Below are positions 1-64,000 of a stretch of 64,000 nucleotides of DNA, piece after piece; the first letter of the stretch is position 1; every line of letters starts with the position of its first letter. The notes below the pieces were generated by a model. The model made no database searches, was not told the origin of the DNA, and saw nothing but the letters and a program-made list of their open reading frames with translations. The DNA lies in assembly GCF_002252565.1 (NCBI RefSeq), contig NZ_NPML01000019.1:1-64000 (forward strand), read 5' to 3'. The translations under genes were made by a program, and so were the position numbers. The DNA is from Petroclostridium xylanilyticum (GTDB lineage Bacteria; Bacillota; Clostridia; SK-Y3).

Positions 1-314
1 ATCTTCTCACCATCTTAAAATGCTTTGGCGGTATGTGCATCATCAGCTTCCCTATAAATTCTTCCACTTATATATTTTTTCCCACACTTATTGCAAAACC
101 TACTTTTTCAACTAAAGCCTACTTTAATCTTCTCAAAACATTGCATGCAAATATATGCTACAAAACCTAACGTCACATCTCCACAATATAGCATTTTTAA
201 GACTTCACTGAGTAAGTGTTCTCTCATTTTTTCTGGAAACTTTTCTTTCTTAGCTTCCCAAAATCTATTAAAATGTTCTTGAAATATTTGTTTGATAATC
301 CCTTTTGTCTTCAT
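1..314 (-). pseudogene. IS91-family transposase relic (internally deleted)
   Basis: From 314 downward a 68-residue piece matches the N-terminal zinc-binding region of IS91/Y2 transposases (GYxxxxC-x2-C style motif near its end). It stops at a TGA (108-110) where a cysteine codon is expected. Reading past that stop gives the C-x2-C of the second zinc pair (FCNKCGKKY). About 15 codons later another frame continues as EFIGKLMMHIPPKHFKMVRR, which is the C-terminal part of the same family. So the gene has a nonsense codon, a large internal deletion and a frame change, and it runs off the left edge of the window. Confidence 0.75.
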
Positions 315-494
315 GATTATTTATTATCTCAAAATCCTATATCCTTTGCCAATACTTATCCACAGAAATTTTGCGCAAGCTATTTCCTTAATAAAAAAAA
401 GCAGCAGCATCTTATTCCGCTAATTCCGTAGTGAGGATTCCTTATTCGATTTATAGCCTATATAAAAAAAGGCAGCATGTGTTAAAACTACCCG

Positions 495-2034
<1,540 letters not shown>

Positions 2035-2076
2035 TTCCTTTCCCTTTCTAATCAAGCATCTTTTCTATTCTACCTA

Positions 2077-3434
<1,358 letters not shown>

Positions 3435-3459
3435 ACAGTTTCACCTCCTGACATCCGAT

Positions 3460-3490
3460 ATCATAACACTTGAAGTTAGCTCCAAGTCAA
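3460..3490 (-). promoter_or_regulatory. MerR-type promoter and operator of the regulator operon
   Basis: On the minus strand TTGACT (3485-3490) and TATGAT (3460-3465) are separated by 19 bp, the long spacing used by MerR activators. The spacer holds the dyad ACTTGAAGTTAGCTCCAAGT (3468-3487). The regulator start codon lies 26 bases further on. The same arrangement with a perfect dyad precedes the alcohol dehydrogenase gene. Confidence 0.85.
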
Positions 3491-3622
3491 GCTCTCAGAA
3501 AAAGAGAAATCCTTACTCACTTTCCAAGTCGACTACATCGATCCGTAAGATAAGCTAAATGACAATTCACCCTGCGAGTCATCCAGCTTTTCCCTAAAAT
3601 TAATGTTATTTTAAATTGTTAT

Positions 3623-3674
3623 AATTCGCCAAGTTTAAAAATCAAAATTTCCGCTATTTTAAACTTGGCGAATT
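3623..3674 (-). terminator. 18-bp perfect inverted repeat, possible terminator of the cupin gene
   Basis: The arms AATTCGCCAAGTTTAAAA (3623-3640) and its exact complement (3657-3674) enclose a 16-base loop. It lies between the cupin stop and the MerR promoter, so termination of cupin transcripts is the simplest reading, but the T tract is weak. It could instead be a small mobile hairpin. Confidence 0.45.
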
Positions 3675-3706
3675 TCATGGATTGTTTCCTTGATTTATTT
3701 TTAATT

Positions 3707-4126
3707 TTAGACTGAACAATCCATATATTCTTCATCCGTTACGGGTTCTAACCATTCGGCGTCTCCCTTTTGAGGATTTGTTGTTATTCCGATATGTGTA
3801 AACCAGCTATCCGGTGTAGCACCATGCCAGTGTTTTACAGCCGGATTGATCTTTACTACATCCCCTGCGTGAAGCACCTGTACAGGCTTGCCTTCTTCCT
3901 GATAATATCCTTTGCCGCCTGTAACAAGCAGAATCTGCCCACCTGGATGTTTATGCCAATTATTTCTTGCGCCTGGCTCGAAAGTTACATTGTATATCGG
4001 GCAATTAAAGATGCTGTCATTAGAAACCAGCATTTCAAGCCATGCTGTCCCTATAAAATAGTCATTCGTAATTTTTTCACCTTTCGGGAACATTACACTT
4101 TCACTTAAATTTTTTGATTTGTTCAT
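3707..4126 (-). CDS. cupin-domain protein
   Basis: 139 residues with one cupin barrel. The first motif is WHKHPGGQILLVTGGKGYY with two metal-ligand histidines, and the second is GDVVKINPAVKHWHGAT. Such small cupins often accompany carboxymuconolactone-decarboxylase or reductase genes and bind a metal. The enzymatic role is unknown. The ATG at 4126 has AAAGGAGA upstream. It lies just upstream of the MerR operon on the same strand, but a hairpin and the MerR promoter lie between, so it is probably transcribed separately. Confidence 0.85.
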   Translation of the reverse strand: MNKSKNLSESVMFPKGEKITNDYFIGTAWLEMLVSNDSIFNCPIYNVTFEPGARNNWHKHPGGQILLVTGGKGYYQEEGKPVQVLHAGDVVKINPAVKHWHGATPDSWFTHIGITTNPQKGDAEWLEPVTDEEYMDCSV

Positions 4127-4185
4127 GTTTTATTCTCCTTTAAATTAAATTTTTCTTTCTACTGAAATATTGGATGTCATTCCAC

Positions 4186-4345
4186 CTAATTTACTACCGG
4201 CTTTACACTTGTAATTTCAAACAAATCTTTAATATTCTTCTTTCTATGCTTGCGTGCAATGACCATGTGGATGCCCTGTTCGGCAAGATTTTTCGTATAA
4301 GGCACATGGAAATCATAGAGGAAAGCAGCAACGAATTTAGTTAAT
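4186..4345 (-). pseudogene. possible C-terminal gene fragment, unidentified
   Basis: The frame from about 4345 to the stop at 4186 codes roughly 50 residues of ordinary, charged sequence (for example LYDFHVPYTKNLAEQGIH). It has no ribosome site and overlaps the end of the lipoprotein gene. It looks like the tail of a larger protein whose front is missing. I do not recognise the family. Confidence 0.25.
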
Positions 4346-5020
4346 TTTTTCAATTGTAACCGTAAAATCACCGCGAATACTTGCAAGCTTTTCTATGCCA
4401 GATTCAATCTTACCCAATATAATAAGTCCATTTGCATAACCAAAATCTCTATAAAATATAGCCAAATTTCCCCAAGGAGAGTAATAAGTGAAATCTCCAA
4501 CTGAAGGATCACTGCCTGGTGGTGCATCTTCTGTAGATAATCTTTTTGCTAAACTACTAATTTTTTCGGTTCCTGCATAATCTTCTAATGTTAATGTTAA
4601 TGGGAGTAATGTTAAAAAATCCCTGCTTGTTGGATTATCATACATTTTCACAATTACTTCCTCGTTGTTAAAAGTTAATTTTATTCTAACATCTTCCATA
4701 GCACCTAAACTTTCCTTGTTATCCTTAGTCTCACTGCTGCTTTCTGTACCTACCGAAGTGCTTTGGTCATTCGATTCATTTAGTGACACAGCTGGTTCCC
4801 TTTCAACAGGTTTATTATCCACTATTTCAGTTGGTGGACCTGCAGCCTCAGTTTCTGGCGGCGGGCTTTCGTTTTCTACATCAGCAGATTCGCTCTCAAT
4901 AGGCATAGTAGGCTGCTGCTCCTGTTTGGAATTGTCGCTTGGACTATCGTTATTACCGCTACAAGCAGCGAGGGTGAAAGCCATCATCAAAGCGATTGCC
5001 AAAGATAATATTTTTTTCAT
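4337..5020 (-). CDS. lipoprotein with cyclophilin-like domain
   Basis: 227 residues. The signal peptide ends in the lipobox LAAC (17-20), so it should be lipid-anchored outside the membrane. A Ser/Glu/Pro-rich linker (about 22-105) is followed by a cyclophilin-like beta barrel (about 108-227: IKLTFNNEEVIVKMYDNPTS, then a conserved GDFTYYSPWGNLAIFYRDFG core) as in the DUF/cyclophil_like family found next to redox genes in Clostridia. Function is unknown. It sits between the cupin and alcohol dehydrogenase genes, and a ribosome site lies before the ATG. Confidence 0.85.
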   Translation of the reverse strand: MKKILSLAIALMMAFTLAACSGNNDSPSDNSKQEQQPTMPIESESADVENESPPPETEAAGPPTEIVDNKPVEREPAVSLNESNDQSTSVGTESSSETKDNKESLGAMEDVRIKLTFNNEEVIVKMYDNPTSRDFLTLLPLTLTLEDYAGTEKISSLAKRLSTEDAPPGSDPSVGDFTYYSPWGNLAIFYRDFGYANGLIILGKIESGIEKLASIRGDFTVTIEKIN

Positions 5021-5063
5021 CTTGTTTTTCTCCTATAAAAGTTTTGCATCTTTATTGTTAACC

Positions 5064-5135
5064 AGCAAAGACAGGTCAGTTCATCAATGGAGGCGTAGCC
5101 GAGCACATATCTTTAACAGGCTGCCTGTCTTTGCT
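5064..5135 (-). terminator. long-loop inverted repeat after the alcohol dehydrogenase gene
   Basis: AGCAAAGACAGG (5064-5075) is exactly complementary to 5124-5135, with a 48-base loop. It directly follows the alcohol dehydrogenase stop on the minus strand. The loop is long and there is no clear T tract, so termination is only a guess. Confidence 0.3.
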
Positions 5136-5150
5136 TGAAAATTTTAATTT

Positions 5151-6323
5151 TTACTTGTAGGAAGCCTCATAGATGGCAACACAATCCTCAATGCTGAGTT
5201 CGCTTCTGTCGCACAGGAACAGTCCACCCATAGTTTCCTTTGCGTTTTTAGCCAGTGTTTCAAATTCTTCCGGCCTGATTCCATAATCGGACATCTTGAG
5301 GTCTGCAACTCCGCAATCTTCCTGTAATTTTACTAACATAGTAATAAAGTCCATCGGCTCTTTTGCATCTTCCATTCCCATAGCTTTAGCCATCTGAACA
5401 AATCTGTCATCACATACATGCTTGTTAATGAGATGTGTGAAATATGCCTTGCTAATCATAATAAGGCCTGCTCCATGGGGAAGCTCCTGATGGTAGGCCG
5501 ACATGGCATGTTCCAAGGAATGCTGGCTGGTAACAGCCCCTACACACATCACTACACCGGAAAGCGTATTGCCGAAAGCAACCTTTTCGCGTGCGTCAAT
5601 GTCATTTCCGTCTTTTACTGCTTTTGGAAGGTTTCGTGCTATATTTTCAATAGCAGTAATTGCATACATATCGCTCATAAGATTGGTGAATTTAGAAACA
5701 TAGCCTTCTACGCTATGAAACAGCGCATCAAAACCTTGATAAGCAGTATATTTCGGCGGCACAGTAAGCATAAGCTCGGGATCGACAATTGCTAAAACCG
5801 GAAACAGCTCGTCAATACCGCCGAACCCTATTTTTTCATGCTTTTCTTCATTCGTAACAACGCCCCATGGATCAACCTCGGAGCCTGAACCTGCTGTAGT
5901 AGTAATTGCGATTATAGGGAGCGGTTTATTTTCTATTGGCATTTCTTTTCCGCTTCCACCATGGACATAGTCCCAACAATCACCGTCATTCGTTGCCATA
6001 GTTGCAATAGCCTTTGATGCGTCCATAGTACTGCCACCGCCCAATGCAACAATAAAATCGCACTGGTTTTCTTTTGCAAAGGCAGCCCCCGCCATGACCG
6101 TTGATTTCAATGGATTTGCTTCTACCTTATCAAACACCACGGATTCTACTCCTGCTAACTGCAATTGTTCTTCTGTTCTTGTAAGATATCCGTTTGCTTT
6201 TGCAGATTTTCCCTTTGAAATAACAATCATAGCTTTTTTACCAGGCATTTTTTGTGCATGCAAATTACTTAATTGGCCTGCTCCGAATAAAACTCTTGTA
6301 GGTACATACATGTTAAAACTCAT
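5151..6323 (-). CDS. iron-containing alcohol dehydrogenase
   Basis: 390 residues, full length for group III Fe-ADH (BDH/butanol-dehydrogenase type), a cytoplasmic NAD(P)H-dependent enzyme interconverting aldehydes and alcohols. The dinucleotide loop GGGSTMDASKAIA is near residue 95-107. Metal ligands are visible as the Asp and His of GFDALFHSVEGYVS and the two His of HSLEHAMSAYHQELPHGAG. The gene is monocistronic, with its own MerR-type promoter whose operator matches that of the regulator at 3434. That places it in the same regulon and suggests aldehyde removal rather than fermentative flux. Confidence 0.93.
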   Translation of the reverse strand: MSFNMYVPTRVLFGAGQLSNLHAQKMPGKKAMIVISKGKSAKANGYLTRTEEQLQLAGVESVVFDKVEANPLKSTVMAGAAFAKENQCDFIVALGGGSTMDASKAIATMATNDGDCWDYVHGGSGKEMPIENKPLPIIAITTTAGSGSEVDPWGVVTNEEKHEKIGFGGIDELFPVLAIVDPELMLTVPPKYTAYQGFDALFHSVEGYVSKFTNLMSDMYAITAIENIARNLPKAVKDGNDIDAREKVAFGNTLSGVVMCVGAVTSQHSLEHAMSAYHQELPHGAGLIMISKAYFTHLINKHVCDDRFVQMAKAMGMEDAKEPMDFITMLVKLQEDCGVADLKMSDYGIRPEEFETLAKNAKETMGGLFLCDRSELSIEDCVAIYEASYK

Positions 6324-6405
6324 ATTAAATCCTCCATTTTATAATTAGTATTTCATGACAGAGTTAACTCTAATTAGTATTGTCATAGGATCACCTACAC
6401 AGAAT

Positions 6406-6436
6406 AGCTTATCACTTGGAGTTAACTCCAAGTCAA
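6406..6436 (-). promoter_or_regulatory. MerR-type promoter with perfect 20-bp operator dyad
   Basis: TTGACT (6431-6436) and TAAGCT (6406-6411) are 19 bp apart on the minus strand. The spacer region contains the perfect palindrome ACTTGGAGTTAACTCCAAGT (6414-6433). It drives the alcohol dehydrogenase gene starting at 6323 and is the second target of the regulator encoded at 3434. Confidence 0.88.
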
Positions 6437-6657
6437 GCACTTTTAACAAAAAGGAGTGCAATTTTATTTAACTGCACTCCTTGCCTAAAAATAGTTAATA
6501 AGTTCGCAATATTCTACTATCATGCAATAACAAATTATTGTATGATGCATCTGCTGTTTGATACTTTTATCATCTATATATCTCTTTTAACCGGAAATCC
6601 ATTTTTTATCATCATTTTTTCCTTTCAAAAACCGCTCTTCAAAATCCCAGGAAATCC

Positions 6658-6762
6658 TTATCCCATGCGGCTTTCGGCACGTTTTATCAGAACTATGCAC
6701 TCAACGTGGAATGAGCTGCTCGGATTGATGTCTTTGGCTGTTATTTGAACCTTACGTTTGCG
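6658..6762 (-). pseudogene. C-terminal relic resembling 23S rRNA (uracil-5)-methyltransferase RlmD
   Basis: An open stretch ending at a TAA (6658-6660) codes RKRKVQITAKDI followed by FHVECIVLIKRAES. The KVQ...HVECxVL pattern is the characteristic C-terminus of RlmD/TrmA-type methyltransferases. Nothing upstream continues the gene. A second, more diverged copy lies at 10006-10077. The 3' end of this gene is a known landing site for integrative elements, so these may be left-over target ends. Confidence 0.45.
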
Positions 6763-6822
6763 GGAACATATCAATGGGTTTTTAGCATTTTTCCCGAAAA
6801 CGAACGTTCAAGGAAACAAATC

Positions 6823-6842
6823 GACCGGCGATTGCGCCGGTC
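6823..6842 (-). terminator. terminator of the first M56 operon
   Basis: GACCGGCG and CGCCGGTC pair perfectly around a 4-base loop, followed on the minus strand by a T-rich stretch. It lies 48 bases after the stop of the M56 peptidase gene. Confidence 0.65.
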
Positions 6843-6889
6843 TTCTATATACTTCACATTGTATAAAATAAATAGATAATCGTAATTTT

Positions 6890-9292
6890 TTAATTGATGT
6901 ATTGGGGATTGCTCATAGAAAACTCAATCTCGCCGCGGGAATTAAAAAGAGTCGCGTCTTTGATACCGTTTGCCTTTAAATGCTTGAATAGGTTTTCCCA
7001 CTGTAGAGTGCGTATGTCATCACGATTCCCATAATGGTCAATTATTTTATCGGCAAGCCCCGGTATTTTCTTTCCCGATACAGGCATCGTGCAGAACTTT
7101 TTGATGGATGGTTGCCAGTCTGCACCATCTTTTGCCTGCTCATATTTTTCTAGCACGTAATTACCGCTATTATCCTTTTTATAAGTAATGGCCGATGGAA
7201 CGACGCTACCACCAACCTCATCCAGCACATTGCCATATAGCTTGTAGGTTGCGCTGAAGGTGGTCACAAATACTTTTAATAGACCGTCTTCTTCATAGCT
7301 TCCGAAAATTTTTGGTGCAACTATCGTAAATCCTCGTTGAGGTTGAGAGTTCTTTTCAATTTCCGTAGCGTAAACCAGCTTTTCTATGGGATCAACACCA
7401 TCATACACATAATCGGGCAGCTTGATTTCCTGCCTGATTGACAGAGCGTCATACCATTCCTGTGGAGTGAGCGTTTCGTCGGTCACATTGTTTCGAAGTC
7501 CCAGAAGCTCCTTGCATAGCTGCATCATGATAACGCCGCGGAGACCATCAACGTTACCGCTTTCAAACTGAGACAACATATATTGCAGGGCTTTCTCTCC
7601 GCCAAACTTTTTGATATTTTCATATTCTTTCTGGTGTTCTTGAATATAGGCATTAGGATTTGAAGCTTTTTTTGGTGAGGACATTATAACAGCAAGGTTT
7701 TCTTCTACGAGTTTTGCAATCCCTTCTGTACCGGGGGTATTAATTAGGCTTGCAATTCCATCGGGGTTTTTTTCATCTATAACATCTATAAAATCATATT
7801 CCGAACAAGCGCTTTCATTTATAAGATCGCTTTGCAACTCTCCCTTGCTGTTATATACTTCTATATTTCGAATATTTGAGAGAGTATCAACTACGACAAT
7901 ATATCCTTTATCCATAGAAACCTGTTCCATGACATAAGTGCCGTCCTCAAACGTAATCTTAATAAAGTCAATTTGCACATCTGTTGCGAGGTCTGTTTGA
8001 GGATTCCATTTCTTGTTTTTAAAATTTCCGTAAACTATACTTTTCCCCTGATACTTTACAACATTTGCCGAGAAACAAGGACTTATGGGTATATCCCCTG
8101 AAGCTTTAGCCACTATATTAAAACCGCTATCTGCTAAAAATAAAACAGAAAAGCTCTCGCCTTCTCCTCTATATTTTTGAGTTAATACCAGGTAACTACT
8201 GCCAAATTTTTTTATATTATAAATCTTAAGAGTTCCCTTGTTGGCCGGATCAGCCTTCATGTAGTATTCACTGACAACATCTGTAAGTTTTCTTTTGTCT
8301 TCCTCTGAAATTGTTCCTCCTTTAGGAGGATTTGCGGCAAAAGCAATCGCAGCAGCGCAAACAGCCATAACCGCAACCACTATGACCCAAAATGCAGGTT
8401 TCTTAAAATTGACTATATTTTTTATCCTGGTCTTTACATGGCTCTCACCGAAAGCTAAAGGATTCGCTGTCAAAATTCCTTTCCTTTTGACTGACAGCGA
8501 CAGGAGTGAACTGGAATAGCCTCCCTTTGCGCCGTCACCCAACTTACTCAGCACGCTTTCATCGCAGGACATTTCCATGTCCCGGCTCATGAGCGCAAAG
8601 CACAGCCACATAAGCGGATTGAACCAGTGAAGGATGAGCGCAAGAAAAGCAAGAGGCTTGATCAGATAATCCTTCCTGCGGATATGGGTTCGCTCGTGTT
8701 CCAGTATGTAGGACAGGTTGGCATCCCCAATATTTGCAGGCACATAGATTTTCGGACGGATAAAGCCGCATACGAAGGCTGTTCCGATGGCATCAGTTTC
8801 AAAGACATCGGCCTCTACGCGGGTCGCGGTCTGAAGCTTTCCTTTGATTTTTACATAAGAAACAATACTATAAATCAGCAGCGCAATAACGCCAAAAATC
8901 CAAATAAGGCTCAAAACAGCCATCCATATTTCCATGGGATTCACGCTTGCTACCGGAATGGCGGGAGGCAGAGAAGCATTCACCGCGCTGTCAATGCTGC
9001 CAATGCCGGACTGAATCGCAGGCGTATGCATCACCCCTATATTCTGCGGTACAAGCTCATATACTCCGATTCCTTGCTTCGCATTCATGTTTATCAGATT
9101 GAAAAAACTAAAAGCTGAACCGAAAGAAAATGGGCATACTAGACGGAAAAGCACCGGTATCCAAAGAATATAGGAAAAAACCTTCGGCGCTTTTTTAAGC
9201 AGCAGGCGGACAAGAATAACACCAATAGCCACATATGAAGCGGTGATGCTCATGTTCAAAATATTTATAAATAAATCTTGCAGCAAGCTCAT
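6890..9292 (-). CDS. M56-family membrane peptidase (BlaR1-like sensor)
   Basis: 800 residues. Membrane segments at about 8-35, 40-70 and 122-148 lead into the M56 zinc peptidase with HERTH at 199-203 and the downstream Glu in RDMEMSCDE. A further membrane helix is at about 300-320. The remaining roughly 480 residues are extracytoplasmic and do not look like a penicillin-binding sensor domain, so the signal is unknown. By family logic it senses an envelope cue and triggers loss of its BlaI partner, encoded just upstream with a 4-base overlap. It is clearly paralogous to the broken gene at 10151-12096. Confidence 0.9.
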   Translation of the reverse strand: MSLLQDLFINILNMSITASYVAIGVILVRLLLKKAPKVFSYILWIPVLFRLVCPFSFGSAFSFFNLINMNAKQGIGVYELVPQNIGVMHTPAIQSGIGSIDSAVNASLPPAIPVASVNPMEIWMAVLSLIWIFGVIALLIYSIVSYVKIKGKLQTATRVEADVFETDAIGTAFVCGFIRPKIYVPANIGDANLSYILEHERTHIRRKDYLIKPLAFLALILHWFNPLMWLCFALMSRDMEMSCDESVLSKLGDGAKGGYSSSLLSLSVKRKGILTANPLAFGESHVKTRIKNIVNFKKPAFWVIVVAVMAVCAAAIAFAANPPKGGTISEEDKRKLTDVVSEYYMKADPANKGTLKIYNIKKFGSSYLVLTQKYRGEGESFSVLFLADSGFNIVAKASGDIPISPCFSANVVKYQGKSIVYGNFKNKKWNPQTDLATDVQIDFIKITFEDGTYVMEQVSMDKGYIVVVDTLSNIRNIEVYNSKGELQSDLINESACSEYDFIDVIDEKNPDGIASLINTPGTEGIAKLVEENLAVIMSSPKKASNPNAYIQEHQKEYENIKKFGGEKALQYMLSQFESGNVDGLRGVIMMQLCKELLGLRNNVTDETLTPQEWYDALSIRQEIKLPDYVYDGVDPIEKLVYATEIEKNSQPQRGFTIVAPKIFGSYEEDGLLKVFVTTFSATYKLYGNVLDEVGGSVVPSAITYKKDNSGNYVLEKYEQAKDGADWQPSIKKFCTMPVSGKKIPGLADKIIDHYGNRDDIRTLQWENLFKHLKANGIKDATLFNSRGEIEFSMSNPQYIN

Positions 9293-9648
9293 TTCACCGC
9301 CTCCTCTATAATCCGCTTCAGTTCCTCGGCCTCCTGTTCGGAAAGCTTGCGGCCGCTCAGGAAGGCAGTCAGAAATTTCGGCAGCGACCCGTCAAATGTT
9401 TTTTCCAACACAGCCCTGCTTTCATATCTCTGCACATCTTCACGCTTAACCAATGAAGTAACGGTCGCATCCTTGTTTTGCAGAATACCGCGCTCGCAAA
9501 GCTTTTTTAATACAGTGTAGGTGGTTGACTTTTTCCAGCCGAGTTTATCCGCGCACAGCTTTACAAGCTCGGTGGAATTGATCGGTTCATTGTCCCAGAT
9601 TATACTGGCAAATTTGTATTCCGCATCAAACAGCTTATATTTTTCCAT
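9289..9648 (-). CDS. BlaI/MecI-family repressor
   Basis: 119 residues: a winged helix at about 1-75 (ELVKLCADKLGWKKSTTYTVLKKLCERGIL) and a C-terminal dimer/cleavage region containing FLTAFLSGRKLSEQEAEELK. It represses its own operon until its partner M56 protease is activated. GGAGG lies before the ATG, and the stop overlaps the M56 start by four bases, a standard BlaI-BlaR1 layout. The cognate operator overlaps the -10 element just upstream. Confidence 0.92.
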   Translation of the reverse strand: MEKYKLFDAEYKFASIIWDNEPINSTELVKLCADKLGWKKSTTYTVLKKLCERGILQNKDATVTSLVKREDVQRYESRAVLEKTFDGSLPKFLTAFLSGRKLSEQEAEELKRIIEEAVK

Positions 9649-9674
9649 ATAGTTGCCTCCTTGGGTTTATTTCA

Positions 9675-9717
9675 ATAGACCTAATTAAAGTCTATCGCGT
9701 TCAACCACATATGTCAA
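9675..9717 (-). promoter_or_regulatory. promoter and BlaI operator of the first BlaI-M56 operon
   Basis: TTGACA (9712-9717) and TAGACT (9689-9694) are spaced 17 bp on the minus strand. The -10 element is itself one half of the imperfect dyad TAGAC...GTCTA (9675-9695). The same TAGACT-over-the--10 design is used by the second operon. Confidence 0.75.
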
Positions 9718-10005
9718 TAGCAAAATATGAATTAAATTGTATTTTGGCAGATCAAATTGATCTTGTTAAAGCACAAAAAGATCCAAGTTATAGAGATGTT
9801 CCCGCGAACACATCAAATTCTTTCAAACCCCGTCTTTTCCGTCATCACAACCCCACCTGCCAAAGGCAGCCCCGAAAGGCTGTGGATGTGTTTCCTCGAA
9901 CAGTTATGCAAACAAAAAAACAGGGCTTTCAGGTATCTCCACCGCCAAAAAACACATTTTCGGCGGGTGGCAAATCACCGGAAAACCCTGTATTCAAGCC
10001 GTTTT

Positions 10006-10077
10006 TCAATCTCCCCTCTGTTTTTTTACATTTTGCATCAACAATACGCACTTCACGTGATTTTGGCCATATATCTT
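10006..10077 (-). pseudogene. second RlmD-like C-terminal relic in a 430-base gene-free stretch
   Basis: The minus-strand frame ending at a TGA (10006-10008) codes QNHVKCVLLMQNVKKQRGD, a diverged version of the HVECIVLIKR tail at 6658-6762, and likewise stops right after. The surrounding stretch 9718-10150 has no credible gene; it otherwise holds a CAGCCTTTCGGGGCTG-type hairpin area near 9866-9888. Both relics lie downstream of a BlaI-M56 operon, which suggests the operon and its trailing relic were duplicated together. Confidence 0.35.
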
Positions 10078-10150
10078 TCAATTATTTCATGCTATCTCAT
10101 CCTGTCTGCAATTACCGGTTTAAATTAATGGCTTTGGGCACAAATTTTAT

Positions 10151-12096
10151 TCAATTAGCACTTAATAAATTATGAGCACCTTCAAGCGTTTTAGTCGCCT
10201 TGAAGTATAGGTTATGGATATCACCATAATCTACTTTTTCTTCCCCTTCTCCACGATATGGTACTTGTATTAAGTGTCTAGACAGATCTTGCAGTATCCT
10301 GTTCGCATCAATTATTTTTAATATGTTCCGTTCCTCAAGACCTTCACTACACAGTTTTTTTACAGCGTCAATATCTTCCTGCAAAGGCTTATAATCCACA
10401 TATTGCTCAACTCCTGATAATACAGTTACTATCCCAAATAAATTATTTTTATCATAAGCATCCCATCTTGGATGATTCTTATCAATAAGCTCAATATATC
10501 TATCATCACACACAATACCATAAAGCTGTAATGCGCTGGATTGAATGGCATAGGAAAAATTATGAATTTTGTCTTCAGGAATTTTGCTGTATATTTCCGT
10601 CCTCAAGTCATATCTTTCTTTTGGTGACATTGTAGGTTTCAATTGATATGGATCAATACTTTCCACTAATTGAATAATTTCTTCTTTTGAAAGTATATTT
10701 TTATTTTCATGATTATCTCCGACACTTTCTTCATTTAAAGTGTTAAAAACATCATCTTTCGACTTTCTGTCTTGCACATCCTTAATATTTTCTTGTATAT
10801 TTCCATTTGCATTGTATATTTTGTATATTTCAACACTCGCTGACCTGTTACTTTTATACACCCCAGCATACGGCTCTTCAATATAGTAACTGCCGCCTTT
10901 CGAATACAAATACAGCTTTCTCATCTCCTCCTCAAGAATGAGTCTTATTATGAGGTAATTCTTTTGCGTTGGAGTATCGTTTACTGATTTACGCATTGTT
11001 TTTTTCGCCCCGGATAAAGCGGACAAAACCATTTCTACATCAGTGTTGTCTCTCAAGGTTACAGATCCAACGCTCACACCCTCATTAAACTGCTCCATTT
11101 CCACAGACAAAATAGAAGTAGCATCTGGAAGGTCGAGGAACTTGGCTGGATTTGTCAACAGGAATATCGTCCCGATAGCCACTGCAAGTACTGCTACGTA
11201 TACAATCCAAAAAGCTGGCTTTTTATAGTGAAGTACATTTTTAATCCGGCTTTTCGTTGTACTTTCACCGAAAGCCAGCGGGCTTCCGGCCAGAATGGGA
11301 CGTCTTATCGCCAGCCGCAACAGGGTCTCGCCATACAGGACCTTTCCCTCGTGATCAAGTTCGCACACCACCCGTTCATCACAGCTCATCTCCATATCTC
11401 GGCTCATCAGGCAGAAGGCTAACCACATAAGTGGATTGAACCAGTGGATGGACAGGGCAAAAAATGCTAGCGGCTTGATGATATGATCCTTTCGAAGAAT
11501 ATGAGTCCGTTCGTGGAGCAAAACATATTCACGTTCCGTTTCATTGATTCCAACAGGCAAATAGATCTTCGGCTTAAAGAAACCACACACAAAAGGAGAA
11601 GATATCTCGTCGGTTTCAAAAACATTGCCGTTTAGTAGAGTTGCCGTTGAAACCCTTCTCTTGAGCCGTAGGTAGGAAACAACACTATTATGAACATAAC
11701 AACCATACCAACAAGCCAAACCCAAGTGCCGATAGATAAGAATACCTGCATTGGATTAGCGCTTGTTGTCTCCACAGCCTGAGTAATCATCGGACTAACC
11801 GTTTTGCTAAAATAGATAGCATCAGAGCGTATCTGCGGTACAACCGTAAGCCCATTGCCCTTTGAAATGTATTCAATACCCCCGCTATCTGCAATAGGCG
11901 CATTAAAAAAATTAAAAAGAGAGAAGACTGATGAAAATGAAACCGGGCAGACCAGCCGAAATAAAAGAACGCTCCAGAGCATATATGAGATCCGCTTCGG
12001 AGCTCGTCTCAACAGCAGTCGCAAGATGAGCACAGCAATGAATACATATGAAGCAGTAATGCTCATGTTGAGTATTTTCAAAAATACTTCTACCAT
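10151..12096 (-). pseudogene. second M56 (BlaR1-like) peptidase gene, frameshifted
   Basis: The first 136 codons (from the ATG at 12096) carry two membrane segments and read ...WLVGMVVMFI. The rest continues in another frame from SVVSYLRLKRR to the stop at 10151. Comparing with the intact paralogue (LLIYSIVSYVKIK) shows that one base is missing near 11687-11690, where ATATATAG has become ATAATAG. The peptidase motif HERTH, the RDMEMSCDE glutamate and the C-terminal sensor part are otherwise intact. The C-terminal region differs from the first paralogue. Recent pseudogene, phase variation or a sequencing error are all possible. Confidence 0.85.
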
Positions 12097-12464
12097 TACT
12101 TTTGCCTCCTGTACTCATCGATAATCTGCTTAATTTGTTCTGCCTCGTTATCGCTGATTTTTTCCTCTCCTAAAAAAGCTGCAATAAATTTCGGCAATGA
12201 ACCTTCAAAAACCCGGCTTATAACCTGACGGCTTTCAACTGCCTGAATGTGTTCACGCTTAATTTTCGAAGTGACAATTGTACTCTCATTCTGCAAAACT
12301 CCCTTGTCGCAGAGTCGCTTTAATACGGTGTAGGTTGTAGTTCGTTTCCAGCCAAGCTGTGTTTCCGTCAGCTTGCACAACTCGGGTGAAGCAATAGGCT
12401 CCGAATCCCATACAATCGAAAGCAAACGGTAATCCGCATTACTGAGCTTCAGTTCTTTTTCCAT
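12096..12464 (-). CDS. BlaI/MecI-family repressor (second copy)
   Basis: 122 residues, about half identical to the BlaI at 9289-9648, with the winged helix ELCKLTETQLGWKRTTTYTVLKRLCDKGVL and tail FIAAFLGEEKISDNEAEQIK. It overlaps the start of the frameshifted M56 gene by one base. GGAGGT lies before the ATG, immediately next to the operator. With the M56 partner broken, this repressor may hold its operon permanently off. Confidence 0.9.
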   Translation of the reverse strand: MEKELKLSNADYRLLSIVWDSEPIASPELCKLTETQLGWKRTTTYTVLKRLCDKGVLQNESTIVTSKIKREHIQAVESRQVISRVFEGSLPKFIAAFLGEEKISDNEAEQIKQIIDEYRRQK

Positions 12465-12476
12465 TAACCATACCTC

Positions 12477-12530
12477 CAGTCTAACATATTAGACTAACTT
12501 TAGTCTAATATGTTAGACTGACTTTGTCAA
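12477..12530 (-). promoter_or_regulatory. promoter with 44-bp double-dyad BlaI operator
   Basis: Two 21-bp arms (12477-12497 and 12500-12520) are perfect complements around 2 bases. Each arm is itself a dyad, AGTCTAA-N4-TTAGACT, giving four half-sites. The promoter is TTGACA (12525-12530), 17 bp, TAGACT (12502-12507). One dyad covers the -10 region; the other covers the transcript start and touches the ribosome site. Confidence 0.88.
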
Positions 12531-12598
12531 GGGGATTACACAGATTAATTTGTCAGCTCATTCGCAGTTATATTTCTTAGCTATTCCAAATCATTTTC

Positions 12599-13339
12599 CT
12601 AATCTTGTATTACTTTCTTGCATTCAGAATTAATTATACATTCGTTGCAATTAGGATTACTCGGCCTGCACCAAGTACGTCCAATCTCCCAGCATGAAAA
12701 ATCTATTATCCCAGGAAACTCAGGATTTAGCTCTCTTGCCTTATAGATAATTGAATCTAAATCAGCGTTACTGTCAACCAAACCTGTCCTTCGCATTACT
12801 CTTAAAATATGTACGTCTGGGGATATGTCAATTGAGTAATAATCAGAAAACGGGATTTTAAATTGCCTGGCAAGAATATTAGCTGCCATTGTGGCAATTT
12901 TCTTTCCGCTTCCTTTAAACTGCAAAAATTCATAAACCACTTTTGCGCTGCTGGGATTATTACTCCATATTAGCGAAGCATCCCCATTATACTTCACTTT
13001 AATATCCTGAACTGCGGAATAAAACACTTCTGCCATTATATCGTTAAATCTATGTAATATATTCCTATTAAAAATATTCTTGTACTCTTCTAGCGAAACA
13101 CTAGCTAAATCATCAATATTAAAGCTTCCTACAATTTCCTTTATTTTAAAAGGGATTGACCATGCCCGCTCTGCTTTAATCTGCCTATCCATCAAGCAGG
13201 CTAAAACAAAAGCATGAGGCGTGTTTTCAATATCGTTAAGAAATTTATCTTGTTCTGTGTTATTAACAAAAGGAATAAAATGTCTCTCAGAATCGCTAAA
13301 TCGAGCTTTTCCTATTGTTACAAGTAAATGTTCCGGCAT
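12599..13339 (-). CDS. endonuclease III-like DNA glycosylase with [4Fe-4S] motif
   Basis: 246 residues. The helix-hairpin-helix with the catalytic lysine reads FKGSGKKIATMAANIL, and the catalytic aspartate follows in ISPDVHILRVMRRTG. The C-terminus ends in C-x6-C-x2-C-x5-C, the exact endonuclease III cluster spacing. It should excise damaged bases and act on DNA in the cytoplasm; base specificity is unknown. An ATG at 13354 is in frame, but the ATG at 13339 has AGGTG eight bases upstream and is preferred. It stands alone. Confidence 0.8.
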   Translation of the reverse strand: MPEHLLVTIGKARFSDSERHFIPFVNNTEQDKFLNDIENTPHAFVLACLMDRQIKAERAWSIPFKIKEIVGSFNIDDLASVSLEEYKNIFNRNILHRFNDIMAEVFYSAVQDIKVKYNGDASLIWSNNPSSAKVVYEFLQFKGSGKKIATMAANILARQFKIPFSDYYSIDISPDVHILRVMRRTGLVDSNADLDSIIYKARELNPEFPGIIDFSCWEIGRTWCRPSNPNCNECIINSECKKVIQD

Positions 13340-13446
13340 ATTTATCACCTTCATCTCTTTTTATCATCTTGTTGACTCTATTTGATAAGGAATTAAATTC
13401 CGCCTTCTGTTTGCTTGATGAATAGCTCTTTTATTAATCAATCGCT

Positions 13447-13920
13447 TTACTCGATACTGCTCATTATCTCTTTCATGCTGTCGATTAAATAGTCCTTTTC
13501 AGGATCTGATACCTCGTTGTTTCCTTGTAGGCTGGCAATATAGGATTTAATAATATCTTTGGATTTTACAAAGTTAATGTTTCCAGGTAAATTGCTGAGT
13601 ATCAATTGAGCATCTATAAACGCGCCCATACTATTAATAACTTGATTCATTAATTTTTCTGCCTGTTCGATATTCCCATTTTTCATTGCTTCTTTTGCAG
13701 AAATACTAAGGCTACGAATGTCTTCTCCCCATATTGCATATCTAGATGGAGTTGCCTTGCAGTCTTCATCGCATGAGTCAAAAATCGCTCTTTCTAACCT
13801 GACCATGAACATGCTTTCACTGTCGTGTTCTTTTACTCTCGTGATTACTACGGGAGTATTTTTGTTGTTAAAATTATAAAAATCTATTACAGCTCGCATC
13901 AATGATTGTATTTGAGCCAA
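13447..13920 (-). CDS. hypothetical protein
   Basis: 157 residues, acidic, mostly helical in its second half (IRSLSISAKEAMKNGNIEQA). There is no signal peptide, membrane helix or motif I recognise. The start is a TTG with AAAGGG upstream. It lies 92 bases after the small Cys-rich gene on the same strand, so it may be the third gene of the operon led by the HARE-HTH protein. Codon use is like its neighbours. Confidence 0.6.
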   Translation of the reverse strand: MAQIQSLMRAVIDFYNFNNKNTPVVITRVKEHDSESMFMVRLERAIFDSCDEDCKATPSRYAIWGEDIRSLSISAKEAMKNGNIEQAEKLMNQVINSMGAFIDAQLILSNLPGNINFVKSKDIIKSYIASLQGNNEVSDPEKDYLIDSMKEIMSSIE

Positions 13921-14032
13921 TCGTTATCATCCCTTTCGTCTTAACAATCAATTATAATCAGTTTTCACTGATAAATATGTTTCAGAAAAAATCTGTTGGT
14001 AAGGATAAATCACTTCAAAATGCACATCATGG

Positions 14033-14200
14033 CTATTTTTCATGTATACTACATTTAAATTCATCACAATATCCTAAACCATCATCAAATTCCTCAATCT
14101 TTCCCTTTGTGCAGCATTTAGGTACACCATTTTCGTCATGTTCACAAAACCAGCAAAAATCGCAAATTGGATCACAAACGGGGTCATTACAGATATACAT
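14033..14200 (-). CDS. 55-residue cysteine-rich peptide
   Basis: From the ATG at 14200 the frame gives 55 residues with nine cysteines (positions 4, 9, 13, 16, 19, 29, 30, 45, 50), beginning MYICNDPVCDPICDFCWFC. The spacing resembles a small metal-binding (zinc or iron-sulfur) fold, and no signal peptide is present. GGAGG sits inside the end of the upstream HARE-HTH gene, whose stop is only one base before this ATG, so the two are translationally coupled. No family is recognised. Confidence 0.7.
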   Translation of the reverse strand: MYICNDPVCDPICDFCWFCEHDENGVPKCCTKGKIEEFDDGLGYCDEFKCSIHEK

Positions 14201-14201
14201 T

Positions 14202-14606
14202 CTAATCCTCCTTCAGTTTTATGTAGTTTCCCGGCAGTGCTTCAAACATATCCGGGTAATGCCCGCATCTTGCCCTTATCTGTGTATATTCCGCTTTACT
14301 GCCATCCTTTTTTAAATACATCCTACGCCTATATATCTCATCGGCAAGTTCAGCTGCATGCATCGTTTTGTTTTCTGCCTCTGATAAGACAATTCGCATG
14401 GCTTCATGAAGCGTATAATTAGGCATTTCTTGCATGCCCATTTCTGTATCAGCTAAACTATTTTCATCATATTTTAAGATTATATAAGCTGGCTTATTAT
14501 CTTTAAGCAGAACAACTTTTCCGTTCTTCTCAACAACAGAAAACACATGGTCTATATTGTTTTTTAATGAATCAAAGGGAATTAAGCTGTCTATTCTAAT
14601 ATCCAT
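14202..14606 (-). CDS. Phd-like N-domain fused to HARE-HTH domain
   Basis: 134 residues. Residues 1-55 resemble a Phd/YefM-type antitoxin fold (FDSLKNNIDHVFSVVEKNGKVVLLKDNKPAYIILKYDE), which dimerises and binds operator DNA. Residues 62-134 match the HARE-HTH winged helix (YTLHEAMRIVLSEAENKTMHA...DEIYRRRMYL...TQIRARCGHYPDMFEALPGNYIKL) known from HB1/ASXL/restriction-linked proteins. It has a strong ribosome site and its own promoter with three iterons. It is likely an autoregulator; the downstream Cys-rich peptide is its closest partner. Confidence 0.75.
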   Translation of the reverse strand: MDIRIDSLIPFDSLKNNIDHVFSVVEKNGKVVLLKDNKPAYIILKYDENSLADTEMGMQEMPNYTLHEAMRIVLSEAENKTMHAAELADEIYRRRMYLKKDGSKAEYTQIRARCGHYPDMFEALPGNYIKLKED

Positions 14607-14625
14607 AATTCACCACCTCATCACA

Positions 14626-14675
14626 ATTATATATGCAAATTATTTATTTGTCTATATATTTGTTTATATATTTGT
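14626..14675 (-). promoter_or_regulatory. promoter with three 12-bp iterons before the HARE-HTH gene
   Basis: On the minus strand ACAAATATATAA, ACAAATATATAG and ACAAATAAATAA lie head to tail (14640-14675). TAGACA (14649-14654) and TATAAT (14626-14631), 17 bp apart, form the promoter, and the -35 lies within the iterons. Binding there would block or recruit polymerase, so autoregulation is likely. Confidence 0.7.
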
Positions 14676-14686
14676 ATAAAGCAAAA

Positions 14687-14726
14687 TGCCGCCAATTAAG
14701 AAGGGTTTCCTCCTCAACTGGCGGCA
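14687..14726 (-). terminator. terminator after the recombinase module
   Basis: TGCCGCCAATTAAG and CTCAACTGGCGGCA pair with one mismatch or wobble, followed on the minus strand by TTTTGCTTT. It follows the recombinase stop at 14741 by 15 bases and marks the approximate edge of the prophage. Confidence 0.75.
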
Positions 14727-14740
14727 ATCTTTTTGAAATC

Positions 14741-16309
14741 CTATAGTTTCACTTCTAATTCCAACCCCGACTTAAACTCAACCACTATCCTGTCACCATA
14801 TACAGTCGCTTTTTCAACCAGTTTTCTAACCAGTTTATCATCGAACTCCGTAATATCACCGGTTTGCGTGTTAAGGAAGTCTGTCATCTCAGCAATCCTA
14901 TCCCTCTTATCTTGGCGGAGAGCGTTTCTTGAAAGTGTTTCTTGCTTTAAATCTCGTAACCGGTAAATCTCATTGACAATATTATCGTATGCTCCCTTTG
15001 AATTTGCCTTTTGAATTAATTCTGTTTGGAGTTCTTCCAGCCTTTTATCAATATCTACCGTACTCTCATCCAAATCCTCGCTTAATACGGTTTTAATATT
15101 CTTTTTCAGTATAGCCAGAAAAGAGTTTTTCCCGCTGACCGCTACATTTATGGCTTTTACAATCTTCTCTTTTAGCGTATCTTCGAGTATAGTGGAAGCG
15201 GTACAAAACAAACCAGTGTTTTCCAATCGGCTGACGCATCTCCATACGATTGATTTCTTCCCTCGGTTATTCCAATGAACCCTGCGAAATATTTCATGAC
15301 AGTTACCGCAGAAAACCATCTGTGATAAAGGATGATTATTGCTATAGTTTCTCTTCTTTCCATTCTTACTTATATGCACACATCTTCTTCTGACAAGCTG
15401 TTCCTGAACTTGCATAAAAATTTCACGCGGAATTATGGGTTCATGACTGTTTTCTACATAGTATTGTGGAACTATACCATTATTGGGTACCCTTTTCTTT
15501 GATAAAAAATCTACTGTATAGGTTTTCTGCAACAATGCATCACCGATATACTTTTCATTCCTCAAAATCTTATTGATGGTGCTGGTATGCCATCTTGGAT
15601 TGCCTGCACCAGTCAGTATTCCATCAGCTTCCAGGCCCCTTGCTATCTGCAGCATGCTGGAACCTTCAAGGTATTCTTTGTAAATGCGTTTGACGATTTC
15701 AGCTTCTTCTGGCACGATAACTAAATTGCCATCCTTATCCTTTGTATAGCCAAGAAACCGGTTGTGATTAATATGGATTTTTCCTTGCTGATATCGGTAT
15801 TGAATACCCAGTTTTACATTCTGGCTTAACGATTGGCTTTCTTGCTGCGCTAAAGATGCCATAATGGTCAACAGAATTTCCCCTTTTGAATCCAGCGTGT
15901 TTATATTTTCCTTTTCAAAGTAAACCGGAATATTTTTTTCTTTAAGCTGCCTTATGTACTTTAGGCAGTCCAGCGTATTTCTTGCAAACCGGCTAATAGA
16001 TTTTGTAATTATCATATCGATTTTACCCTGCATGCATTCTTCTATCATTCGGTTAAACTCTTCACGCTTTTTCGTATTGGTTCCGGTAATACCTTCATCC
16101 GCAAATATACCGGCTAACTCCCATTCGGGATTGCTTTTAATGTAGTTTGTGTAATGCTCAATCTGTGCTTCATAACTGGTTGCCTGCTCCTCGCTGTCCG
16201 TAGATACGCGGCAATAGGCTGCTACCCGAAGCTTAGGCAATTCCTCAGCCTTTGCACTATTCCCAATCGGTTTACGAGCAGGAATTACCGTAACATTCCT
16301 CGTTGTCAT
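14741..16309 (-). CDS. large serine recombinase
   Basis: 522 residues: a resolvase catalytic domain (about 27-170) with nucleophile S36 in YCRVSTDS, a Recombinase domain (about 185-290), a zinc-ribbon (FCGNCHEIF...WRC...C) at about 333-370 and a C-terminal coiled coil. It would integrate or excise the prophage by double-strand strand exchange. It is the last of three overlapping recombinase genes (38-base overlap with the one upstream). Its stop is followed by a strong terminator. Confidence 0.93.
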
Positions 16310-16730
16310 CTAAAATCACCTCGCTCTTAATAAGACTATAAGCATACTCTGCCTGCTGAAATGGATCGTCGTATAGTTTATCTGGCATTGAAGCATGAAA
16401 CTTAAAATTCAGGCATTTCTTTTCATTTCCCTTGTGTTCATAAATCCTGCCAAGCGCCTCAGCTCGCCTGCGCCTTTCCAATTGTGCTTCTTCGAATATG
16501 TCCCTGTTGATAATAGGCGGATAGAATTTATCCTCAACATACCGTTTATCTTTCAGCATTCTTGCAATAGATGTGTGGTAGCGCTTAATACCCGCTTTTT
16601 TGGCCGCCTCGGTTAAAGAAAGCCCGGAAAGATAAGCCTCAAATAGTTCCTTAATCTTAAGCGCTTCCTTTTCATTAACGACAGCCCTGCCGTTTTGAAT
16701 GGAATATCCAAAAGGTATATGGCTCAACAT
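16272..16730 (-). CDS. recombinase-domain protein lacking the catalytic domain
   Basis: 152 residues. It matches only the middle Recombinase (DNA-binding) domain of large serine recombinases: [30 protein letters not shown], then a helix-turn-helix-like [22 protein letters not shown]. There is no Ser nucleophile region. It overlaps both neighbours (7 and 38 bases), so it is co-translated with them and probably acts as an accessory factor. The same three-gene set is known in other clostridial elements. Confidence 0.85.
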
Positions 16731-18304
16731 CTCACCAACCTTTCCCTAAGGTTCAACCCGCATTTCATTTTTAAACCTATTTCCTCCTGTGAAAACACAA
16801 TGATTTCTTCAATAAAGTCCTCAAATATTTCGCTGTCAAATGCATCAATCTGCTTTTCAGCCTTCGATGTAAATTTAAGAAGCTTCTCAACCTCAACAAG
16901 GATAGTCTGACTCCCATTGATTGCGCGGTTTATGGCTTCTTTTTGTTCTTTTAATAAGGCTGCTTCCTTGCTCAACTCGTTTTTTTGTGTATTAAAAAGA
17001 GCGGGTTCCAGATATCCTTTGGCCATAAGTCCCATAATAACCTGAACCCGCTCTGTATTTTCTTTGATTTTAGTTTCCAACTCCTGAATCTTCGCTATAT
17101 TATCTGAGTAATTTGTTTTCTTTAAGCTTTGTAGCAATGGTCTTAGAATGAACTTATGACCGAAAATAAGCTTATTGATCATCACAACAAAGGCCTGATG
17201 GATCGTATCCTCCCTAATAAACTTCATTGAACAAGACGAAGCGTCCTTTATATGCTTTGTGCAGCACCAAGCAATATATTTACGGTCACCACTTCCATGA
17301 ATTCGACGCTTAAAACTGCTGCCACATTCTGCGCATTTGATTTTCCCAGAGAAAGGGTAGCGTTTTTGATACTTGCTGCTTCCCTTGATTACACCTTTTT
17401 CTTTTCCTCTTTGCTTTAATATCTCTTGGGCGGCTTCAAATTCCTCATGGGATATAATGGCTTCATGATGATCTTTTATCATGTATTGATCTTTTTCCCC
17501 ACGATTATAATGCCGCTTAAAATTTTCATCTGTATAGGTCTTTTGCAAAATGACATCCCCAGTATATTTTTCATTGCTTAAAATGCCACGGATAGTGGTC
17601 GCTGTCCAATGTGAACCTCTCTTTGTGAGGATTTTATCTAAATTTAATCCATCTGCAATTTTCTGTGTGCCTTTACCAGCCAAAGCCTCAGAAAAAATTC
17701 GCTTTACAATTTCAGCTTGTTCTTTATTGATAAATAGCTTTCCATCCGCATAATCGTAGCCATAGGGAGGATATGAAATCTTGTATGTTCCGTTTTGAAA
17801 CCTGCGCCTGATAGACCATTTACTATTCTCAGCAATGGATAGGGATTCGTTTTCCGCAAGGCTGCTCAGAATTGTCAGCACTAATTCGCCTTCCATGCGC
17901 TGCGTATTTATATTCTCTTTCTCGAAATAGATGAAAACACCGAGATCGGTAAGTTTTCGCACCATTTCAATGCAGTCGGTTGTGTTTCTGGCAAATCTGC
18001 TGACTGACTTGGTTATAATAAAGTCAATCCTCTTGTTTTCACAATCTGCAAGCAGTCTTAAAAGTCCAGTTCGGTTTTCCTTTTTTGTGCCTGAAATGCC
18101 TTCATCATAATAAATCCCTGCAAATTCCCAATCAGGATTTGCTTTTATATGGGATTCATAATGGCTCTTTTGTGCTTCCAGGCTTGCCATTTGTTCATCA
18201 CTGTCGGTTGAAACCCTGCAATAAGCCGCTACCCTCACCTTTGGCTTGAAAGCTTGAAGAGCATTGTTCCCATCAATCCTCGTTACCTTTCCCACTGTTT
18301 TCAC
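16724..18304 (-). CDS. large serine recombinase (second)
   Basis: 526 residues, clearly paralogous to the recombinase at 14741. The nucleophile is S32 in YCRVSTDS, the Recombinase domain lies at about 180-290, the zinc ribbon (KCAECGSSF) is near 345, and a coiled coil is at about 400-460. The ATG has a good ribosome site (AAGGAGGTG). It begins the three-gene recombinase set, 52 bases after the small SHOCT-like gene. Two complete recombinases may serve integration and excision or form a mixed complex. Confidence 0.93.
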   Translation of the reverse strand: MKTVGKVTRIDGNNALQAFKPKVRVAAYCRVSTDSDEQMASLEAQKSHYESHIKANPDWEFAGIYYDEGISGTKKENRTGLLRLLADCENKRIDFIITKSVSRFARNTTDCIEMVRKLTDLGVFIYFEKENINTQRMEGELVLTILSSLAENESLSIAENSKWSIRRRFQNGTYKISYPPYGYDYADGKLFINKEQAEIVKRIFSEALAGKGTQKIADGLNLDKILTKRGSHWTATTIRGILSNEKYTGDVILQKTYTDENFKRHYNRGEKDQYMIKDHHEAIISHEEFEAAQEILKQRGKEKGVIKGSSKYQKRYPFSGKIKCAECGSSFKRRIHGSGDRKYIAWCCTKHIKDASSCSMKFIREDTIHQAFVVMINKLIFGHKFILRPLLQSLKKTNYSDNIAKIQELETKIKENTERVQVIMGLMAKGYLEPALFNTQKNELSKEAALLKEQKEAINRAINGSQTILVEVEKLLKFTSKAEKQIDAFDSEIFEDFIEEIIVFSQEEIGLKMKCGLNLRERLVRC

Positions 18305-18356
18305 CTCCTTCGGGTATGTGACATGTTACCTCTGTGTGCCGTTAATAGCAAGCCAA

Positions 18357-18575
18357 TTAAGCCATAAGCTGTGCATACATTGGCGAGAAAGTTTTGCGGT
18401 TCAACTTGTCGATTTTGTTGAATTCTTCCTCTGAAATCAGTCCTGCTTTAAGCATCCTCTGCAGAATTTTGTATGCCCGCCAGTAATCAACCTCTCTTTG
18501 AAGTTCTTCCTGTGTTATCTTTGTATGGTTAATGTCCTGCGGGCTATATGATATATGATTAGCCGCCTCAATCAT
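18357..18575 (-). CDS. small SHOCT-like protein
   Basis: 72 residues. The C-terminal half (YKILQRMLKAGLISEEEFNKIDKLN) is the short SHOCT helix pair, which mediates oligomer contacts. Genes of this size directly upstream of recombinase sets are frequent in clostridial elements. It has AGGTGC before the ATG and probably shares the recombinase transcript. Exact function unknown. Confidence 0.75.
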   Translation of the reverse strand: MIEAANHISYSPQDINHTKITQEELQREVDYWRAYKILQRMLKAGLISEEEFNKIDKLNRKTFSPMYAQLMA

Positions 18576-18599
18576 CCAAGCACCTCCTATAAAAACTTA

Positions 18600-18621
18600 G
18601 GACAGCCTTGTTTGGCTGTCC
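18600..18621 (-). terminator. terminator after the endolysin gene
   Basis: GGACAGCC and GGCTGTCC pair perfectly around a 6-base loop and are followed by TAAGTTTTT on the minus strand. It separates the lysis genes from the recombinase module. Confidence 0.85.
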
Positions 18622-18628
18622 TTTATCG

Positions 18629-19633
18629 TTATTCCGGCAATTTCAAAACTTGTCCAGGATAAATAGTATCTGAAGTCAGGCCATTAAGTTTCTTAATCTC
18701 CGGGTATCTTGTTCCTCTGCCGAGTTCTTTTTCCGCTATTCTCCATAAGTTGTCGCCTTTTTGCACTGTATAGGTTCTATTGCTCTTGTTATCAGGAATG
18801 CTGTTTACAATTACAAGGTTTTCTTTTGCTACCCAAGTATTTATGCCTGCAATTTCTTGACCGCCAGATTTCTTAACCTTTTTGCCAAGCAAAACACATT
18901 CTTTGCCGCCTTTTACAACCGGCTTTCCTCCATATAAAGTCTGCGTAACCCTGTGGTAATAGTCATTTTTGACCCACAATGGAATTGCCACACTGCCGGG
19001 GGAGTAGTTTTTTGCGCTGTCCTTAAACTCCACCAGGTCGCCAATTCCAATATCCGTATTGTTATCTGTGTTGTTCTCCAGTGCTTTTTTCACTGCTTTG
19101 CGGAAGGTGTCCATACTCTCCCCATGTTTGGGGAACCAGTGCATCACATCAGCATGGTTGCTGGCAATACCCAGCTTATACCCTTCGCAGTGGCAGATGA
19201 TATCATTCTCATCAAGACCGTACTCCCTGCAGAGCATAACACAGAGTTCAACCGCATTCTGCCATGCTTTGCGGAAATAATCTTCCTGCTTTGCTGCATC
19301 ATAACCCACCATTACCGAGCCGGATTTATACGAAAACCCGGCAGGCTCACAGATTTCAAAGCCAATATGGGTATTGTTGGCTGCGCCTCCTGCATGCCAC
19401 CCGCGATGATCCCAAGGCAGGTATTGCCAAACCTCTTTATCGTCTACAAAGGCGTGAACACAGACCTGCCTGTTTATTTCACCGGCTTTGTAAGACTTAT
19501 TCCAGAGGGAAAACCAGTCGGCCGCCATTACGCCCGGCACAGCCGTCGAATGTACCATGATTCCTTTAGGCGTGATTTTCCGACCGGCCGTATAGCAATC
19601 GTTTCGCGTCATGTATTTGGTAAAAAGCTTCAT
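18629..19633 (-). CDS. endolysin: N-acetylmuramoyl-L-alanine amidase with LysM
   Basis: 334 residues. An Amidase_2 zinc domain occupies about 1-185 (GIMVHSTAVPG with the first His; HRGWHAGG; CHCEGYKLGIASNHADVMHWF with the other ligands). A middle SH3-like segment (about 195-275) and a C-terminal LysM repeat (TYTVQKGDNLWRIAEKELG to IYPGQVLKLPE, about 288-332) bind peptidoglycan. It cleaves the cell wall at phage release. The start overlaps the holin stop by four bases. There is no signal peptide, so the holin must give access to the wall. Confidence 0.93.
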   Translation of the reverse strand: MKLFTKYMTRNDCYTAGRKITPKGIMVHSTAVPGVMAADWFSLWNKSYKAGEINRQVCVHAFVDDKEVWQYLPWDHRGWHAGGAANNTHIGFEICEPAGFSYKSGSVMVGYDAAKQEDYFRKAWQNAVELCVMLCREYGLDENDIICHCEGYKLGIASNHADVMHWFPKHGESMDTFRKAVKKALENNTDNNTDIGIGDLVEFKDSAKNYSPGSVAIPLWVKNDYYHRVTQTLYGGKPVVKGGKECVLLGKKVKKSGGQEIAGINTWVAKENLVIVNSIPDNKSNRTYTVQKGDNLWRIAEKELGRGTRYPEIKKLNGLTSDTIYPGQVLKLPE

Positions 19634-20049
19634 TTCTTTTCATCCTCCTCATTTGAGCGGCCATGTAGTTGTTCCAATGCGTTCTTCAGCTTTTCAGGAA
19701 TGGGCAGTCCTATATGTGCTGCATTCTCAAGAATTGAAATACCCTCGTTGCTTAGGTAAAAGAAAATCACCGCCGTCCGGATTGCCCCGCCGTTACCGAG
19801 AACTTGACTGTCAATAATATGTCCCACACCCACCAACACAAAAATGAGCACTTTCTTGAAGATGCCCTTGGCCCCGACTTCACTTGAAAGCTTCCTGTCC
19901 GCAATCGCGCACATCACGCCGGTCAGGTAGTCGATAGCCACAAAGGCGATCAGCGCATACAGAAATCCATCCAGCCCGCCAAGAAACCAGCCAAGGAAAC
20001 CGCCGATAGTAGTAAAAACCGCTTGTACCCAGTTCCATACCGTTTTCAT
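19630..20049 (-). CDS. phage holin (phage_holin_4 / TcdE-type)
   Basis: 139 residues from the ATG at 20049, which has GGAGG nine bases upstream; 12 further codons upstream are in frame but unlikely to be used. Several hydrophobic segments are visible (FLGWFLGGLDGFLYALIAFVAIDYL, then VLIFVLVGVGHIID and AVIFFYLSNEGISILENAA), the usual pattern of this holin family. It forms membrane lesions that let out the amidase, whose gene overlaps its stop by four bases. Confidence 0.9.
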   Translation of the reverse strand: MKTVWNWVQAVFTTIGGFLGWFLGGLDGFLYALIAFVAIDYLTGVMCAIADRKLSSEVGAKGIFKKVLIFVLVGVGHIIDSQVLGNGGAIRTAVIFFYLSNEGISILENAAHIGLPIPEKLKNALEQLHGRSNEEDEKK

Positions 20050-20083
20050 TTTCTTAAACCTCCGTTTCTTGAATTTTGCATAC

Positions 20084-20114
20084 AAAAAAGCGCCCTGCCT
20101 TTAAGCAAAGCGCT
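20084..20114 (-). terminator. terminator between tail and lysis genes
   Basis: AGCGCCCTGC (20089-20098) pairs with GCAAAGCGCT (20105-20114), with two G-U pairs, and is followed by six T on the minus strand. It lies between the GH18 tail gene and the holin and may be read through for late expression. Confidence 0.8.
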
Positions 20115-20132
20115 GAATAAAAAACTTCTAAC

Positions 20133-22601
20133 CTATATTTGTTTCGGAAGCGCCTCCCACAGCCGCATATCCTCCTGCCCAAGCGACCAGATGGCTATGC
20201 CTCGCAGCTTCCAGCGATAAGCCGCTTCGTTTGCCCAGTAAACAAGGCTATCCACATCCTGATAATACAGAATAGAAAAACCGTCTGCATCTCCGAGGAA
20301 AAGACGGGATATCCAGATATTGATGTCTTTCGGTATAATTTTTACTTCATAGTCATTGCCGCAGGAAAGCGCCAAAAGCTGCGAGTGGAAGAAATCATAG
20401 TCCAGCGAAATCTCCTCACTCCGGGTATCCGGTTCCTCCACATCGCTATTTACTGAAAACACCTGAAATTCATCATCCCACGTGACACCAGTGCGAGCAA
20501 GCCTGCCAAAGCTGGTTATAGTGCCATCTGGAAGTTCCACATCAAAACGCTCATATGGTTCATATACCCACGCATCGCCCAGCCGCAGCAGCTCACATAC
20601 CGTCCTGTTGTCCGAACAATACCCTGCATAACCACTACCACCGTTTACATTCACTGTGAAGCACAAGCTTGAAGCTGCACCGGAATATACTCTTACCTTA
20701 TTGCCGCGTTTTCGCATCTCTATAGTATACATATTCGGATTAGCACGAAGATCGGCATCTGCAGTTTTTGAGAAACTGGTAGAGTAGCTGCCAAGCAAGG
20801 AAGTGCCTTGATAAAGCTCGACTCTTTGTGTGTCATAATTTAAGCAGCAGAAAATATCCCCAAGGAACACCCCAGCCCGTCCACTGCTATTTTGAGGGAA
20901 AGCCAGCCTTGCCCGGATATGAATATCGGAAAACCCGTCATATTTCCATACAAGTTTGCCATATCCCTCGAGCTGGGAATATCGGCGACTTTCTGTGCTG
21001 CCTGGGTCCTGCCAAACATCCCATTCACCATTCAGCACAGTCCAGTAGTTTTCAGGCAGGATGTTCCTGTCCCGAAAATCCTCATACCAAATAAGCGCCG
21101 AATCGGGTTTTCTTCGCAACATTTCAAATGTCAGTTTAAACCCTCGATCCGGCTCAACCATCACACCATTTACATCCTTGAACCGACGAGGAGAGAGCAT
21201 AAAGCTGGCTTCACCGGCAAAGGGATATTCTGAAAATCCACTGCAAACTCTAAAACCGTAAAACTGGACTCCCGGTACACCACCACTTATGCTGACAGCA
21301 TGCGTTCCCTCTTGAAGAAATACACCTTTTGCAAGTGTCAACCAGCAAACTCTTCTCCAGTATGGCCACCATAAACGGTTCTCACTGAAAGTCTTTGAGT
21401 TACCATCAAGGGAAACGATAATCGCATTTTTGTCCCAGTAAGGAAAGCAAAGCTGTACTGCAATATCGTAATATCCCGCTTCTGTTATCTCGAAACGGTA
21501 CTCTGCTGACGCCTGGTCATCTCCAAGTGAGGCCATCTCATCAGTAATAATGACATTTCCTTCATATTCATCCGGAACTCCGTTCCTGTCAATATAAATG
21601 GTTCCGAACTCCGCTTTCTGCTCCTTGCCATAACTTGTCAAATATCTTCGCCTGTTATAAACCCCTTTTAGCAGCGGATATTCCCAGGATACAGCATCCC
21701 ATCCTTCCATATAGTCATATACATGAGGAAGAGCCCAAGGTACTTTGTTATAGTCATCCCAGTAAGCCACAATTGGAATAAACGGCTGGGGCGGTGCATC
21801 GCCTGTGAAATTGTAAACCCCAGTCATCCAGTATTTTGCCGCATAGTAGGTATTAGACACTCCTCGATAGGTTATTCCGAGGTTTTCAGGTGTATCATGG
21901 ATCCTCCAGTTCCAGCCATAAGCGGGTAACCCCATGAATATCTTGTCCGGTGACATAACGGAGACAGCATAATCATATATGCCCTCAAGCCAGTCACGAG
22001 GAGATACCGGGCCGGGAGCAGAACCCGCCCATGCCATGCCGTAACTCATGATGGCGGCAGTATCGCAATAGTCGTTAAGATCGGCATAAACACACCAGTT
22101 TTCACCGCCCACCGAGCCTTGAACACCGGTCATGCCCGGCAGGCAGATGTTTACAAGCTTTGTTGAATCATAATACTTAACTGTATTGTATATATCCCTA
22201 AATAGTGCATTCGCCGCATCCTTGTTTTCATAACCGCCTCCGCGCTCCAGGTCAATATCTACCCCTGCACACCATGGATATTTGTCCATTATTCGGATAA
22301 TCTCATTAAGAAACTTATCCTTTGCACCGTTTTCGTTGTTGCGAAGAGCACTAAAAATACTGGCTATTCCATGATTCATAATAGTGAGCAGCCATTTAAT
22401 ATGCGGCCATTTCTGAATATACGGAAGCATGCTGCTGATGCTGGTACCGGTTTCAGTGATTGTGCCTGTTGCGTCAACCTCAAAAGTAAAAATGCCCACC
22501 GTATCAAAGCGGTCGCCGTAATCTCTAAGTGCCTCATACATTCGGGCATTTCCCATAAAACTCCACACCATGCACCGCTTACCTTTTAAGAAATCCCTCA
22601 C
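20133..22601 (-). CDS. tail protein with split GH18 glycoside hydrolase fold
   Basis: 822 residues. Residues 1-330 form most of a GH18 barrel with the catalytic motif GVDIDLE (113-119, acid E119) and MSYGMAW and GLPAYGW strands. Residues about 345-690 are beta-sandwich modules (carbohydrate-binding and concanavalin-like, for example RAGVFLGDIFCCLNYD). The last strand of a GH18 barrel (GIAIWSLGQED, about 801-811) returns only at the extreme C-terminus. It would hydrolyse or bind host wall glycans at the tail tip. The GTG start overlaps the preceding stop (GTGA). Confidence 0.85.
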   Translation of the reverse strand: MRDFLKGKRCMVWSFMGNARMYEALRDYGDRFDTVGIFTFEVDATGTITETGTSISSMLPYIQKWPHIKWLLTIMNHGIASIFSALRNNENGAKDKFLNEIIRIMDKYPWCAGVDIDLERGGGYENKDAANALFRDIYNTVKYYDSTKLVNICLPGMTGVQGSVGGENWCVYADLNDYCDTAAIMSYGMAWAGSAPGPVSPRDWLEGIYDYAVSVMSPDKIFMGLPAYGWNWRIHDTPENLGITYRGVSNTYYAAKYWMTGVYNFTGDAPPQPFIPIVAYWDDYNKVPWALPHVYDYMEGWDAVSWEYPLLKGVYNRRRYLTSYGKEQKAEFGTIYIDRNGVPDEYEGNVIITDEMASLGDDQASAEYRFEITEAGYYDIAVQLCFPYWDKNAIIVSLDGNSKTFSENRLWWPYWRRVCWLTLAKGVFLQEGTHAVSISGGVPGVQFYGFRVCSGFSEYPFAGEASFMLSPRRFKDVNGVMVEPDRGFKLTFEMLRRKPDSALIWYEDFRDRNILPENYWTVLNGEWDVWQDPGSTESRRYSQLEGYGKLVWKYDGFSDIHIRARLAFPQNSSGRAGVFLGDIFCCLNYDTQRVELYQGTSLLGSYSTSFSKTADADLRANPNMYTIEMRKRGNKVRVYSGAASSLCFTVNVNGGSGYAGYCSDNRTVCELLRLGDAWVYEPYERFDVELPDGTITSFGRLARTGVTWDDEFQVFSVNSDVEEPDTRSEEISLDYDFFHSQLLALSCGNDYEVKIIPKDINIWISRLFLGDADGFSILYYQDVDSLVYWANEAAYRWKLRGIAIWSLGQEDMRLWEALPKQI

Positions 22602-23173
22602 AACCGGTCACCGCCTTCTTGCATCTCCTGAAATTCAAAGAGCACCCGCGCCGATTTTCTCTCTTCCAGCTTCACCATATGTTTGCTGTCCCATGCCGCA
22701 GAATATTGATAAAAACCATCCTTTCGAGTGGGACTTCCGTTTTTAAGGCATTGGCGGGTGGATGCCTTAAGCGCCAGCTCATCGCCTGCGTTAACCGGGT
22801 CAAGAAATCTTACCTTATGCGCACCCATCCCCTGTGAAAGTTCAATACTCCCTGCGGTCATATCCTGTATAGGATAGATATAGCAGTCAAGACCAGCAGA
22901 AGTTTTACCCAGGTTGAATAAAATTACAGTCTCCGCTGTCCGCACCACACCGTTATAATGCCGGGGCGGAACTGGCTGCCCGTTTTCCTGCATCTTCGTA
23001 AGCATTTTACTCGTGTGGACGGTGTAGCCTGTCAATTGATCTCCTTCCTGAAATTGCAGGTCGGTAAAATAGATTGTTCCAGTGCAGTCGGAAATCTTAA
23101 GCGTCACAGTAACGCCAGCCACATGATTGTTGCTTTTTAGTTGTATGGTTTCCGCAAACCTTGAAAACTGCAT
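22598..23173 (-). CDS. tail-tip associated protein, unknown function
   Basis: About 191 residues from the ATG at 23173 (AGGTG six bases upstream; a GTG at 23182 is alternative). The N-terminal roughly 45 residues (VTVTLKISDCTGTIYFTDLQFQEG) repeat the module that makes up the small neighbour at 23183-23377. The rest (RHYNGVVRTAETVILFNLG, later RVLFEFQEMQ) is typical of DUF-type baseplate genes between the tail endopeptidase and GH18 genes. No catalytic motif is seen. Confidence 0.75.
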   Translation of the reverse strand: MQFSRFAETIQLKSNNHVAGVTVTLKISDCTGTIYFTDLQFQEGDQLTGYTVHTSKMLTKMQENGQPVPPRHYNGVVRTAETVILFNLGKTSAGLDCYIYPIQDMTAGSIELSQGMGAHKVRFLDPVNAGDELALKASTRQCLKNGSPTRKDGFYQYSAAWDSKHMVKLEERKSARVLFEFQEMQEGGDRL

Positions 23174-23182
23174 CCATTTCAC

Positions 23183-23377
23183 CTACCCGTCTAATGTCCA
23201 CTGGATTTCACATACATGCCCGACCCATCCGGTGGAAACCGAGCCGCCTTGAAGCAATAAATCAGTAAAGTACACTGTGCCAGTGCAGTCAGTGATGCAC
23301 AGCCTGATGGTGATAGTCTTGACTCTGCTGATACTTTTCGGAGAAAAACTGTGTACAATCTGATTGAAATATGCCAT
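23183..23377 (-). CDS. small tail protein sharing a module with its neighbour
   Basis: 64 residues from the ATG at 23377 (GAGGGTGG just upstream); an in-frame TTG at 23392 overlaps the preceding stop. The core TITIRLCITDCTGTVYFTDLLLQGG matches the N-terminal part of the following gene almost residue for residue, so the pair arose by duplication of a beta-rich module. Role unknown; by position it belongs to the tail tip. Confidence 0.7.
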   Translation of the reverse strand: MAYFNQIVHSFSPKSISRVKTITIRLCITDCTGTVYFTDLLLQGGSVSTGWVGHVCEIQWTLDG

Positions 23378-23388
23378 ATCCACCACCC

Positions 23389-25911
23389 TCAAATCAGGTC
23401 TATAAACCTCGTTTCTGTTGTACCGTCCTCGTATTCAATGACCACTTCTACGCCCACCTGGCCGTTTTCACCCTTTTCGAGGTTTTCAGACGCAATCTGC
23501 GCTGAAAAGGTGTAGCTTTTGCGCGTTGCCGGGTATACCGTCTGCGACAGGCTCTTTGTCATACCTAGTACACCGACAGCCTTGAAGGAAGCAGTTCCCG
23601 AAACACCATTTTCAGTATCCACTTCAAAACCGGAATTTATCCAGTAGGCAAAACCGTCATCTGCCCGGGAATTGCGCAGATGGTTGAAAGGTACCATATC
23701 CTTGATTTCTTGACGGTTTAGCAGTTCAGCAGAGGACAGCGCATCTGCTGCCTTGTCCCATTGTGCAGAAGAGTCACCGAGCTCACGTAATTTGGTAGAA
23801 AGTTCGATTACTGTTTTCCAAGGTTCCTGCAGGTTATACTGTCTTCGCACGACGCGTGTCTTTACCAAAAGACCTAGTTCTTTATCATCTACCGTTACAA
23901 TATCGCCCAGTTTCCATGCTTCATGCTCATAACCGGTCAGTGCAGATAAATCCATTGCCGACAGCACATATGAAACGCGAGGCTTCGAATATTCTGCAAG
24001 CCGCATTTTTGCATATTCCAACATCTGATACGGATTTGTAAACGACGAACAGTCAAGCGTCGATACCCTTACTTCACTGGAAAAACTGTAATCTTCCACA
24101 TATTCCTTGCCTGCGTTAATTGAAGCAAATGTCATTCCGTCCTTACCATAAGCATATAGTCTTGTCACTAACTCTCGTGTATCTACTACCCGCTGAATAC
24201 TTTTCAGGTTCTTTCTATATGAAAAAAGCGCTCCGCTGTCGGTACCGCTGAAAGTCAAAAGGTGTACCTGACGGTTGGCACTGTCAAACACAAGGTCGCC
24301 GCCATAGATGTTCTGTACGGCTCGAAGAATGGATAAGGCATTTTTTTCTGTACACTGCCATGTCCGTTTCGTAGTGACAGTAACATTTCCTACTGTCCAG
24401 CCTGTACCAAGGAGTGCATATTGCATCGGAACATCAGCGGTATCTGCGTTGAAGTCCATAGGTTCTTTTTCCGCACTGAAAGACAGATCGTAAAATACCG
24501 CTTCAGCATATACTTGCGTGATAACACGCCCGTCCTCACTTTTATTGTCCGTCAAGGTACGGATCCGGTAAATGTCATTTACGATCTGCACCTGCTTTTC
24601 GTTTTCCAGCGCGCTTCTTTTTGGATCATGGAATGGAAGTTTGAACTCCAGCGTGTCCGCACCGTTCACTTCGCCAGTGACAATAATATCATAGGCATTT
24701 TCAAGAACAGCTTCCCATGCTCCGTTTTTATCCAAAACCACAGGGCGGGCAAAGCCTAACTTCTCATATGGCGCTTTCGGTATATCATAAAGCTGTATTT
24801 CCAGCAGTTGTGGCGTCCTCAACGGATCGCTGCTGGTAAGGGTAACCCGGAACCTTATATATTGCCGATTTGGAGATTGAAGCTCACCGCTGGTTCCCAC
24901 AGCCTGCCATGCCGACCATTCTTCAAGATCATCGCTTGTGCTGGTCTCTACTAAAGACACTGACGTAACACCTGCAGTGTATTCACTTGTAACAGCTACA
25001 CGACCGCTGCCTGATAAAGCACAGGGAACTGCCTTTGTATAAAGTACGCCACTTGCAGGATACTCGCCATCTGTTACTTTAAGGGTGACTGTACCAGGCT
25101 CTGTCAAAGCATCTACGTCCGAAGCTGCATCCCCACCGTTTGCATGTAAAGACGACTTAAAATACAACAGCAAATCGTCTGCTGTAAGCTGAGAATCCGT
25201 TTCCAGAAACCAGTCGTCGAAGCCTCCGGCATAGTAGTAGGTATTTGCGTGCATGCCCATAATAATGTTTGCAGTACACTCCCGGTTCAGCTCTCCCGAA
25301 AAGGAACGCACAGGCGACACCCAAGTTGCCCCGTCGCTGCGATCGCATATGATGTTCTGTACCTTTTTGTTGTTAACTTCAATGATGGAGGCAATAAAAT
25401 ACCAGCCGCCATTTTTCAAGGTAATGGAAGCCGTTTCACTCTGGTCGTAGATTAGTGTACCGGAGGAGTTATACAACATCAGCCTAAGTCTTCCTTGATA
25501 AAGCGAAACATAAAAAATTGGCTGACCGGGTCCTTGGCGAGTATTGAATATGGGTATATATGTCTGTCCGACCGAATAGGTGGTAGGATTAATCCAACCG
25601 CCTACAACAATCTTTTCACCCAGATTGCTGAAAAAGCTTCCGTCATTTTCTGCTATAAGATGGGTCTTTTCAGAAGTCGGGTTAACGATGTTTTGCCTGA
25701 AGTATCGTCCGAATCTTCCAGCAATAAGGTTTGCTGATGTTCCTGACCAGCCGGAGATGGTAAAATGTCTGCCATGCCCCGATGAGTCCATAAGCTGCAG
25801 ATTTTCGTCCGGCGCGCTTTCGTTGAAACGCCATAAAGCGGACGTCCGCGCGGTTATAGGAAACTCTCCGGTAAAATCCTCTTGGCTCGTTAGGATTGAT
25901 TTTATCGCCAT
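23389..25911 (-). CDS. tail spike/endopeptidase-type protein with LamG-like N-domain
   Basis: 840 residues. Residues about 20-260 form a LamG/concanavalin-like sandwich (SALWRFNES, DSSGHGRHFTISGWSG, GFDDWFLE). A Prophage_tail (gp18/Tal) domain covers about 390-700 (LEFKLPFHDPKRSALENEKQVQIVNDIYRI; HEAWKLGDIVTVDDKELGL). The C-terminal 100 residues are a further beta sandwich. It caps the tail tube and contacts the host surface. It sits directly after the distal tail protein, in the normal order. Confidence 0.88.
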   Translation of the reverse strand: MAIKSILTSQEDFTGEFPITARTSALWRFNESAPDENLQLMDSSGHGRHFTISGWSGTSANLIAGRFGRYFRQNIVNPTSEKTHLIAENDGSFFSNLGEKIVVGGWINPTTYSVGQTYIPIFNTRQGPGQPIFYVSLYQGRLRLMLYNSSGTLIYDQSETASITLKNGGWYFIASIIEVNNKKVQNIICDRSDGATWVSPVRSFSGELNRECTANIIMGMHANTYYYAGGFDDWFLETDSQLTADDLLLYFKSSLHANGGDAASDVDALTEPGTVTLKVTDGEYPASGVLYTKAVPCALSGSGRVAVTSEYTAGVTSVSLVETSTSDDLEEWSAWQAVGTSGELQSPNRQYIRFRVTLTSSDPLRTPQLLEIQLYDIPKAPYEKLGFARPVVLDKNGAWEAVLENAYDIIVTGEVNGADTLEFKLPFHDPKRSALENEKQVQIVNDIYRIRTLTDNKSEDGRVITQVYAEAVFYDLSFSAEKEPMDFNADTADVPMQYALLGTGWTVGNVTVTTKRTWQCTEKNALSILRAVQNIYGGDLVFDSANRQVHLLTFSGTDSGALFSYRKNLKSIQRVVDTRELVTRLYAYGKDGMTFASINAGKEYVEDYSFSSEVRVSTLDCSSFTNPYQMLEYAKMRLAEYSKPRVSYVLSAMDLSALTGYEHEAWKLGDIVTVDDKELGLLVKTRVVRRQYNLQEPWKTVIELSTKLRELGDSSAQWDKAADALSSAELLNRQEIKDMVPFNHLRNSRADDGFAYWINSGFEVDTENGVSGTASFKAVGVLGMTKSLSQTVYPATRKSYTFSAQIASENLEKGENGQVGVEVVIEYEDGTTETRFIDLI

Positions 25912-25915
25912 GTTA

Positions 25916-26689
25916 TCACCTCCATCTGCTTTTTGCCTGTATTTTTAACTCAGTAAATGTCGCGTTTGCTGCAGCAATCTCAATATTATTAACACCTTTT
26001 CTGAGAATCGGAAAATTCAGATCCTGCAAGCTGGAAAGACCATTTCTCAAGGTGCCGCCTGTTTCATCTATAACCTTAGCCGTTACCATGGTGGAGTCGA
26101 TAACAAGAGTTTCGCCTTCAGATAATGAGCCGACAATCCGCAATTCCTCTCCGTTCGTAATAAGTGAAATATAGCTTGATGAGGACGTAGAGATCAAACC
26201 CTTCAAGAGATAAACCGGATTGGAATCTGCATTTCCTTTAACCCGCTCCAACTCGTGTAAACCTGTTTCAGAGAGGACAAACACCTCATCTTCCAGCGCG
26301 TAAGCATATGGGTCTGGACAAACAAACCGAAGTTCAAAGCTGCCGGCTGTCCGCAGTAGCCGCTCGCAGTCAACCGCTTCCGAAAGCCGCGCCATGAAAT
26401 ATCGGTCGGGCAAATCATCGAGAACAAGTTGTTTAAGCCCGTTTTCCGGATTCAACCACTCTGCAACATTATCAAGAACCGATACAAGCTCGGCAAAACT
26501 ACGCTGGGGAAGCACACTGCAGATAATTATTATGTTTCGTTCGGATATATCGCACCCAAAATCCGCAATACCAGCTTTGCCAGGCACAGTTTCAAAGGAA
26601 TTGCGAAGGGCAGGGGAGACCTGCCATTTGGTAAGTCTTGCCCGTATTTTCATGCTTTGTGACGATATTCCATTGTAGATAAATCCCAT
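25916..26689 (-). CDS. distal tail protein (Dit family)
   Basis: 257 residues. The N-terminal half matches SPP1 gp19.1-type Dit proteins (FETVPGKAGIADFGCDISERNI; RYFMARLSEAVDCERLLRTAGSFELRFVCPDPYAYA), which form the hub joining tail tube and tip. The C-terminal half is a beta-sandwich (LEDEVFVLSE to TELKIQAKSRWR). It is placed between the tape measure and tail endopeptidase genes, as expected. Confidence 0.9.
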   Translation of the reverse strand: MGFIYNGISSQSMKIRARLTKWQVSPALRNSFETVPGKAGIADFGCDISERNIIIICSVLPQRSFAELVSVLDNVAEWLNPENGLKQLVLDDLPDRYFMARLSEAVDCERLLRTAGSFELRFVCPDPYAYALEDEVFVLSETGLHELERVKGNADSNPVYLLKGLISTSSSSYISLITNGEELRIVGSLSEGETLVIDSTMVTAKVIDETGGTLRNGLSSLQDLNFPILRKGVNNIEIAAANATFTELKIQAKSRWR

Positions 26690-26702
26690 ATGCTTCCCTC
26701 CA

Positions 26703-28991
26703 TTACGCTGTTATAAAACGTCCCTGCGCCCTTGAGCCGGTCTGCATCAGATTATATAACTCCTGTGAAATCTTACGGATGTCGTCTTCGCCACGTACAA
26801 TCATCTGCTGCACCACGACCAGCGGGCCGGAAGCTAAACCGCTTGATCCGCTACGACCGCTTATGTTAATGTCAGGGGATATATTAAAGTCCGTCGGCAC
26901 CGCATTTTGCATATCGTTTGCCACTCTGGCCATAGCCTTGTCGAATCCCTCGCCAATACCCAGTGCCATATTGCCGCCAATGCCTTCAAAAACAGTTGAC
27001 GGAGATCTGATTCCGAGGAAATTCTTTACTCCATCAACAATACCGGAAAAGAAACCAGAAACCTTGTCCTTGATCCAGCTTCCGAGGCTTTTAATGCCTT
27101 CCCAGATGCCTTTTACAATGTTCTTACCGATCTCAACCACCGAAACAACCGCCTTGCCCAAACCTTCTATAATAGCCGCAATAATCTGAGGCAAAGACTT
27201 TACTAGTTCGGGAATGGCTTTTACAAGCCCGGCAGCAAGCTGTACGATAAGCGTAATTCCAAGTTCTACGATCTTAGGCAGGTTGCTTGTCACGAAATCA
27301 ATGATCGACGCGATAATCCTCGGCAGGGCCTCGATAAGCTTTGGCAATGCGTTCAAGAGTCCCTGCGCCAGTCCCTCGATAATGGCAAAGGCCGCATCTA
27401 AAATTTGATCCATGTTGTTAATAAGCGTTTCGCAGATAAGGATAATAGCTTCAACGACAGCCGGGATCAGCTCCGGAAGCGCCTCCCCGATGCCGGATGC
27501 CAGCGTCACAATCATTTGCACTGCTGCTTCCACCAAAGCGGGAAGGTTGTCAATGATTCCTTGCACCAGCGCCATAACAAGCTGCAAAGCGCCTTCTGTT
27601 ATCTGCGGCAGGGCGTCAATCAAAGCCTGCAGCAGCGTCATGACAATCCGCACTGCCGCGTCAATAATAACCGGCAGATTGTCCACAATAGCGCCGCCGA
27701 TGGAGGTGACGATATCCAAGCCCACCTGAATGAGGTTCGGCAGGTTTTCCATCAGCATGCCCACAAGGCTTCCCACCGTATTGCCGATGACTTCGCTTAT
27801 CTTTGTCCAGTCGCCATTTGCTTCAGATAATCCACGAGTAAATTCCCCAAGAAGCGCAACGCCGTCGTCGGCCAATATCTGAAGCTGGGGAAGCAGCACT
27901 GTGCCCAGCATGTTCTTGGCCGCCTCGCCGCCCGCCTTGAGCCGCTGGATGCTGTCGTCGAATTTCCCGAGAGCGTTCAGCGAATCCTCGCTCATGACCG
28001 CGCCCATGCGCTTTGCTTCCTCGGTCAGCTCCGCTATCCCTGCCGAACCCTGCGCAATCAGGGGATTGAGTTCCTGCGCGCTTTTTCCGAAAATTTGCAT
28101 GGCCAGCGCGTCGCGCTCGGTTTCATTGGACACCTTGCCGAGAGCATCTATGGTTTCCCAGTATACGGCTTCGCTGTCGCGCAGATTGCCGCTCATATCT
28201 GTGACCGAAACGCCGAGCTTCCGGTAAGCGTCCGCAACCTCGCCGGTGCCTTTCCGTGCGGAAGACATGGATCTGACGTTCCTTGCCATGCTGCCGGTTA
28301 AGGTGTCCAAGGACACATCCACAAGCTCCGCCGCGTACTTGTACGCCTGCAGGCTGTCGGTGGACATGCCGGTTACGGTTGAAGCGGTTAGAATTTCATC
28401 GGCATAGGCAGCGGAATTTACCGACATATCCACCAGCGCCTTGCCCGCGCCTACTGCCGCCGTACCTATCGCCGCCATAGCCGCGCCCATGGCCACGCCG
28501 ATTCCTTTCAAAACGCCGCCCAGTTTCTCAAAGCGCCCGCCCGCGTCATCCGCCTGTTCCGCGGCTTTTTTAATCTCGCTGCCGAATTCGTCCGCCTGTT
28601 TTTCAGCTTCGTTAAACTCTTTTCCCGCATTGTCCAGCGCTTTGTTGTTTACCTCCAGCTCGCGCTCCATTTTGTTCAGTTCAGCTTTGGCATTATTAAG
28701 CTGTATTTGCCACGACTGAGTACGCCGGTCGGTTTCTCCGAAAGAGGAGGCGGCATTGGCAAGCGCTTTCTCCAAAGTAGCTATTTTTTCTTTCTGCAAT
28801 TCGATCTCTTTGTTAAGCACCTTGTTTCTTGCTGTAACAGCTTCAATTGACTTATCCTGCTTGTCAAACTGAGATGCGACCAGGTTCATTTCGCTGCCCA
28901 GCACCTTGAAGCTTTGATTGATTTCCCGAATGGCGTTTTTAAATTCCTTTTCGCCTTCAATCCCGATCTTCAAGCCAAAATTGTCTGCCAC
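26703..28991 (-). CDS. tail tape measure protein
   Basis: 762 residues. A long N-terminal coiled coil (about 35-160) is followed by a Gly/Ala-rich hydrophobic segment (GVLKGIGVAMGAAMAAIGTA). After that comes a series of amphipathic repeats of about 32 residues (for example LIQVGLDIVTSIGGAIVDNL, then LPVIIDAAVRIVMTLLQALI) at about 410-640. The C-terminal part is GIRSPSTVFEGIGGNMALGIGEGF. This length fits a siphophage tail of moderate length. The GC content is somewhat higher than in its neighbours. Confidence 0.93.
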   Translation of the reverse strand: MADNFGLKIGIEGEKEFKNAIREINQSFKVLGSEMNLVASQFDKQDKSIEAVTARNKVLNKEIELQKEKIATLEKALANAASSFGETDRRTQSWQIQLNNAKAELNKMERELEVNNKALDNAGKEFNEAEKQADEFGSEIKKAAEQADDAGGRFEKLGGVLKGIGVAMGAAMAAIGTAAVGAGKALVDMSVNSAAYADEILTASTVTGMSTDSLQAYKYAAELVDVSLDTLTGSMARNVRSMSSARKGTGEVADAYRKLGVSVTDMSGNLRDSEAVYWETIDALGKVSNETERDALAMQIFGKSAQELNPLIAQGSAGIAELTEEAKRMGAVMSEDSLNALGKFDDSIQRLKAGGEAAKNMLGTVLLPQLQILADDGVALLGEFTRGLSEANGDWTKISEVIGNTVGSLVGMLMENLPNLIQVGLDIVTSIGGAIVDNLPVIIDAAVRIVMTLLQALIDALPQITEGALQLVMALVQGIIDNLPALVEAAVQMIVTLASGIGEALPELIPAVVEAIILICETLINNMDQILDAAFAIIEGLAQGLLNALPKLIEALPRIIASIIDFVTSNLPKIVELGITLIVQLAAGLVKAIPELVKSLPQIIAAIIEGLGKAVVSVVEIGKNIVKGIWEGIKSLGSWIKDKVSGFFSGIVDGVKNFLGIRSPSTVFEGIGGNMALGIGEGFDKAMARVANDMQNAVPTDFNISPDINISGRSGSSGLASGPLVVVQQMIVRGEDDIRKISQELYNLMQTGSRAQGRFITA

Positions 28992-29018
28992 ATAACCGCC
29001 TCCTTTCCTGCAAAATCT

Positions 29019-29210
29019 TTAAATTCCATAAGGTATCACATCATCAATAGTCAGCATACGCTTCGGTTTAGCCAGCCCTAAAAACTGCTTATGACACTCC
29101 CATAAGTCGAGTAGGTACCCAATGGGCATGAGCCATACTTCTTCCTCTGTACGGTTTAGCTGAACTGTGCCGTAATACAAAAGCCGAGTGAACAATTCCT
29201 CATCGCTCAC
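29019..29210 (-). CDS. tail assembly chaperone, frameshift extension (GT-like)
   Basis: 63 residues from a GTG, in the -1 frame relative to the gene upstream and overlapping it by four bases. It is most likely made as a -1 frameshift fusion: slippage at A-AAA-AAC (29222-29228) would append HTGRVSDEELFTRLLYYGTV and the rest to the upstream product. The Trp/Leu-rich sequence (VWLMPIGYLLDLWECHKQFLG) is typical of the T part of G-GT chaperones that load the tape measure protein. Confidence 0.8.
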   Translation of the reverse strand: MSDEELFTRLLYYGTVQLNRTEEEVWLMPIGYLLDLWECHKQFLGLAKPKRMLTIDDVIPYGI

Positions 29211-29590
29211 TCGGCCGGTGTGTTTTTTAAGTCATCTTCACTTTCAACGTTTCTTTTGGTACCTTTGAACATCGCTTCCATGATTGCGTCTTTGTATGCC
29301 GCCAGCTCCAGCGGGGATGTAAGAAGCTCCACCGCCTCCTCTGTCAGAAGCTCCCGCTTATCCTTATTTTTCAGGTTGTGTATCAGAATGCTCTGGTTGG
29401 CCAGCAGCGTAATCAGCCATACCACTTCGTCCAGCGCCATTTCAAAGTTCTCTGTTTTCATCAGCTTGGCGCCGAGATTCTCAAGTCCGCCGTACCTTTT
29501 AGCGATTTCTTTTGTCGCCTTGGTGGTTAGAATAAGCTGATATTCCTCGCCGCCGATGTTGATGCTTGAGCTTCTATCCGTATCCTCCAT
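29207..29590 (-). CDS. tail assembly chaperone (G-like)
   Basis: 127 residues, helical and charged (EYQLILTTKATKEIAKRYGGLENLG), matching the phage tail assembly chaperone family (DUF/TAC). It lies between the major tail protein and tape measure genes. It binds the tape measure protein before tube polymerisation. Near its C-terminus the codons TTA AAA AAC form a -1 slippery heptamer in the correct phase. Confidence 0.85.
   Translation of the reverse strand: MEDTDRSSSINIGGEEYQLILTTKATKEIAKRYGGLENLGAKLMKTENFEMALDEVVWLITLLANQSILIHNLKNKDKRELLTEEAVELLTSPLELAAYKDAIMEAMFKGTKRNVESEDDLKNTPAE
29222..29228 (-). promoter_or_regulatory. -1 programmed frameshift heptamer A-AAA-AAC
   Basis: On the minus strand the zero-frame codons TTA AAA AAC present the classical X-XXY-YYZ slip site. 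Slipping back one base continues CAC ACC GGC CGA GTG AGC into the downstream frame without a stop. It lies 16 codons... or fewer before the zero-frame TGA, as in other siphophage chaperone genes. Confidence 0.8.
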
Positions 29591-30189
29591 TATTCGCCGC
29601 CTCCTCCCACGGCGAAGATAGGTTCATATACCTGCGTATACCAGCCGGTAATGGTTTCAGGCAATACACCGGGATCGTCCTCGCTGACTTCTGCCTTCCA
29701 AGGATGCTTACCTTGGCCATCCGGTTTGTTACGTCTCATGACTGTCCCTTCAATGGTGGGTGTCGAAAAGGTAATACTATCACCTTTCGTCTGTAGATTT
29801 GTCGCCGGGATGCCGAATTTTACCCTGTACAGCCAGAAGTACCTGTACTTACCGTTAGCTTTCTTGGCTCTGAAACCGATTGCCACAGGAGCGCCTCCAT
29901 CCTCGCTGGCTGAAATCAGCACCTTGTTGTCGTCAAGGGTGGCTCCCGTCAAAACCTCTGCAGCGGCAACTCCAATGTCCGCAACACCAAGAGTCATGGT
30001 GCCGCTTTGAAATTCCTTGACCACTTCTGCCGCTCCGTCATCGGCATAAAGCGTCGCCTCGGCCAACTCCACCGAAAGCTCCGCCGTAATCGCCTTAGCC
30101 AGCGGAACAGGCGTGTCATAGGTTTCTTCTCCGTTTTCATTCTCGGTTATTTTGGCATAATATAACCTGTCCAGTCCGATTGTGGCCAT
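29590..30189 (-). CDS. major tail protein (phi13 type)
   Basis: 199 residues from the ATG at 30189; an earlier in-frame ATG at 30198 lies only two bases from GGAGG, so it is less likely. It matches phi13-family major tail proteins: GLDRLYYAKITENENG at the start, GVADIGVAAAEVLTGATLDDN in the middle, then YRYFWLYRVKFGIPATNLQTKGDSITFSTPTIEG. It polymerises into the tail tube. The one-base overlap with the chaperone gene fits tight co-expression. Confidence 0.92.
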   Translation of the reverse strand: MATIGLDRLYYAKITENENGEETYDTPVPLAKAITAELSVELAEATLYADDGAAEVVKEFQSGTMTLGVADIGVAAAEVLTGATLDDNKVLISASEDGGAPVAIGFRAKKANGKYRYFWLYRVKFGIPATNLQTKGDSITFSTPTIEGTVMRRNKPDGQGKHPWKAEVSEDDPGVLPETITGWYTQVYEPIFAVGGGGE

Positions 30190-30194
30190 GCCTC

Positions 30195-30539
30195 TCATTC
30201 CTCCTTTACTTCATATTCTTTTGCCACATCAATGGCATAGTGGTGATAGCCGGTATCGTCCTCATGGCCTATATATCGCCTATCGGTAATGGTAAAGCCC
30301 GCTTGAAGCAATGTGTTAACTATCTGGTTTTTGCGGGCAGTGTAGTTTCCCTTTATAAATAAAGACAACCGTACCTCCTGGGTTTCAGCCTGAGGCCGGT
30401 TGTCTGCAAAAACCTCAAATGTATCTGTCATCGGGGTAATGACAAGGTACCCATCCGGCGGTACACCGCTAAACTCTCCGGTTTCAATGGGGATGCCCAA
30501 AACATCCAATAACGAATTTAATTCTGACAATATGCTCAT
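30195..30539 (-). CDS. tail completion / minor structural protein
   Basis: 114 residues from the ATG at 30539, which overlaps the stop of the gp10-like gene (ATGA). The sequence (LNSLLDVLGIPIETGEFSGVPPDGYLVITPMTD ... FIKGNYTARKNQIVNTLLQAGFTITDRRYIGHEDD) is like DUF3168/tail-completion proteins that finish the tail top in HK97-type phages. It is in the normal position between gp10-like and major tail genes. Confidence 0.8.
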   Translation of the reverse strand: MSILSELNSLLDVLGIPIETGEFSGVPPDGYLVITPMTDTFEVFADNRPQAETQEVRLSLFIKGNYTARKNQIVNTLLQAGFTITDRRYIGHEDDTGYHHYAIDVAKEYEVKEE

Positions 30540-31193
30540 ATACGACCCAACTCCTGTTCCAGTCTTGATTTCATTGCTTCGATGCAAGACTTCCTCGAAG
30601 CCGATTTTCCAGGCTTCAGAAAAGGTCTTGGAGGCTGCCCGGACTTGCCGTATTCGATAATATTAGCGATTTTTGCGTTGCTTTCCCCGTCTTTTCTTGG
30701 CTCCGAAAAGCCGATTTTAATATTGTGGTTTCCATCCCTATCCTGCTTGGTAGGAGAGAGTCCCAGAGCATTTACCAGTTCACCGGTTGCTCTGGACGGA
30801 TATTTAGTACCGCTTCCGATAACTGTATTTGTCAAGTGAAAAATGGACCTTTTTATAATTAAATTTTACCCCCCTTAAAGATGACATTAGTGTAAATAAT
30901 TAACATTAACATGTTCCTTTCACATAGGGAAAAAACTTTTTCAAGAATCCAGTTGACAACAAGCCTCCCCTCGATGATTAGCCAGCCGATGGGGCCAGCC
31001 CCCACCCCCTCGAAGTATGGCTATGAAGTTCGAGCATAGAGGGAGATGGGCGGCTGGCGCCTTAACAGGCTATCATACAGGAACCTCTCATTGTAAACCG
31101 CACTTAAAAAACTTTTTTCTCCCGAGTTTCAGGTAGCCTTAAATAAACTTCTTAAACTATTCACCACCCCTTCTTATGACATGGTTGTTAAAA

Positions 31194-31964
31194 TTATTGT
31201 TTCTGCATCCATTCTCTTGTCTCTTTGAGCCTGAATGAGTTACCGTTCATATTCACTATGTAAGCTTTGTGAGTTAGTCTGTCAATCATTGCAGCTGTCA
31301 TGACAGGATCCTTAAATATCTCTCCCCACCTTTCAAACGATAAATTAGTAGTTATAATTGTTGATTTTCTCCCGGCTCTTAATGATAGATTGGTAAACAG
31401 CAGTTCAGATCCTTCCTTATCAAAGGAAATGTAACCTAGTTCATCTGCTATAACCAGATCATATTTCTCAAACCTATTTTCAAAGGCCCGCAAGCTTTTC
31501 TCTGAACGGCTCTCTTTAAGCTGGTTTATCAGTATAGGCACTGCCGTAAAAAGCACCTTATAGCCTTTAAGGCAAGCTTTTATGCCCAATCCTATCGCAA
31601 GATGGGTTTTACCTGTACCGGGATTCCCTGCGAGTATCACGTTTTGACCGGTAGATATAAATTCAAGAGAACTTAGCGTCTTAAGTTTCTTTTGGGCATC
31701 CTCTGGTAAATCCTCAACCTTTAAATCTTCAATATATTTTTTATACGGGAAACCGGCAAGCCTTATCCTGTTCTGCTTTGCATGTTCTTGCCTTAGATCA
31801 TGCTCCCTCTCTAATAGCCGTAATAAATACTCTTCATAGCTTACATCTCTTGTACTTGATTCTTTTGCCTCCTCTTCGAAGTATTTCCTTATGGCTGGAA
31901 GTCTTAAAAATGTTGCATACCTTTCTATATCCTTATACATTTCCTTCTTATCTTTTATACTCAT
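31194..31964 (-). CDS. istB: IS21 helper ATPase IstB
   Basis: 256 residues. The AAA+ core has Walker A GNPGTGKTHLAIGLG (about 113-127), Walker B LVIADELGYISFD, and sensor motifs up to MIDRLTHKAYIV. IstB assists IstA in target selection by ATP-driven assembly on DNA. The start overlaps the istA stop by four bases, the normal coupling in IS21. Confidence 0.95.
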   Translation of the reverse strand: MSIKDKKEMYKDIERYATFLRLPAIRKYFEEEAKESSTRDVSYEEYLLRLLEREHDLRQEHAKQNRIRLAGFPYKKYIEDLKVEDLPEDAQKKLKTLSSLEFISTGQNVILAGNPGTGKTHLAIGLGIKACLKGYKVLFTAVPILINQLKESRSEKSLRAFENRFEKYDLVIADELGYISFDKEGSELLFTNLSLRAGRKSTIITTNLSFERWGEIFKDPVMTAAMIDRLTHKAYIVNMNGNSFRLKETREWMQKQ

Positions 31965-33288
31965 ATAATTACTGTCTCCTTCGTAAATTCTTCAGAAGAA
32001 GTGGGTATCAGATATTTAAATTTTTCAAGCATTTCCTCAGCTTTTGCAGTTATTTCACAGACTTTGGCATTATATTCTGCGCTGCTTCCTGTTAAGGTTA
32101 CATCCTGTGAGCGGTTGCAAATTGCCTTTATCTTTTCGGTCGTTACATCAAGAGGGCTTATCTTTTCTAAAGCTGAAATTGCTTCTTCAACTTCTTCTAT
32201 ACTTTTTTGTGAAATTAATTCCAGCAACTCTATGAATTGCTTCTCCCTTTTGATATAATACCTACTGTAGATTTGTTGAAGCCTGGGATCTGCCTGATGC
32301 ATTGCTGTGCTGCTGGCTAGAGCTCCCGGCTTTCTCTTTAATGTGTTCACATAATGCTCTATCTTGATATCCCACTCGTTAAACCCATATCTCCTGTTAT
32401 GTTCTGCTATTTTGACCCCTTCATAAAAACATAGGATTTTGTTTGAATATACCTTGGTAAATATTTTTTTACCTACGTACATGTCAGGGACAGAATAATG
32501 ACATGTATCAATAATTATAGTGGAATACTTATCAACACGGGGCTCTACAATCCTTGCAGCATCATACATAGGCATTTTGGGTAATAACCCCTCACGTTCT
32601 TCTTCCAATATTTCAAAAGCAGTCTTATTATCGTTAAGCTTTTGTTTCCTGTTATTCAATTGGTCACATACTTTTTCAAGATATTCATTTGCTTCCTCTA
32701 TTGAACTGAAATGATCCTTAAATGCGAATGCTTTCCTGCGGATGTACTCCACACTCCGCTCCACATGGCCTTTCTCATTTCCGGAACGTATGTTGCAGAA
32801 CCTGAATTTAAAGCCATAGTATATGGACAGCCTTAGTAATGCCTCAGTAGGCTCCTTCTCATGTGTCCCAACAAATTTTTTTACTGCAACCCTTGTGTTG
32901 TCATAAACCATTGTCCTGTAAACCCCGGATATCTTATCAAAAAACAATGCATGAGATTCTTGAAAACATGCCGTATCCTGCTTTGTAAATAATCTTGCAT
33001 ATCTAAAATTACCCTTTGCACTTGTAAAAGTAGACAACTGCAAAACTTTATACTCATTATCTATGTATAATTTTACTTCACCCCAATCAAATTCACATAC
33101 ATCTCCTGGATCATATTCAGCTTTTATATAGGCCTCAGCTCCTTTGCTCAATAGATTATTTACTGTATTTACAACAGTGGCAACTCCCTTGCTATAGCCT
33201 TTTTTGCTTTATTTTCCAAATATGCTGCTATGATAATTTGCTGCTTCTGGCTCAACTTAATCAACTCCTCTTGCCCCCTCTTATGCAT
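31961..33288 (-). pseudogene. istA: IS21 transposase IstA with deleted N-terminal region
   Basis: From the ATG at 33288 a helix-turn-helix start (QEELIKLSQKQQIIIAAYLE to KKAIARE) is read, then the frame breaks. The sequence resumes in another frame as VVNTVNNLLSKGAEAYIKAEY and runs through an intact DDE domain (CEFDWGE, MVYDNTR, GNEKGHVERSVEY) to 31961. Compared with the intact IstA at 58005, roughly 60-90 residues of the DNA-binding region are missing. A TTG-started 396-residue product is possible but would lack the end-binding domain. Confidence 0.8.
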
Positions 33289-33535
33289 GTTTTACATAAG
33301 AGAGTTTACCTGTCAGGGGGGGATTTTTCAATTATAACCGGGGTCCATTTTTAGATTAGCATAAACACGATAACCGACTGCAGGTTGGACTTTACTTTGG
33401 AAAGTACCACTTCTCCACCTGCTTCTAATACCTTGGGTATGATTTCGTCTGTTCTTTCTCCAAGTCTGGAAAGCCTGAGCAGGAACTCTTCCGGGATTTT
33501 AACTTCCACCTTAGCCACGTTGCAGCCACCTCCTT

Positions 33536-33871
33536 TTATGCTTTGCTTGATTTCACCTTCTCCGCAAGCACCTCAATATACATTCCGCGCCCCTTCACAT
33601 CCTCTACACTTACAATGTTGTACCTGCCATCGCTGCAAACGAGTACAAGATCTGTGGTAACTTCCAGGTTAGGTATCTTACGGAAGCGAAACAGGGCAGA
33701 CGCCTGCGAAAACGCCGCCCTGTTTGCCCATTTTTCACTGCCATGCCTGTCTTCCTTGTATGCCCTTACCGAAGCGAGAATGACATCACCTTTTTCAGCA
33801 AAACCCTCACTGTCCTTAACCGGGTTGGTTGAGATGATATCCACGAAAGTGCTCATTTTCCCGAAACTCAT
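33536..33871 (-). CDS. phage head-tail adaptor (head closure) protein
   Basis: 111 residues from the ATG at 33871, which follows GGAAGGAGG. The fold is the SPP1 gp16/HK97 gp9-like Phage_H_T_join barrel (STFVDIISTNPVKDSEGFAEKGDVILASVRAYKE ... DLVLVCSDGRYNIVSVEDVKGRGMYIEVLAEKV). It closes the portal after DNA packaging. The next gene downstream is the IS-split gp10-like gene. Confidence 0.88.
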   Translation of the reverse strand: MSFGKMSTFVDIISTNPVKDSEGFAEKGDVILASVRAYKEDRHGSEKWANRAAFSQASALFRFRKIPNLEVTTDLVLVCSDGRYNIVSVEDVKGRGMYIEVLAEKVKSSKA

Positions 33872-33925
33872 CAAATGCCTCCTTCCAAATGTTATTTTAT
33901 ACAAAAATAAAGTTGCGCTTTCCTC

Positions 33926-33967
33926 TTGATTTTAATAATATTAAGGTATAAACTTAATATTATTAAA
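33926..33967 (+). promoter_or_regulatory. promoter with 15-bp perfect palindrome for the plus-strand cassette
   Basis: TTTAATAATATTAAG (33931-33945) and its complement (33953-33967) enclose 7 bases directly upstream of the ribosome site. TTGATT (33926-33931) and TAAACT (33949-33954) are 17 bp apart, so the palindrome covers the core promoter. It is a likely operator for the helix-turn-helix protein that follows. Confidence 0.65.
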
Positions 33968-33979
33968 GGAGGTGCTCAT

Positions 33980-34282
33980 ATGGCCATCGAAATTGTTCCT
34001 GATTGGATGTCAAACCTCGAAGATGAAGATCTGGTGTTCATTAAAAATTTTCTTCAAGCCTCTGGATCTCTTAAGGAAATCGCTCGCCAATACGGAGTAA
34101 CGTATCCCACAGTACGCCTGCGGCTTGACAAATTAATTCAAAAAATAAAAATCACTGAAGATACAGAAAACGATCCATATATCGCACTGATTAAGCGATT
34201 GGCAGTAAATGACAAAATTGATTTTGACACTGCCAAAATCCTAATTAATGAGTACAAAAAAATAAAGGAGGCAGTACAGTGA
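33980..34282 (+). CDS. DUF2089-type helix-turn-helix regulator
   Basis: 100 residues from the ATG at 33980 (AAAGGAGGTG upstream). The helix-turn-helix is SLKEIARQYGVTYPTVRLRLDKLIQKI (about 31-57). It is one of only two plus-strand genes inside the phage structural region and carries its own promoter, so it behaves as a moron expressed from the lysogen. Its stop overlaps the start of the membrane gene. It probably controls its own cassette through the palindrome at 33931-33967. Confidence 0.8.
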   Translation: MAIEIVPDWMSNLEDEDLVFIKNFLQASGSLKEIARQYGVTYPTVRLRLDKLIQKIKITEDTENDPYIALIKRLAVNDKIDFDTAKILINEYKKIKEAVQ

Positions 34283-34623
34283 GAAATATTGCAATTTTAG
34301 TTCCTGCAGCACTCGTCATCTTTGCGGGTTTTATATTGCTACAGATTTTTCTGTCTAAAAATGATAATAAATGGTTGGGATTAATGCTTCCTGTCATTTG
34401 CTTCTGTGTCGCACTTGCCGGTTCGGGTTATCAAATCTATGAATGGTCAGCCACCACCTATGGAAATTCAAACACCAGTGCCTTTGGATGGGTAGGCGCG
34501 ACAGCCGCTTTCTTCTTTACCTACAATATCCCAACTGTCATTTTGCTTGTGATTTACTTCGCCTGCAGGGGAAAACAAAGGCGTAAAAAGGCTCTTGACA
34601 AAATGAACGTGCAGGATTTATAG
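34279..34623 (+). CDS. small membrane protein paired with the DUF2089 regulator
   Basis: 114 residues from a GTG that overlaps the regulator stop (GTGA). Three membrane segments are visible: about 4-26 (IAILVPAALVIFAGFILLQI), 33-53 and 78-98. It ends in a basic tail (CRGKQRRKKALDK). No catalytic motif is seen. DUF2089 regulators are often next to small membrane proteins, so a regulated envelope function carried by the prophage is likely. Confidence 0.75.
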   Translation: MRNIAILVPAALVIFAGFILLQIFLSKNDNKWLGLMLPVICFCVALAGSGYQIYEWSATTYGNSNTSAFGWVGATAAFFFTYNIPTVILLVIYFACRGKQRRKKALDKMNVQDL

Positions 34624-34626
34624 CCT

Positions 34627-34947
34627 TTACATTCCCCATTTCCGGTCGAGGCGGAGGAGCATGTTTACTGTATTCCATACCTGCTGTCCTGCCTGTACGC
34701 TATCACCGAAAAAACCGGCCGTCGAGCCATCCCTGCTTTCGTAGAAATGGCTCGACAGCATGATGACAGCCTGCTCAGTAGTAGGCGGCATAAGATTTTC
34801 CGAATACCAACCCTCGGATACGTGCTGGTAGCTCTCGGCATAGGAAACGGCGGCGCGGATGTACCCTTTCAGTAAATCGTCATCCTCGTTATGCTCTAGA
34901 ACAAGGTTTGCCTTGACCTTCGGAAGCAAGCTGTCAATCACGCTCAT
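34627..34947 (-). CDS. head-tail connector protein (gp6-like)
   Basis: 106 residues, helical: IDSLLPKVKANLVLEHNEDDDLLKGYIRAAVSYAESYQHV, then TEQAVIMLSSHFYESRD. This is the Phage_connect/gp6-like family that forms a ring under the portal. It lies 14 bases after the capsid gene, in the canonical order. Its 3' end abuts the converging plus-strand cassette with three bases between stops. Confidence 0.9.
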   Translation of the reverse strand: MSVIDSLLPKVKANLVLEHNEDDDLLKGYIRAAVSYAESYQHVSEGWYSENLMPPTTEQAVIMLSSHFYESRDGSTAGFFGDSVQAGQQVWNTVNMLLRLDRKWGM

Positions 34948-34961
34948 GCCCGCACCTCCCT

Positions 34962-36164
34962 TTATGACGCCTTCTGCTGTAGTATCTTAACTGCCTCGGC
35001 CAGCACCAGCTTTCCGTCCACGCGCTGGGTTGCCATGAAACCTACCTGCCCGGTAGCGGCATAAAGCTCGTTAAGGCGTTTGAAGACCCTGCCCTGGCGG
35101 TCTGCTACCCAATAGTAGGAAAAATCTCCGAACACGATCGTCTTGGCTCCGGCGGCAATGGCAGGCATGTAGGCCGATGTCCTGACCGGGCGGTTGAGGA
35201 TGGTGTCCGGTGTTCCGGCGGCAACGGAAGGCTGCCAGAGATACTGACCGTTGTTGTCTTTAAGCTTCCTTATGGCCTTTATTGTAGCATCGTTCATAAT
35301 GAATACAGCGTTCCTGCGATAAGGAGACTTTATGCTGTAGAACAAGTCCATGATCTCGTCAAGAGTAATGGCTGTCGCGCTTGCCGCGGTCACTCCCACC
35401 TCGCCGCCTCCGTTATTGGCCAAAATTCCCGTGGGCTTGCCGGAACCGTCGCCGACAAAAAAAGCTTCCTCCTCTTTGGCCCCGATACGGCGGGCGAACT
35501 CCCTGGCGATATACTGCTCAAGGTTGAATACGCTGTCATTTAAGAGTTCCTCGGACACCTTGATCATGGTCGCCAGCTTATATGCGCCGATGGATACCTG
35601 TGCAAAGGAGTCGTCGCTTTCCGGAATCTGACCTTCCTCATCCACCCAGGATGCAGTGCCCTTGCTTGCCACCACAGGAATTTTCTTGTCGCCGCTGGAC
35701 GTGGTAATAACATTGGCAATCTGCCTAAAGATATTCTCCTCCTCCAGCGCTTCCACAAGAGTACGCTCAAAGTCATCGGGGACAAGATATCCACCTTCGG
35801 TGTCCTCTCCGATCTGCAGCGCGTTATGCACATCATATTTGCGCCTGCCGCGCATCATGTTCCAGAAAGACTGCCTGTACTCATCGCTGGCACGTCCGGT
35901 TTTTTCATTATTGCCAGATATGGAAGCGGGTTTGTCTGTAATGGGGATATTCAGCGGTTTTGACAGTTCCAGATCTATGGCAGCCTGACGCTCGAGCCGT
36001 TCGATTTCTTTGCCTAGTGCAATTACGTCGGCTTCCATTTTCTCATAAGTTGCGGTGTCCTCCGGTGAAAGCAGCCCGTCGTTCCCGCGTTTGCTGTCGA
36101 GAAAAGCCTTAGCAGCTTCCCATACTTTCGCGCGTTTCTCACGCAGTTCCAGTATTTTGCTCAT
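34962..36164 (-). CDS. HK97-family major capsid protein
   Basis: 400 residues from the ATG at 36164 (AGGAGG upstream, inside the intron's 3' exon). An N-terminal scaffold-like delta helix (about 1-100: coiled coil EKMEADVIALGKEIERLERQAA) is followed by the HK97 fold (EGGYLVPDDFERTLVEALEEENIFRQIANVITTSSGDKKIPV ... QPSVAAGTPDTILNRPV). It assembles the head and is presumably trimmed by the protease encoded upstream. Confidence 0.95.
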   Translation of the reverse strand: MSKILELREKRAKVWEAAKAFLDSKRGNDGLLSPEDTATYEKMEADVIALGKEIERLERQAAIDLELSKPLNIPITDKPASISGNNEKTGRASDEYRQSFWNMMRGRRKYDVHNALQIGEDTEGGYLVPDDFERTLVEALEEENIFRQIANVITTSSGDKKIPVVASKGTASWVDEEGQIPESDDSFAQVSIGAYKLATMIKVSEELLNDSVFNLEQYIAREFARRIGAKEEEAFFVGDGSGKPTGILANNGGGEVGVTAASATAITLDEIMDLFYSIKSPYRRNAVFIMNDATIKAIRKLKDNNGQYLWQPSVAAGTPDTILNRPVRTSAYMPAIAAGAKTIVFGDFSYYWVADRQGRVFKRLNELYAATGQVGFMATQRVDGKLVLAEAVKILQQKAS

Positions 36165-36188
36165 AATCAAATCCTCCTTACGGTTTTA

Positions 36189-38281
36189 ATCGAGTAAGGT
36201 AAAGCCGAAGTAATTTGCTTCGGCTTTATCCTTCTCACAGAACCGTACGTACGGGCCTCGTATACGGCTCCTGATAAATCTCAGTCACTATTGCTTATAA
36301 TGATGCAAAATGCCGACATTATATTTTTCCAGGTTTATTAGTCCTAGTTCATCAAACCAGCTGTTCGGCAACGCCATGCTTATTAAAGGACTGGCTGAGT
36401 TTTTCCATGTGGTCATGGAAATTTTCTCAAATGTACCCTTGTAACCGCGTCTTCTTAGCATCTTGTGCAGTCCCTTCCAGGTTTTCCATTCCTTCATTTT
36501 CTTCATTCGCAGCCGGCGCCTTATCCATCCCATCAGTTCTTTGAATATTCCCTTACAGTTGGCTATCCGGAAGTAGTTTGCCCATCCCCGCAATACGGGA
36601 TTTAGGAGTTTGACCATCTCCTCTACGTTCATTCCGTGATTTCTGGGAGTCATCTCCCGTATCTTTTTCTTGAAACTTTTCAGTTTCTTGGGGCTAATTG
36701 TCACGTGCTTGGAGTAGATTACGAAGCCAAGGTAGGCTACACCCTTTTGGTTGTCAGTTAGGTGGGTCTTTCCCTGTTGACTACTAGTTATAATTCCTTT
36801 TCCAAGAACTCTGTAGCTATCTGCTGATATTTCTTTGCTTCCTGGTAGGTCCGGGCAAAGAGCAGTATATCGTCCGCGTAGCGGACGATTCTTATGCCAC
36901 GTTTCTTCATCTCCTGGTCGAATCTGTCCAGGTAGATATTTGTCAATAGGGGAGAGATAACTCCGCCTTGCGGGCTCCCCAAGTCTGTTTCTTCCCATGT
37001 TCCGTCTTTCATTACTCCAGCAGTCAGAAATTTCTTTATCAGTCTCAGGATACTTCCGTCACTGATTCTACGGTTGACTCCTTCCAGGATTAGTTCATGG
37101 TCCAGCCGGTCAAAGCATTTGGATAGGTCCATGTCGACGACATGATTCAGTCCGTATTTGTTTATGAACATTTCCGCCTTGGCTACTGCCTGGTGACAGG
37201 AGCGCCCAGGTCTGTATCCATAGCTTGATGGGTGAAAGTCGGGTTCAAAGATTGGTTGTAGGATGTTTAGGAGGGCTTGTTGGACTATCCGGTCCCTTAC
37301 TGTGGGTATACCCAGCGGGCGTTTACTGCCGTCCGCTTTGGGTATTTCTACCCGCAGCACCCGTTGGGGTTCGTCAATGCCGGTTTTGTGTTCGTGTTGA
37401 AGTTGGCTTTGCCTTTCTTGCCGGTTTTGGCCGCGGGCTTCCACGGTCTCCCCGTCTACTCCGGGGGCGCCATTGTTGGCTTTAACGGCTTTGTATGCTT
37501 TTTCCAGGTTGTCCATCCGGTATACTTTGTCTATTAGGCTATACCATTTCTTCAATCACTTCACCCCATTTCGCTATGCTTCCTCTGTAGTTCAGGATTT
37601 CGCGCCGGTTCCTTCATGTGCTTTCCAGGCGTCTCTAGCTCATTGGCAATCTTACCTCTCCAGCCACTCTACTCCGGCTGAGCGGACGTACTGCCCAGCA
37701 GGTTCGTCACCCCCGGTTCAGCCGTTCCCTTTGGCCTTCCAGCCAAAGTTGTCTTCTCTTCCCGTCCTTTGTCTACTTTGGTTGCATTCTTTGATTTATC
37801 TTCCTCCCTTCGCAAGTACAGCTGCTTTTGGCTTGCTGTACCCCACTGCAACTGGGTGCAGTGTCCTCCCGGTTTTGTCCTCCGGTCTGTTACCAGCTTT
37901 CATTGGTCGAGAGTTTGTCACTACTACGGAGTCATCTGCCACCCCACATCACTTCGTCCCGCACTTGTGTTTCCACTTGTTTGGGCCTACCCTCTCTAAG
38001 GGATGATGCCGGGCTTCTCCGGTTAAGTTTACCTGCCTGAACCTGAACGCATCCGTCTTAACCCCTCAGGTTATCCAGCTTTCGGGCTTTCCCACTTTAT
38101 GCAAGGTTACCCACCTGACGAGCCAACCTCGGTTCGCTTGCGCTATGTTCCAGATTCCCCCTTCAGCTTCCTTCAGACCTCACCGTTGGCCAGTGACGCC
38201 CTTGCTTACAGGTTGTCTTCCCGCTGGTTAGGCGACAGGGTTTCTTTCAACCCATCGGCTCAGTAAACATGCCGGACGAAC
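36189..38281 (-). mobile_element. group IIC-type intron 1 (maturase broken)
   Basis: The predicted 5' end GTTCGTCCGGCATG at 38281 resembles the start of intron 2 (GTGCGCCCGGCATG). The 3' end shows domain V (GAGCCGTATACGAGG ... CGTACGGTTC, around 36238-36269) and domain VI with a bulged A, ending CTTACTCGAT at 36189. It inserts right after the T-run of a terminator-like stem in the last codons of the protease gene. Precise removal would let the protease frame end as ...LFLLKP and bring its stop next to the capsid ribosome site. Confidence 0.8.
36288..37555 (-). pseudogene. ltrA: intron-encoded reverse transcriptase/maturase, two lesions
   Basis: The 5' part (37555-36788) has reverse transcriptase motifs including the active-site YADD (in RIVRYADDILLFAR) and stops at TAA (36788-36790) where a lysine codon is expected (LEKEL-K-LVVN). 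A single A is then missing from GGGAAAAGACC near 36769-36772. The remaining 180 or so codons continue in another frame from KTHLTDNQKGVAYLGFVIYS through the maturase domain to 36288. Removing both lesions restores a roughly 420-residue protein. Confidence 0.88.
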
Positions 38282-38996
38282 ATAAAAAAAGCCGCTTTTC
38301 AAGCGACTCAATCGGGGTTCCTTTTGGTTTTTCTTTTGGTTTAAGCTTTTGCAGGATGGAATTTGTCACTGCCTGCCTGCTGAAAATCATTCCTCCTGAT
38401 ACTTCAAATTCGGATGGGAAAGATTCATCCTCCATAAACAGAATGCCATCGGCAAAGCCAAGTTCCACCGCTTTTCTTGCGTTAAACCAGCTTTCCGCAT
38501 CCATAAGGTGCGATATTTTTGTCCGGGAAAGTCCGGTTTTCAGCTCATAGGCGTTGATGATGGATTCCTTTATTTCCTCCAGCATTGCGATAGCTTTCTC
38601 CATTTCCTCTGTATCACCTATGGCTATTGTCATTGGGTTGTGGATCATCATCATGCTGACAGGTGACATAAAAACGTCGCCACCAGCCATGGCAATGACC
38701 GAAGCGGCGCTGGCCGCAATACCGTCAATTTTTACGGTTACTTTGCCTTTGTAATCCATCAGCATGTTGTAAATTTGATTGGCTGCAAATATATCGCCGC
38801 CCGGGCTGTTGATCCAGATCGTTATATCACCCTCTCCGGACAGCAGCTCTGATTTGAATTGTTTGGGGGTCACCTCGTCTCCCAGCCAGCTTTCCTCGGC
38901 AATAGGTCCGTCAAGATATAATGTCCGGCTGCCATCATCATTTTGTATCCAGTTCCAAAATCGGCGAACCGGCCTTGGTTTTTGTGACTTGTTCAT
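38247..38996 (-). CDS. ClpP-type prohead protease
   Basis: 249 residues as read through the intron boundary. The catalytic Ser is in GIAASAASVIAMAGG (about residue 96), and the His is in MMMIHNPMTIAIG (about 120). It cleaves capsid scaffold during head maturation and lies between portal and capsid genes, overlapping the portal stop by four bases. The last 11 residues (CSSGMFTEPMG) are intron sequence; the natural tail after splicing would be LKP, giving 241 residues. Confidence 0.92.
   Translation of the reverse strand: MNKSQKPRPVRRFWNWIQNDDGSRTLYLDGPIAEESWLGDEVTPKQFKSELLSGEGDITIWINSPGGDIFAANQIYNMLMDYKGKVTVKIDGIAASAASVIAMAGGDVFMSPVSMMMIHNPMTIAIGDTEEMEKAIAMLEEIKESIINAYELKTGLSRTKISHLMDAESWFNARKAVELGFADGILFMEDESFPSEFEVSGGMIFSRQAVTNSILQKLKPKEKPKGTPIESLEKRLFLCSSGMFTEPMG
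38284..38308 (-). terminator. terminator-like stem at the intron 1 insertion site
   Basis: AGTCGCTT and AAGCGGCT form an 8-bp stem (one G-U) with a short loop and a seven-T run on the minus strand, lying in the last codons of the protease gene. Group IIC introns target exactly such stem-plus-T-run structures, and the intron begins three bases after it. Confidence 0.7.
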
Positions 38997-40258
38997 CTTT
39001 TTGATCCCTCCGTTTCAACATTGGTTTTGCCTGCAAATGCTCCAGCATCGGCAAGCTTGGTCATATTACCGTTGACGAGATACAGGTCACCGCCCAACTC
39101 CTCTGGGATCCGGTTCATGTCCTCAAGCTCGCGGATATCGTTGGCGCTCATCCAGCCGTTCTGGCGGGCTACAGCATAGCCATTCATGCGGCTTGCATAA
39201 TCCCCGCGCAGAAGGCCATCTACATTGAATTTGACAAAGTATGTCCGCTTCTCCGACGGTAAAAGCAGCGCTTTTTGGAGAGCCTGTTCCCAGCGCACCA
39301 CCCACGGGTCAAGCGTGTATTTGACAAATTCCAGAGACTGCTGCTCGATGTTTGAAAAGCTTGATTTTTCGAGGTCTCCTACCATATGGGGAGGCACGCG
39401 GAATATCCGAGCAATTTCGTTTATCTGAAATTTCCTTGTCTCCAAAAACTGTGCTTGTTCGGGCGGAATGCCAATTGGCTGAAACTTCATACCCTCTTCC
39501 AGAACTGCAATGCGGTGAGCGTTGGCACTGCCTTGATAGACAGCGTTCCAGCTTTCACGCACTTTTGCCGGATCCTTTAATACGCCGGGATGTTCCAGAA
39601 CGCCACCCGGATTTGCACCGTTGGCGAAGAAGGACGCACCGTACTCCTCGCAGGCGATGGCCATGCCTATGGCGTTCTTGGCCATCGCAATAGGGGAGTA
39701 TCCGATCAGCCCGTCAAAACCGAGTCCCGGGATGTGAAGCACCTCGTCACTTCGCAGGTATATAAGGCCTGCTTTTGGATTAACCTTGCTCTCATCGCTG
39801 TCCCGCCGGTAGGTGTAGTACAGTTCTCCGTTTGGAGCCCTGTCTACCGTCATTTTGTTTGGCAAAAGAGGATAAAGCGCCAGCACTCGTCCGGAACCGT
39901 CCCTGATAATCTGAGCGTAAGCATTTCCCCATAAAAGAAGATGACTCATCAGCGTTTCTCGGAACACGAATGAAGTCATCTCAGGATTTGGTTCGTCATG
40001 GAGCAGGTAATATAGCGGGTGGGTTAGCGCTTTTTCTTTGCCACCGTCTCCCTTGTACCGGTACACATGAAGCGGAAGTCCAGCGATGGCCTCGGCCAGT
40101 ATCCTTACACAGGCATACACTGCCGTTGTCTGCATGGCTGTCCGCTCATTGACAGTCTTTCCGCTGGATGTACCACCAAAGAAAAAGCTGTATGCATTGC
40201 CGAACAAGCTGTTTTTCGGCTTATCCCTTGCTTTGAATAAGCGGGAAAATACACTCAT
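38993..40258 (-). CDS. HK97-family portal protein
   Basis: 421 residues with the Phage_portal core: NERTAMQTTAVYACVRILAEAIAGLPLHVY at the start, HLLLWGNAYAQIIRD, then HPGVLKDPAKVRESWNAVYQG and RKFQINEIARIFRVPPHMVGDL. It forms the dodecameric DNA channel at one capsid vertex and docks the terminase. Four-base overlaps with both the terminase upstream and the protease downstream show a tightly coupled operon. Confidence 0.95.
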   Translation of the reverse strand: MSVFSRLFKARDKPKNSLFGNAYSFFFGGTSSGKTVNERTAMQTTAVYACVRILAEAIAGLPLHVYRYKGDGGKEKALTHPLYYLLHDEPNPEMTSFVFRETLMSHLLLWGNAYAQIIRDGSGRVLALYPLLPNKMTVDRAPNGELYYTYRRDSDESKVNPKAGLIYLRSDEVLHIPGLGFDGLIGYSPIAMAKNAIGMAIACEEYGASFFANGANPGGVLEHPGVLKDPAKVRESWNAVYQGSANAHRIAVLEEGMKFQPIGIPPEQAQFLETRKFQINEIARIFRVPPHMVGDLEKSSFSNIEQQSLEFVKYTLDPWVVRWEQALQKALLLPSEKRTYFVKFNVDGLLRGDYASRMNGYAVARQNGWMSANDIRELEDMNRIPEELGGDLYLVNGNMTKLADAGAFAGKTNVETEGSKR

Positions 40259-41889
40259 ATGATCAGCAGCCCCCTTTCATCATAAATTGATCCGTTGCGG
40301 TCATCTCCTCCATGCCTTAAAGCGCGGTCAAGCGCCATAATAAGCGCAACAGCGCCGTCTATTCTCTCGCTGGACTTTTCTTTATCAGGCTTTATGTTTC
40401 CGGCCGGATCGGTTTTGACAAAGATATTGTCCATCATCCATCTGAGCACCGGATGCCCGCCATGGGCGATGCGCTCCTCCAAAGTCAGCTTCATCAGCTC
40501 TTTTGTGGGCGGCGACATGTCCTTGAAGCCCTGACCGAAGGGAACAACCGTAAAGCCCATGCTTTCTAGGTTCTGCGTCATCTGCACCGCGCCCCAGCGG
40601 TCGAAGGCGATTTCTCTGATATTGTATTTCATGCCAAGCTCCTCAATAAAAGTCTCGATGAAACCATAATGAACCACATTACCCTCAGTGGTGTATAAAA
40701 AGCCCTGCCGCTCCCAAACATCATATGGCACATGATCCCGCCGCACACGCTGGTCGATATTGTCCTCTGGAATCCAGAAGAAAGGCAGGATCTGATATTT
40801 GTCCGATTCATCCAGCGGCGGAAACACCAGTACAAAGGCGGTAATATCGGTGGTGGATGACAGGTCAAGCCCGCCGTAGCAGATGCGACCGCGCAAGCTT
40901 TCCGCATCGACGGGGAAGGCGCACCTGTCCCATTTGTCCATAGGCATCCAGCGCACCGATTGCTTCACCCACTGATTTAAGCGGAGCTGACGGAATAAAT
41001 TTTCCTCTGCGGGGTTTTGCTTGGCATTTTCACAAGCCACCCTCAGTTTTTCGATGTCCACTGTAATGCCTAATGACGGATTGACCTTTCTCCACACCTT
41101 TTCACTTGTCCAGTTGTCAGTATCGGCTGCGCTGTAGATAACAGGGTAGAAAGTCGGATCTATCTTACGCCCCTGCAGGATATCCTCTGCCTTTTGATGC
41201 ACTTCCCAGCAGATGGAGTTCCTGTCTGTACCTGCCGTCGTGATCAGGAAAAACAGCGGCTGCTTCCTTGCATCGCCGGATCCGTGTAGCATTACATCAT
41301 AAAGATCCCGATTTGGCTGGGCATGAAGTTCGTCAAAAACCACACCATGGACATTTAAACCATGCTTCGTGTATGCCTCCGCTGAAAGCACCTGATAAAA
41401 ACTGCCTAGCGGTTTATATACCAGCCGCTTCTGCGACAGCATCGGTTTAATCCGGGACTTTAATGCCGGACACTGTTCCACCATGTCTACAGCAACGTCG
41501 AAAACAATGGATGCCTGCTGACGGTCAGACGCACACCCATAAACCTCGCCGCCATGCTCGAAATCGCCGCAGGTCAGGTATAGAGCAATTGCCGCCGCAA
41601 GCTCGCTCTTCCCCTGCTTTTTTGGGATTTCTACATAGGCGGTGTTGAACTGCCGGTATCCGTTCGGTTTCAAGACGCCGAATATATCCCGGACAATCTG
41701 CTCCTGCCAGTCAATGAGTTCAAAAGGCATCCCATACCATTCGCCCTTGGTATGCTTCAAGCAGTTTATAAAAGTAACAGCGGCATCCGCCGCTTCCTTG
41801 TCGTATCGGGAACCTTCGGCCATAAACTTTGTTGGTTTATACCGTTTTAACTTCCGCAGCTTTGCCGCCTCCTTTCTAAAATTGAACAA
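40255..41889 (-). CDS. terminase large subunit
   Basis: 544 residues, Terminase_1 (HK97) family. The ATPase half has the Walker A variant in YVEIPKKQGKSELAAAIALYL and Walker B VVFDELHAQ. The nuclease half begins GLDLSSTTDITAFVLVF and includes AFDRWGAVQMTQNLE. It drives DNA into the head. The frame opens at a TTG (41889) with no ribosome site. AAAGGAGG lies inside the first codons, so translation may really begin about ten codons later at a CTG (41859) or downstream; the start is uncertain. Confidence 0.93.
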   Translation of the reverse strand: MFNFRKEAAKLRKLKRYKPTKFMAEGSRYDKEAADAAVTFINCLKHTKGEWYGMPFELIDWQEQIVRDIFGVLKPNGYRQFNTAYVEIPKKQGKSELAAAIALYLTCGDFEHGGEVYGCASDRQQASIVFDVAVDMVEQCPALKSRIKPMLSQKRLVYKPLGSFYQVLSAEAYTKHGLNVHGVVFDELHAQPNRDLYDVMLHGSGDARKQPLFFLITTAGTDRNSICWEVHQKAEDILQGRKIDPTFYPVIYSAADTDNWTSEKVWRKVNPSLGITVDIEKLRVACENAKQNPAEENLFRQLRLNQWVKQSVRWMPMDKWDRCAFPVDAESLRGRICYGGLDLSSTTDITAFVLVFPPLDESDKYQILPFFWIPEDNIDQRVRRDHVPYDVWERQGFLYTTEGNVVHYGFIETFIEELGMKYNIREIAFDRWGAVQMTQNLESMGFTVVPFGQGFKDMSPPTKELMKLTLEERIAHGGHPVLRWMMDNIFVKTDPAGNIKPDKEKSSERIDGAVALIMALDRALRHGGDDRNGSIYDERGLLII

Positions 41890-41890
41890 G

Positions 41891-41918
41891 AAAAAAGGAA
41901 CCTCATGGATGAAGTTCC
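41891..41918 (-). terminator. terminator immediately upstream of the terminase gene
   Basis: GGAACCTCAT and ATGAAGTTCC pair (one G-U) around 2 bases, followed by TTTTTT on the minus strand. It ends two bases before the annotated terminase start, so packaging-gene transcription must read through it or start within it. Confidence 0.75.
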
Positions 41919-41960
41919 TCTCATTAGTGGATTTCTATGAAGCCTGTTACGTTATTAACG

Positions 41961-42155
41961 TTATCGTTTGCCTGTCAGGATAAACTCGGCATATTCTTTC
42001 TTATGTTCATTAAGAAATACCACCAATTCATAAAAACCCTTTTTATATGCCTCCTCCTGCACTCTTGGCAAGTCAAACATATTGCAGGCACCGCTGTCCC
42101 GTATGGCCATAATTTGCCGATAAATCTTATCAGTTATCAGATTTTCGTTACCCAT
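41961..42155 (-). CDS. DUF5049 phage protein
   Basis: 64 residues: TDKIYRQIMAIRDSGACNMFDLPRVQEEAYKKGFYELVVFLNEHKKEYAEFI, the pattern of DUF5049 proteins found near terminase genes in clostridial phages. It is helical with no catalytic motif. It starts three bases after the cyclotransferase stop and is probably co-expressed with the amidoligase cluster. Confidence 0.82.
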   Translation of the reverse strand: MGNENLITDKIYRQIMAIRDSGACNMFDLPRVQEEAYKKGFYELVVFLNEHKKEYAEFILTGKR

Positions 42156-42158
42156 GTC

Positions 42159-42629
42159 CTACACCTCAGACTTCTCTGCCGCTGAAACTGAATCGCGTAC
42201 CGCTTTATTGAGAACTGAAATATCAAAACCCGCGTCTATATATCCCTGCCGAATCACCTCGTAATAGTAACGACCCGGTGCTCCCAGTGGTCTGCCTTCA
42301 TTCATGATATACACCATTGCGGACACCCACTGCCCTTTGAAACGCACCTTAACTGTTTCTTTCCTGTATAGATGCGGATAACCTTCATATCGGTCCAGCG
42401 CTTCCTCGTCATTAGGCATGATTCTCCAAAGCAGTATCGGTACACTTTCACCTTTTTGTTTTTCTATTGTCGCTACTGCGCCGCCATTCCCTCCTCTGAA
42501 TAACAGCCGGTATCCTGTGAGTTTTGCACTCCCCAGCACTTTTGCCGTTGGGCAGCGGTATGCCATCTGCCTTAAATTCAGATTGCTTCCGTATGCTAAA
42601 TATATTGTTCCTTTTTCTTCGCTCATCAT
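42159..42629 (-). CDS. gamma-glutamylcyclotransferase-like (AIG2/GGCT) protein
   Basis: 156 residues with the glycine motif YGSNLNLRQM (about 12-21) and the catalytic Glu in LDRYEGYPHLY (about 79-89). The family cyclises and releases gamma-glutamyl (or related) amides as 5-oxoproline. In phages it is repeatedly encoded next to amidoligases, as here, so it may trim or reverse amide links made by the enzyme encoded just upstream. The ATG has GGAGGATG close by. Confidence 0.88.
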   Translation of the reverse strand: MMSEEKGTIYLAYGSNLNLRQMAYRCPTAKVLGSAKLTGYRLLFRGGNGGAVATIEKQKGESVPILLWRIMPNDEEALDRYEGYPHLYRKETVKVRFKGQWVSAMVYIMNEGRPLGAPGRYYYEVIRQGYIDAGFDISVLNKAVRDSVSAAEKSEV

Positions 42630-42690
42630 ATCATCCTCCTTGTGTTTACCGCAGGCTAGGGGCGGCTCTGCGCCCCCAGCGCCCGGTTAT

Positions 42691-43590
42691 CTATGCTGCC
42701 CGAAACCGCCATGCCGCGTTGCCATCGAGATGTTTGCAAAGGTGCTCCCGGCAGTTTTTGAACTCGTCGCCGATAAGCCCTATGCGGTTGAGGTATGTCC
42801 GCATGGCAAATTTCTCGTTTTCAACCTGCGGTTTCTTGCTGGAAGCACATTTTTGGGTTAATGCTTGATGGTTTAGCGCAAGGGCAAGCACTATGTAGCT
42901 TCTGATTTTTCCCGCATGAAGTTCGCTGTTAAATCCTCGAAGCTCAATCGTCCTATTGCCGTTAAAAAAGCTGTGCAGGTTCAAAAAATGGTACCTGCTG
43001 TTGTGGTAATGAGTGCTTCGGCTTTCGCTGTAACCTTCGTACCATATACTTTCAATCGCCGCCATAGTTTTGGGCTTACGCCGGTTCATCTTCTCAACCA
43101 GTGCTGCATCCATCTTTTTGCAAAACCGCATCCTGTCCGGTGCTATCTGCAATGCTTTATAGAAAAGGTCATTCTTGCTGGCTATAATGTTGATAAAATT
43201 GCGGATGCTTCGCGGCGTGTGATTTGCCCCGTCTATGTGGATATGGATTCCGCAGCTTGTGTTTGCAAAACCTCCAGCCTTGCGAAGCCTCCTTATCAAT
43301 TCCTGCAGGATTTCAATATCCTCGCGGTACGTCAGTATCGGACTTACCAACTCGACACTATATTCCCGGCCTGCCGCTACAATCCGGCCGCTTTCCTTTT
43401 TCTGAGTCCGGATGCTCCCGTCGCTCATGAATTTCCATATCCGTCCATCCGGTGCTATAACCTTTTGGGTATCGTAATAATCTCCACTGGATTCAATCCT
43501 TCCTCCAAGAAAAGCTGCTGCAGTTTTGGACGCCTGTTTCCTTGTAATCCCCGTCAATTCTACCTCGATTCCAAATCTCGTTGTAAGCAT
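42691..43590 (-). CDS. amidoligase (COOH-NH2 ligase family)
   Basis: 299 residues from the ATG at 43590 (GAGGAG upstream; 26 in-frame codons before it look non-coding). Family signatures are all present: the FGIEVELTG beta strand with two acidic residues, CGIHIHIDGANHTPRS with the His-x-His-x-Asp metal/ATP site, and RTIELRGFNSELHAGKI. Amidoligases join a carboxyl to an amine using ATP, modifying peptides or proteins. Here it sits in the packaging region with a GGCT and a catalytically empty paralogue. The substrate is unknown. Confidence 0.88.
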   Translation of the reverse strand: MLTTRFGIEVELTGITRKQASKTAAAFLGGRIESSGDYYDTQKVIAPDGRIWKFMSDGSIRTQKKESGRIVAAGREYSVELVSPILTYREDIEILQELIRRLRKAGGFANTSCGIHIHIDGANHTPRSIRNFINIIASKNDLFYKALQIAPDRMRFCKKMDAALVEKMNRRKPKTMAAIESIWYEGYSESRSTHYHNSRYHFLNLHSFFNGNRTIELRGFNSELHAGKIRSYIVLALALNHQALTQKCASSKKPQVENEKFAMRTYLNRIGLIGDEFKNCREHLCKHLDGNAAWRFRAA

Positions 43591-43731
43591 TGCGTTTTCT
43601 CCTCGCTTTCTCTGTGTTTTCTGCCTTTTGGCAGTGTACATTAGGCCATTGAAAACACAGGATAGCAAGGCAATTCTGCATGAGTTTCCGCTGGATTTTG
43701 GACGATTTTTCGCATCTTAATTTGAGAACAT

Positions 43732-43962
43732 TTACAGCTTTTTGATCATATCTACACCATAAGCTGCACCCAGAGAAGAACCGCAGTCCCAGTTGATATG
43801 AATGGTACCGATATCGTCCACAAAAGAAACTGTACCTCGGTCTCCCGGTTTCAGCATAGAGTACGGATCATCCATGCATATAAGCTCAACTCGTGTTCCC
43901 GGCGGATATTGCTCTTTAAGGCGGAGGACTGTTTCTTTTGAAGGAAAGCCTCTTACACTCAT
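43732..43962 (-). CDS. DUF4314 phage protein
   Basis: 76 residues: RLKEQYPPGTRVELICMDDPYSMLKPGDRGTVSFVDDIGTIHINWDCGSSLGAAYGVD. This is a small SH3-like beta barrel (DUF4314) seen in clostridial phages, typically beside amidoligase genes. It overlaps the upstream gene by four bases. It may be a binding adaptor; no active site is visible. Confidence 0.88.
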   Translation of the reverse strand: MSVRGFPSKETVLRLKEQYPPGTRVELICMDDPYSMLKPGDRGTVSFVDDIGTIHINWDCGSSLGAAYGVDMIKKL

Positions 43963-44294
43963 TGCTCGTCCTCCTCTCCAGGATAATATGCAGCGTACTT
44001 TGGATAATCACTACCGTCCGGCATTACCAGCACTCCGTCAGGCTGTCCCCGTTGCTTAACCAGCAAGCAAAGCCACACTCCATCCTCATTAATGTGACAA
44101 AACCCTTTGTTTTCCTCAATAAATGTGCGGTCAACGCACAGGTCGGCAACGAAGTTATCATAGTCAATTTTTGAAAGCTCAATTGTTTTTACAACTGTAA
44201 ATCGTTTCCTCATATCATGCCGATGCGGCACTTTTAGATCCTCAATCCTAAACGGATGCTTGACAAAGAAAGCAGTGCTATGAAAATTATTCAT
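43959..44294 (-). CDS. amidoligase-cluster protein, unknown function
   Basis: 111 residues from the ATG at 44294; the frame is open 31 codons further up but that part overlaps the upstream gene. Sequence: STAFFVKHPFRIEDLKVPHRHDMRKRFTVVKTIEL, then FCHINEDGVWLCLLVKQRGQ. It looks like a compact alpha/beta domain conserved in phage amidoligase clusters. No motif is recognised. It overlaps both neighbours (8 and 4 bases). Confidence 0.7.
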   Translation of the reverse strand: MNNFHSTAFFVKHPFRIEDLKVPHRHDMRKRFTVVKTIELSKIDYDNFVADLCVDRTFIEENKGFCHINEDGVWLCLLVKQRGQPDGVLVMPDGSDYPKYAAYYPGEEDEQ

Positions 44295-44979
44295 TTTCGT
44301 CCACCGCCTTTGCTCTGCCTTTCCGGTACGCCCCGTTTCCAACCAGTCTTGAAAGCAGCACCTTGCGTTCAGTTTTGAAGTTATCACCTATAAATCCCAG
44401 CCTAAGCAGGAAACAGCGAAAAGCATATTTTTCATTATCTGCTGGTTTTTCGTTGCGCAGCACTCGCTTCTGTGCTTTTGCCTGTTCTGCCATTTGCTTT
44501 GCCAGCGTTATATATGTCTGCACCTCATCGGCATTTAGGGTCGCGTTCCAGAAAGAGAAGGAAATCTCATCATTTTCAGTTAATACTTCAAGTTCCCGTT
44601 CAATCGACATCGCTTTCTTTATCAATGTCTCTTTGCTGGCCAGCATATTATTAAGGTTTTCAAGGCTTATCTCGCTAAAGCCCTCCAAAAAAAGAGTAAT
44701 TGTCATGGTTCCCTCTGCTGATAAGCCCGCCATATTCAGCGCGTCAATAACGGGACGGATGCTTTTGATTTCATTAAGACTGATTTTCGGTGAGTGAACC
44801 ACACTGTCCCTGTCAACCGTCCAGCTGCCAGCGGATTTCTCGTCGTTAACCTCATACATAAACCCCGGTGCTCCAGTATAGCGCACCTGGCCTTCAAGGG
44901 CTTCAGCTATGACTGAGGCAATGGCTTTTCTCTCCTGACCGACAACCTTCTGTGAAAAGCGAAAGCTGTTATTGTTCAT
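44287..44979 (-). CDS. degenerate amidoligase paralogue lacking catalytic residues
   Basis: 230 residues from the ATG at 44979 (GGGGAGG upstream; a GTG at 44988 is alternative). It aligns along its length with the active amidoligase at 42691. NMLASKETLIKKAMSI matches NIIASKNDLFYKALQI, and the tails NEKYAFRCFLLRLGFIGDNF and NEKFAMRTYLNRIGLIGDEF are nearly the same. Where the active enzyme has GIHIHIDG this one has TITLFLEG; where it has TIELRGFN this has ISFSFWNA; and the FGIEVEL strand is absent. It is a likely pseudoenzyme partner or substrate-binding subunit. Confidence 0.75.
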   Translation of the reverse strand: MNNNSFRFSQKVVGQERKAIASVIAEALEGQVRYTGAPGFMYEVNDEKSAGSWTVDRDSVVHSPKISLNEIKSIRPVIDALNMAGLSAEGTMTITLFLEGFSEISLENLNNMLASKETLIKKAMSIERELEVLTENDEISFSFWNATLNADEVQTYITLAKQMAEQAKAQKRVLRNEKPADNEKYAFRCFLLRLGFIGDNFKTERKVLLSRLVGNGAYRKGRAKAVDENE

Positions 44980-45024
44980 GCCATACACCTCCCCTCAAAC
45001 AAGCTAAAGCATTTCTGATTCCCA

Positions 45025-45055
45025 TAAAAAATCCCACCTTTCCTTTTTGGTGGGG
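45025..45055 (-). terminator. terminator between methyltransferase and amidoligase operons
   Basis: CCCACC (45033-45038) and GGTGGG (45049-45054) form a stem followed by ATTTTTT on the minus strand. It is enclosed by a second inverted repeat (44991-45001 with 45069-45080) whose downstream arm overlaps the ribosome site of the next gene. Confidence 0.8.
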
Positions 45056-45095
45056 TACATTAACGCTCTGTTTTGAGGGGAAAGCAAGGACATTT

Positions 45096-46349
45096 TTAAG
45101 CAATCTGTGTTTCCGCGTAAGGTATTTTTTCGCTACCTGACACCAAGAATACTGAATCTGCTCCAAATTGTGAAACATAGCGCTTTACAATCACATCGCA
45201 GTATTTCGGGTCAAGCTCCATCATAAAACAAACCCGCCCGGTCTGCTGCGCCGCAATCATTGTCGTACCGGATCCACCGAACAGGTCAAGGGCTAAATCT
45301 CCAGTATGGGAACTGTTGAGCATTGCCTTTGCTACAAGCGAAACCGGCTTCATGGTGGGGTGCTCCTCCGATACTTTAGGACGGGGGATCTCCCAAACAT
45401 CTGACTGTTTTCGGTCTTTAAGCGGGCAAAGTCGCGTCCCTTCAAGCCAGCCGTACCAAATCGGCTCGTACTGGGTATGATAGTCCTTTCTGGATAATAC
45501 AAGGCTGTCCTTTTTCCATATAATTGTGCTCGACCAGTGATACCCTACCTCACGCATGACGTTCATCAAACTGCCCCATTCCTGAGCACTCATTACCACA
45601 TAGGTCATGCATCCGGCTTCAGAAACCTCTTTCATGCAATTAAAAGTGCGCAATAAAAAAGCGCCGAATTCTTCGGTGCTCATCTTGTCATTTAGAATTT
45701 GCCTTGGCTTCCAGCTCGGATGCTTGGTATCTGAACCATAATCCACGTTCCAAGGCGGGTCAGTGAAAACAAACCTCGCCTTTTGGCCAGCCATCAGTTT
45801 TTGCACATCTGAAAGCAGGGTGCTATCACCGCACATCAGCCGGTGGTCGCCAAGCATCCATATATCGCCCTTTTTGGTAACCGGAGCTTTAATCTCTGCT
45901 GCTGCCTTTTCTGCATCGAAATTATCCTCTTTGACATTTGTGGTTGTTTTATCGCGGAACAACTCATCGATTTCCGCGGCATCAAACCCGGTAAGAGAAA
46001 TGTCAAAGCCATCTTCATTCAAGCCCATTAGCAGATCGGTCAAAAGCGGAATATCAAACTCGCCGCTGATTTTATTCAAAGCGACATTGAGCGCCTTTTC
46101 CCGCTGATCATCCAAATCAACCACAACGCAGTCGATCTCCTGATACCCCAAAGCTGTTAGTACTTTATACCGCTGATGTCCGCCGACAATATTCCCGGTT
46201 CGTTTGTTCCATATGACCGGCTCTACATATCCAAACTCTTCAATGGATCGGCGTAGTTTTTCATATTCAGGGTCGCCCGGCTTTAAGTCCTTCCGCGGGT
46301 TATATTTCGAAAGTTTTAATTTTTCTGCTGGTATTTTCAGTATATCCAT
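45096..46349 (-). CDS. ParB-like domain fused to DNA methyltransferase (DPPW type)
   Basis: 417 residues. A ParB/Srx-type N-domain (about 1-100: LSKYNPRKDLKPGDPEYEKL, VGGHQRYKVL) is joined to a beta-class DNA methyltransferase (about 155-400) with catalytic FTDPPWNVDYG before the AdoMet loop LDLFGGSGTT. DPPW indicates N6-adenine (or N4-cytosine) methylation. Such fusions protect phage DNA or modify packaging sites. It is six bases after the paralogue at 46355 and is followed by a terminator. Confidence 0.92.
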   Translation of the reverse strand: MDILKIPAEKLKLSKYNPRKDLKPGDPEYEKLRRSIEEFGYVEPVIWNKRTGNIVGGHQRYKVLTALGYQEIDCVVVDLDDQREKALNVALNKISGEFDIPLLTDLLMGLNEDGFDISLTGFDAAEIDELFRDKTTTNVKEDNFDAEKAAAEIKAPVTKKGDIWMLGDHRLMCGDSTLLSDVQKLMAGQKARFVFTDPPWNVDYGSDTKHPSWKPRQILNDKMSTEEFGAFLLRTFNCMKEVSEAGCMTYVVMSAQEWGSLMNVMREVGYHWSSTIIWKKDSLVLSRKDYHTQYEPIWYGWLEGTRLCPLKDRKQSDVWEIPRPKVSEEHPTMKPVSLVAKAMLNSSHTGDLALDLFGGSGTTMIAAQQTGRVCFMMELDPKYCDVIVKRYVSQFGADSVFLVSGSEKIPYAETQIA

Positions 46350-46354
46350 AAATC

Positions 46355-47662
46355 TTAACCCTCCAGTTTGATGGCTTTTTCACCGGTGAATTCCTCCCAG
46401 CGCTTAACAGCTAAATCACAGTAAATAGGGGATAACTCCATCGCATAGCATTTACGCTCAGTCTGTTCAGCCGCAATTATAGTGGTTCCGCTGCCGGAGA
46501 ACGGTTCAAGCACAATACCGCCCTTATCGCTGTGCATTTTGATGCACCGCCATGGAAGCTCCACAGGAAACATTGCCGGATGTTCCTTGTTTGCCCGGAC
46601 AGTCGTCATCTCCCATATGCCAGCATAGCCCCATTTCTTGCGTTCTTCCTTTGTAAGCCGTTTCACAAATTTATAACTGTGTCCCGCAAAGGCTGAAAGC
46701 CATACATATTCCTGATCGTTATATTCCTCAACTTCTCCTTTATTGCTGAAGGCCGAAATATACTCATACTGCTGAACCGGCTTGTTTGAAACAAGGTGAT
46801 AAGGGCCTACACCAAAGTTCTGCCCTTGTTTCTTCCAAATGCGGATCCAGATAGGTCGGTAGCCGTTGTCCAAAAACATATTCACGCTGTACACGCTGGT
46901 TGGTTCAATAAACTGGGAGCCGGTTGCATATAAATCACCTAAATTCCAGCAGACAATATCTGCATACCTGCACAAATTTCTAATCACTGGGCGTACTGTT
47001 TCAAACCATGGCTCAATCCCGGCTTTTTCATATTCTTTACCTACCCCATATGGTGGGGAAGTCACTGCCATCTGTGCGTGACATCCGTCCATTAACTTCT
47101 CAAAATCCTCATCCTTCGTAGAGTCGCCGCACATCAAACGATGATTCCCAAGAAGCCAGATATCGCCCCGCTTCGTTACCGGCTCGTGCTGCATGATTTC
47201 CTCATGCGCTTTATCTATGTCAAAGCTGTCTTGTACCGCCTCTTTGGAATACCATCGGTTAAGCAGTTCGTCTATTTCAGAAGCGTCAAACCCTGTAAGC
47301 GAAACATCAAATGCACCTGCGTCCAACTCAGCCATTAGCTCGGCCAGTTTATTCTCGTCCCACTCTCCCTGAATCTTATTGAGGGCAAGATTAAGCGCTT
47401 TTTCTCTCTGCGGGTCAAGATCTACAACGACGCAGTCTATCTCAGTCTGTCCCAAGTCCAGCAAAACCTTTAAGCGTTGATGCCCGCCTACCACATTACC
47501 TGTCTTTTGGTTCCAGATAACAGGCTCCACATAGCCAAATTCCTCTATTGACCGTTTCAGCTTTTCATATTCCTTATCGCCGGGTTTTAAATCCTTGCGC
47601 GGATTGTAGACGGCGGGATTTAACAGCTCGGCTCTGATTTTCTGTATGTTCAAATCAACCAC
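46355..47662 (-). CDS. ParB-like domain fused to DNA methyltransferase (SPPY type)
   Basis: 435 residues, closely paralogous to its neighbour in the ParB part (NPRKDLKPGDKEYEKLKRSI, VGGHQRLKVL). The catalytic motif here is TSPPYGVGKEY and the AdoMet loop is LEPFSGSGTT. TSPPY suggests N4-cytosine specificity, so the two genes may mark different bases. The start overlaps the terminase small subunit stop by eight bases. Confidence 0.92.
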   Translation of the reverse strand: MVDLNIQKIRAELLNPAVYNPRKDLKPGDKEYEKLKRSIEEFGYVEPVIWNQKTGNVVGGHQRLKVLLDLGQTEIDCVVVDLDPQREKALNLALNKIQGEWDENKLAELMAELDAGAFDVSLTGFDASEIDELLNRWYSKEAVQDSFDIDKAHEEIMQHEPVTKRGDIWLLGNHRLMCGDSTKDEDFEKLMDGCHAQMAVTSPPYGVGKEYEKAGIEPWFETVRPVIRNLCRYADIVCWNLGDLYATGSQFIEPTSVYSVNMFLDNGYRPIWIRIWKKQGQNFGVGPYHLVSNKPVQQYEYISAFSNKGEVEEYNDQEYVWLSAFAGHSYKFVKRLTKEERKKWGYAGIWEMTTVRANKEHPAMFPVELPWRCIKMHSDKGGIVLEPFSGSGTTIIAAEQTERKCYAMELSPIYCDLAVKRWEEFTGEKAIKLEG

Positions 47663-48206
47663 CCCTCCTTGCCGTCAGGAGTTTTTCCATCACGTCGTCG
47701 TGGGGAGTTGCCCCTTTAAATTCGCTGGCGCAGTTTTCCCGCACGACTTGGTAAATCTGATACCAAAGGTTATTGGCCTGTTTCATGAAGCTTTGACTCA
47801 TGGCCACATAAGGTGACGGGATGGCATTGCCGGTCGTCGGATGCTTGGCAAGAAAGCCAAATTCGGTGATACATTCCTCGCACTGGATCCACCGCGCCAC
47901 GCTCTGGGCATACTGCTCTATAAGCTGCGCAGGTATAAGATGAACACACCTGCGTTCCTTAAGCCACTGCCATGTTTTTTCGTATATTTCCACCGCCAGT
48001 GTTGTTTTGCCGTTCTTCTGCTTTGCAGCAAGATAATCCCTCGGTGGCGGCATGCTCTGTCCTTCCAGTTCCACAGCGTCCGTAAACTCCATTACCATAA
48101 GCTTTCGCCTGCCAGGGTTTCCTTCCAAAATCTTATCCGCCAGCGGCTTTTTCTTCTGTCCTGCTCCAATACGCGCCCCGCCGCGGTTGGTACCGTCTTT
48201 TGCCAT
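47655..48206 (-). CDS. terminase small subunit (P27 family)
   Basis: 183 residues from the ATG at 48206, with GAGGTG seven bases upstream; 30 in-frame codons further up lack a ribosome site. The basic N-terminus (GGARIGAGQKKKPLADKILEGNPGRRKL) and the body (YEKTWQWLKERRCVHLIPAQLIEQYAQSVARWIQCEECI) match P27-type small terminases, which recognise the packaging start. It is separated from the large subunit by the methyltransferase and amidoligase genes, which is an unusual distance. Confidence 0.9.
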   Translation of the reverse strand: MAKDGTNRGGARIGAGQKKKPLADKILEGNPGRRKLMVMEFTDAVELEGQSMPPPRDYLAAKQKNGKTTLAVEIYEKTWQWLKERRCVHLIPAQLIEQYAQSVARWIQCEECITEFGFLAKHPTTGNAIPSPYVAMSQSFMKQANNLWYQIYQVVRENCASEFKGATPHDDVMEKLLTARRGG

Positions 48207-48326
48207 ACGCATCACCTCGATTCCTGTAAAAATAAACGGGGGATATACCCCGTTTGAAACTGCGATTTTTCGCGCGTGACCCCCCGCCCGTTGCACGAAA
48301 CATCTCCTCCAGAGATTTTGACCCCC

Positions 48327-48686
48327 CTACCGTCTTGCCCACCGCTCTCCTTCGCGGGCAGTGATCGAAGAGTGGCATTGCTTGCACAGACTCATAAGGT
48401 TGCTGTCTGCATTGGTTCCGCCTTTAGCCAAAGGAATAATATGATGCACCTCTTCGGCTGGCGTAAGCTTTCCGTACTTTTGGCACTCCTCGCAAAGCGG
48501 ATGCTCTGAGATATATCTGTCCCGGATGCGTCTCCATCTCCGGGCATAACGTTTTCTTGTTTGGGGACCTCGTTCATATTTGTTGTAATGAGCATTAACT
48601 TGCCTTTGATGCGTGTCACAGTACCTTCCGTCCGTTAACTCAGGACAACCGGGAAAGGAGCAAGGCCTTTTTGGCTTTCTTGGCAT
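48327..48686 (-). CDS. HNH endonuclease
   Basis: 119 residues. Zinc cysteines (CSFPGCPELTDGRYC, CEECQKYG, CKQC) surround the HNH core EEVHHIIPLAKGGTNADSNLMSLCKQCHSS. HNH nucleases next to the small terminase assist genome cutting during packaging in HK97-type phages. AAGGAGGTGG precedes the ATG. It is the first gene after the promoter-terminator leader at 48709-48812. Confidence 0.93.
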   Translation of the reverse strand: MPRKPKRPCSFPGCPELTDGRYCDTHQRQVNAHYNKYERGPQTRKRYARRWRRIRDRYISEHPLCEECQKYGKLTPAEEVHHIIPLAKGGTNADSNLMSLCKQCHSSITAREGERWARR

Positions 48687-48708
48687 CTGGCCACCTCCTT
48701 TACGGGTA

Positions 48709-48745
48709 TAAAAAAAGCCCTCGCGGGTTCATCCCATGAAGGCTT
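48709..48745 (-). terminator. leader terminator (attenuator) before the HNH-packaging operon
   Basis: On the minus strand AGCCTTCATGGG pairs imperfectly with CCCGCGAGGGCT and is followed by seven T. It lies between the promoter at 48768-48812 and the HNH gene, so late transcription must pass it. Confidence 0.85.
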
Positions 48746-48767
48746 ATTCATAACTTTTCACAATACC

Positions 48768-48812
48768 ATTATATTTGGCTTTTTACTGAATTTCATCTCA
48801 TAAAAATCTCAT
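48768..48812 (-). promoter_or_regulatory. late phage promoter, copy 1
   Basis: Two direct repeats ATGAGAT (48806-48812 and 48795-48801) separated by four T lie exactly 21 bp upstream of TATAAT (48768-48773). There is no normal -35. The identical layout occurs at 51045-51089, so the repeats are a probable activator site. Confidence 0.75.
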
Positions 48813-48865
48813 CTGGAATACTAAACAGCACAATTGTTTTTCACCCATGGCATCCTGCCGTTATA

Positions 48866-49051
48866 TTACTTATCCGAAATATACCGCTGCATATCGGCTG
48901 GTAAAGCTGCAAGCAAAAGATAAGCTTTTTTCCTGTCTTTCTCTAAATCTTGGGTGCTTTTATAGAAGGAACATTTATCTTGCTGACACTTGCGTACAGT
49001 CAGGATATTGCAGCCATTTCTTCCATTACTGCCAAAACATTTATCGCACAT
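48866..49051 (-). CDS. small Cys-rich phage protein
   Basis: 61 residues with five cysteines (MCDKCFGSNGRNGCNIL, later VRKCQQDKCSFYKS), a small zinc-ribbon-like fold, ending LLAALPADMQRYISDK. GGAGGAAGG precedes the ATG. It lies between the two promoter-terminator cassettes, and intron 2 is inserted just upstream, 26 bases before its start codon. Function unknown; Cys-rich peptides of this kind are common ahead of packaging genes in clostridial phages. Confidence 0.78.
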   Translation of the reverse strand: MCDKCFGSNGRNGCNILTVRKCQQDKCSFYKSTQDLEKDRKKAYLLLAALPADMQRYISDK

Positions 49052-49076
49052 CTTTCCTTCCTCCCGTTTTATGGCA

Positions 49077-50990
49077 ATCGAGTAGAAGCTGAATAATTAT
49101 TTTATTCAGCGTCCTCTCACACCACCGTACGTACCGTTCGGTATACGGCGGTTCATTAAGATTTAATGTACAATTAGATACCTCTTTGATAAACTCTTGT
49201 AACCTATGTCTTCGAAGTATTTATTTGTAAGAGTCATATTGAGTATTTGGCTATTGGATATTCTCCAGTAGCCTTTTCTCGTATTAGCGTATATCCAGGC
49301 TTTCTGTTTTTCTAATCCTAATTTTACTAGATTATCGTATTTTGTTTTTATCTTCTTCCATTGTTTCCATATACATGCTCTTAGTCTACGCCTTATCCAT
49401 TCGTCAAGGGCTTTCATTATTCTTTTCGCATCTGCTAATCCAAAGTAGTTAACCCATCCTGTCGTTATCTGATTCAATCTACGTATTCTATATTCCATAC
49501 TTATTCCCTTGTTTCGATTGGTTATTTCTCTTACTTTTTCCTTAAGCCTTTTGATGGATTTTTCATGGATTCTTATTCTTACTTCGTTTTCTTTTGTGTA
49601 AAACGAGAATCCTAAGAACTTTCTTTTCCATGGTCTATCTACAGCACTTTTTGCTTCATTGACTTTTAGTTTTAATTTGGTTTCTATGAATTTCTTTATG
49701 CTTTTCATTACTCTGTTTCCTGCTGACCTGCTTTTTACGTATATGTTGCAATCATCTGCATACCGACAGAATTTATGCCCTCTTCTTTCTAGTTCTTTGT
49801 CTAGTTCATCTAACATTATGTTTGCTAATAGCGGACTTAATGGCCCTCCTTGTGGTGTCCCTTCTTCTGTTGCTACTTTGATTCCATTTATCATTACTCC
49901 TGATTCTAAGTATCTTCGTATCAGCTTCAGTACTCTTTTGTCTCCTATCCGCTTTTCTAATTTAGTCATCAGTATGTCGTGGTTTACTCTGTCAAAGAAC
50001 TTTTCTAAGTCTATATCTACTACCCATGTGCATCCTTCGTTTATATATACTTCTGCGGCTGTTACTGCATCTTTTGCACTGCGTCCTGGTCTGAATCCAT
50101 AGCTATTTTCCGAGAATGTATGGTCGTATATTCCACTTAGTATTTGGGCTATTGCTTGTTGTATTAGTCTGTCTAGTACTGTAGGTATTCCTAGTAGTCT
50201 TGTTCCTCCATCTGGTTTTGGTATTTCTACTCTCAGCACTGGTTGTGGTTTATACTTTCCTTCCAGTAATTGTTGCTTTATGGTCGGCCAGTTTTCTTTG
50301 AGATACGGTAGAAGTTCATCTACTTCCATCCCATCGACTCCATGGCTTCCTTTATTTGCAACTACTCGCTTGTATGCTTCTTTCATGTTTTCTCGGTCTA
50401 GTATCATTTCAAGCAGATTACTGGTGTATCTTTGTACATTGTTTCTTCTATCTTTTGACGCCGATGATATACTATGCACTTCCGCTGTCTCTTGAAATTC
50501 CATTTCTTGATTGAGCGGATAGCCTCTTTGTTGAGTTGTCTGCAGTCTTTGCATATCTTTCGAGTTCATAAGATTTCCAAAACCTCCTAATGTTCGGTCC
50601 TTCCTTATCTATTCATGACTAGATAAGTACTATGACCTCTGCTGACTTCTCAAGGTTCAGCCATACATCACTGTATGGGTTGTCATTTCGGAGTTCACTT
50701 TAATGACTCGTCCTTGAGACCTCCCCGGGTAAGAACGATAACCTTCATCTCGTCTATCTGCCAGATTTACTGTATGGAGTTCGGGTAGTGTTGGACTTCG
50801 TTTTGTTTAGCAAACTCGTCCGCCCCAATTCAGCCTCTTATCTGGTTTTTGTTCATCAGACCGAGATTTTGCCTACCACTTCCTTCAGATTCCACCTCGC
50901 GATGGACACCCTTGCGGTTCAGCTAGTGGTTCCCACTACCAAGCCCACAGCGGACTTTCACCGCCTAGTTATCGCCCATGCCGGGCGCAC
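49077..50990 (-). mobile_element. group IIC intron 2 (intact)
   Basis: The 5' end GTGCGCCCGGCATGGGCG is at 50990. Domain V (GAACCGCCGTATACC ... GTACGGTGG) and domain VI (CTGAATAAAATAATTATTCAG) precede the end CTACTCGAT at 49077. The intron encodes an uninterrupted maturase. It starts directly after a terminator stem and its T-run (50991-51014), the standard target of class C introns. Confidence 0.9.
49163..50569 (-). CDS. ltrA: group IIC intron reverse transcriptase/maturase
   Basis: 468 residues. The reverse transcriptase fingers and palm contain IDLEKFFDRVNHD and the catalytic FCRYADDCNIYV. A maturase (X) domain follows (IRRLNQITTGWVNYFGLADA, RIRRRLRACIWKQWKKIKTK). There is no C-terminal HNH endonuclease, as is typical for class C, which uses terminator stems as targets. 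It stabilises splicing and drives retrohoming. It might also act on the related intron 1, whose own maturase is dead. Confidence 0.95.
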   Translation of the reverse strand: MNSKDMQRLQTTQQRGYPLNQEMEFQETAEVHSISSASKDRRNNVQRYTSNLLEMILDRENMKEAYKRVVANKGSHGVDGMEVDELLPYLKENWPTIKQQLLEGKYKPQPVLRVEIPKPDGGTRLLGIPTVLDRLIQQAIAQILSGIYDHTFSENSYGFRPGRSAKDAVTAAEVYINEGCTWVVDIDLEKFFDRVNHDILMTKLEKRIGDKRVLKLIRRYLESGVMINGIKVATEEGTPQGGPLSPLLANIMLDELDKELERRGHKFCRYADDCNIYVKSRSAGNRVMKSIKKFIETKLKLKVNEAKSAVDRPWKRKFLGFSFYTKENEVRIRIHEKSIKRLKEKVREITNRNKGISMEYRIRRLNQITTGWVNYFGLADAKRIMKALDEWIRRRLRACIWKQWKKIKTKYDNLVKLGLEKQKAWIYANTRKGYWRISNSQILNMTLTNKYFEDIGYKSLSKRYLIVH

Positions 50991-51014
50991 TAAGAAAAAG
51001 CCCCGAAGGGCTTA
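50991..51014 (-). terminator. leader terminator of promoter copy 2 (intron 2 target)
   Basis: AAGCCC-TTCG-GGGCTT forms a compact stem with a UUCG loop, followed by TTTC on the minus strand. It lies 30 bases past the -10 element of promoter copy 2 and was used as the intron 2 insertion site. Confidence 0.88.
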
Positions 51015-51044
51015 TGAATCGTTATGTCATTTTTCCACAGTATC

Positions 51045-51089
51045 ATTATATATTTGATTTCTGTGTTTTGCATCTCATAAAAATCTCAT
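51045..51089 (-). promoter_or_regulatory. late phage promoter, copy 2
   Basis: ATGAGAT repeats at 51083-51089 and 51072-51078, four T between them, and TATAAT at 51045-51050, again 21 bp downstream. Repeat-to--10 spacing is the same as in copy 1. It is followed by a leader and terminator, then (without the intron) the small Cys-rich gene. Confidence 0.75.
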
Positions 51090-51109
51090 CTAAAAGGAAT
51101 GTAAAAACA

Positions 51110-52108
51110 TCAGTTTATTTGTTCAAAGATAGCTTTCGAGTATCCTTCTATATCTCCAGGAGTGAGCATGCGGAATTTTTCTTTCACAGCAACAAAATAT
51201 TCCCCGATCAATTCTTTTGGTATTACACGATTAGAATGCGCATCCACCGGCAAACCGTCTCTGGTATGCCGCCATGGTTTCTCCAGATGCGTAAACTTTT
51301 CTAATGTTTTTCCGCTATAACAGCAGAAATTTTTAATAACACTATCCAGTATCGCTTTTTCAGAGGTTGTAAAAACTGATTCATCGAAAGCTTCAACACT
51401 TTCAATGGGGTCAAACCGATAAGATGAATACCTGTTATACACATCTCTGTAAACCGGTCCATGAACCCATGCCTCACAGTCTTCATCAAAAAGAAACCGT
51501 CCTTCAAAAGCGTAATAAAAGCCCTGGACATAATATAACGCCTTTTGTAAAGCCAATGGAGTAATGTCCTCGCATTTATAAAGCAGATATTGGATAATTA
51601 AATCGATCTTTGAGCCTGTGTTGTTTTCTTCTCCAAGCAGTTCCTGCACCTTCCGCTTACTTTTTTCATATGCCTGCGGAGATTTTAAATTATCCTTATT
51701 TTTCTCCAGTAATTCTTTATAATATGCCGGATCATCATAAATCTTTTGAAGGATGTCCGAGTACTGTTTTGTAGGCATATCACCTTCACAATATCTCGAA
51801 AAAGTCATTTCTCCCCAGCCTAAAAGCAATGACAGCGGACGTTTCCCAATATTGTATTTCTGAGGTATTTCTAATATCTTCTCCAGCGAAATAATGCCGT
51901 TTTTTTGACGGTACATGTCATACAAAGCCTTCAGATTTTCGTCCTCTATATCCGCTACATAGACTTCGCTTCCACATTCCGTACAAACAGCCTTCTTTCC
52001 GGTATACTCATATTCTTCGCCTTTAAGCTTACCCTTAATTGTTGCAGTTTCTACCATGTATTCGACATCTCTTCTGCATTCCTCGCAAAATGTCTTATTC
52101 CTGTTCAT
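51110..52108 (-). CDS. Panacea (DUF4065)-domain antitoxin with MqsA-like N-terminus
   Basis: 332 residues from the ATG at 52108 (AAGGAGG upstream). An N-terminal zinc ribbon (CEECRRD ... CTECGSE), a helix-turn-helix region (SLEKILEIPQKY ... LSLLLGWGEMTFSRYCEGDM) and a C-terminal Panacea domain (LIIQYLLYKCEDITPLALQKALYYVQGFYYAFEG, then EAWVHGPVYRDVYNRYSSY). Panacea is the neutralising domain of many unrelated toxin-antitoxin pairs. It follows its presumed toxin gene by 31 bases and likely represses the shared promoter. Confidence 0.85.
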   Translation of the reverse strand: MNRNKTFCEECRRDVEYMVETATIKGKLKGEEYEYTGKKAVCTECGSEVYVADIEDENLKALYDMYRQKNGIISLEKILEIPQKYNIGKRPLSLLLGWGEMTFSRYCEGDMPTKQYSDILQKIYDDPAYYKELLEKNKDNLKSPQAYEKSKRKVQELLGEENNTGSKIDLIIQYLLYKCEDITPLALQKALYYVQGFYYAFEGRFLFDEDCEAWVHGPVYRDVYNRYSSYRFDPIESVEAFDESVFTTSEKAILDSVIKNFCCYSGKTLEKFTHLEKPWRHTRDGLPVDAHSNRVIPKELIGEYFVAVKEKFRMLTPGDIEGYSKAIFEQIN

Positions 52109-52139
52109 AAGGCGTCCTCCTTTCAAACTTTCTGATTGA

Positions 52140-52550
52140 TCATCGGAAAAGATAATCAATAGGCTTGTTTCGCTTATGAAACGATATGACAACCACTCGT
52201 TTTCCACTCTCACTATCAATTAAATTAAATTTCGTATATATATCAACTAGCTCCTCGATGCCATCAAAGTTAAATAACGTAACCTGGGGACAAAATACAT
52301 ATAAAACCTCATGTTCAAATCCTATTTTTGTATTTTGCAATGAATGGCAGAAATCTTCTGTTTTTATTTTTAGTAAAATCTCTTTTTGCCTTCTGCTGCT
52401 TAGATTATATTCATTTATAAAATCTATGTTTTCTTGTCTATTCTCATTTTTTGATATAATGAATCTGTCCTCTCTAATACAGTCTTGTATCATTGCCAAA
52501 ATCTCATCAATCTGCTCCCGGGTATAATTCTGATTATACTGCTGATTCAT
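52140..52550 (-). CDS. MqsR-like toxin candidate
   Basis: 136 residues. The N-terminal helices and beta core resemble MqsR-type endoribonucleases (QIDEILAMIQDCIREDRFIISKNENRQENIDFINEYNL), and the end VVVISFHKRNKPIDYLFR is like the MqsR C-terminal strand. It would cut mRNA to slow growth or abort infection. Identification is moderate: by position, size and partner type it is the toxin of the pair. It has its own strong promoter and GAGGTG before the ATG. Confidence 0.65.
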   Translation of the reverse strand: MNQQYNQNYTREQIDEILAMIQDCIREDRFIISKNENRQENIDFINEYNLSSRRQKEILLKIKTEDFCHSLQNTKIGFEHEVLYVFCPQVTLFNFDGIEELVDIYTKFNLIDSESGKRVVVISFHKRNKPIDYLFR

Positions 52551-52572
52551 TGCATCACCTCTTTGTGATACA

Positions 52573-52601
52573 ATGATACTATATTATATGCTTGTTGTCA
52601 A
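52573..52601 (-). promoter_or_regulatory. promoter of the toxin-antitoxin pair
   Basis: TTGACA (52596-52601) and TATCAT (52573-52578) are 17 bp apart on the minus strand. The direct repeat GTATCA occurs twice around the -10 and start region, which may serve autoregulation by the antitoxin. Confidence 0.75.
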
Positions 52602-52726
52602 GATTTATGCGTCAATTAGTGCATTTTTTCAAAATCCAATTGATTTTCTTTTGAAATAACTTATACTAAAAAGTAAGAGATCCTACGAGCTTATATTAAG
52701 CGCAATACAGTAGGCCATAAAAAATA

Positions 52727-52758
52727 CCCACTTAGGTAGATTGCTCTATCTAAGTGGG
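52727..52758 (-). terminator. terminator after the replication genes
   Basis: CCCACTTAGGTAGA pairs with TCTATCTAAGTGGG (one G-U) around a 4-base loop and is followed by TATTTTTT on the minus strand. It ends the transcript coming from primase and the sigma-like relic. Confidence 0.88.
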
Positions 52759-52793
52759 TTTCCTATTTATATGCAAAATGATGTTATCTTAAA

Positions 52794-52985
52794 CTACTTC
52801 CCGTATAAAAGCAGTGCCAGATGATTAAGTGCCTTGTCTTTCCTGCGGTACACCTGTGCTCTTTCAAGAAACAGCTTCTCTCCGATGTTTGCTACGGCTT
52901 CCGTCTTGCTCACATCATTAACAAAAAATTCTGTCAATATAAACTGTTCTTCCTCCGACAAGGCTTCCCAGGCAGGCTTGAACCT
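52794..52985 (-). pseudogene. 3' relic of a phage sigma-like / late activator gene
   Basis: The frame from about 52985 to the stop at 52794 reads PAWEALSEEEQFILTEFF, then ERAQVYRRKDKALNHLALLL. This is the C-terminal helix-turn-helix of the sigma70-like (ArpU/RinA-style) regulators that normally sit between replication and packaging genes. Its 5' part is gone and it runs directly into the primase gene in another frame, so a deletion joined the two genes. Confidence 0.6.
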
Positions 52986-54886
52986 TGCCTATGGATGGCT
53001 GGTTTTAAGTCCTTCTTACTGAAAAGCAATTCTATACTTCGTTCCCTGATAGCCGCTTCATCTGGCGATTCCTCACCAGCTACAATGATAGGTGCCAATA
53101 GCTCATAAATAACAGCGCTTTGATCCGCCCGGCCGCGAACACCTTCATGCCCGTCATATGCATCACGAAGATGGTTGTATAAGGCATTTAGCCTTAATTT
53201 GTCTATCTTTGAAGGTTTGAACTCATCCATCAGCTGCGGTATCAGATTTGAGGATGCGGATTCCTTCATCAATGTAAATGCAGTGACCTGTGTAGCCGCA
53301 CGGATTTTACTGCATGAAAATACCGGCAGGATAACCCGCTCCAATGTATTACTCTTTCCGCTGCCCTGTTCTCCGACAAGCAATAAGTGCGGAAACTTAA
53401 TGCCTGTTTTTTTAAGATGCGGTTTAATAAAGCATCCGGCTACCCATGCCATTACTGACACCGTTTTTATGGGTTCGTTATAGCTGAGAATCCACTCTCC
53501 AAGCCTGACAAGCTTTTCCTTTGTCAATGGCTCAAAGGTAAGGATATCGGTTGTTATGCTTTTATACTTATCAAGCTGCACAATATCTTCAACAATGCTG
53601 CCTCCGGCTTCAATGGCACCATCCGTTGAAACATAGACCATCCGTCCGCCATGCTCATAAATTCCAAGAGCCTTTACCCCTGCTTTCCGTACCCACTCCA
53701 ATTCGGATATATATCCTTTCAGCAGTTCTAAATCCCCTTCAGAGCCAAAATAGCCTAAGGATATTGTCCGGCGGTTCAAGATATTTTTGAACTTTTGGAT
53801 ATTATTGAAGTCGGTGGTCATAAAGGTCTGGCGGTATATTTCATCGCGGATTGTAACAAGATCGGCAGTCATCTGCGTTTCATCTTCTGATACAATCATC
53901 TCCACCGGCTGAATGATAAAATTTGTTATAGGATAGACGCTTTCGCCTCTGATGCGGTAATACCTGCCCTCATGTTCAAAGATAACCGACTCGCTTTCGC
54001 GGCTATATACGTTCTCTGTAGCTTCGATGGCCTTATCCAGTGTCTCCTGCCCATATGTTGCTCCGCTTGCATGGTGCACCGTATCCCATTTTTCCCGGAA
54101 TAACCCGGACTTTCTAAACAGCCTGTCCATCTGCTCTTTGTTTTTGCTTGACCAGAAAGCCAGCATACAGCAAAGGGCAAGGTCGGCTTCGGATTGGCTG
54201 GGATATCCAGCTTCCTGCCATTTTCCTTCCCATAGCAGGTTAAATCCCTTATGGTTTTCAGCTGTCCGGGCTTTTTCCAATATTTCCTCATCCGTAAGCG
54301 GTTCTAGCTTAAAATTCTTACGGTCTTTCTTGCTTTTTTCTCTCCGCTTCTTGCTTTTGATAAAGTTCTCATGTATCCAGGCCAGTGCTCCGTTATCTTC
54401 GGCAATGCTGTCAGGAGTCCCGGGCAGTTGATCGCCAGTCATTGCGAAATATCTGCTGTGGGCATACATTTCAACGCCGGTTCTTGTATTTTTATTTCCT
54501 TTGGCAGGCATCTCCCCTTTATAGAAGATATGAAGCCCGGTTCCTGAAGGACTGATTTCCGTATAGGACGGAAACCGCTCAAGGATAGCCTTGGCGGTAT
54601 CGTTTAATTCTCCAGTGTTTTTGTCGCGGCAGTGATCGATATCAACTCCTACTAAGCCTCCGCCTTTTGCGAATACAAAACCCAATCCAGTATAGAGATA
54701 CTGTTCTTTAGCTGCAATTGCATCGTCAAGAGTCGACCAGTCGTTTGGGCTAGTGCTTGAGGCTTTTCTGCCGGTTAAGGGATTGTAAGGGATTTTACTG
54801 TCTTTTCCGTCCTTTATGTTTGGTTCCAGACGCCAGCATATCCATTGCTTCCGGTCAGCCAGTTCCTGAGGGAATGAGATGCTCAC
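52934..54886 (-). CDS. phage primase-helicase, C-terminally truncated
   Basis: 650 residues from a GTG at 54886 (AGGAGGTG nine bases upstream; overlaps the preceding stop as GTGA). The primase part has GLGFVFAKGGGLVGVDIDHC and SPSGTGLHIFYKG (about 75-130). The helicase part has Walker A VGEQGSGKSNTLERV (about 510) and a Walker-B-like MDEFKPSK. After RERSIELLFSKKDL the sequence turns into 25 unrelated residues (RQGSSLPGKPCRRKNSLY) because of the deletion that removed its end and the genes that normally follow. Function after truncation is doubtful. Confidence 0.85.
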   Translation of the reverse strand: MSISFPQELADRKQWICWRLEPNIKDGKDSKIPYNPLTGRKASSTSPNDWSTLDDAIAAKEQYLYTGLGFVFAKGGGLVGVDIDHCRDKNTGELNDTAKAILERFPSYTEISPSGTGLHIFYKGEMPAKGNKNTRTGVEMYAHSRYFAMTGDQLPGTPDSIAEDNGALAWIHENFIKSKKRREKSKKDRKNFKLEPLTDEEILEKARTAENHKGFNLLWEGKWQEAGYPSQSEADLALCCMLAFWSSKNKEQMDRLFRKSGLFREKWDTVHHASGATYGQETLDKAIEATENVYSRESESVIFEHEGRYYRIRGESVYPITNFIIQPVEMIVSEDETQMTADLVTIRDEIYRQTFMTTDFNNIQKFKNILNRRTISLGYFGSEGDLELLKGYISELEWVRKAGVKALGIYEHGGRMVYVSTDGAIEAGGSIVEDIVQLDKYKSITTDILTFEPLTKEKLVRLGEWILSYNEPIKTVSVMAWVAGCFIKPHLKKTGIKFPHLLLVGEQGSGKSNTLERVILPVFSCSKIRAATQVTAFTLMKESASSNLIPQLMDEFKPSKIDKLRLNALYNHLRDAYDGHEGVRGRADQSAVIYELLAPIIVAGEESPDEAAIRERSIELLFSKKDLKPAIHRQGSSLPGKPCRRKNSLY

Positions 54887-55308
54887 TGACGCCGCACCTC
54901 CTCGCATCGTTCATTGAAATACCGTATCGGAATGCAGCGCTGTTTTGCCTTCTCAATCTCAATGGACATTCCTTTAGTAATATTTCTGCCAAATACCCAC
55001 ACTTCAGAACACTTTGACATCAGTACCATGCCAAAGAACAAGCCTAGATACCGCATTTGTTCGTCATCGTCGTCCATAAACTGCGGAAACAAGAGATGCG
55101 GAGCAATAGGTATGCAATTCTTGCTCACCGCATAGCGGCAGTACCCCTGAGCCTTACGGATATTGCGTTCCGTATCCCCAGCATATGGGCTGCAGATGAA
55201 CATCATCGGTCTGTAAGGCGCTTTCTTGGCTTCCCGCTCAATCCTAAGCAGTGCTTCATAGGGTGTGGGGTCGTAATATCCTTCCGCGTTAAACTTGCTG
55301 ATACTCAT
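54883..55308 (-). CDS. DUF7768/DUF4406-type phage protein
   Basis: 141 residues with a Rossmann-like fold: PMMFICSPYAGDTERNIRKAQGYCRYAVSKNCIPIAPHLLFPQFMDD, then SKCSEVWVFGRNITKGMSIEI. This resembles nucleoside 2-deoxyribosyltransferase-like proteins (DUF4406/DUF7768), which bind nucleotides; a hydrolase or transferase role on nucleotides is possible. It is located in the replication block and overlaps the primase start by four bases. Confidence 0.85.
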   Translation of the reverse strand: MSISKFNAEGYYDPTPYEALLRIEREAKKAPYRPMMFICSPYAGDTERNIRKAQGYCRYAVSKNCIPIAPHLLFPQFMDDDDEQMRYLGLFFGMVLMSKCSEVWVFGRNITKGMSIEIEKAKQRCIPIRYFNERCEEVRRQ

Positions 55309-55323
55309 GGTATTACCCCCTGC

Positions 55324-56145
55324 CTATGCGCTTTTCTGTTCACGTTCGATTACAGGCAATATACCTTTCTTGTTTTTGAGAAGGTCATAAATAAATAACC
55401 TTCCTTTTTGTGTCCAATATGTGTGCATTACGCTTCTTTCTGCATCAATAGCATGGGTCTTGGATTGCGTGTATCCTTGATCGGCGTACTCCTGATATAA
55501 AAGCCAGCAGTTTCCCATTTTGTACTGTACTCCAAGCTCATGAAGCAGCTTATTGAAAGCGCGGCCAGACATTCCGTAATCCTTGGCAATCTTGCTGATC
55601 GGCACAAGGCTCTTATTTTGCAATATGAGATCGTAATAGCTTGCCTTGGGCTTTAACTCGCTGATAATCTGTTTATTCTTTGCGTTTTCTATTTCCAAAG
55701 CTTTCCGTCTGTCGCGTTCTGCCTTCAGTTCGGAGAAAAGTCTGATACCATACTCTGGATTGGAAATCATCTCTTCGATAACTTTATCCGTAGCATAGAC
55801 TCCATGTTTTCTGATCGTAGGCAGCACTTCATCAAAGACCCATTTTTCAAAGCGTTCGGCTGCAGGAAGTTTACTGCGTATAATAAGGCGATATAGATTT
55901 CCTTCTGTAATATAAGTCCGTTCAACATGCTGTTCAGTTGAGATACCATATTGATTTGTAGTTAAGGTGACCCCGTCGTGTTTCACGACCCCGTCTGGTT
56001 TGCAATGGCGTTGTATCGCATCGCGAGGGTTACTATATCCCAGCATTCTTGCACAATCTGTTGCAGGGAAGAATTCCTTTCCATCAATAACAAGTACTTT
56101 AAGTTCTCCAAATTCTGTATTCTTAAAAACCTGTAAATTAGTCAT
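55324..56145 (-). CDS. phage antirepressor (BRO-N and KilA-C domains)
   Basis: 273 residues. A BRO-N domain at about 1-115 (FPATDCARMLGYSNPRDAIQRHC ... LYRLIIRSKLPAAERFEKWVFDEVLPTIRKHG) and a KilA-C/ANT domain at about 160-262 (ISKIAKDYGMSGRAFNKLLHELGVQYKMGNCWLL ... VMHTYWTQKGRLFIYDLL). It counteracts a phage repressor or regulates early genes. The repressor gene itself is no longer present in the window. Confidence 0.93.
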   Translation of the reverse strand: MTNLQVFKNTEFGELKVLVIDGKEFFPATDCARMLGYSNPRDAIQRHCKPDGVVKHDGVTLTTNQYGISTEQHVERTYITEGNLYRLIIRSKLPAAERFEKWVFDEVLPTIRKHGVYATDKVIEEMISNPEYGIRLFSELKAERDRRKALEIENAKNKQIISELKPKASYYDLILQNKSLVPISKIAKDYGMSGRAFNKLLHELGVQYKMGNCWLLYQEYADQGYTQSKTHAIDAERSVMHTYWTQKGRLFIYDLLKNKKGILPVIEREQKSA

Positions 56146-56149
56146 AATA

Positions 56150-56878
56150 TCAATCCTCCATTTCTTTCATTTCTCCAAAATTTCTGCCTATCGAGGCTTC
56201 TGCCACGATAGGTACATCAAATTCAGGGAAGGGTTGTGTTTCCATACACTTTTTTATAAAGGCAACTGCTTCATACACCTTATCTTCCGGCAATTCAAAA
56301 ACCAGCTCGTCATGTATCTGTAGTAGAGGTTTCAGCCAGAGCCTTTCGGGAAGTCCACTGATGATGCGCCCGCAGGCAAGCTTTAAAATATCTGCCGCTG
56401 TACCCTGAATAGGTGTATTTAATGCGCACCGCTCGGCAAAAGACTTCTTGCCCCAATCGGATGACCGAATTCCCAGCAGGTATCTTCGCCTGCCCAGCCA
56501 TGTTTCTGTATAGCAGCTTGCAGCAACTCGCTTTTTAACTTCATCATGCCATCGGACAAGACCGGGATATCCGGCCTTCAAGTTTTGAATGATGGTCTCA
56601 CATTCGGCCAAAGTTGGGTTTAAGCCAGCTTTAAATTTTAGTGTCCTCTGTAAACCAGTGGGAAACAGTCCGTAGAACACACCGAAATTGCAGTTCTTTG
56701 CGATGGTTCTGCGCTCTTTATAATGCAGGGCATTTTTGTCTGCCGCCTCCTCAAAAGGAATGCGGTAAATAACTGAAGTGGTCTGAGCATGAACATCACC
56801 GCCTGTACGATATGTTTCCAGCATACGTTTGTCCCTGCAATAAAACGCCCCGACGCGCAATTCTATCTGCGAAAAGTC
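56150..56878 (-). pseudogene. polA: phage DNA polymerase I, N-terminally truncated
   Basis: The remaining frame begins exactly at the palm motif DFSQIELR (the Asp codon is at 56876-56878) and continues through the O-helix RRTIAKNCNFGVFYG and LLQIHDELVFELP to the stop at 56150. The exonuclease/thumb half (some 400 codons) is absent: the base before the Asp codon already belongs to the inverted-repeat element. It is not functional as a polymerase. The ATG at 56860 is an internal methionine-coded or alternative start, not the real one. Confidence 0.88.
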
Positions 56879-57156
56879 AAGGTGTCAATTCTTATTTTAA
56901 AATAGGTAAGTTTATAAAATTAAAATAGGAGCATATCGTAATTCAGGTAGTATTACGTTTGCAAGTTATGATAGTATTTCTAAACCTGCTAAGATGATTC
57001 AAATAGCTGTTTATTTGAATCATCTTAGCAGGTATTCCAGGGGTTTGGGGGTGGAAGACCCCCAAAATAATTTGATAATCTGCAAAATATTTTAGCAATG
57101 GTAAATTATAGCAATTCGAGAAAGTCACCTATTTAAAAATGACGATTGACACTTTG
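56879..57156. mobile_element. MITE-like inverted-repeat element
   Basis: About 278 bp with imperfect 32-bp terminal repeats (AAGGTGTCAATTCTTATTTT at the left and a similar, inverted AAAGTGTCAATCGTCATTTT at the right). It contains a 22-bp perfect hairpin (56984-57005 with 57012-57033) and a second hairpin TTTGGGGGT/ACCCCCAAA around 57045-57067. It has no gene. It marks the point where the prophage polymerase gene is cut off. Confidence 0.65.
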
Positions 57157-57954
57157 AGGGTTAAATGTTGGCACATTTAACATAACAACTCAAAGCTCTC
57201 TTCATATCCTCCCAAAATTTTTCTTTTGGAAAGATATTAACATACCTGTAAACGGTCACGCAACTTGAGCAACTCCGAGACATTTATCCGAGGCAGAAAC
57301 AAAATTAATACTTTATTTTGACAGTAATCAACTTCAAGACCATTAACATGATCGGTTTCATAGTCTTTTAAATCAACTATATTTGTTACATTAATTTCTC
57401 TGTTTTCAATAGTATCATAAAACAAAAAGCCGTGAATATATGTATATCTTCTATCCAAGGCTCTCCCATAGTGATTAACGGTTTCGGCTCGTTTATCGCT
57501 TATTGACGCTTTATGATTTCCATTTTTTGTTTTAAGATATATTGTATTGCCTTTGTCAAAAACGGAAGATATGGATTCTATCTCTTTTTTTCTTTCCTCG
57601 ATTGGTACATTTAAATAATCTAGTATATCTTTTGTTTTAACACCATTCTTCCAGTCAAAGTAATTTTCAGATTGCGTTTTTTCATGAAATGCATCCCTTG
57701 TTGTTGAAGGCTTGCTCACGACAGTGTCAGGCACTTTGTTATTTTTGTGTTTGTTGTAAAATAAAAATACAGCAAATTGCCACATAAAAATGCAGCAGTT
57801 GAGCTGGTAAGATTGCAAATATTTTACAACGAAATCACATCTATAAAACTGTCACTGCTACCGATTCCATCATCGGTATCAGGAATAAGAAAGTCACTTC
57901 TACCAACATGATGGAAAATAAAATAGCCATTGCCAGCACCCCATAATAATAGTA

Positions 57955-57981
57955 CCCTTTTAGTTGTCTACACTAAAAGGG
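57955..57981 (+). promoter_or_regulatory. hairpin before istA in IS21 copy 2
   Basis: CCCTTTTAGT and ACTAAAAGGG pair around 7 bases, 24 bases upstream of the istA start. It lies where outside transcripts would enter the element and may limit read-through expression. Confidence 0.5.
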
Positions 57982-58004
57982 GGGTATTAGAAAGGATGCT
58001 AACA

Positions 58005-59507
58005 ATGACTGATATAAAGTATATCAAGGATTTATTCGAAAAGAAAGGCCTATCTCTTAGGGAGATAACGAGGGTAACCGGATATAATTTCAGGACTGTC
58101 CGGAAATATATTGATCAGGAGGATTGGTCCCAACCTGTCGTTAACAGAACAAGAGAAGCTTTGATTGATAAATTCAAGGCGGATATTGATGGATGGTTGG
58201 AGAACGACATTAGCGCACCAAGAAAACAGAGACATACGGCAAAAAGAATTTTTAAAAAACTGAAGTATAAATACAATGATGAATTCAACCTGTCCTACCG
58301 GACTGTTGCAAGGTATGTAAGCCAGAAAAAGAAAACTTTGGTTCAATGCGCTCAAGGGTATATTCCTTTAGATCACCCTGCCGGTGAGGCACAGGCGGAT
58401 TTCGGTGAAGCTGTTTTTTTAGAAAACGGTATAAGGTATGAAGGGTATTATGTTACCATGTCGTTTCCATACAGCAATGGAGGGTACATACAGCTCTTCA
58501 AAGGTGCTAATATAGAATGCTTGTTGCAGGGAATAAAAGACATTTTTAAACACATGGGGAAAGTCCCTACCTGTATCTGGTTTGACAATGACAAAACCAT
58601 TGTCAAAAAAATACTGGCACATGGGGAAAGAAAAGTTACTGAAGCCTTTGCACGGTTCCAAATGCACTATGGCTTTGAAAGCAATTTCTGTAATCCTGAC
58701 AGTGGACACGAAAAAGGGCACGTTGAAAACAAGGTTGGATATTCCAGGAGAAATATGCTGGTGCCAGTACCGGAGTTTAAGGATATCCGGGAATTCAACC
58801 GTCAACTGCTTGCCGAATGTGATGAAGACATGCGAAGGGAGCACTACAAAAAGGATCTACTCATCAATAATTTATTTGAAGAAGACAAAAGAGCAATGAG
58901 GGCTATTCCAAAAGCTGAATATGAAATATACCGCATCGAAAAAGTAAAGGCTGACAAATATGGCAAATTGAACTTTGACAACAGAAAATACTCCTCCGGG
59001 CCGCAATATGCCCAGAGAGAACTAATGATAAAAGCAGACGCCTTCTCGGTTGTAATTATGGATGAACAATATAATACAGTCCAGATACATGACCGTCTGT
59101 ATGGAGAGCAGAAAGAGTCAATGAAGTGGGGGCCATATCTTGAGCTGATGAGCCGTCGGCCAACTGCCTTAAAGTATACCGGTTTCTTCCGGGAGTTGCC
59201 GCAAACTCTCCAGGATTACCTTAAAGTCTGCGACTATGAACAGAAAAAAGGTGCTTTGCGACTATTGGTGAAAATGTTGAAGCAAAGTGAACTCGATACA
59301 GCAATTGAAGCTTTTAGATTCTGTATTGAGAGAGGGATAAAAGATTTGGACAGTATATGGGCCAAATATTACACGATGGTCTGTATGCATACACAAGTCC
59401 AGGACATCTTGCTTAACGCGGAGACTCCTGCTGTCGCGCCTTATACTGTTGATAATGCCATATATGATAATCTGCTGTCCGGGAGGTGTTCAGCATGTAT
59501 GAACTAA
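58005..59507 (+). CDS. istA: IS21 transposase IstA
   Basis: About 500 residues. An N-terminal helix-turn-helix (LSLREITRVTGYNFRTVRKYID) and a second DNA-binding segment (LSYRTVARYVSQKKK) are followed by an rve DDE core: D in GEAQADFGEAV, D in CIWFDNDKT, E in GHEKGHVENKVGY. It cuts and joins element ends. The ATG at 58005 has AAAGG nine bases upstream; an ATG at 57996 touches AAAGG directly and is less likely. Complete, unlike the istA of copy 1. Confidence 0.93.
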   Translation: MTDIKYIKDLFEKKGLSLREITRVTGYNFRTVRKYIDQEDWSQPVVNRTREALIDKFKADIDGWLENDISAPRKQRHTAKRIFKKLKYKYNDEFNLSYRTVARYVSQKKKTLVQCAQGYIPLDHPAGEAQADFGEAVFLENGIRYEGYYVTMSFPYSNGGYIQLFKGANIECLLQGIKDIFKHMGKVPTCIWFDNDKTIVKKILAHGERKVTEAFARFQMHYGFESNFCNPDSGHEKGHVENKVGYSRRNMLVPVPEFKDIREFNRQLLAECDEDMRREHYKKDLLINNLFEEDKRAMRAIPKAEYEIYRIEKVKADKYGKLNFDNRKYSSGPQYAQRELMIKADAFSVVIMDEQYNTVQIHDRLYGEQKESMKWGPYLELMSRRPTALKYTGFFRELPQTLQDYLKVCDYEQKKGALRLLVKMLKQSELDTAIEAFRFCIERGIKDLDSIWAKYYTMVCMHTQVQDILLNAETPAVAPYTVDNAIYDNLLSGRCSACMN

Positions 59508-60220
59508 TAGCGAAATATTGCAGCACCTTGAAACTTGGTTCCCGGATTGTCCAAAACTACAAAGATATCCAGGCACAAACACATGAAGAGTTTCTTGCGA
59601 AACTATTAGCTATGGAAGTGGAAGCCCGGGAACGGAACCGTAGAAACCACATGCTCAAGCAGGCCCGGTTTGACGTGATAAAGACCTTTGGGAATTACCG
59701 TTTTGAAAAGATGAGTATCCCAAACAGTATTGATATAGAGACATTGAGAAATGCCTCATTCATTGATAAAAAGGAGAATCTTATTCTCTATGGGCCTGTT
59801 GGACTGGGGAAAACGCACCTTGCTACTGCCATCGGTGTGGAAGCATGCAACCAGGGCAGGCATGTCCGATTTTTCAGGACGGCATCCCTTGTCAATCAGC
59901 TTCTGGATGCAAAGGCAGACGGCAGCCTCAAACGGTTCTTAAAGCAACTGGACAAAGCAGAGCTCTTGATTTGCGATGAATGGGGGTTTATCCCCTTTGA
60001 AAGGGAGGGGTCTCAACTTTTATTCCAGGTTATTTCCGACTGTTATGAGCGTAAGAGTATGATTATAACTACAAACCTGGAATTCAGCAAATGGAACAGT
60101 ATTTTCTATGATGAAAAATTAACCAGCGCCATTATAGATCGTATTATCCATCACAGTCACCTAATTGTCTTCGATGGTCCCAGTGACCGGCTGGTGAATT
60201 CACTCATGAGAAAACAGTAA
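59495..60220 (+). CDS. istB: IS21 helper ATPase IstB
   Basis: 241 residues from the ATG at 59495 (GGGAGG eight bases upstream). AAA+ motifs: Walker A YGPVGLGKTHLATAIG, Walker B LLICDEWGFIPFEREGSQLLF, then TTNLEFSKWNSIFYDEKLTSAIIDRI. It works with IstA in target capture and overlaps istA by 13 bases. Clearly different in sequence from the IstB at 31194, so the two elements belong to separate IS21 subgroups. Confidence 0.95.
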   Translation: MYELIAKYCSTLKLGSRIVQNYKDIQAQTHEEFLAKLLAMEVEARERNRRNHMLKQARFDVIKTFGNYRFEKMSIPNSIDIETLRNASFIDKKENLILYGPVGLGKTHLATAIGVEACNQGRHVRFFRTASLVNQLLDAKADGSLKRFLKQLDKAELLICDEWGFIPFEREGSQLLFQVISDCYERKSMIITTNLEFSKWNSIFYDEKLTSAIIDRIIHHSHLIVFDGPSDRLVNSLMRKQ

Positions 60221-60768
60221 ACAGAGGATAACGCAGCGGAACTCTCTAAGTTGTATCACTTTTTAGCTGATGCCCTGAGATTTAAACTTTACGCGGTTAG
60301 TGAACCAGGTCTGCGGTCTGCCATGCTACAATGGATTTTTGACGGGGCGTTATTAAATGTTGTATCACTCTTCCCTTCAGCCCCTCGGTAATTTCTACAA
60401 AGCATGGCAGATGATATGAAGTCAAGAGCAGAAGCGTAGCGACTCTTGACTTCATATCAAGCAGACCGTTGCCTAAAGGGTAAGACATAATTATATAAAC
60501 CATAATTTAACAAAGTTGGTTTGGTGGGGTGTTGCATTTTTCTTGTCATTTTGTTGCACTTCCTATTGACAAAACACAGTTATTTGCCTTTTGACATGCA
60601 GTCATATTAGAAAGAGCAACTACTAAAAGTAAAATAAACGTTATATTTCTTATCTTGTTTATCCGGTAATTCACTTTTTATTTACTCCTTTTTTATAGTT
60701 ATGTCCAACTTTTCCAATGAATCTTCTGCAATGTTTTATGTTAATACGTTTAATTAAAACAAATGTCG

Positions 60769-61764
60769 TCAATTGAACCTATCATCAAAAGTTTTAATTT
60801 CTCCATTATCTGTGTTAACAATTAAAAGATCACCCATACCGGAATCTGAAGAACAGAATAAGTATTTGCCACAGTACCCTATTAACGGGAAATCTGTACT
60901 TACAATTTTATCCAATTTATTGGTTTTTAATGAATATCTAAATATTTGTGTATAATTATGTTTATCAACAGTAGAAACGTATATGCAGTTATCAATTATT
61001 ATGGAATTAAACATATTTTCTATTTCAAATAATACAGATGTCTCTCCATTTAAACTCCTTATATAACTTTTGTTTTTATAACCTATTACACTTCCATCAT
61101 TTAACATTTGTAATATTTCCATATCAAAAAAACCATATGAAGTAATTTCTTTGGAAGTTGCATTCCAAATATTTATATTTTTATTTTTATCAAGGAAACA
61201 TATATTATCCTTATAATTGCTTAGAAATCTCCAATAAATATCTTGTGCAACCTCAATAGCCCTTTTTTCTTTAATGTAATATGCTATCAGATCACATTTA
61301 TCGTTGTTATCAATTCTATTATAAAACAGTATATCGTTTATGACCAAAGGACCGTAAATATGGTATTTATCATTGCCATCAATAATGTTTGCTTTAAGAG
61401 AAGCCATATTTAATTCAACTAATTGTCCTTTTGTATCTGTAAAGTACAATAAATCATTATATACATTCAAAAAGCCTTCGAAATCATTATATAGTAACTT
61501 TCTTCCTTTTCCGTCAATCTTTTTTGAGTATAAACCTTGGTACAATCTTTCATTATTTACCGTGACAAAAGATTTATAATATATTGTATCCCCCTTGGAA
61601 TTCATAATAAACATATTGGGATTCCTTCCAATATTGTAGTTAATAAATTCACTACTTTCCGTTTTACCATTAGAAACATTATTATTTTTATTAACTGAAG
61701 CACATCCAGATAATACAATCAACAAAGTAATAAAAATAAATAAGCTCTTACACATTTTATACAT
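60769..61764 (-). CDS. lipoprotein with DUF5050-like beta-propeller
   Basis: 331 residues. The signal peptide ends at the lipobox LSGC (about 18-21). The mature part has repeated short strands with aromatic and Asp residues (GDTIYYKSF, DLLYFTDTKGQLVELN, NICFLDKNKNINIWN, GKYLFCSSDSGMGDLLIVN), as in DUF5050-type propellers that sit on the outer membrane face. Role unknown. It is 95 bases from the start of the split lipoprotein gene, so the two may once have been one transcript. Confidence 0.82.
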   Translation of the reverse strand: MYKMCKSLFIFITLLIVLSGCASVNKNNNVSNGKTESSEFINYNIGRNPNMFIMNSKGDTIYYKSFVTVNNERLYQGLYSKKIDGKGRKLLYNDFEGFLNVYNDLLYFTDTKGQLVELNMASLKANIIDGNDKYHIYGPLVINDILFYNRIDNNDKCDLIAYYIKEKRAIEVAQDIYWRFLSNYKDNICFLDKNKNINIWNATSKEITSYGFFDMEILQMLNDGSVIGYKNKSYIRSLNGETSVLFEIENMFNSIIIDNCIYVSTVDKHNYTQIFRYSLKTNKLDKIVSTDFPLIGYCGKYLFCSSDSGMGDLLIVNTDNGEIKTFDDRFN

Positions 61765-61916
61765 TATAATTGCCCTCCTTAACAGTTAATTTTGTAATTA
61801 TAATATATTAATATTGTAGGAGTATCTAGCGTTATTAGATACCCCTACGATACATATTTTGGTCGACTAACTATAACTAAACGGCATATAATCCTAACAT
61901 ATGAAAAATAAGTGGA

Positions 61917-63311
61917 TTAGGAAGCAAAAGTAGTACTTTTGGGTCTTAATAGTCTCATTTTACATGTGCTTCCTCCAAAATATTGAATTAATTCATCTAG
62001 AGGTCTCCAGTAGTATTCACTTTCATGCTGTGCCACTCTTACATTTGTGTATTGTGAAACTGTATAATCAGTTGTAGTAACAACTATAACAGAATGATAC
62101 CATGTCTGAGTATCGGGATTGTAAAATTGCAGAATATCACCCTGTTTCATAGGAGTGCTTAAATTTGTATATACTGAATTATTATTATATCCGTCAGCTT
62201 TAGGACCGTTACCAGTATTTGAAGTGGCATAATTCCAAAGATTTGATACGCTACAAAAGTTTGTTATAGGGTCACCATATGGTGAATCATAATTTCTACC
62301 ATACCATTGACTTGTTTGCCTATAATTATTAGCCACCCTTGCTCTTAACGCTTGCGCAGTTGAATTATTATAATAACTTGAATCATATCCAATGTCAGAA
62401 ATATCATAACCACTGCAACCGCCATATCCGCTCCAAATACATTGTGAAGCAAAATTAGTGCAATCAAGGCTTGCTCTTTTAAATATGTAGTTCTCGTAAT
62501 GATCTCCAAACCACCAACCATAATAACGGGAATCTGATGCTGTATAACTTACATTAACCAATGTTGTACTTAGAGAGGAACTGTTTACAACAACATTTCC
62601 TAGATTCAAAGATGTGTTTAACTTGGCAGCATTATCAGCTTTTTGCTTTTCTTCCGGTAATTTTTCATTTCGCTTGCTATATAAATCATCAACAATCTTG
62701 AGTTCTTCTAAATTACCATTGATGCTGTTATTGATACTGGACATTTTAGCTTTTATAGTATCTTTGACTATTTGGATGTCAATACTTGTAGTATCTATTC
62801 CAATAACAGCAAAATCGTCGTTTCCTTTCCTTAATTTAACTTTATATAGAGCGCCCATTGAACTATTTTCATTTTTATTAAAAACATAAGATACATTAAC
62901 ATAAACAATAACGTCAATATCATCAGTGTTTTCCTTAACTTCTTTAATAATAAATTGATCTACTGATATATTTTTAATGCCATTATGGAATATATTGTAC
63001 AGATTACTTTTATACTCTAAGTCTTTAAGAATTATATAAGTATTGATATCAGATGAAGATTGCTTGAAATTTGATATATCCCCAGTCTCCAATATCTTAT
63101 ACAGATTATTGAAGTAGTTATAGAGATAATCGCCAAATTCTTTATACTGACCAATATTATAAATCTTTTCTATATTTTTTGTTTTACTTATGTCTTGCTT
63201 TAGATCTTTTGCTCCTGTGTTTTCAATTGCGTAAGTTGCTGATGAAAGAAATGAAATCACCAAAAAGCTTACTAATAAAAGTAATGATGCTTTCTTAAAA
63301 ATATTTTTCAT
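61917..63311 (-). CDS. secreted Amidase_6-domain protein
   Basis: 464 residues. The N-terminal signal peptide (KASLLLLVSFLVISFLSSATYA) is followed by an uncharacterised region (about 30-260), then an Amidase_6 (CHAP/NlpC-like) domain at about 265-460. The catalytic Cys is in CTNFASQCIWSGYGG, and the His lies in TWYHSVIVVTT. It probably acts on peptidoglycan or related amides outside the cell. It shares no sequence with the prophage endolysin. It stands alone between an unrelated lipoprotein and the DUF6147 protein. Confidence 0.88.
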   Translation of the reverse strand: MKNIFKKASLLLLVSFLVISFLSSATYAIENTGAKDLKQDISKTKNIEKIYNIGQYKEFGDYLYNYFNNLYKILETGDISNFKQSSSDINTYIILKDLEYKSNLYNIFHNGIKNISVDQFIIKEVKENTDDIDVIVYVNVSYVFNKNENSSMGALYKVKLRKGNDDFAVIGIDTTSIDIQIVKDTIKAKMSSINNSINGNLEELKIVDDLYSKRNEKLPEEKQKADNAAKLNTSLNLGNVVVNSSSLSTTLVNVSYTASDSRYYGWWFGDHYENYIFKRASLDCTNFASQCIWSGYGGCSGYDISDIGYDSSYYNNSTAQALRARVANNYRQTSQWYGRNYDSPYGDPITNFCSVSNLWNYATSNTGNGPKADGYNNNSVYTNLSTPMKQGDILQFYNPDTQTWYHSVIVVTTTDYTVSQYTNVRVAQHESEYYWRPLDELIQYFGGSTCKMRLLRPKSTTFAS

Positions 63312-63379
63312 GGTAATATCTCCTCTCTAATTTTTATTTAAATAGATTTAAATTTTATCAACAAAACGATATCATTGTT

Positions 63380-63811
63380 CTAATAAGTTACAGTCTTGCT
63401 GTAAATCGTGCCCGACTCGTATCCGCCGTCGCCGGATACATAGTAATATGTCTCAACCCTGTAAGTCCCACTGCTTACTTGATATGTTTCCAGTATGGAT
63501 GCCGACGAAGATGTTGAAGATTTAGACCAGCTTTTCACGTTTGACCATGATCCGTTAGAATAACGCTGCAAAGTAGACGTGAGATAAATGTTTTTTCCGG
63601 CCGGTGTTTTTTGCACATACCCATATATAGTGGCCGTTCCGCTTGATGAAATAGTGAGTGAGGTGCTTGCCTGGTTGATGTAAACATACTGAATGGACAC
63701 TATTGACTCCGGTGCTACGTTTGCTTCTCCTGCGGCCAACACTGTCGGTGCTGACACGGTCAGAAGAAGTAGCATGCCCAATGCTGCGGATAAAAACTTT
63801 TTCTTTAACAT
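63380..63811 (-). CDS. secreted DUF6147-type protein
   Basis: 143 residues. The signal peptide (LSAALGMLLLLTVSAPTVLAAG) is followed by a single small beta sandwich (SIQYVYINQASTSLTISSSG ... KNIYLTSTLQRYSNGSWSNVKSWSKS ... SGTYRVETYYYVSGDGGYES), the DUF6147 pattern common in Clostridia. It is rich in Ser and Tyr, with no catalytic motif. The ribosome site GGAGG is inside the leader hairpin at 63816-63868. Confidence 0.85.
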   Translation of the reverse strand: MLKKKFLSAALGMLLLLTVSAPTVLAAGEANVAPESIVSIQYVYINQASTSLTISSSGTATIYGYVQKTPAGKNIYLTSTLQRYSNGSWSNVKSWSKSSTSSSASILETYQVSSGTYRVETYYYVSGDGGYESGTIYSKTVTY

Positions 63812-63815
63812 AGAG

Positions 63816-63868
63816 AAAACCTCCTCTGATTTTTGTTCTTACTAATAAAACAAATCAGAAGAGGTTTT
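63816..63868 (-). promoter_or_regulatory. leader hairpin sequestering the ribosome site of the DUF6147 gene
   Basis: AAAACCTCTTCTGATTTGTT (63849-63868, minus strand) pairs with 63816-63837, which contains GGAGG of the gene starting at 63811. The stem has 19-20 pairs with one mismatch and a small bulge. On the plus strand the same structure ends in TTTTT. Either translational control or a terminator from the other side is possible. Confidence 0.6.
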
Positions 63869-64000
63869 TGTGACAGGAAAAAAATAAAATTTTTATGAAT
63901 TTTCTTGAATTCCTATGAGCTTATGTCCGTGCCCGTCATTTCAATGTTTTCGGCGTTCCTGAACACTGCGTCCCTGTCCAGCGTAGAGGATATCATATGC

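What the first reader, a model, noticed from the sequence alone, without database searches (positions are those of the whole stretch)
14033..14675. Iteron-controlled Phd-like/HARE-HTH fusion with a nine-cysteine peptide
A protein joining an antitoxin-like N-domain to a HARE-HTH domain is translationally coupled (one base between stop and start) to a 55-residue peptide with nine cysteines. Three perfect-period 12-bp iterons overlap the -35 box. HARE-HTH is known from restriction and chromatin-linked proteins; its pairing with a metal-binding-like peptide under iteron control next to a prophage edge looks like a small undescribed regulatory or defence module.
Basis: partly seen in the sequence, partly recalled or inferred. 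Interest (0 to 1): 0.66.

Follow-up and report, generated by a model that had tools for sequence, protein, structure and literature searches.

The report
Regulator gene heading swappable prophage cargo
At one end of a virus genome lodged in a bacterial chromosome sits a small gene made from half of an antitoxin joined to a second DNA-binding domain; related viruses carry the same gene with its repeat-marked promoter, but behind it they swap in different sets of genes, many resembling anti-virus defences, so it looks like the control switch and joining point of an exchangeable cargo slot.

Summary
The sequence observation is right: a 134-aa Phd-like + HARE/winged-helix protein (14202-14606, minus), one base before a 55-aa nine-Cys ORF, with 12-bp repeats across the -35 box. 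The pairing with the Cys peptide is not the essence: it occurs in 2 of 43 unique homologous loci. The same position is otherwise taken by a 102-109-aa family, a 69-aa family, or cargo directly. The gene is the first one after a terminator that ends a triplet of large serine recombinases in an rlmD-site prophage. Its 12-bp repeats occur upstream of it in 21 of 43 loci and nowhere else on its strand in 548 kb of those loci. Downstream lies a 4-8 kb cargo slot closed by an rlmD-3'-like sequence. Prophages with 82-100% identical upstream DNA carry unrelated cargo, and identical cargo sits behind unrelated DNA; one crossover is pinned to 27 nt inside this gene. Cargo includes GmrSD, Druantia-, Mokosh-, PsyrT/DpdF-like proteins. 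A true Phd-Doc pair with the same N-domain is in the same genome. Best reading: an autoregulatory, antitoxin-derived repressor that governs exchangeable, often defensive, cargo. Regulation and sensing are inferred. A recombination directionality factor is the main rival.

The parts
14202..14606 (-). 134-aa two-domain regulator: Phd-type N-domain (about aa 1-50) and HARE/winged-helix C-domain (about aa 63-134)
14641..14675 (-). three 12-bp direct repeats (core ACAAATNTAT), presumed operator
14626..14654 (-). promoter TAGACA-17-TATAAT; -35 box inside the third repeat
14687..14726 (-). strong terminator-like hairpin between the last recombinase and this operon
   Evidence: 18 pairs;
14033..14200 (-). 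55-aa nine-cysteine peptide, translationally coupled; one of several alternative second genes
13447..13920 (-). cargo ORF c9, 157 aa, no family; kept with the glycosylase in 4 loci
12599..13354 (-). cargo: endonuclease III-like HhH-GPD DNA glycosylase with Fe-S loop spacing C-X6-C-X2-C-X5-C
   Evidence: TIGR03252 E=1.1e-16, under cut-off; Fe-S spacing read from sequence, its meaning recalled
14741..16309 (-). large serine recombinase 3 of the triplet (Resolvase, Recombinase, Zn ribbon)
16272..16730 (-). short middle member of the triplet (Recombinase domain only), also short in related loci
16724..18304 (-). large serine recombinase 1 of the triplet
18357..20085 (-). conserved prophage genes before the triplet: holin-like (19630-20085, by eye), amidase-LysM, SHOCT
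6681..6827 (-). about 150-bp rlmD-3'-end-like sequence closing the cargo slot (putative attachment-site remnant)
9970..10052 (-). partial second copy of that sequence (77% over 83 nt), possible scar of an older insertion

Best explanation
It is an autoregulatory transcription factor at the head of an exchangeable cargo slot in a serine-recombinase prophage that integrates at the 3' end of rlmD. Its N-domain is the DNA-binding half of a Phd-type antitoxin; the toxin-neutralising tail has been replaced by a HARE/winged-helix domain. Shown: conserved position after the recombinase triplet and its terminator; repeats across the -35 box kept with the gene; cargo replaced between this gene and the rlmD-like end; crossover inside this gene. 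Inferred: dimers bind the 12-bp repeats side by side and repress the operon, setting a low level of partner and cargo proteins; the HARE domain binds a ligand, a partner or altered (for example modified) phage DNA, which loosens repression and raises cargo expression. Because the gene and its promoter stay constant while the cargo changes, its conserved 3' end also serves as the homology joint for cargo exchange. In this window the cargo is the Cys peptide, an unknown 157-aa protein, an EndoIII-like glycosylase and two BlaI/BlaR1-like pairs.
For: Repeats: 21 of 43 unique loci score >=21/27 upstream of the gene on its strand, one more (L027) on the other strand at -40, none elsewhere in 548,361 bp; kept down to 56-57% protein identity (L010, L035, L176). 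In L018, L020 and L081 the repeats stand 1.4-3.0 kb upstream, before NUDIX- and HNH-like genes inserted between promoter and gene, so it is an operon promoter. A terminator before the promoter separates it from the recombinases. Next gene starts -4 to +16 nt from the stop in 21 of 43. Cargo swap: of 153 pairs among 18 loci, 23 same upstream/different cargo, 3 the reverse, 4 both same. L185 follows L183 up to +338 and L020 from +365; the L185/L020 match runs only from the gene's start to the rlmD-like end. Defence-like cargo: 12 of 30 cargo proteins tested hit PADLOC at E<=1e-10, 0 of 10 comparison proteins at 1e-5. Phd: same-genome relative (38% over 48 aa) overlaps a Fic/Doc gene, E=3e-18. 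Parallel: in related phages an RHH-like protein (by eye) with its own repeats fills the slot, followed by GmrSD in two.
Against: No binding, expression or phage test exists. 21 of 43 loci lack a scoring repeat array, and some sit by ordinary genes (ABC transporter L026/L029, CsoR-like L188, AraC-like L189; by eye). The window's own cargo gives no PADLOC match (Cys peptide not tested; families c9 and c6 tested through L016, BlaR1). The 30 cargo proteins were chosen by me, larger ones first; the 10 comparison proteins were not matched for helicases, which match PADLOC broadly. 39 of 80 related recombinase loci have another first gene, so this regulator is optional. Pfam scores are under cut-off.
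Confidence: 0.6

Rival explanations
1. It is the recombination directionality factor or another control protein of the serine recombinase triplet: it binds DNA near the att site and drives excision.
For: Recombinase upstream within 7 kb in 23 of 43 unique loci, with the last recombinase ending 135-154 bp away in 15. Small DNA-binding proteins next to serine integrases are a usual place for such factors (recalled).
Against: Terminator and own promoter separate it. In L018 and L081 cargo lies between recombinase and gene. Homologues lie in phage tail gene clusters (L178-L181, by eye) and in loci without a recombinase in the flank held. The slot is filled by unrelated proteins in related recombinase loci. 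Its own crossover with cargo ties it to both sides.
Confidence: 0.15
2. It is a promiscuous antitoxin: the Phd-type protein neutralises whichever small coupled partner follows (Cys peptide, c2 or c16 family) as a toxin.
For: Phd-type N-domain, autoregulatory repeats, overlap coupling and partner swapping are toxin-antitoxin habits; a promiscuous antitoxin domain is known (PMC10440598, abstract seen in listing).
Against: The similarity to Phd stops at about residue 56 in the standalone relatives; the toxin-binding tail is absent. Partners show no toxin family. 16 of 43 loci have other next genes and in 7 none was found.
Confidence: 0.12
3. It is a structural part of each downstream defence system (a DNA-sensing adaptor with a HARE domain) and not a regulator.
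For: HARE-HTH is fused to nucleases and proposed to read modified DNA (PMC10853773, passages); a close C-domain is fused to DUF6884 in L057.
Against: Near-identical copies of one protein stand before many unrelated systems, and its promoter repeats are conserved with it.
Confidence: 0.08
4. It is a passive conserved joint or remnant with no present function in the cargo.
For: It is the crossover point; truncated or frameshifted copies exist (L011, L012, L036, L038, L059).
Against: Protein conserved at 55-92% to the window copy with 35 invariant columns in 21 rows and 17 synonymous to 11 non-synonymous changes against Fonticella.
Confidence: 0.05

Closest known systems
BrxR/CapW WYL-domain regulators of phage defence (PMC9122601 abstract and section headings; PMC9122589 and PMC9122588 listing only)
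   Same: Small multi-domain DNA-binding protein next to many unrelated defence systems; BrxR is a shown repressor; about half of BrxR homologues lie by defence systems
   Different: No WYL domain; Phd + HARE architecture; direct 12-bp repeats (a BrxR section heading speaks of inverted repeats); tied to a serine-recombinase prophage slot; Firmicutes
Phd of Phd-Doc
   Same: N-domain sequence and fold; a relative 38% identical sits before a Fic/Doc gene in the same genome
   Different: Toxin-neutralising C-terminus replaced by HARE/winged helix; no Doc beside it
HARE-HTH domains of restriction proteins
   Same: C-domain matches the family weakly and folds as a winged helix; a relative is fused to DUF6884
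   Different: Here joined to an antitoxin N-domain in a stand-alone regulator-like protein
Triplet serine integrases of streptococcal ICEs (PMC4701971, passages)
   Same: Three tandem co-oriented recombinases, genes between triplet and target gene in some
   Different: There triplets enter mutT, traG or hsdM and single serine integrases enter rumA; here a triplet in prophages at rlmD (rumA)
rlmD-flanked prophage phiEr670 (PMC12785378, passages)
   Same: Prophage flanked by rlmD, serine recombinase
   Different: The passages seen mention no such regulator; that genome was not tested here by name
Promiscuous antitoxin domain network (PMC10440598, abstract in listing)
   Same: One antitoxin-type domain with exchangeable neighbours
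   Different: Neighbours here are whole defence-like operons, and the small partners show no toxin family

Membership tests
Phd/YefM antitoxin | Phd-type DNA-binding N-domain | tested here: met
   PF02604 best E=1.1e-4, 5 of 21 members, single score under cut-off; 38% to a standalone Phd; Foldseek lists P1 Phd, prob 0.82-0.90 at E 0.24-0.31
Phd/YefM antitoxin | C-terminal toxin-binding segment | tested here: not met
   similarity ends near residue 56; the rest is a HARE/winged-helix domain
Phd/YefM antitoxin | cognate toxin gene adjacent | tested here: not met
   no toxin family in the window neighbours or in the partner proteins tested
HARE-HTH domain | matches the family profile | tested here: inconclusive
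   15 of 21 members E<=0.01, best 1e-4; the window protein scores 19.5 bits against a cut-off of 25.9
HARE-HTH domain | winged-helix fold | tested here: met
   model pLDDT 83; C-domain aligns to many winged helices, Z about 8, a middling value
BrxR/CapW | WYL domain | tested here: not met
   no WYL match in Pfam for the window protein (E up to 1) or in 21 members (E up to 0.01)
BrxR/CapW | binds its operator and represses the operon | not testable with these tools
   needs gel shift and reporter
BrxR/CapW | co-localises with diverse defence systems | tested here: met
   12 of 30 cargo proteins at PADLOC E<=1e-10; 0 of 10 comparison proteins
Serine-integrase RDF | flips integrase directionality | not testable with these tools
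   needs recombination assay
Serine-integrase RDF | always with its integrase | tested here: inconclusive
   23 of 43 loci have the recombinase upstream within 7 kb; many of the other 20 have short or cut flanks
Plasmid iteron system | Rep initiator binding iterons at an origin | tested here: not met
   the repeats sit on a promoter; no Rep in the neighbours scanned
Triplet serine-integrase element | three tandem co-oriented serine recombinase genes | tested here: met
   14741-18304; same order in related loci

The most novel reading that the evidence does not exclude
The gene is the fixed socket of a plug-in immunity system carried by prophages: one constant, antitoxin-derived sensor-repressor with its iteron promoter stays in place while whole defence cassettes are exchanged behind it by recombination through the gene's own 3' end and the rlmD-like end, so that each new cassette is at once under the same phage-sensing (perhaps modified-DNA-sensing) control.
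Probability: 0.25. Interest if true: 0.82.

Novelty: new variant of a known kind. Interest (0 to 1): 0.62.

Why it matters
How bacteria and prophages keep ever-changing defence genes under safe control is open; few general regulators are known. A constant regulator plus promoter that doubles as the crossover point would explain how new cassettes are expressed correctly at once, gives a search handle for unknown defence genes (whatever lies between this gene and the rlmD-like end), and shows how an antitoxin half can become a regulator.

Tried and rejected
Cys peptide as a conserved partner: rejected (2 of 43 loci). A false ORF on the opposite strand (cluster c7) shared by six loci turned out to be the rlmD-3'-like sequence, not a gene; no Rfam family fits and there is no tRNA in the window. 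The first cluster c1 wrongly merged recombinases with Schlafen-AlbA proteins; separated by Pfam. Sequence search of solved structures with the family profile gave nothing credible; glycosylase and 69-aa partner gave none. The model of the RHH-like counterpart failed (pLDDT 38.5), so no claim is made on its C-domain; its RHH label is by eye (no Pfam match). BrxR-type WYL domain sought and not found. In the fold comparison one winged-helix domain fills the list, so families absent there are not excluded.

The rlmD link rests on the reading frame (DMFP...HVEC, by eye against the rlmD tail) and on the strand and order of the two genes. BLASTN between the window's own rlmD tail and the window found no significant match, and the nhmmer model did not hit the region around the intact rlmD, which counts against a simple recent attL/attR pair there. 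The nhmmer model was built from 10 loci, so most of its best hits match by construction; outside the training set it hits L018, L036, L038, L147 and others. The repeat score and its threshold of 21/27 were set by me after seeing several upstream regions. In the per-locus test, which used the simpler ACAAAT core, 12-bp arrays scored 16-18 of 18 in 14 of 30 upstream regions and were at or near chance level in others (for example L018, L020, L030, L040).

Literature: searches listed no description of this gene; 'HARE-type' with 'prophage' gave 0 papers. The library lacks most subscription papers, so this is not proof of absence.

Full report
OBSERVATION. The ORFs, the one-base gap, the nine cysteines and the 12-bp repeats are as described. 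The promoter TAGACA-17-TATAAT (11 of 12) has its -35 box inside the third repeat, and an 18-pair hairpin terminator stands just upstream of it, after the last recombinase gene. In the window only this array scores 20 or more of 27 in a scan for three units of ACAAATNTAT.

PROTEIN. Pfam gives PhdYefM over residues 9-49 (E=0.0034) and HARE-HTH over 65-106 (E=0.0013), both below the curated cut-offs. Over 21 aligned relatives, 15 hit HARE-HTH and 5 hit PhdYefM at E<=0.01. The AlphaFold model (pLDDT 83) has a strand-helix-helix-strand-strand N-part and a winged-helix C-part, joined by a floppy stretch at 52-60. Foldseek finds no match at E<=0.001, but P1 Phd chains (prob 0.82-0.90 at E 0.24-0.31) and winged helices are among its best rows; VIA-align gives winged helices at Z about 8, middling. 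The same genome holds two copies of an 80-aa protein that is 38% identical over the N-domain, hits PhdYefM at 1.7e-6 and overlaps a 124-aa Fic/Doc gene, E=3e-18. So the N-domain is that of a Phd antitoxin; the part that would hold a toxin has been replaced. Elsewhere a close C-domain is fused to DUF6884 (L057).

DISTRIBUTION. Relatives occur in 12 of 391 genomes of the class, the window's own included, 24 loci of genome contigs from many Firmicutes genera, 12 and 18 viral-contig loci by two searches, no phage record and one partial plasmid match. With the family profile, 33 of 398 genomes of the phylum match, but most of those matches are standalone Phd-type N-domains. I reduced 80 full-length matches (of 90 matches in all) to 43 unique loci by identity of the gene plus 60 bp; rows that were partial or cut by contig ends were dropped before that.

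PLACE. In 23 of 43 unique loci a recombinase like the window's lies within 7 kb upstream; in 15 it ends 135-154 bp before the gene, in 6 at 389-534 bp, in 2 further away because other genes intervene. The usual order is holin-like, amidase, SHOCT, triplet of serine recombinases (long, short, long), this gene, variable genes. Triplets are known from streptococcal ICEs (PMC4701971, passages) and rlmD-flanked prophages are known (PMC12785378, passages). In all 5 genomes of 11 where rlmD and this gene are on one contig, the gene lies on rlmD's strand and 2-82 kb downstream of it (G504 2 kb, G365 20 kb, G458 45 kb, G277 64 kb, G000 82 kb); in the other 6 they are on different contigs. A sequence of about 150 bp whose frame reads like the end of RlmD lies 4-8 kb downstream in 12 of 43 loci, same strand; in the window at 6681-6827. 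Direct comparison with the intact rlmD end of this genome was negative, so I call it a putative attachment-site remnant. The stretch next to rlmD in the window's contig also holds a tyrosine-recombinase-like gene end (by eye), so the island looks composite.

OPERATOR. Of 43 loci, 21 have the repeat array on the gene's strand upstream; L027 has one on the other strand at -40; 21 have none by this score; no other hit occurs in 548,361 bp. Arrays persist at 56-57% protein identity. In L018, L020 and L081 the array is 1.4-3.0 kb upstream of the gene, with NUDIX- and HNH-like genes (by eye) between; the promoter block of L017 (-121 to +4) matches L018 at -1493 to -1371. So the array is the head of an operon.

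SECOND GENE. The next gene with a plausible ribosome site starts -4 to +16 nt from the stop in 21 of 43 loci. Partners over all distances: c2 family 10, c16 family 8, Cys peptide 2, others 16, none found 7. c16 is PHROG 27283, unknown function. The Cys peptide has one relative, in Fonticella, with 6 synonymous and 2 non-synonymous changes.

CARGO SWAP. Among 18 loci with this setting (153 pairs), 23 pairs share the upstream DNA (>=80%) and differ in cargo (<60%), 3 differ upstream (<65%) and share cargo (>=80%), 4 share both. Mosaic L185 (genome G458) agrees with L183 at 238 of 242 informative sites up to +338 and with L020 at all 138 informative sites from +365; the switch lies in 27 nt that encode the conserved RCGHYPDMFEAL region. 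The L185/L020 match starts at the gene and stops at the rlmD-like end; L185/L183 match up to +382 and then only at that end. The other trios tested are less clean (L018, L183, L166, L171, L021).

WHAT THE CARGO IS. PADLOC hits at E<=1e-10 in 12 of 30 cargo proteins: HEC-06/GmrSD (L042, L020), HEC-05 (L049), MkoA-like (L022), DruE-like (L021), PDC-S39 (L040), PDC-S60 (L016), DpdF/PsyrT helicases (L041, L183, L054), mad3 (L189), BnzB (L045). L041 and L183 hold the same helicase, so these are 11 kinds of protein at most. These are partial-system matches: I did not test complete systems. None of 10 comparison proteins hit at 1e-5. The window's cargo is an EndoIII-like glycosylase, which recurs in further loci (7), a 157-aa unknown, the Cys peptide, and BlaI/BlaR1-like genes (by eye).

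PARALLEL. Of 80 viral loci with a related recombinase, 6 carry this gene, 35 end within 700 bp, 39 have another first gene. In one group it is a 170-175-aa RHH-like protein (by eye) with its own repeats over the -35 region (by eye), followed within -4 to +2 nt by GmrSD in L195 and L196, and elsewhere by other genes. XRE-like (by eye) and DUF1413 proteins occupy it in others. A DNA-binding protein at the head of cargo is thus a recurrent arrangement.

MECHANISM. Shown: position, operator conservation, coupling, cargo exchange, domain make-up. Inferred: repression by side-by-side binding to the 12-bp repeats, and relief through the HARE domain. BrxR, a shown repressor whose homologues lie near defence systems in about half of cases (PMC9122601, abstract), works in the way proposed but is a different family. 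HARE-HTH has been proposed to read modified DNA (PMC10853773, passages), which makes a sensing role testable. Rivals: directionality factor, promiscuous antitoxin, adaptor, passive joint; scored above.

VERDICT. Regulation of defence cargo is the best-supported reading at 0.6.

Noticed in passing
G000:C27:5320 and C27:82049 (L002, L003): Two copies of a Phd-Doc pair (80 aa + 124-aa Fic/Doc) with identical proteins and the same surroundings upstream but different sequence after the toxin gene; looks like a mobile toxin-antitoxin unit.
   Followed up: partly
window 51110-52550 minus: Protein with an MqsA-like start and a DUF4065/PanA-like C-part (by eye) behind a 136-aa ORF: possible toxin-antitoxin or defence pair inside the prophage.
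   Followed up: no
window 49163-50569 minus: Group II intron-type reverse transcriptase (by eye) inside the prophage late/packaging region.
   Followed up: no
window 57930-60220 plus: IS21-like transposase and ATPase pair (by eye) inserted in the prophage.
   Followed up: no
L127, L195, L196, L198 and relatives: RHH-like 170-175-aa protein with its own short repeats over the -35 box in the same slot, followed by GmrSD or a 251-252-aa unknown; no Pfam match and a very conserved C-half.
   Followed up: partly
window 12599-13354; L016, L017, L018, L186: EndoIII-like glycosylase recurring as cargo in several genera, in L186 beside a 1606-aa AAA/STAND-type ATPase; candidate base-excision defence enzyme.
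   Followed up: partly
L178-L181: Divergent homologues of the regulator sit between tail genes and a tape-measure-like gene (by eye) in other phages, two of them with the 69-aa c16 partner.
   Followed up: no
window 6890-12464 minus: Two BlaI/BlaR1-like pairs (by eye), one BlaR1 apparently broken into two frames, between the glycosylase and the rlmD-like end.
   Followed up: no

Follow-up and report, generated by a model that had tools for sequence, protein, structure and literature searches.

Introduction

Many temperate Firmicutes phages rely on Ltr-type proteins to transcribe their late genes, and the mechanism is known only as 'activation'. The Ltr superfamily (phi11 RinA, TP901-1 Alt, phi13 Ltr and A118 gp66) acts at promoters that have direct repeats upstream of a -10 box, lack a -35 box, and control the packaging, structural and lysis operon. 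PMC13123087 shows that the phi13 late promoter of S. aureus needs its Ltr protein, the repeats and a TATA box, and describes Ltr proteins as the activators that late promoters require. The published phi13 reporter reached +50, and terminators were not mentioned (PMC13123087). Repeat-activated late promoters are already known from the Ltr, RinA and Alt systems; the leader terminator and the double -10 described below go unmentioned in PMC13123087.

The phage 21 Q protein (21Q) and AlpA bind in the spacer between -10 and -35, engage at promoters where a -10-like element lies close to the start, and then pass a downstream terminator (PMC6606751, PMC9371919). The locus studied here shares with them a regulator gene beside the promoter, a -10-like sequence near the start and a downstream intrinsic terminator, and with 21Q a direct-repeat site; the DNA-binding fold is sigma region 4-like in the model of the regulator here and sigma region 4-like or related in 21Q and AlpA. 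At lambda cII promoters direct repeats around the -35 position, on one helix face, replace recognition of a -35 box. The repeats here likewise appear to substitute for the -35 box, and the protein fold and the site differ; we know of no conserved leader terminator at cII promoters.

The window, the whole 64-kb stretch of DNA that was analysed, carries two copies of a late promoter that resembles the Ltr type and has a conserved attenuator in its leader. Dozens of phages have kept a terminator at a nearly fixed distance behind the promoter by compensatory changes, and terminators also follow several unrelated promoters of Ltr type; this may point to a role of these regulators in elongation as well as in initiation. 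If so, it would be a Gram-positive counterpart to lambdoid late antitermination and would account for the transcription of a 30-kb operon, internal terminators included, from a single promoter.

Results

Anatomy of the two cassettes

The window contains 2 exact matches to ATGAGAT-TTTT-ATGAGAT, both on the minus strand. The chance expectation for this exact 14-base repeat pattern is far below 1 per 64 kb. With up to 3 mismatches allowed, 6 matches were found in the window, fewer than expected by chance (100 shuffles). Across the 3.86-Mb genome the ATGAGAT repeat pair followed by 21 bp and TATAAT is present at these two sites only. This count, together with conservation in relatives, rules out a chance repeat. 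The original prediction had described the repeat pair, the exact 21 bp and the TATAAT in two minus-strand copies, and both copies lie where it placed them.

51072-51089, minus strand: cassette 1 direct repeat ATGAGAT-TTTT-ATGAGAT, putative activator half-sites with an 11-bp period (pattern match; conserved in relatives)
51045-51050, minus strand: cassette 1 -10 box TATAAT, exactly 21 bp downstream of the proximal half-site
51037-51042, minus strand: cassette 1 second -10-like hexamer TACTGT, 2 nt past the -10 box
50994-51013, minus strand: cassette 1 leader intrinsic terminator, AAGCCCTTCGGGGCTTTTTC
48795-48812, minus strand: cassette 2 direct repeat ATGAGAT-TTTT-ATGAGAT
48768-48773, minus strand: cassette 2 -10 box TATAAT, 21 bp downstream of the proximal half-site
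48760-48765, minus strand: cassette 2 second -10-like hexamer TATTGT
48710-48745, minus strand: cassette 2 leader intrinsic terminator

The transcription start was inferred as 7 nt past the -10 box, and + positions count from there. The half-sites span about -51 to -34 and so cover the -35 position. The best -35-like hexamers at 17-bp spacing are ATGAAA (4/6) in copy 2 and ATGCAA (3/6) in copy 1, so the claim that no -35 box is present was essentially right.

The cassette 1 hairpin, AAGCCC-TTCG-GGGCTT, occupies 51013-50998 and the cassette 2 hairpin 48745-48716, each followed by a T-run. The hairpins begin at about +26 (cassette 1) and about +17 (cassette 2), and the predicted terminated RNA is about 40-50 nt long. 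A leader of about 30 bases ending in a terminator had been proposed; the terminator is there in both copies, and the length is corrected to that of the terminated RNA. Stem energies are -8.4 kcal/mol for cassette 1 and -18 to -22 kcal/mol for cassette 2 and for locus L029. A leader peptide (ATG AAA AAx TGy near the start) was considered and rejected, as the start codon is ATC or GTG, or the frame is broken, in several family members.

Spacing of the copies and a group II intron

50990-49077, minus strand: group II intron of 1,914 nt, directly after the cassette 1 terminator (Rfam group-II-D1D4-3 and D1D4-1; empty site in relatives)
50569-49163, minus strand: intron-encoded reverse transcriptase/maturase (Pfam RVT_1 and GIIM; TIGR04416)
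49051-48866, minus strand: 61-aa Cys-rich protein between the cassettes (phrog_27214)

The 2.3-kb distance reported between the copies is correct as measured but is not the native spacing, because the group II intron lies between them. With the intron subtracted, the copies in the window are 363 bp apart. A pattern search of IMG/VR returned 14 contigs, 13 true relatives and one chance match (L010), and 11 IMG/VR contigs have both copies, 360-363 bp apart. Intron-free relatives carry both copies, and the sequence between half-sites and -10 box differs between the two copies; an origin of the pair through the intron or a recent duplication was rejected on these grounds. The duplicated cassette is a clade feature.

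Because the intron follows the cassette 1 terminator, the Cys-rich gene is preceded by the intron and not directly by the leader. Class IIC introns are known for inserting directly 3' of intrinsic terminators. The position of the intron 3' of the cassette 1 hairpin is a hint, independent of the other evidence, that this hairpin acts as a terminator.

Close tandem copies of the operator-promoter unit arose in other lineages too (L095, L103 and L104, the last at 3467 and about 3545). Such tandem units are also present in L092, L093, L097, L100 and L102; in both sets no gene intervenes and only the last copy has a terminator. The cassettes of L060 (3470 and 6291) are 2.8 kb apart owing to a different insert, which is not at the intron position.

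The late operon

48327-48686, minus strand: HNH endonuclease, first gene after cassette 2 (Pfam PF01844)
47655-48227, minus strand: terminase small subunit (Pfam PF05119; phrog_83)
18629-41889, minus strand: remaining late operon with TerL, portal, protease, capsid, tape measure, tail and endolysin (PHROGs)

We read both cassettes as promoters that serve the late genes of a siphovirus-type prophage. In NatCom_11393, a complete phage, the site marks the exact boundary between the replication genes and the operon of HNH, terminase, structural and lysis genes. Terminator-like hairpins, as consensus matches only, occur within the late operon on its coding (minus) strand at 48255-48234, 41922-41893, 38309-38289 and 34759-34718. 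Two large serine recombinases (integrase-like) lie in tandem at the prophage end (18304-16724 and 16309-14741, minus strand).

The activator gene and its remnant in the window

In intact relatives cassette 1 begins 2 nt past the stop codon of a gene for a 151-aa sigma region 4-like protein, and in most other family members this activator gene directly abuts or overlaps the site. The window holds only its tail.

52794-52985, minus strand: remnant of an ArpU/RinA-like activator gene that keeps only residues 89-151; identity to the full-length 151-aa proteins of relatives is 98%

The gene is truncated because a deletion fused its tail to a primase gene. The junction lies around 52985, where a primase/helicase ORF (54907-52934) is joined to the activator tail; compared with relatives, a VRR-NUC-like gene and the activator N-terminus were lost there. 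A search of the same genome for a second intact activator found none (best match 29% identical, E 0.24). With its activator gene truncated, the late module of the window is probably silent unless complemented. Between the remnant and cassette 1 lies a pair resembling MqsA/SocA (Panacea)-type toxin-antitoxin systems (52550-51110, minus strand). Seven loci (L021, L024, L042, L054, L057, L058 and L059) have inserts at the same spot, which therefore looks like an insertion hot spot.

The 151-aa protein matches the PHROG transcription regulators phrog_248 and phrog_36. Its score against NCBIfam TIGR01637 (ArpU) is 27.3 bits, below the curated cut-off of 43.1, and 33/40 family members match this model at E<=0.01. 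The protein is therefore regarded as a distant relative of Ltr/ArpU/RinA and not as a certified member. By hhalign the window family reaches a probability of 14% to RinA and <1% to A118 gp66 and Alt. The AlphaFold model (pLDDT 85.7) has two long N-terminal helices and a C-terminal sigma region 4 domain, residues 87-150. The fold search gave a middling VIA Z of 8.5 over about 60-67 residues, but its top rows are consistently sigma region 4; neither Q nor another antiterminator protein is among the structural matches listed. A sequence search against solved structures gave nothing significant for the activator.

Conservation of promoter geometry and half-sites

Activator relatives, at 43-100% identity, came from three sources: viral contigs, a set of genomes with one per species (80 loci), and two complete phages. 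The architecture occurs across Clostridia, Bacilli and Negativicutes. In nearly all relatives the activator stop codon is directly followed by a half-site, N4, a half-site, 21 bp and a -10 box. Anchored on the proximal half-site alone, TANNNT is found at exactly +21 in 56/61 distinct regions, and a second TANNNT at exactly +29 in 54/61, other offsets being rare. Only these half-site-anchored counts are unbiased, as the promoter matrix was built with a pattern fixing several hexamer positions. The second hexamer, TANNRT, lies 2 nt past the first, at about -4 to +2 of the inferred start, and had been missed in the original prediction.

The half-sites fall into subgroups: ATGAGA(T/C); AGTGGAC; and ATGAGTA or ATGTCCA paired with a CGTGGAC-like sequence. 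Perfect repeats occur in the ATGAGAT and AGTGGAC classes, and in the other classes the proximal half-site alone is kept as the repeat unit. Half-sites of the class GTGTCCA or ATGTCCA are found in L107, L112, L117, L120, L124 and L126; in L112, L117, L120 and L124 the next gene starts like an S-adenosylmethionine synthetase instead of HNH.

The similarity of two half-sites rises with identity between the recognition helices of their activators (partial rho 0.70, permutation p 0.0005) and does not track identity between the N-terminal halves (-0.01). This covariation is good evidence that the adjacent activator binds the half-sites. The spacing is conserved among related phages; the exact repeat varies from phage to phage, as expected of sites that co-evolve with their activator. 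The outcome named in the original prediction as refuting it, a repeat pair or spacing that related phages do not share, did not occur.

The leader terminator

A GC-rich stem with a T-run is present in 64/71 distinct leaders. In dinucleotide shuffles the rate is 2.6%, and in matching windows downstream of other long ORFs at these loci it is 13.7%. Counted from the inferred start, the T-runs open between +39 and +68, with a median of +47. Of the 7 exceptions, 4 are first promoters of tandem pairs with the terminator after the second, and 3 have a shortened stem or broken T-run; the T-run is weak or missing in L060, L120 and L124. In an alignment of 30 terminators, 10/13 stem pairs have pairing-preserving changes on both sides. 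The terminator is kept while the first late gene varies between phages (mostly HNH, sometimes others). From the A-rich start up to the stem the leader sequence varies without constraint, and no loop is conserved.

An Rfam search gave no match in the leaders apart from the intron. The room before the hairpin is 16-25 nt, and possible alternative pairing extends to 7 bp in copy 2 and 2 bp in copy 1. A riboswitch or T-box attenuator was rejected, since no Rfam family lies in the leader and its length leaves no room for an alternative RNA fold.

Other Ltr-type promoters

The window family is distantly related in sequence to the Ltr superfamily, and its site sequence differs. The phi13 late promoter has a terminator with a T-run at about +48. 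The phi11 rinA-terS region has repeats of 11-bp period (TGGCAGT-N4-TGGCAGT), TANNNT at +20 and +28 of the repeat (TATTAT-GA-TAGTGT), and then a terminator at about +87. TP901-1 has TATACT-TG-TATTAT and a terminator just before terS; phiadh has TATATT-GT-TATTGT and a terminator before an HNH gene. In A118 the repeats are followed by TAAAAT with this spacing (+20), and an early hairpin lacks a proper T-run. The pneumococcal MM1 and phage 85 regions gave nothing clear on the same features.

In fixed windows, terminators within +300 were found in 21/21 RinA loci (background 17%), 37/68 Alt loci (24%) and 24/41 A118 loci (10%); within +120, 0/41 A118-type loci had one. As far as sequences can tell, the terminator and the double -10 recur with regulators that show no clear sequence relationship to one another, but not all such regulators have them. 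The terminator foreseen in the leader is thus strongly conserved in the family and is found behind unrelated Ltr-type promoters as well.

Discussion

The view of the cassettes as late promoters activated through the repeats has gained support on several sides: an ArpU/RinA-like gene adjoins them at the early/late boundary, the spacing is kept, half-site and recognition helix covary, and the layout is like that of late promoters experimentally dependent on Ltr (PMC13123087). Activation through the repeats is well supported by analogy with the Ltr experiments and by the protein-site covariation. The sigma region 4-like domain on the half-sites would substitute for the missing -35 contact. Without a further factor, transcription would end at the intrinsic terminator about 45 nt downstream of the start.

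We lean towards a single protein that both activates and, in a Q-like manner, antiterminates; the antitermination and the pausing are inferred. The activator, loaded on polymerase at the promoter, would let it pass the leader terminator; the second -10-like hexamer would perhaps hold the complex by making sigma pause. The loaded activator would also carry polymerase past later terminators of the 30-kb late operon. It would work much as AlpA or the Q protein of phage 21 does, but at a promoter that depends on an activator. That similar parts are assembled here suggests the same job, with a different placement of the sites. The sites here end 21 bp upstream of the -10 box, outside the -10/-35 spacer, and the promoter lacks a -35 box and seems to depend on its activator. 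Only 8 bp separate the second hexamer from the -10 box, closer than in AlpA (-1 to +5). The 21Q site TGAGCA and the AlpA site GGGACG resemble TGAGAT and TGGACG here, a resemblance and not a test.

Activation alone, the main rival, with Ltr-like recruitment at the repeats and a terminator that insulates against early read-through or basal firing while a strong promoter leaks through, seems unlikely to us, though it deserves serious weight. Ltr proteins are described as late-promoter activators (PMC13123087). Because the 3' end of the activator gene runs into the promoter, there is no space for an upstream insulator, and a terminator that only blocked early read-through could hardly lie elsewhere than downstream. 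Tandem promoters without a gene between them keep a single terminator, before the gene. Most stems, however, are strong and would cost the promoter of the most expressed genes most of its output. Both cassettes keep a terminator, in the window and in relatives, although the first alone would insulate the operon. Relatives in which the toxin-antitoxin insert brings its own terminator upstream also retain their leader terminators, and more terminator-like sites lie inside the late operon on the coding strand. Insulation accounts for the position of a single terminator, but not for terminators in both cassettes or in the loci with an extra one.

An activator that only starts transcription, with a different phage or host factor as antiterminator, is improbable. 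Both activities are combined in other phage-like elements; for the gene transfer agent of Caulobacter a 2024 study reports transcriptional activation together with antitermination. The small Cys-rich protein encoded between the cassettes would be a candidate, but most family members with the terminator have no such gene behind the activator, and the short leader has no conserved additional RNA element. To our knowledge, Ltr proteins are the only phage proteins reported as needed for late activation.

A reading in which the activated promoter serves to make a small RNA, with the terminated leader of 40-50 nt as the end product, is very hard to credit: the conserved terminator and start region leave little space for anything beyond a short RNA, but the leader sequence is free to vary, the stems change compensatorily without a conserved loop, and late genes follow directly in the same orientation.

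More tentatively than for the window family, and with somewhat less than an even chance in our estimate, combined activation and antitermination might extend to Ltr-type regulators generally. They would replace the -35 contact, load by way of a second -10-like element and pass the leader terminator.
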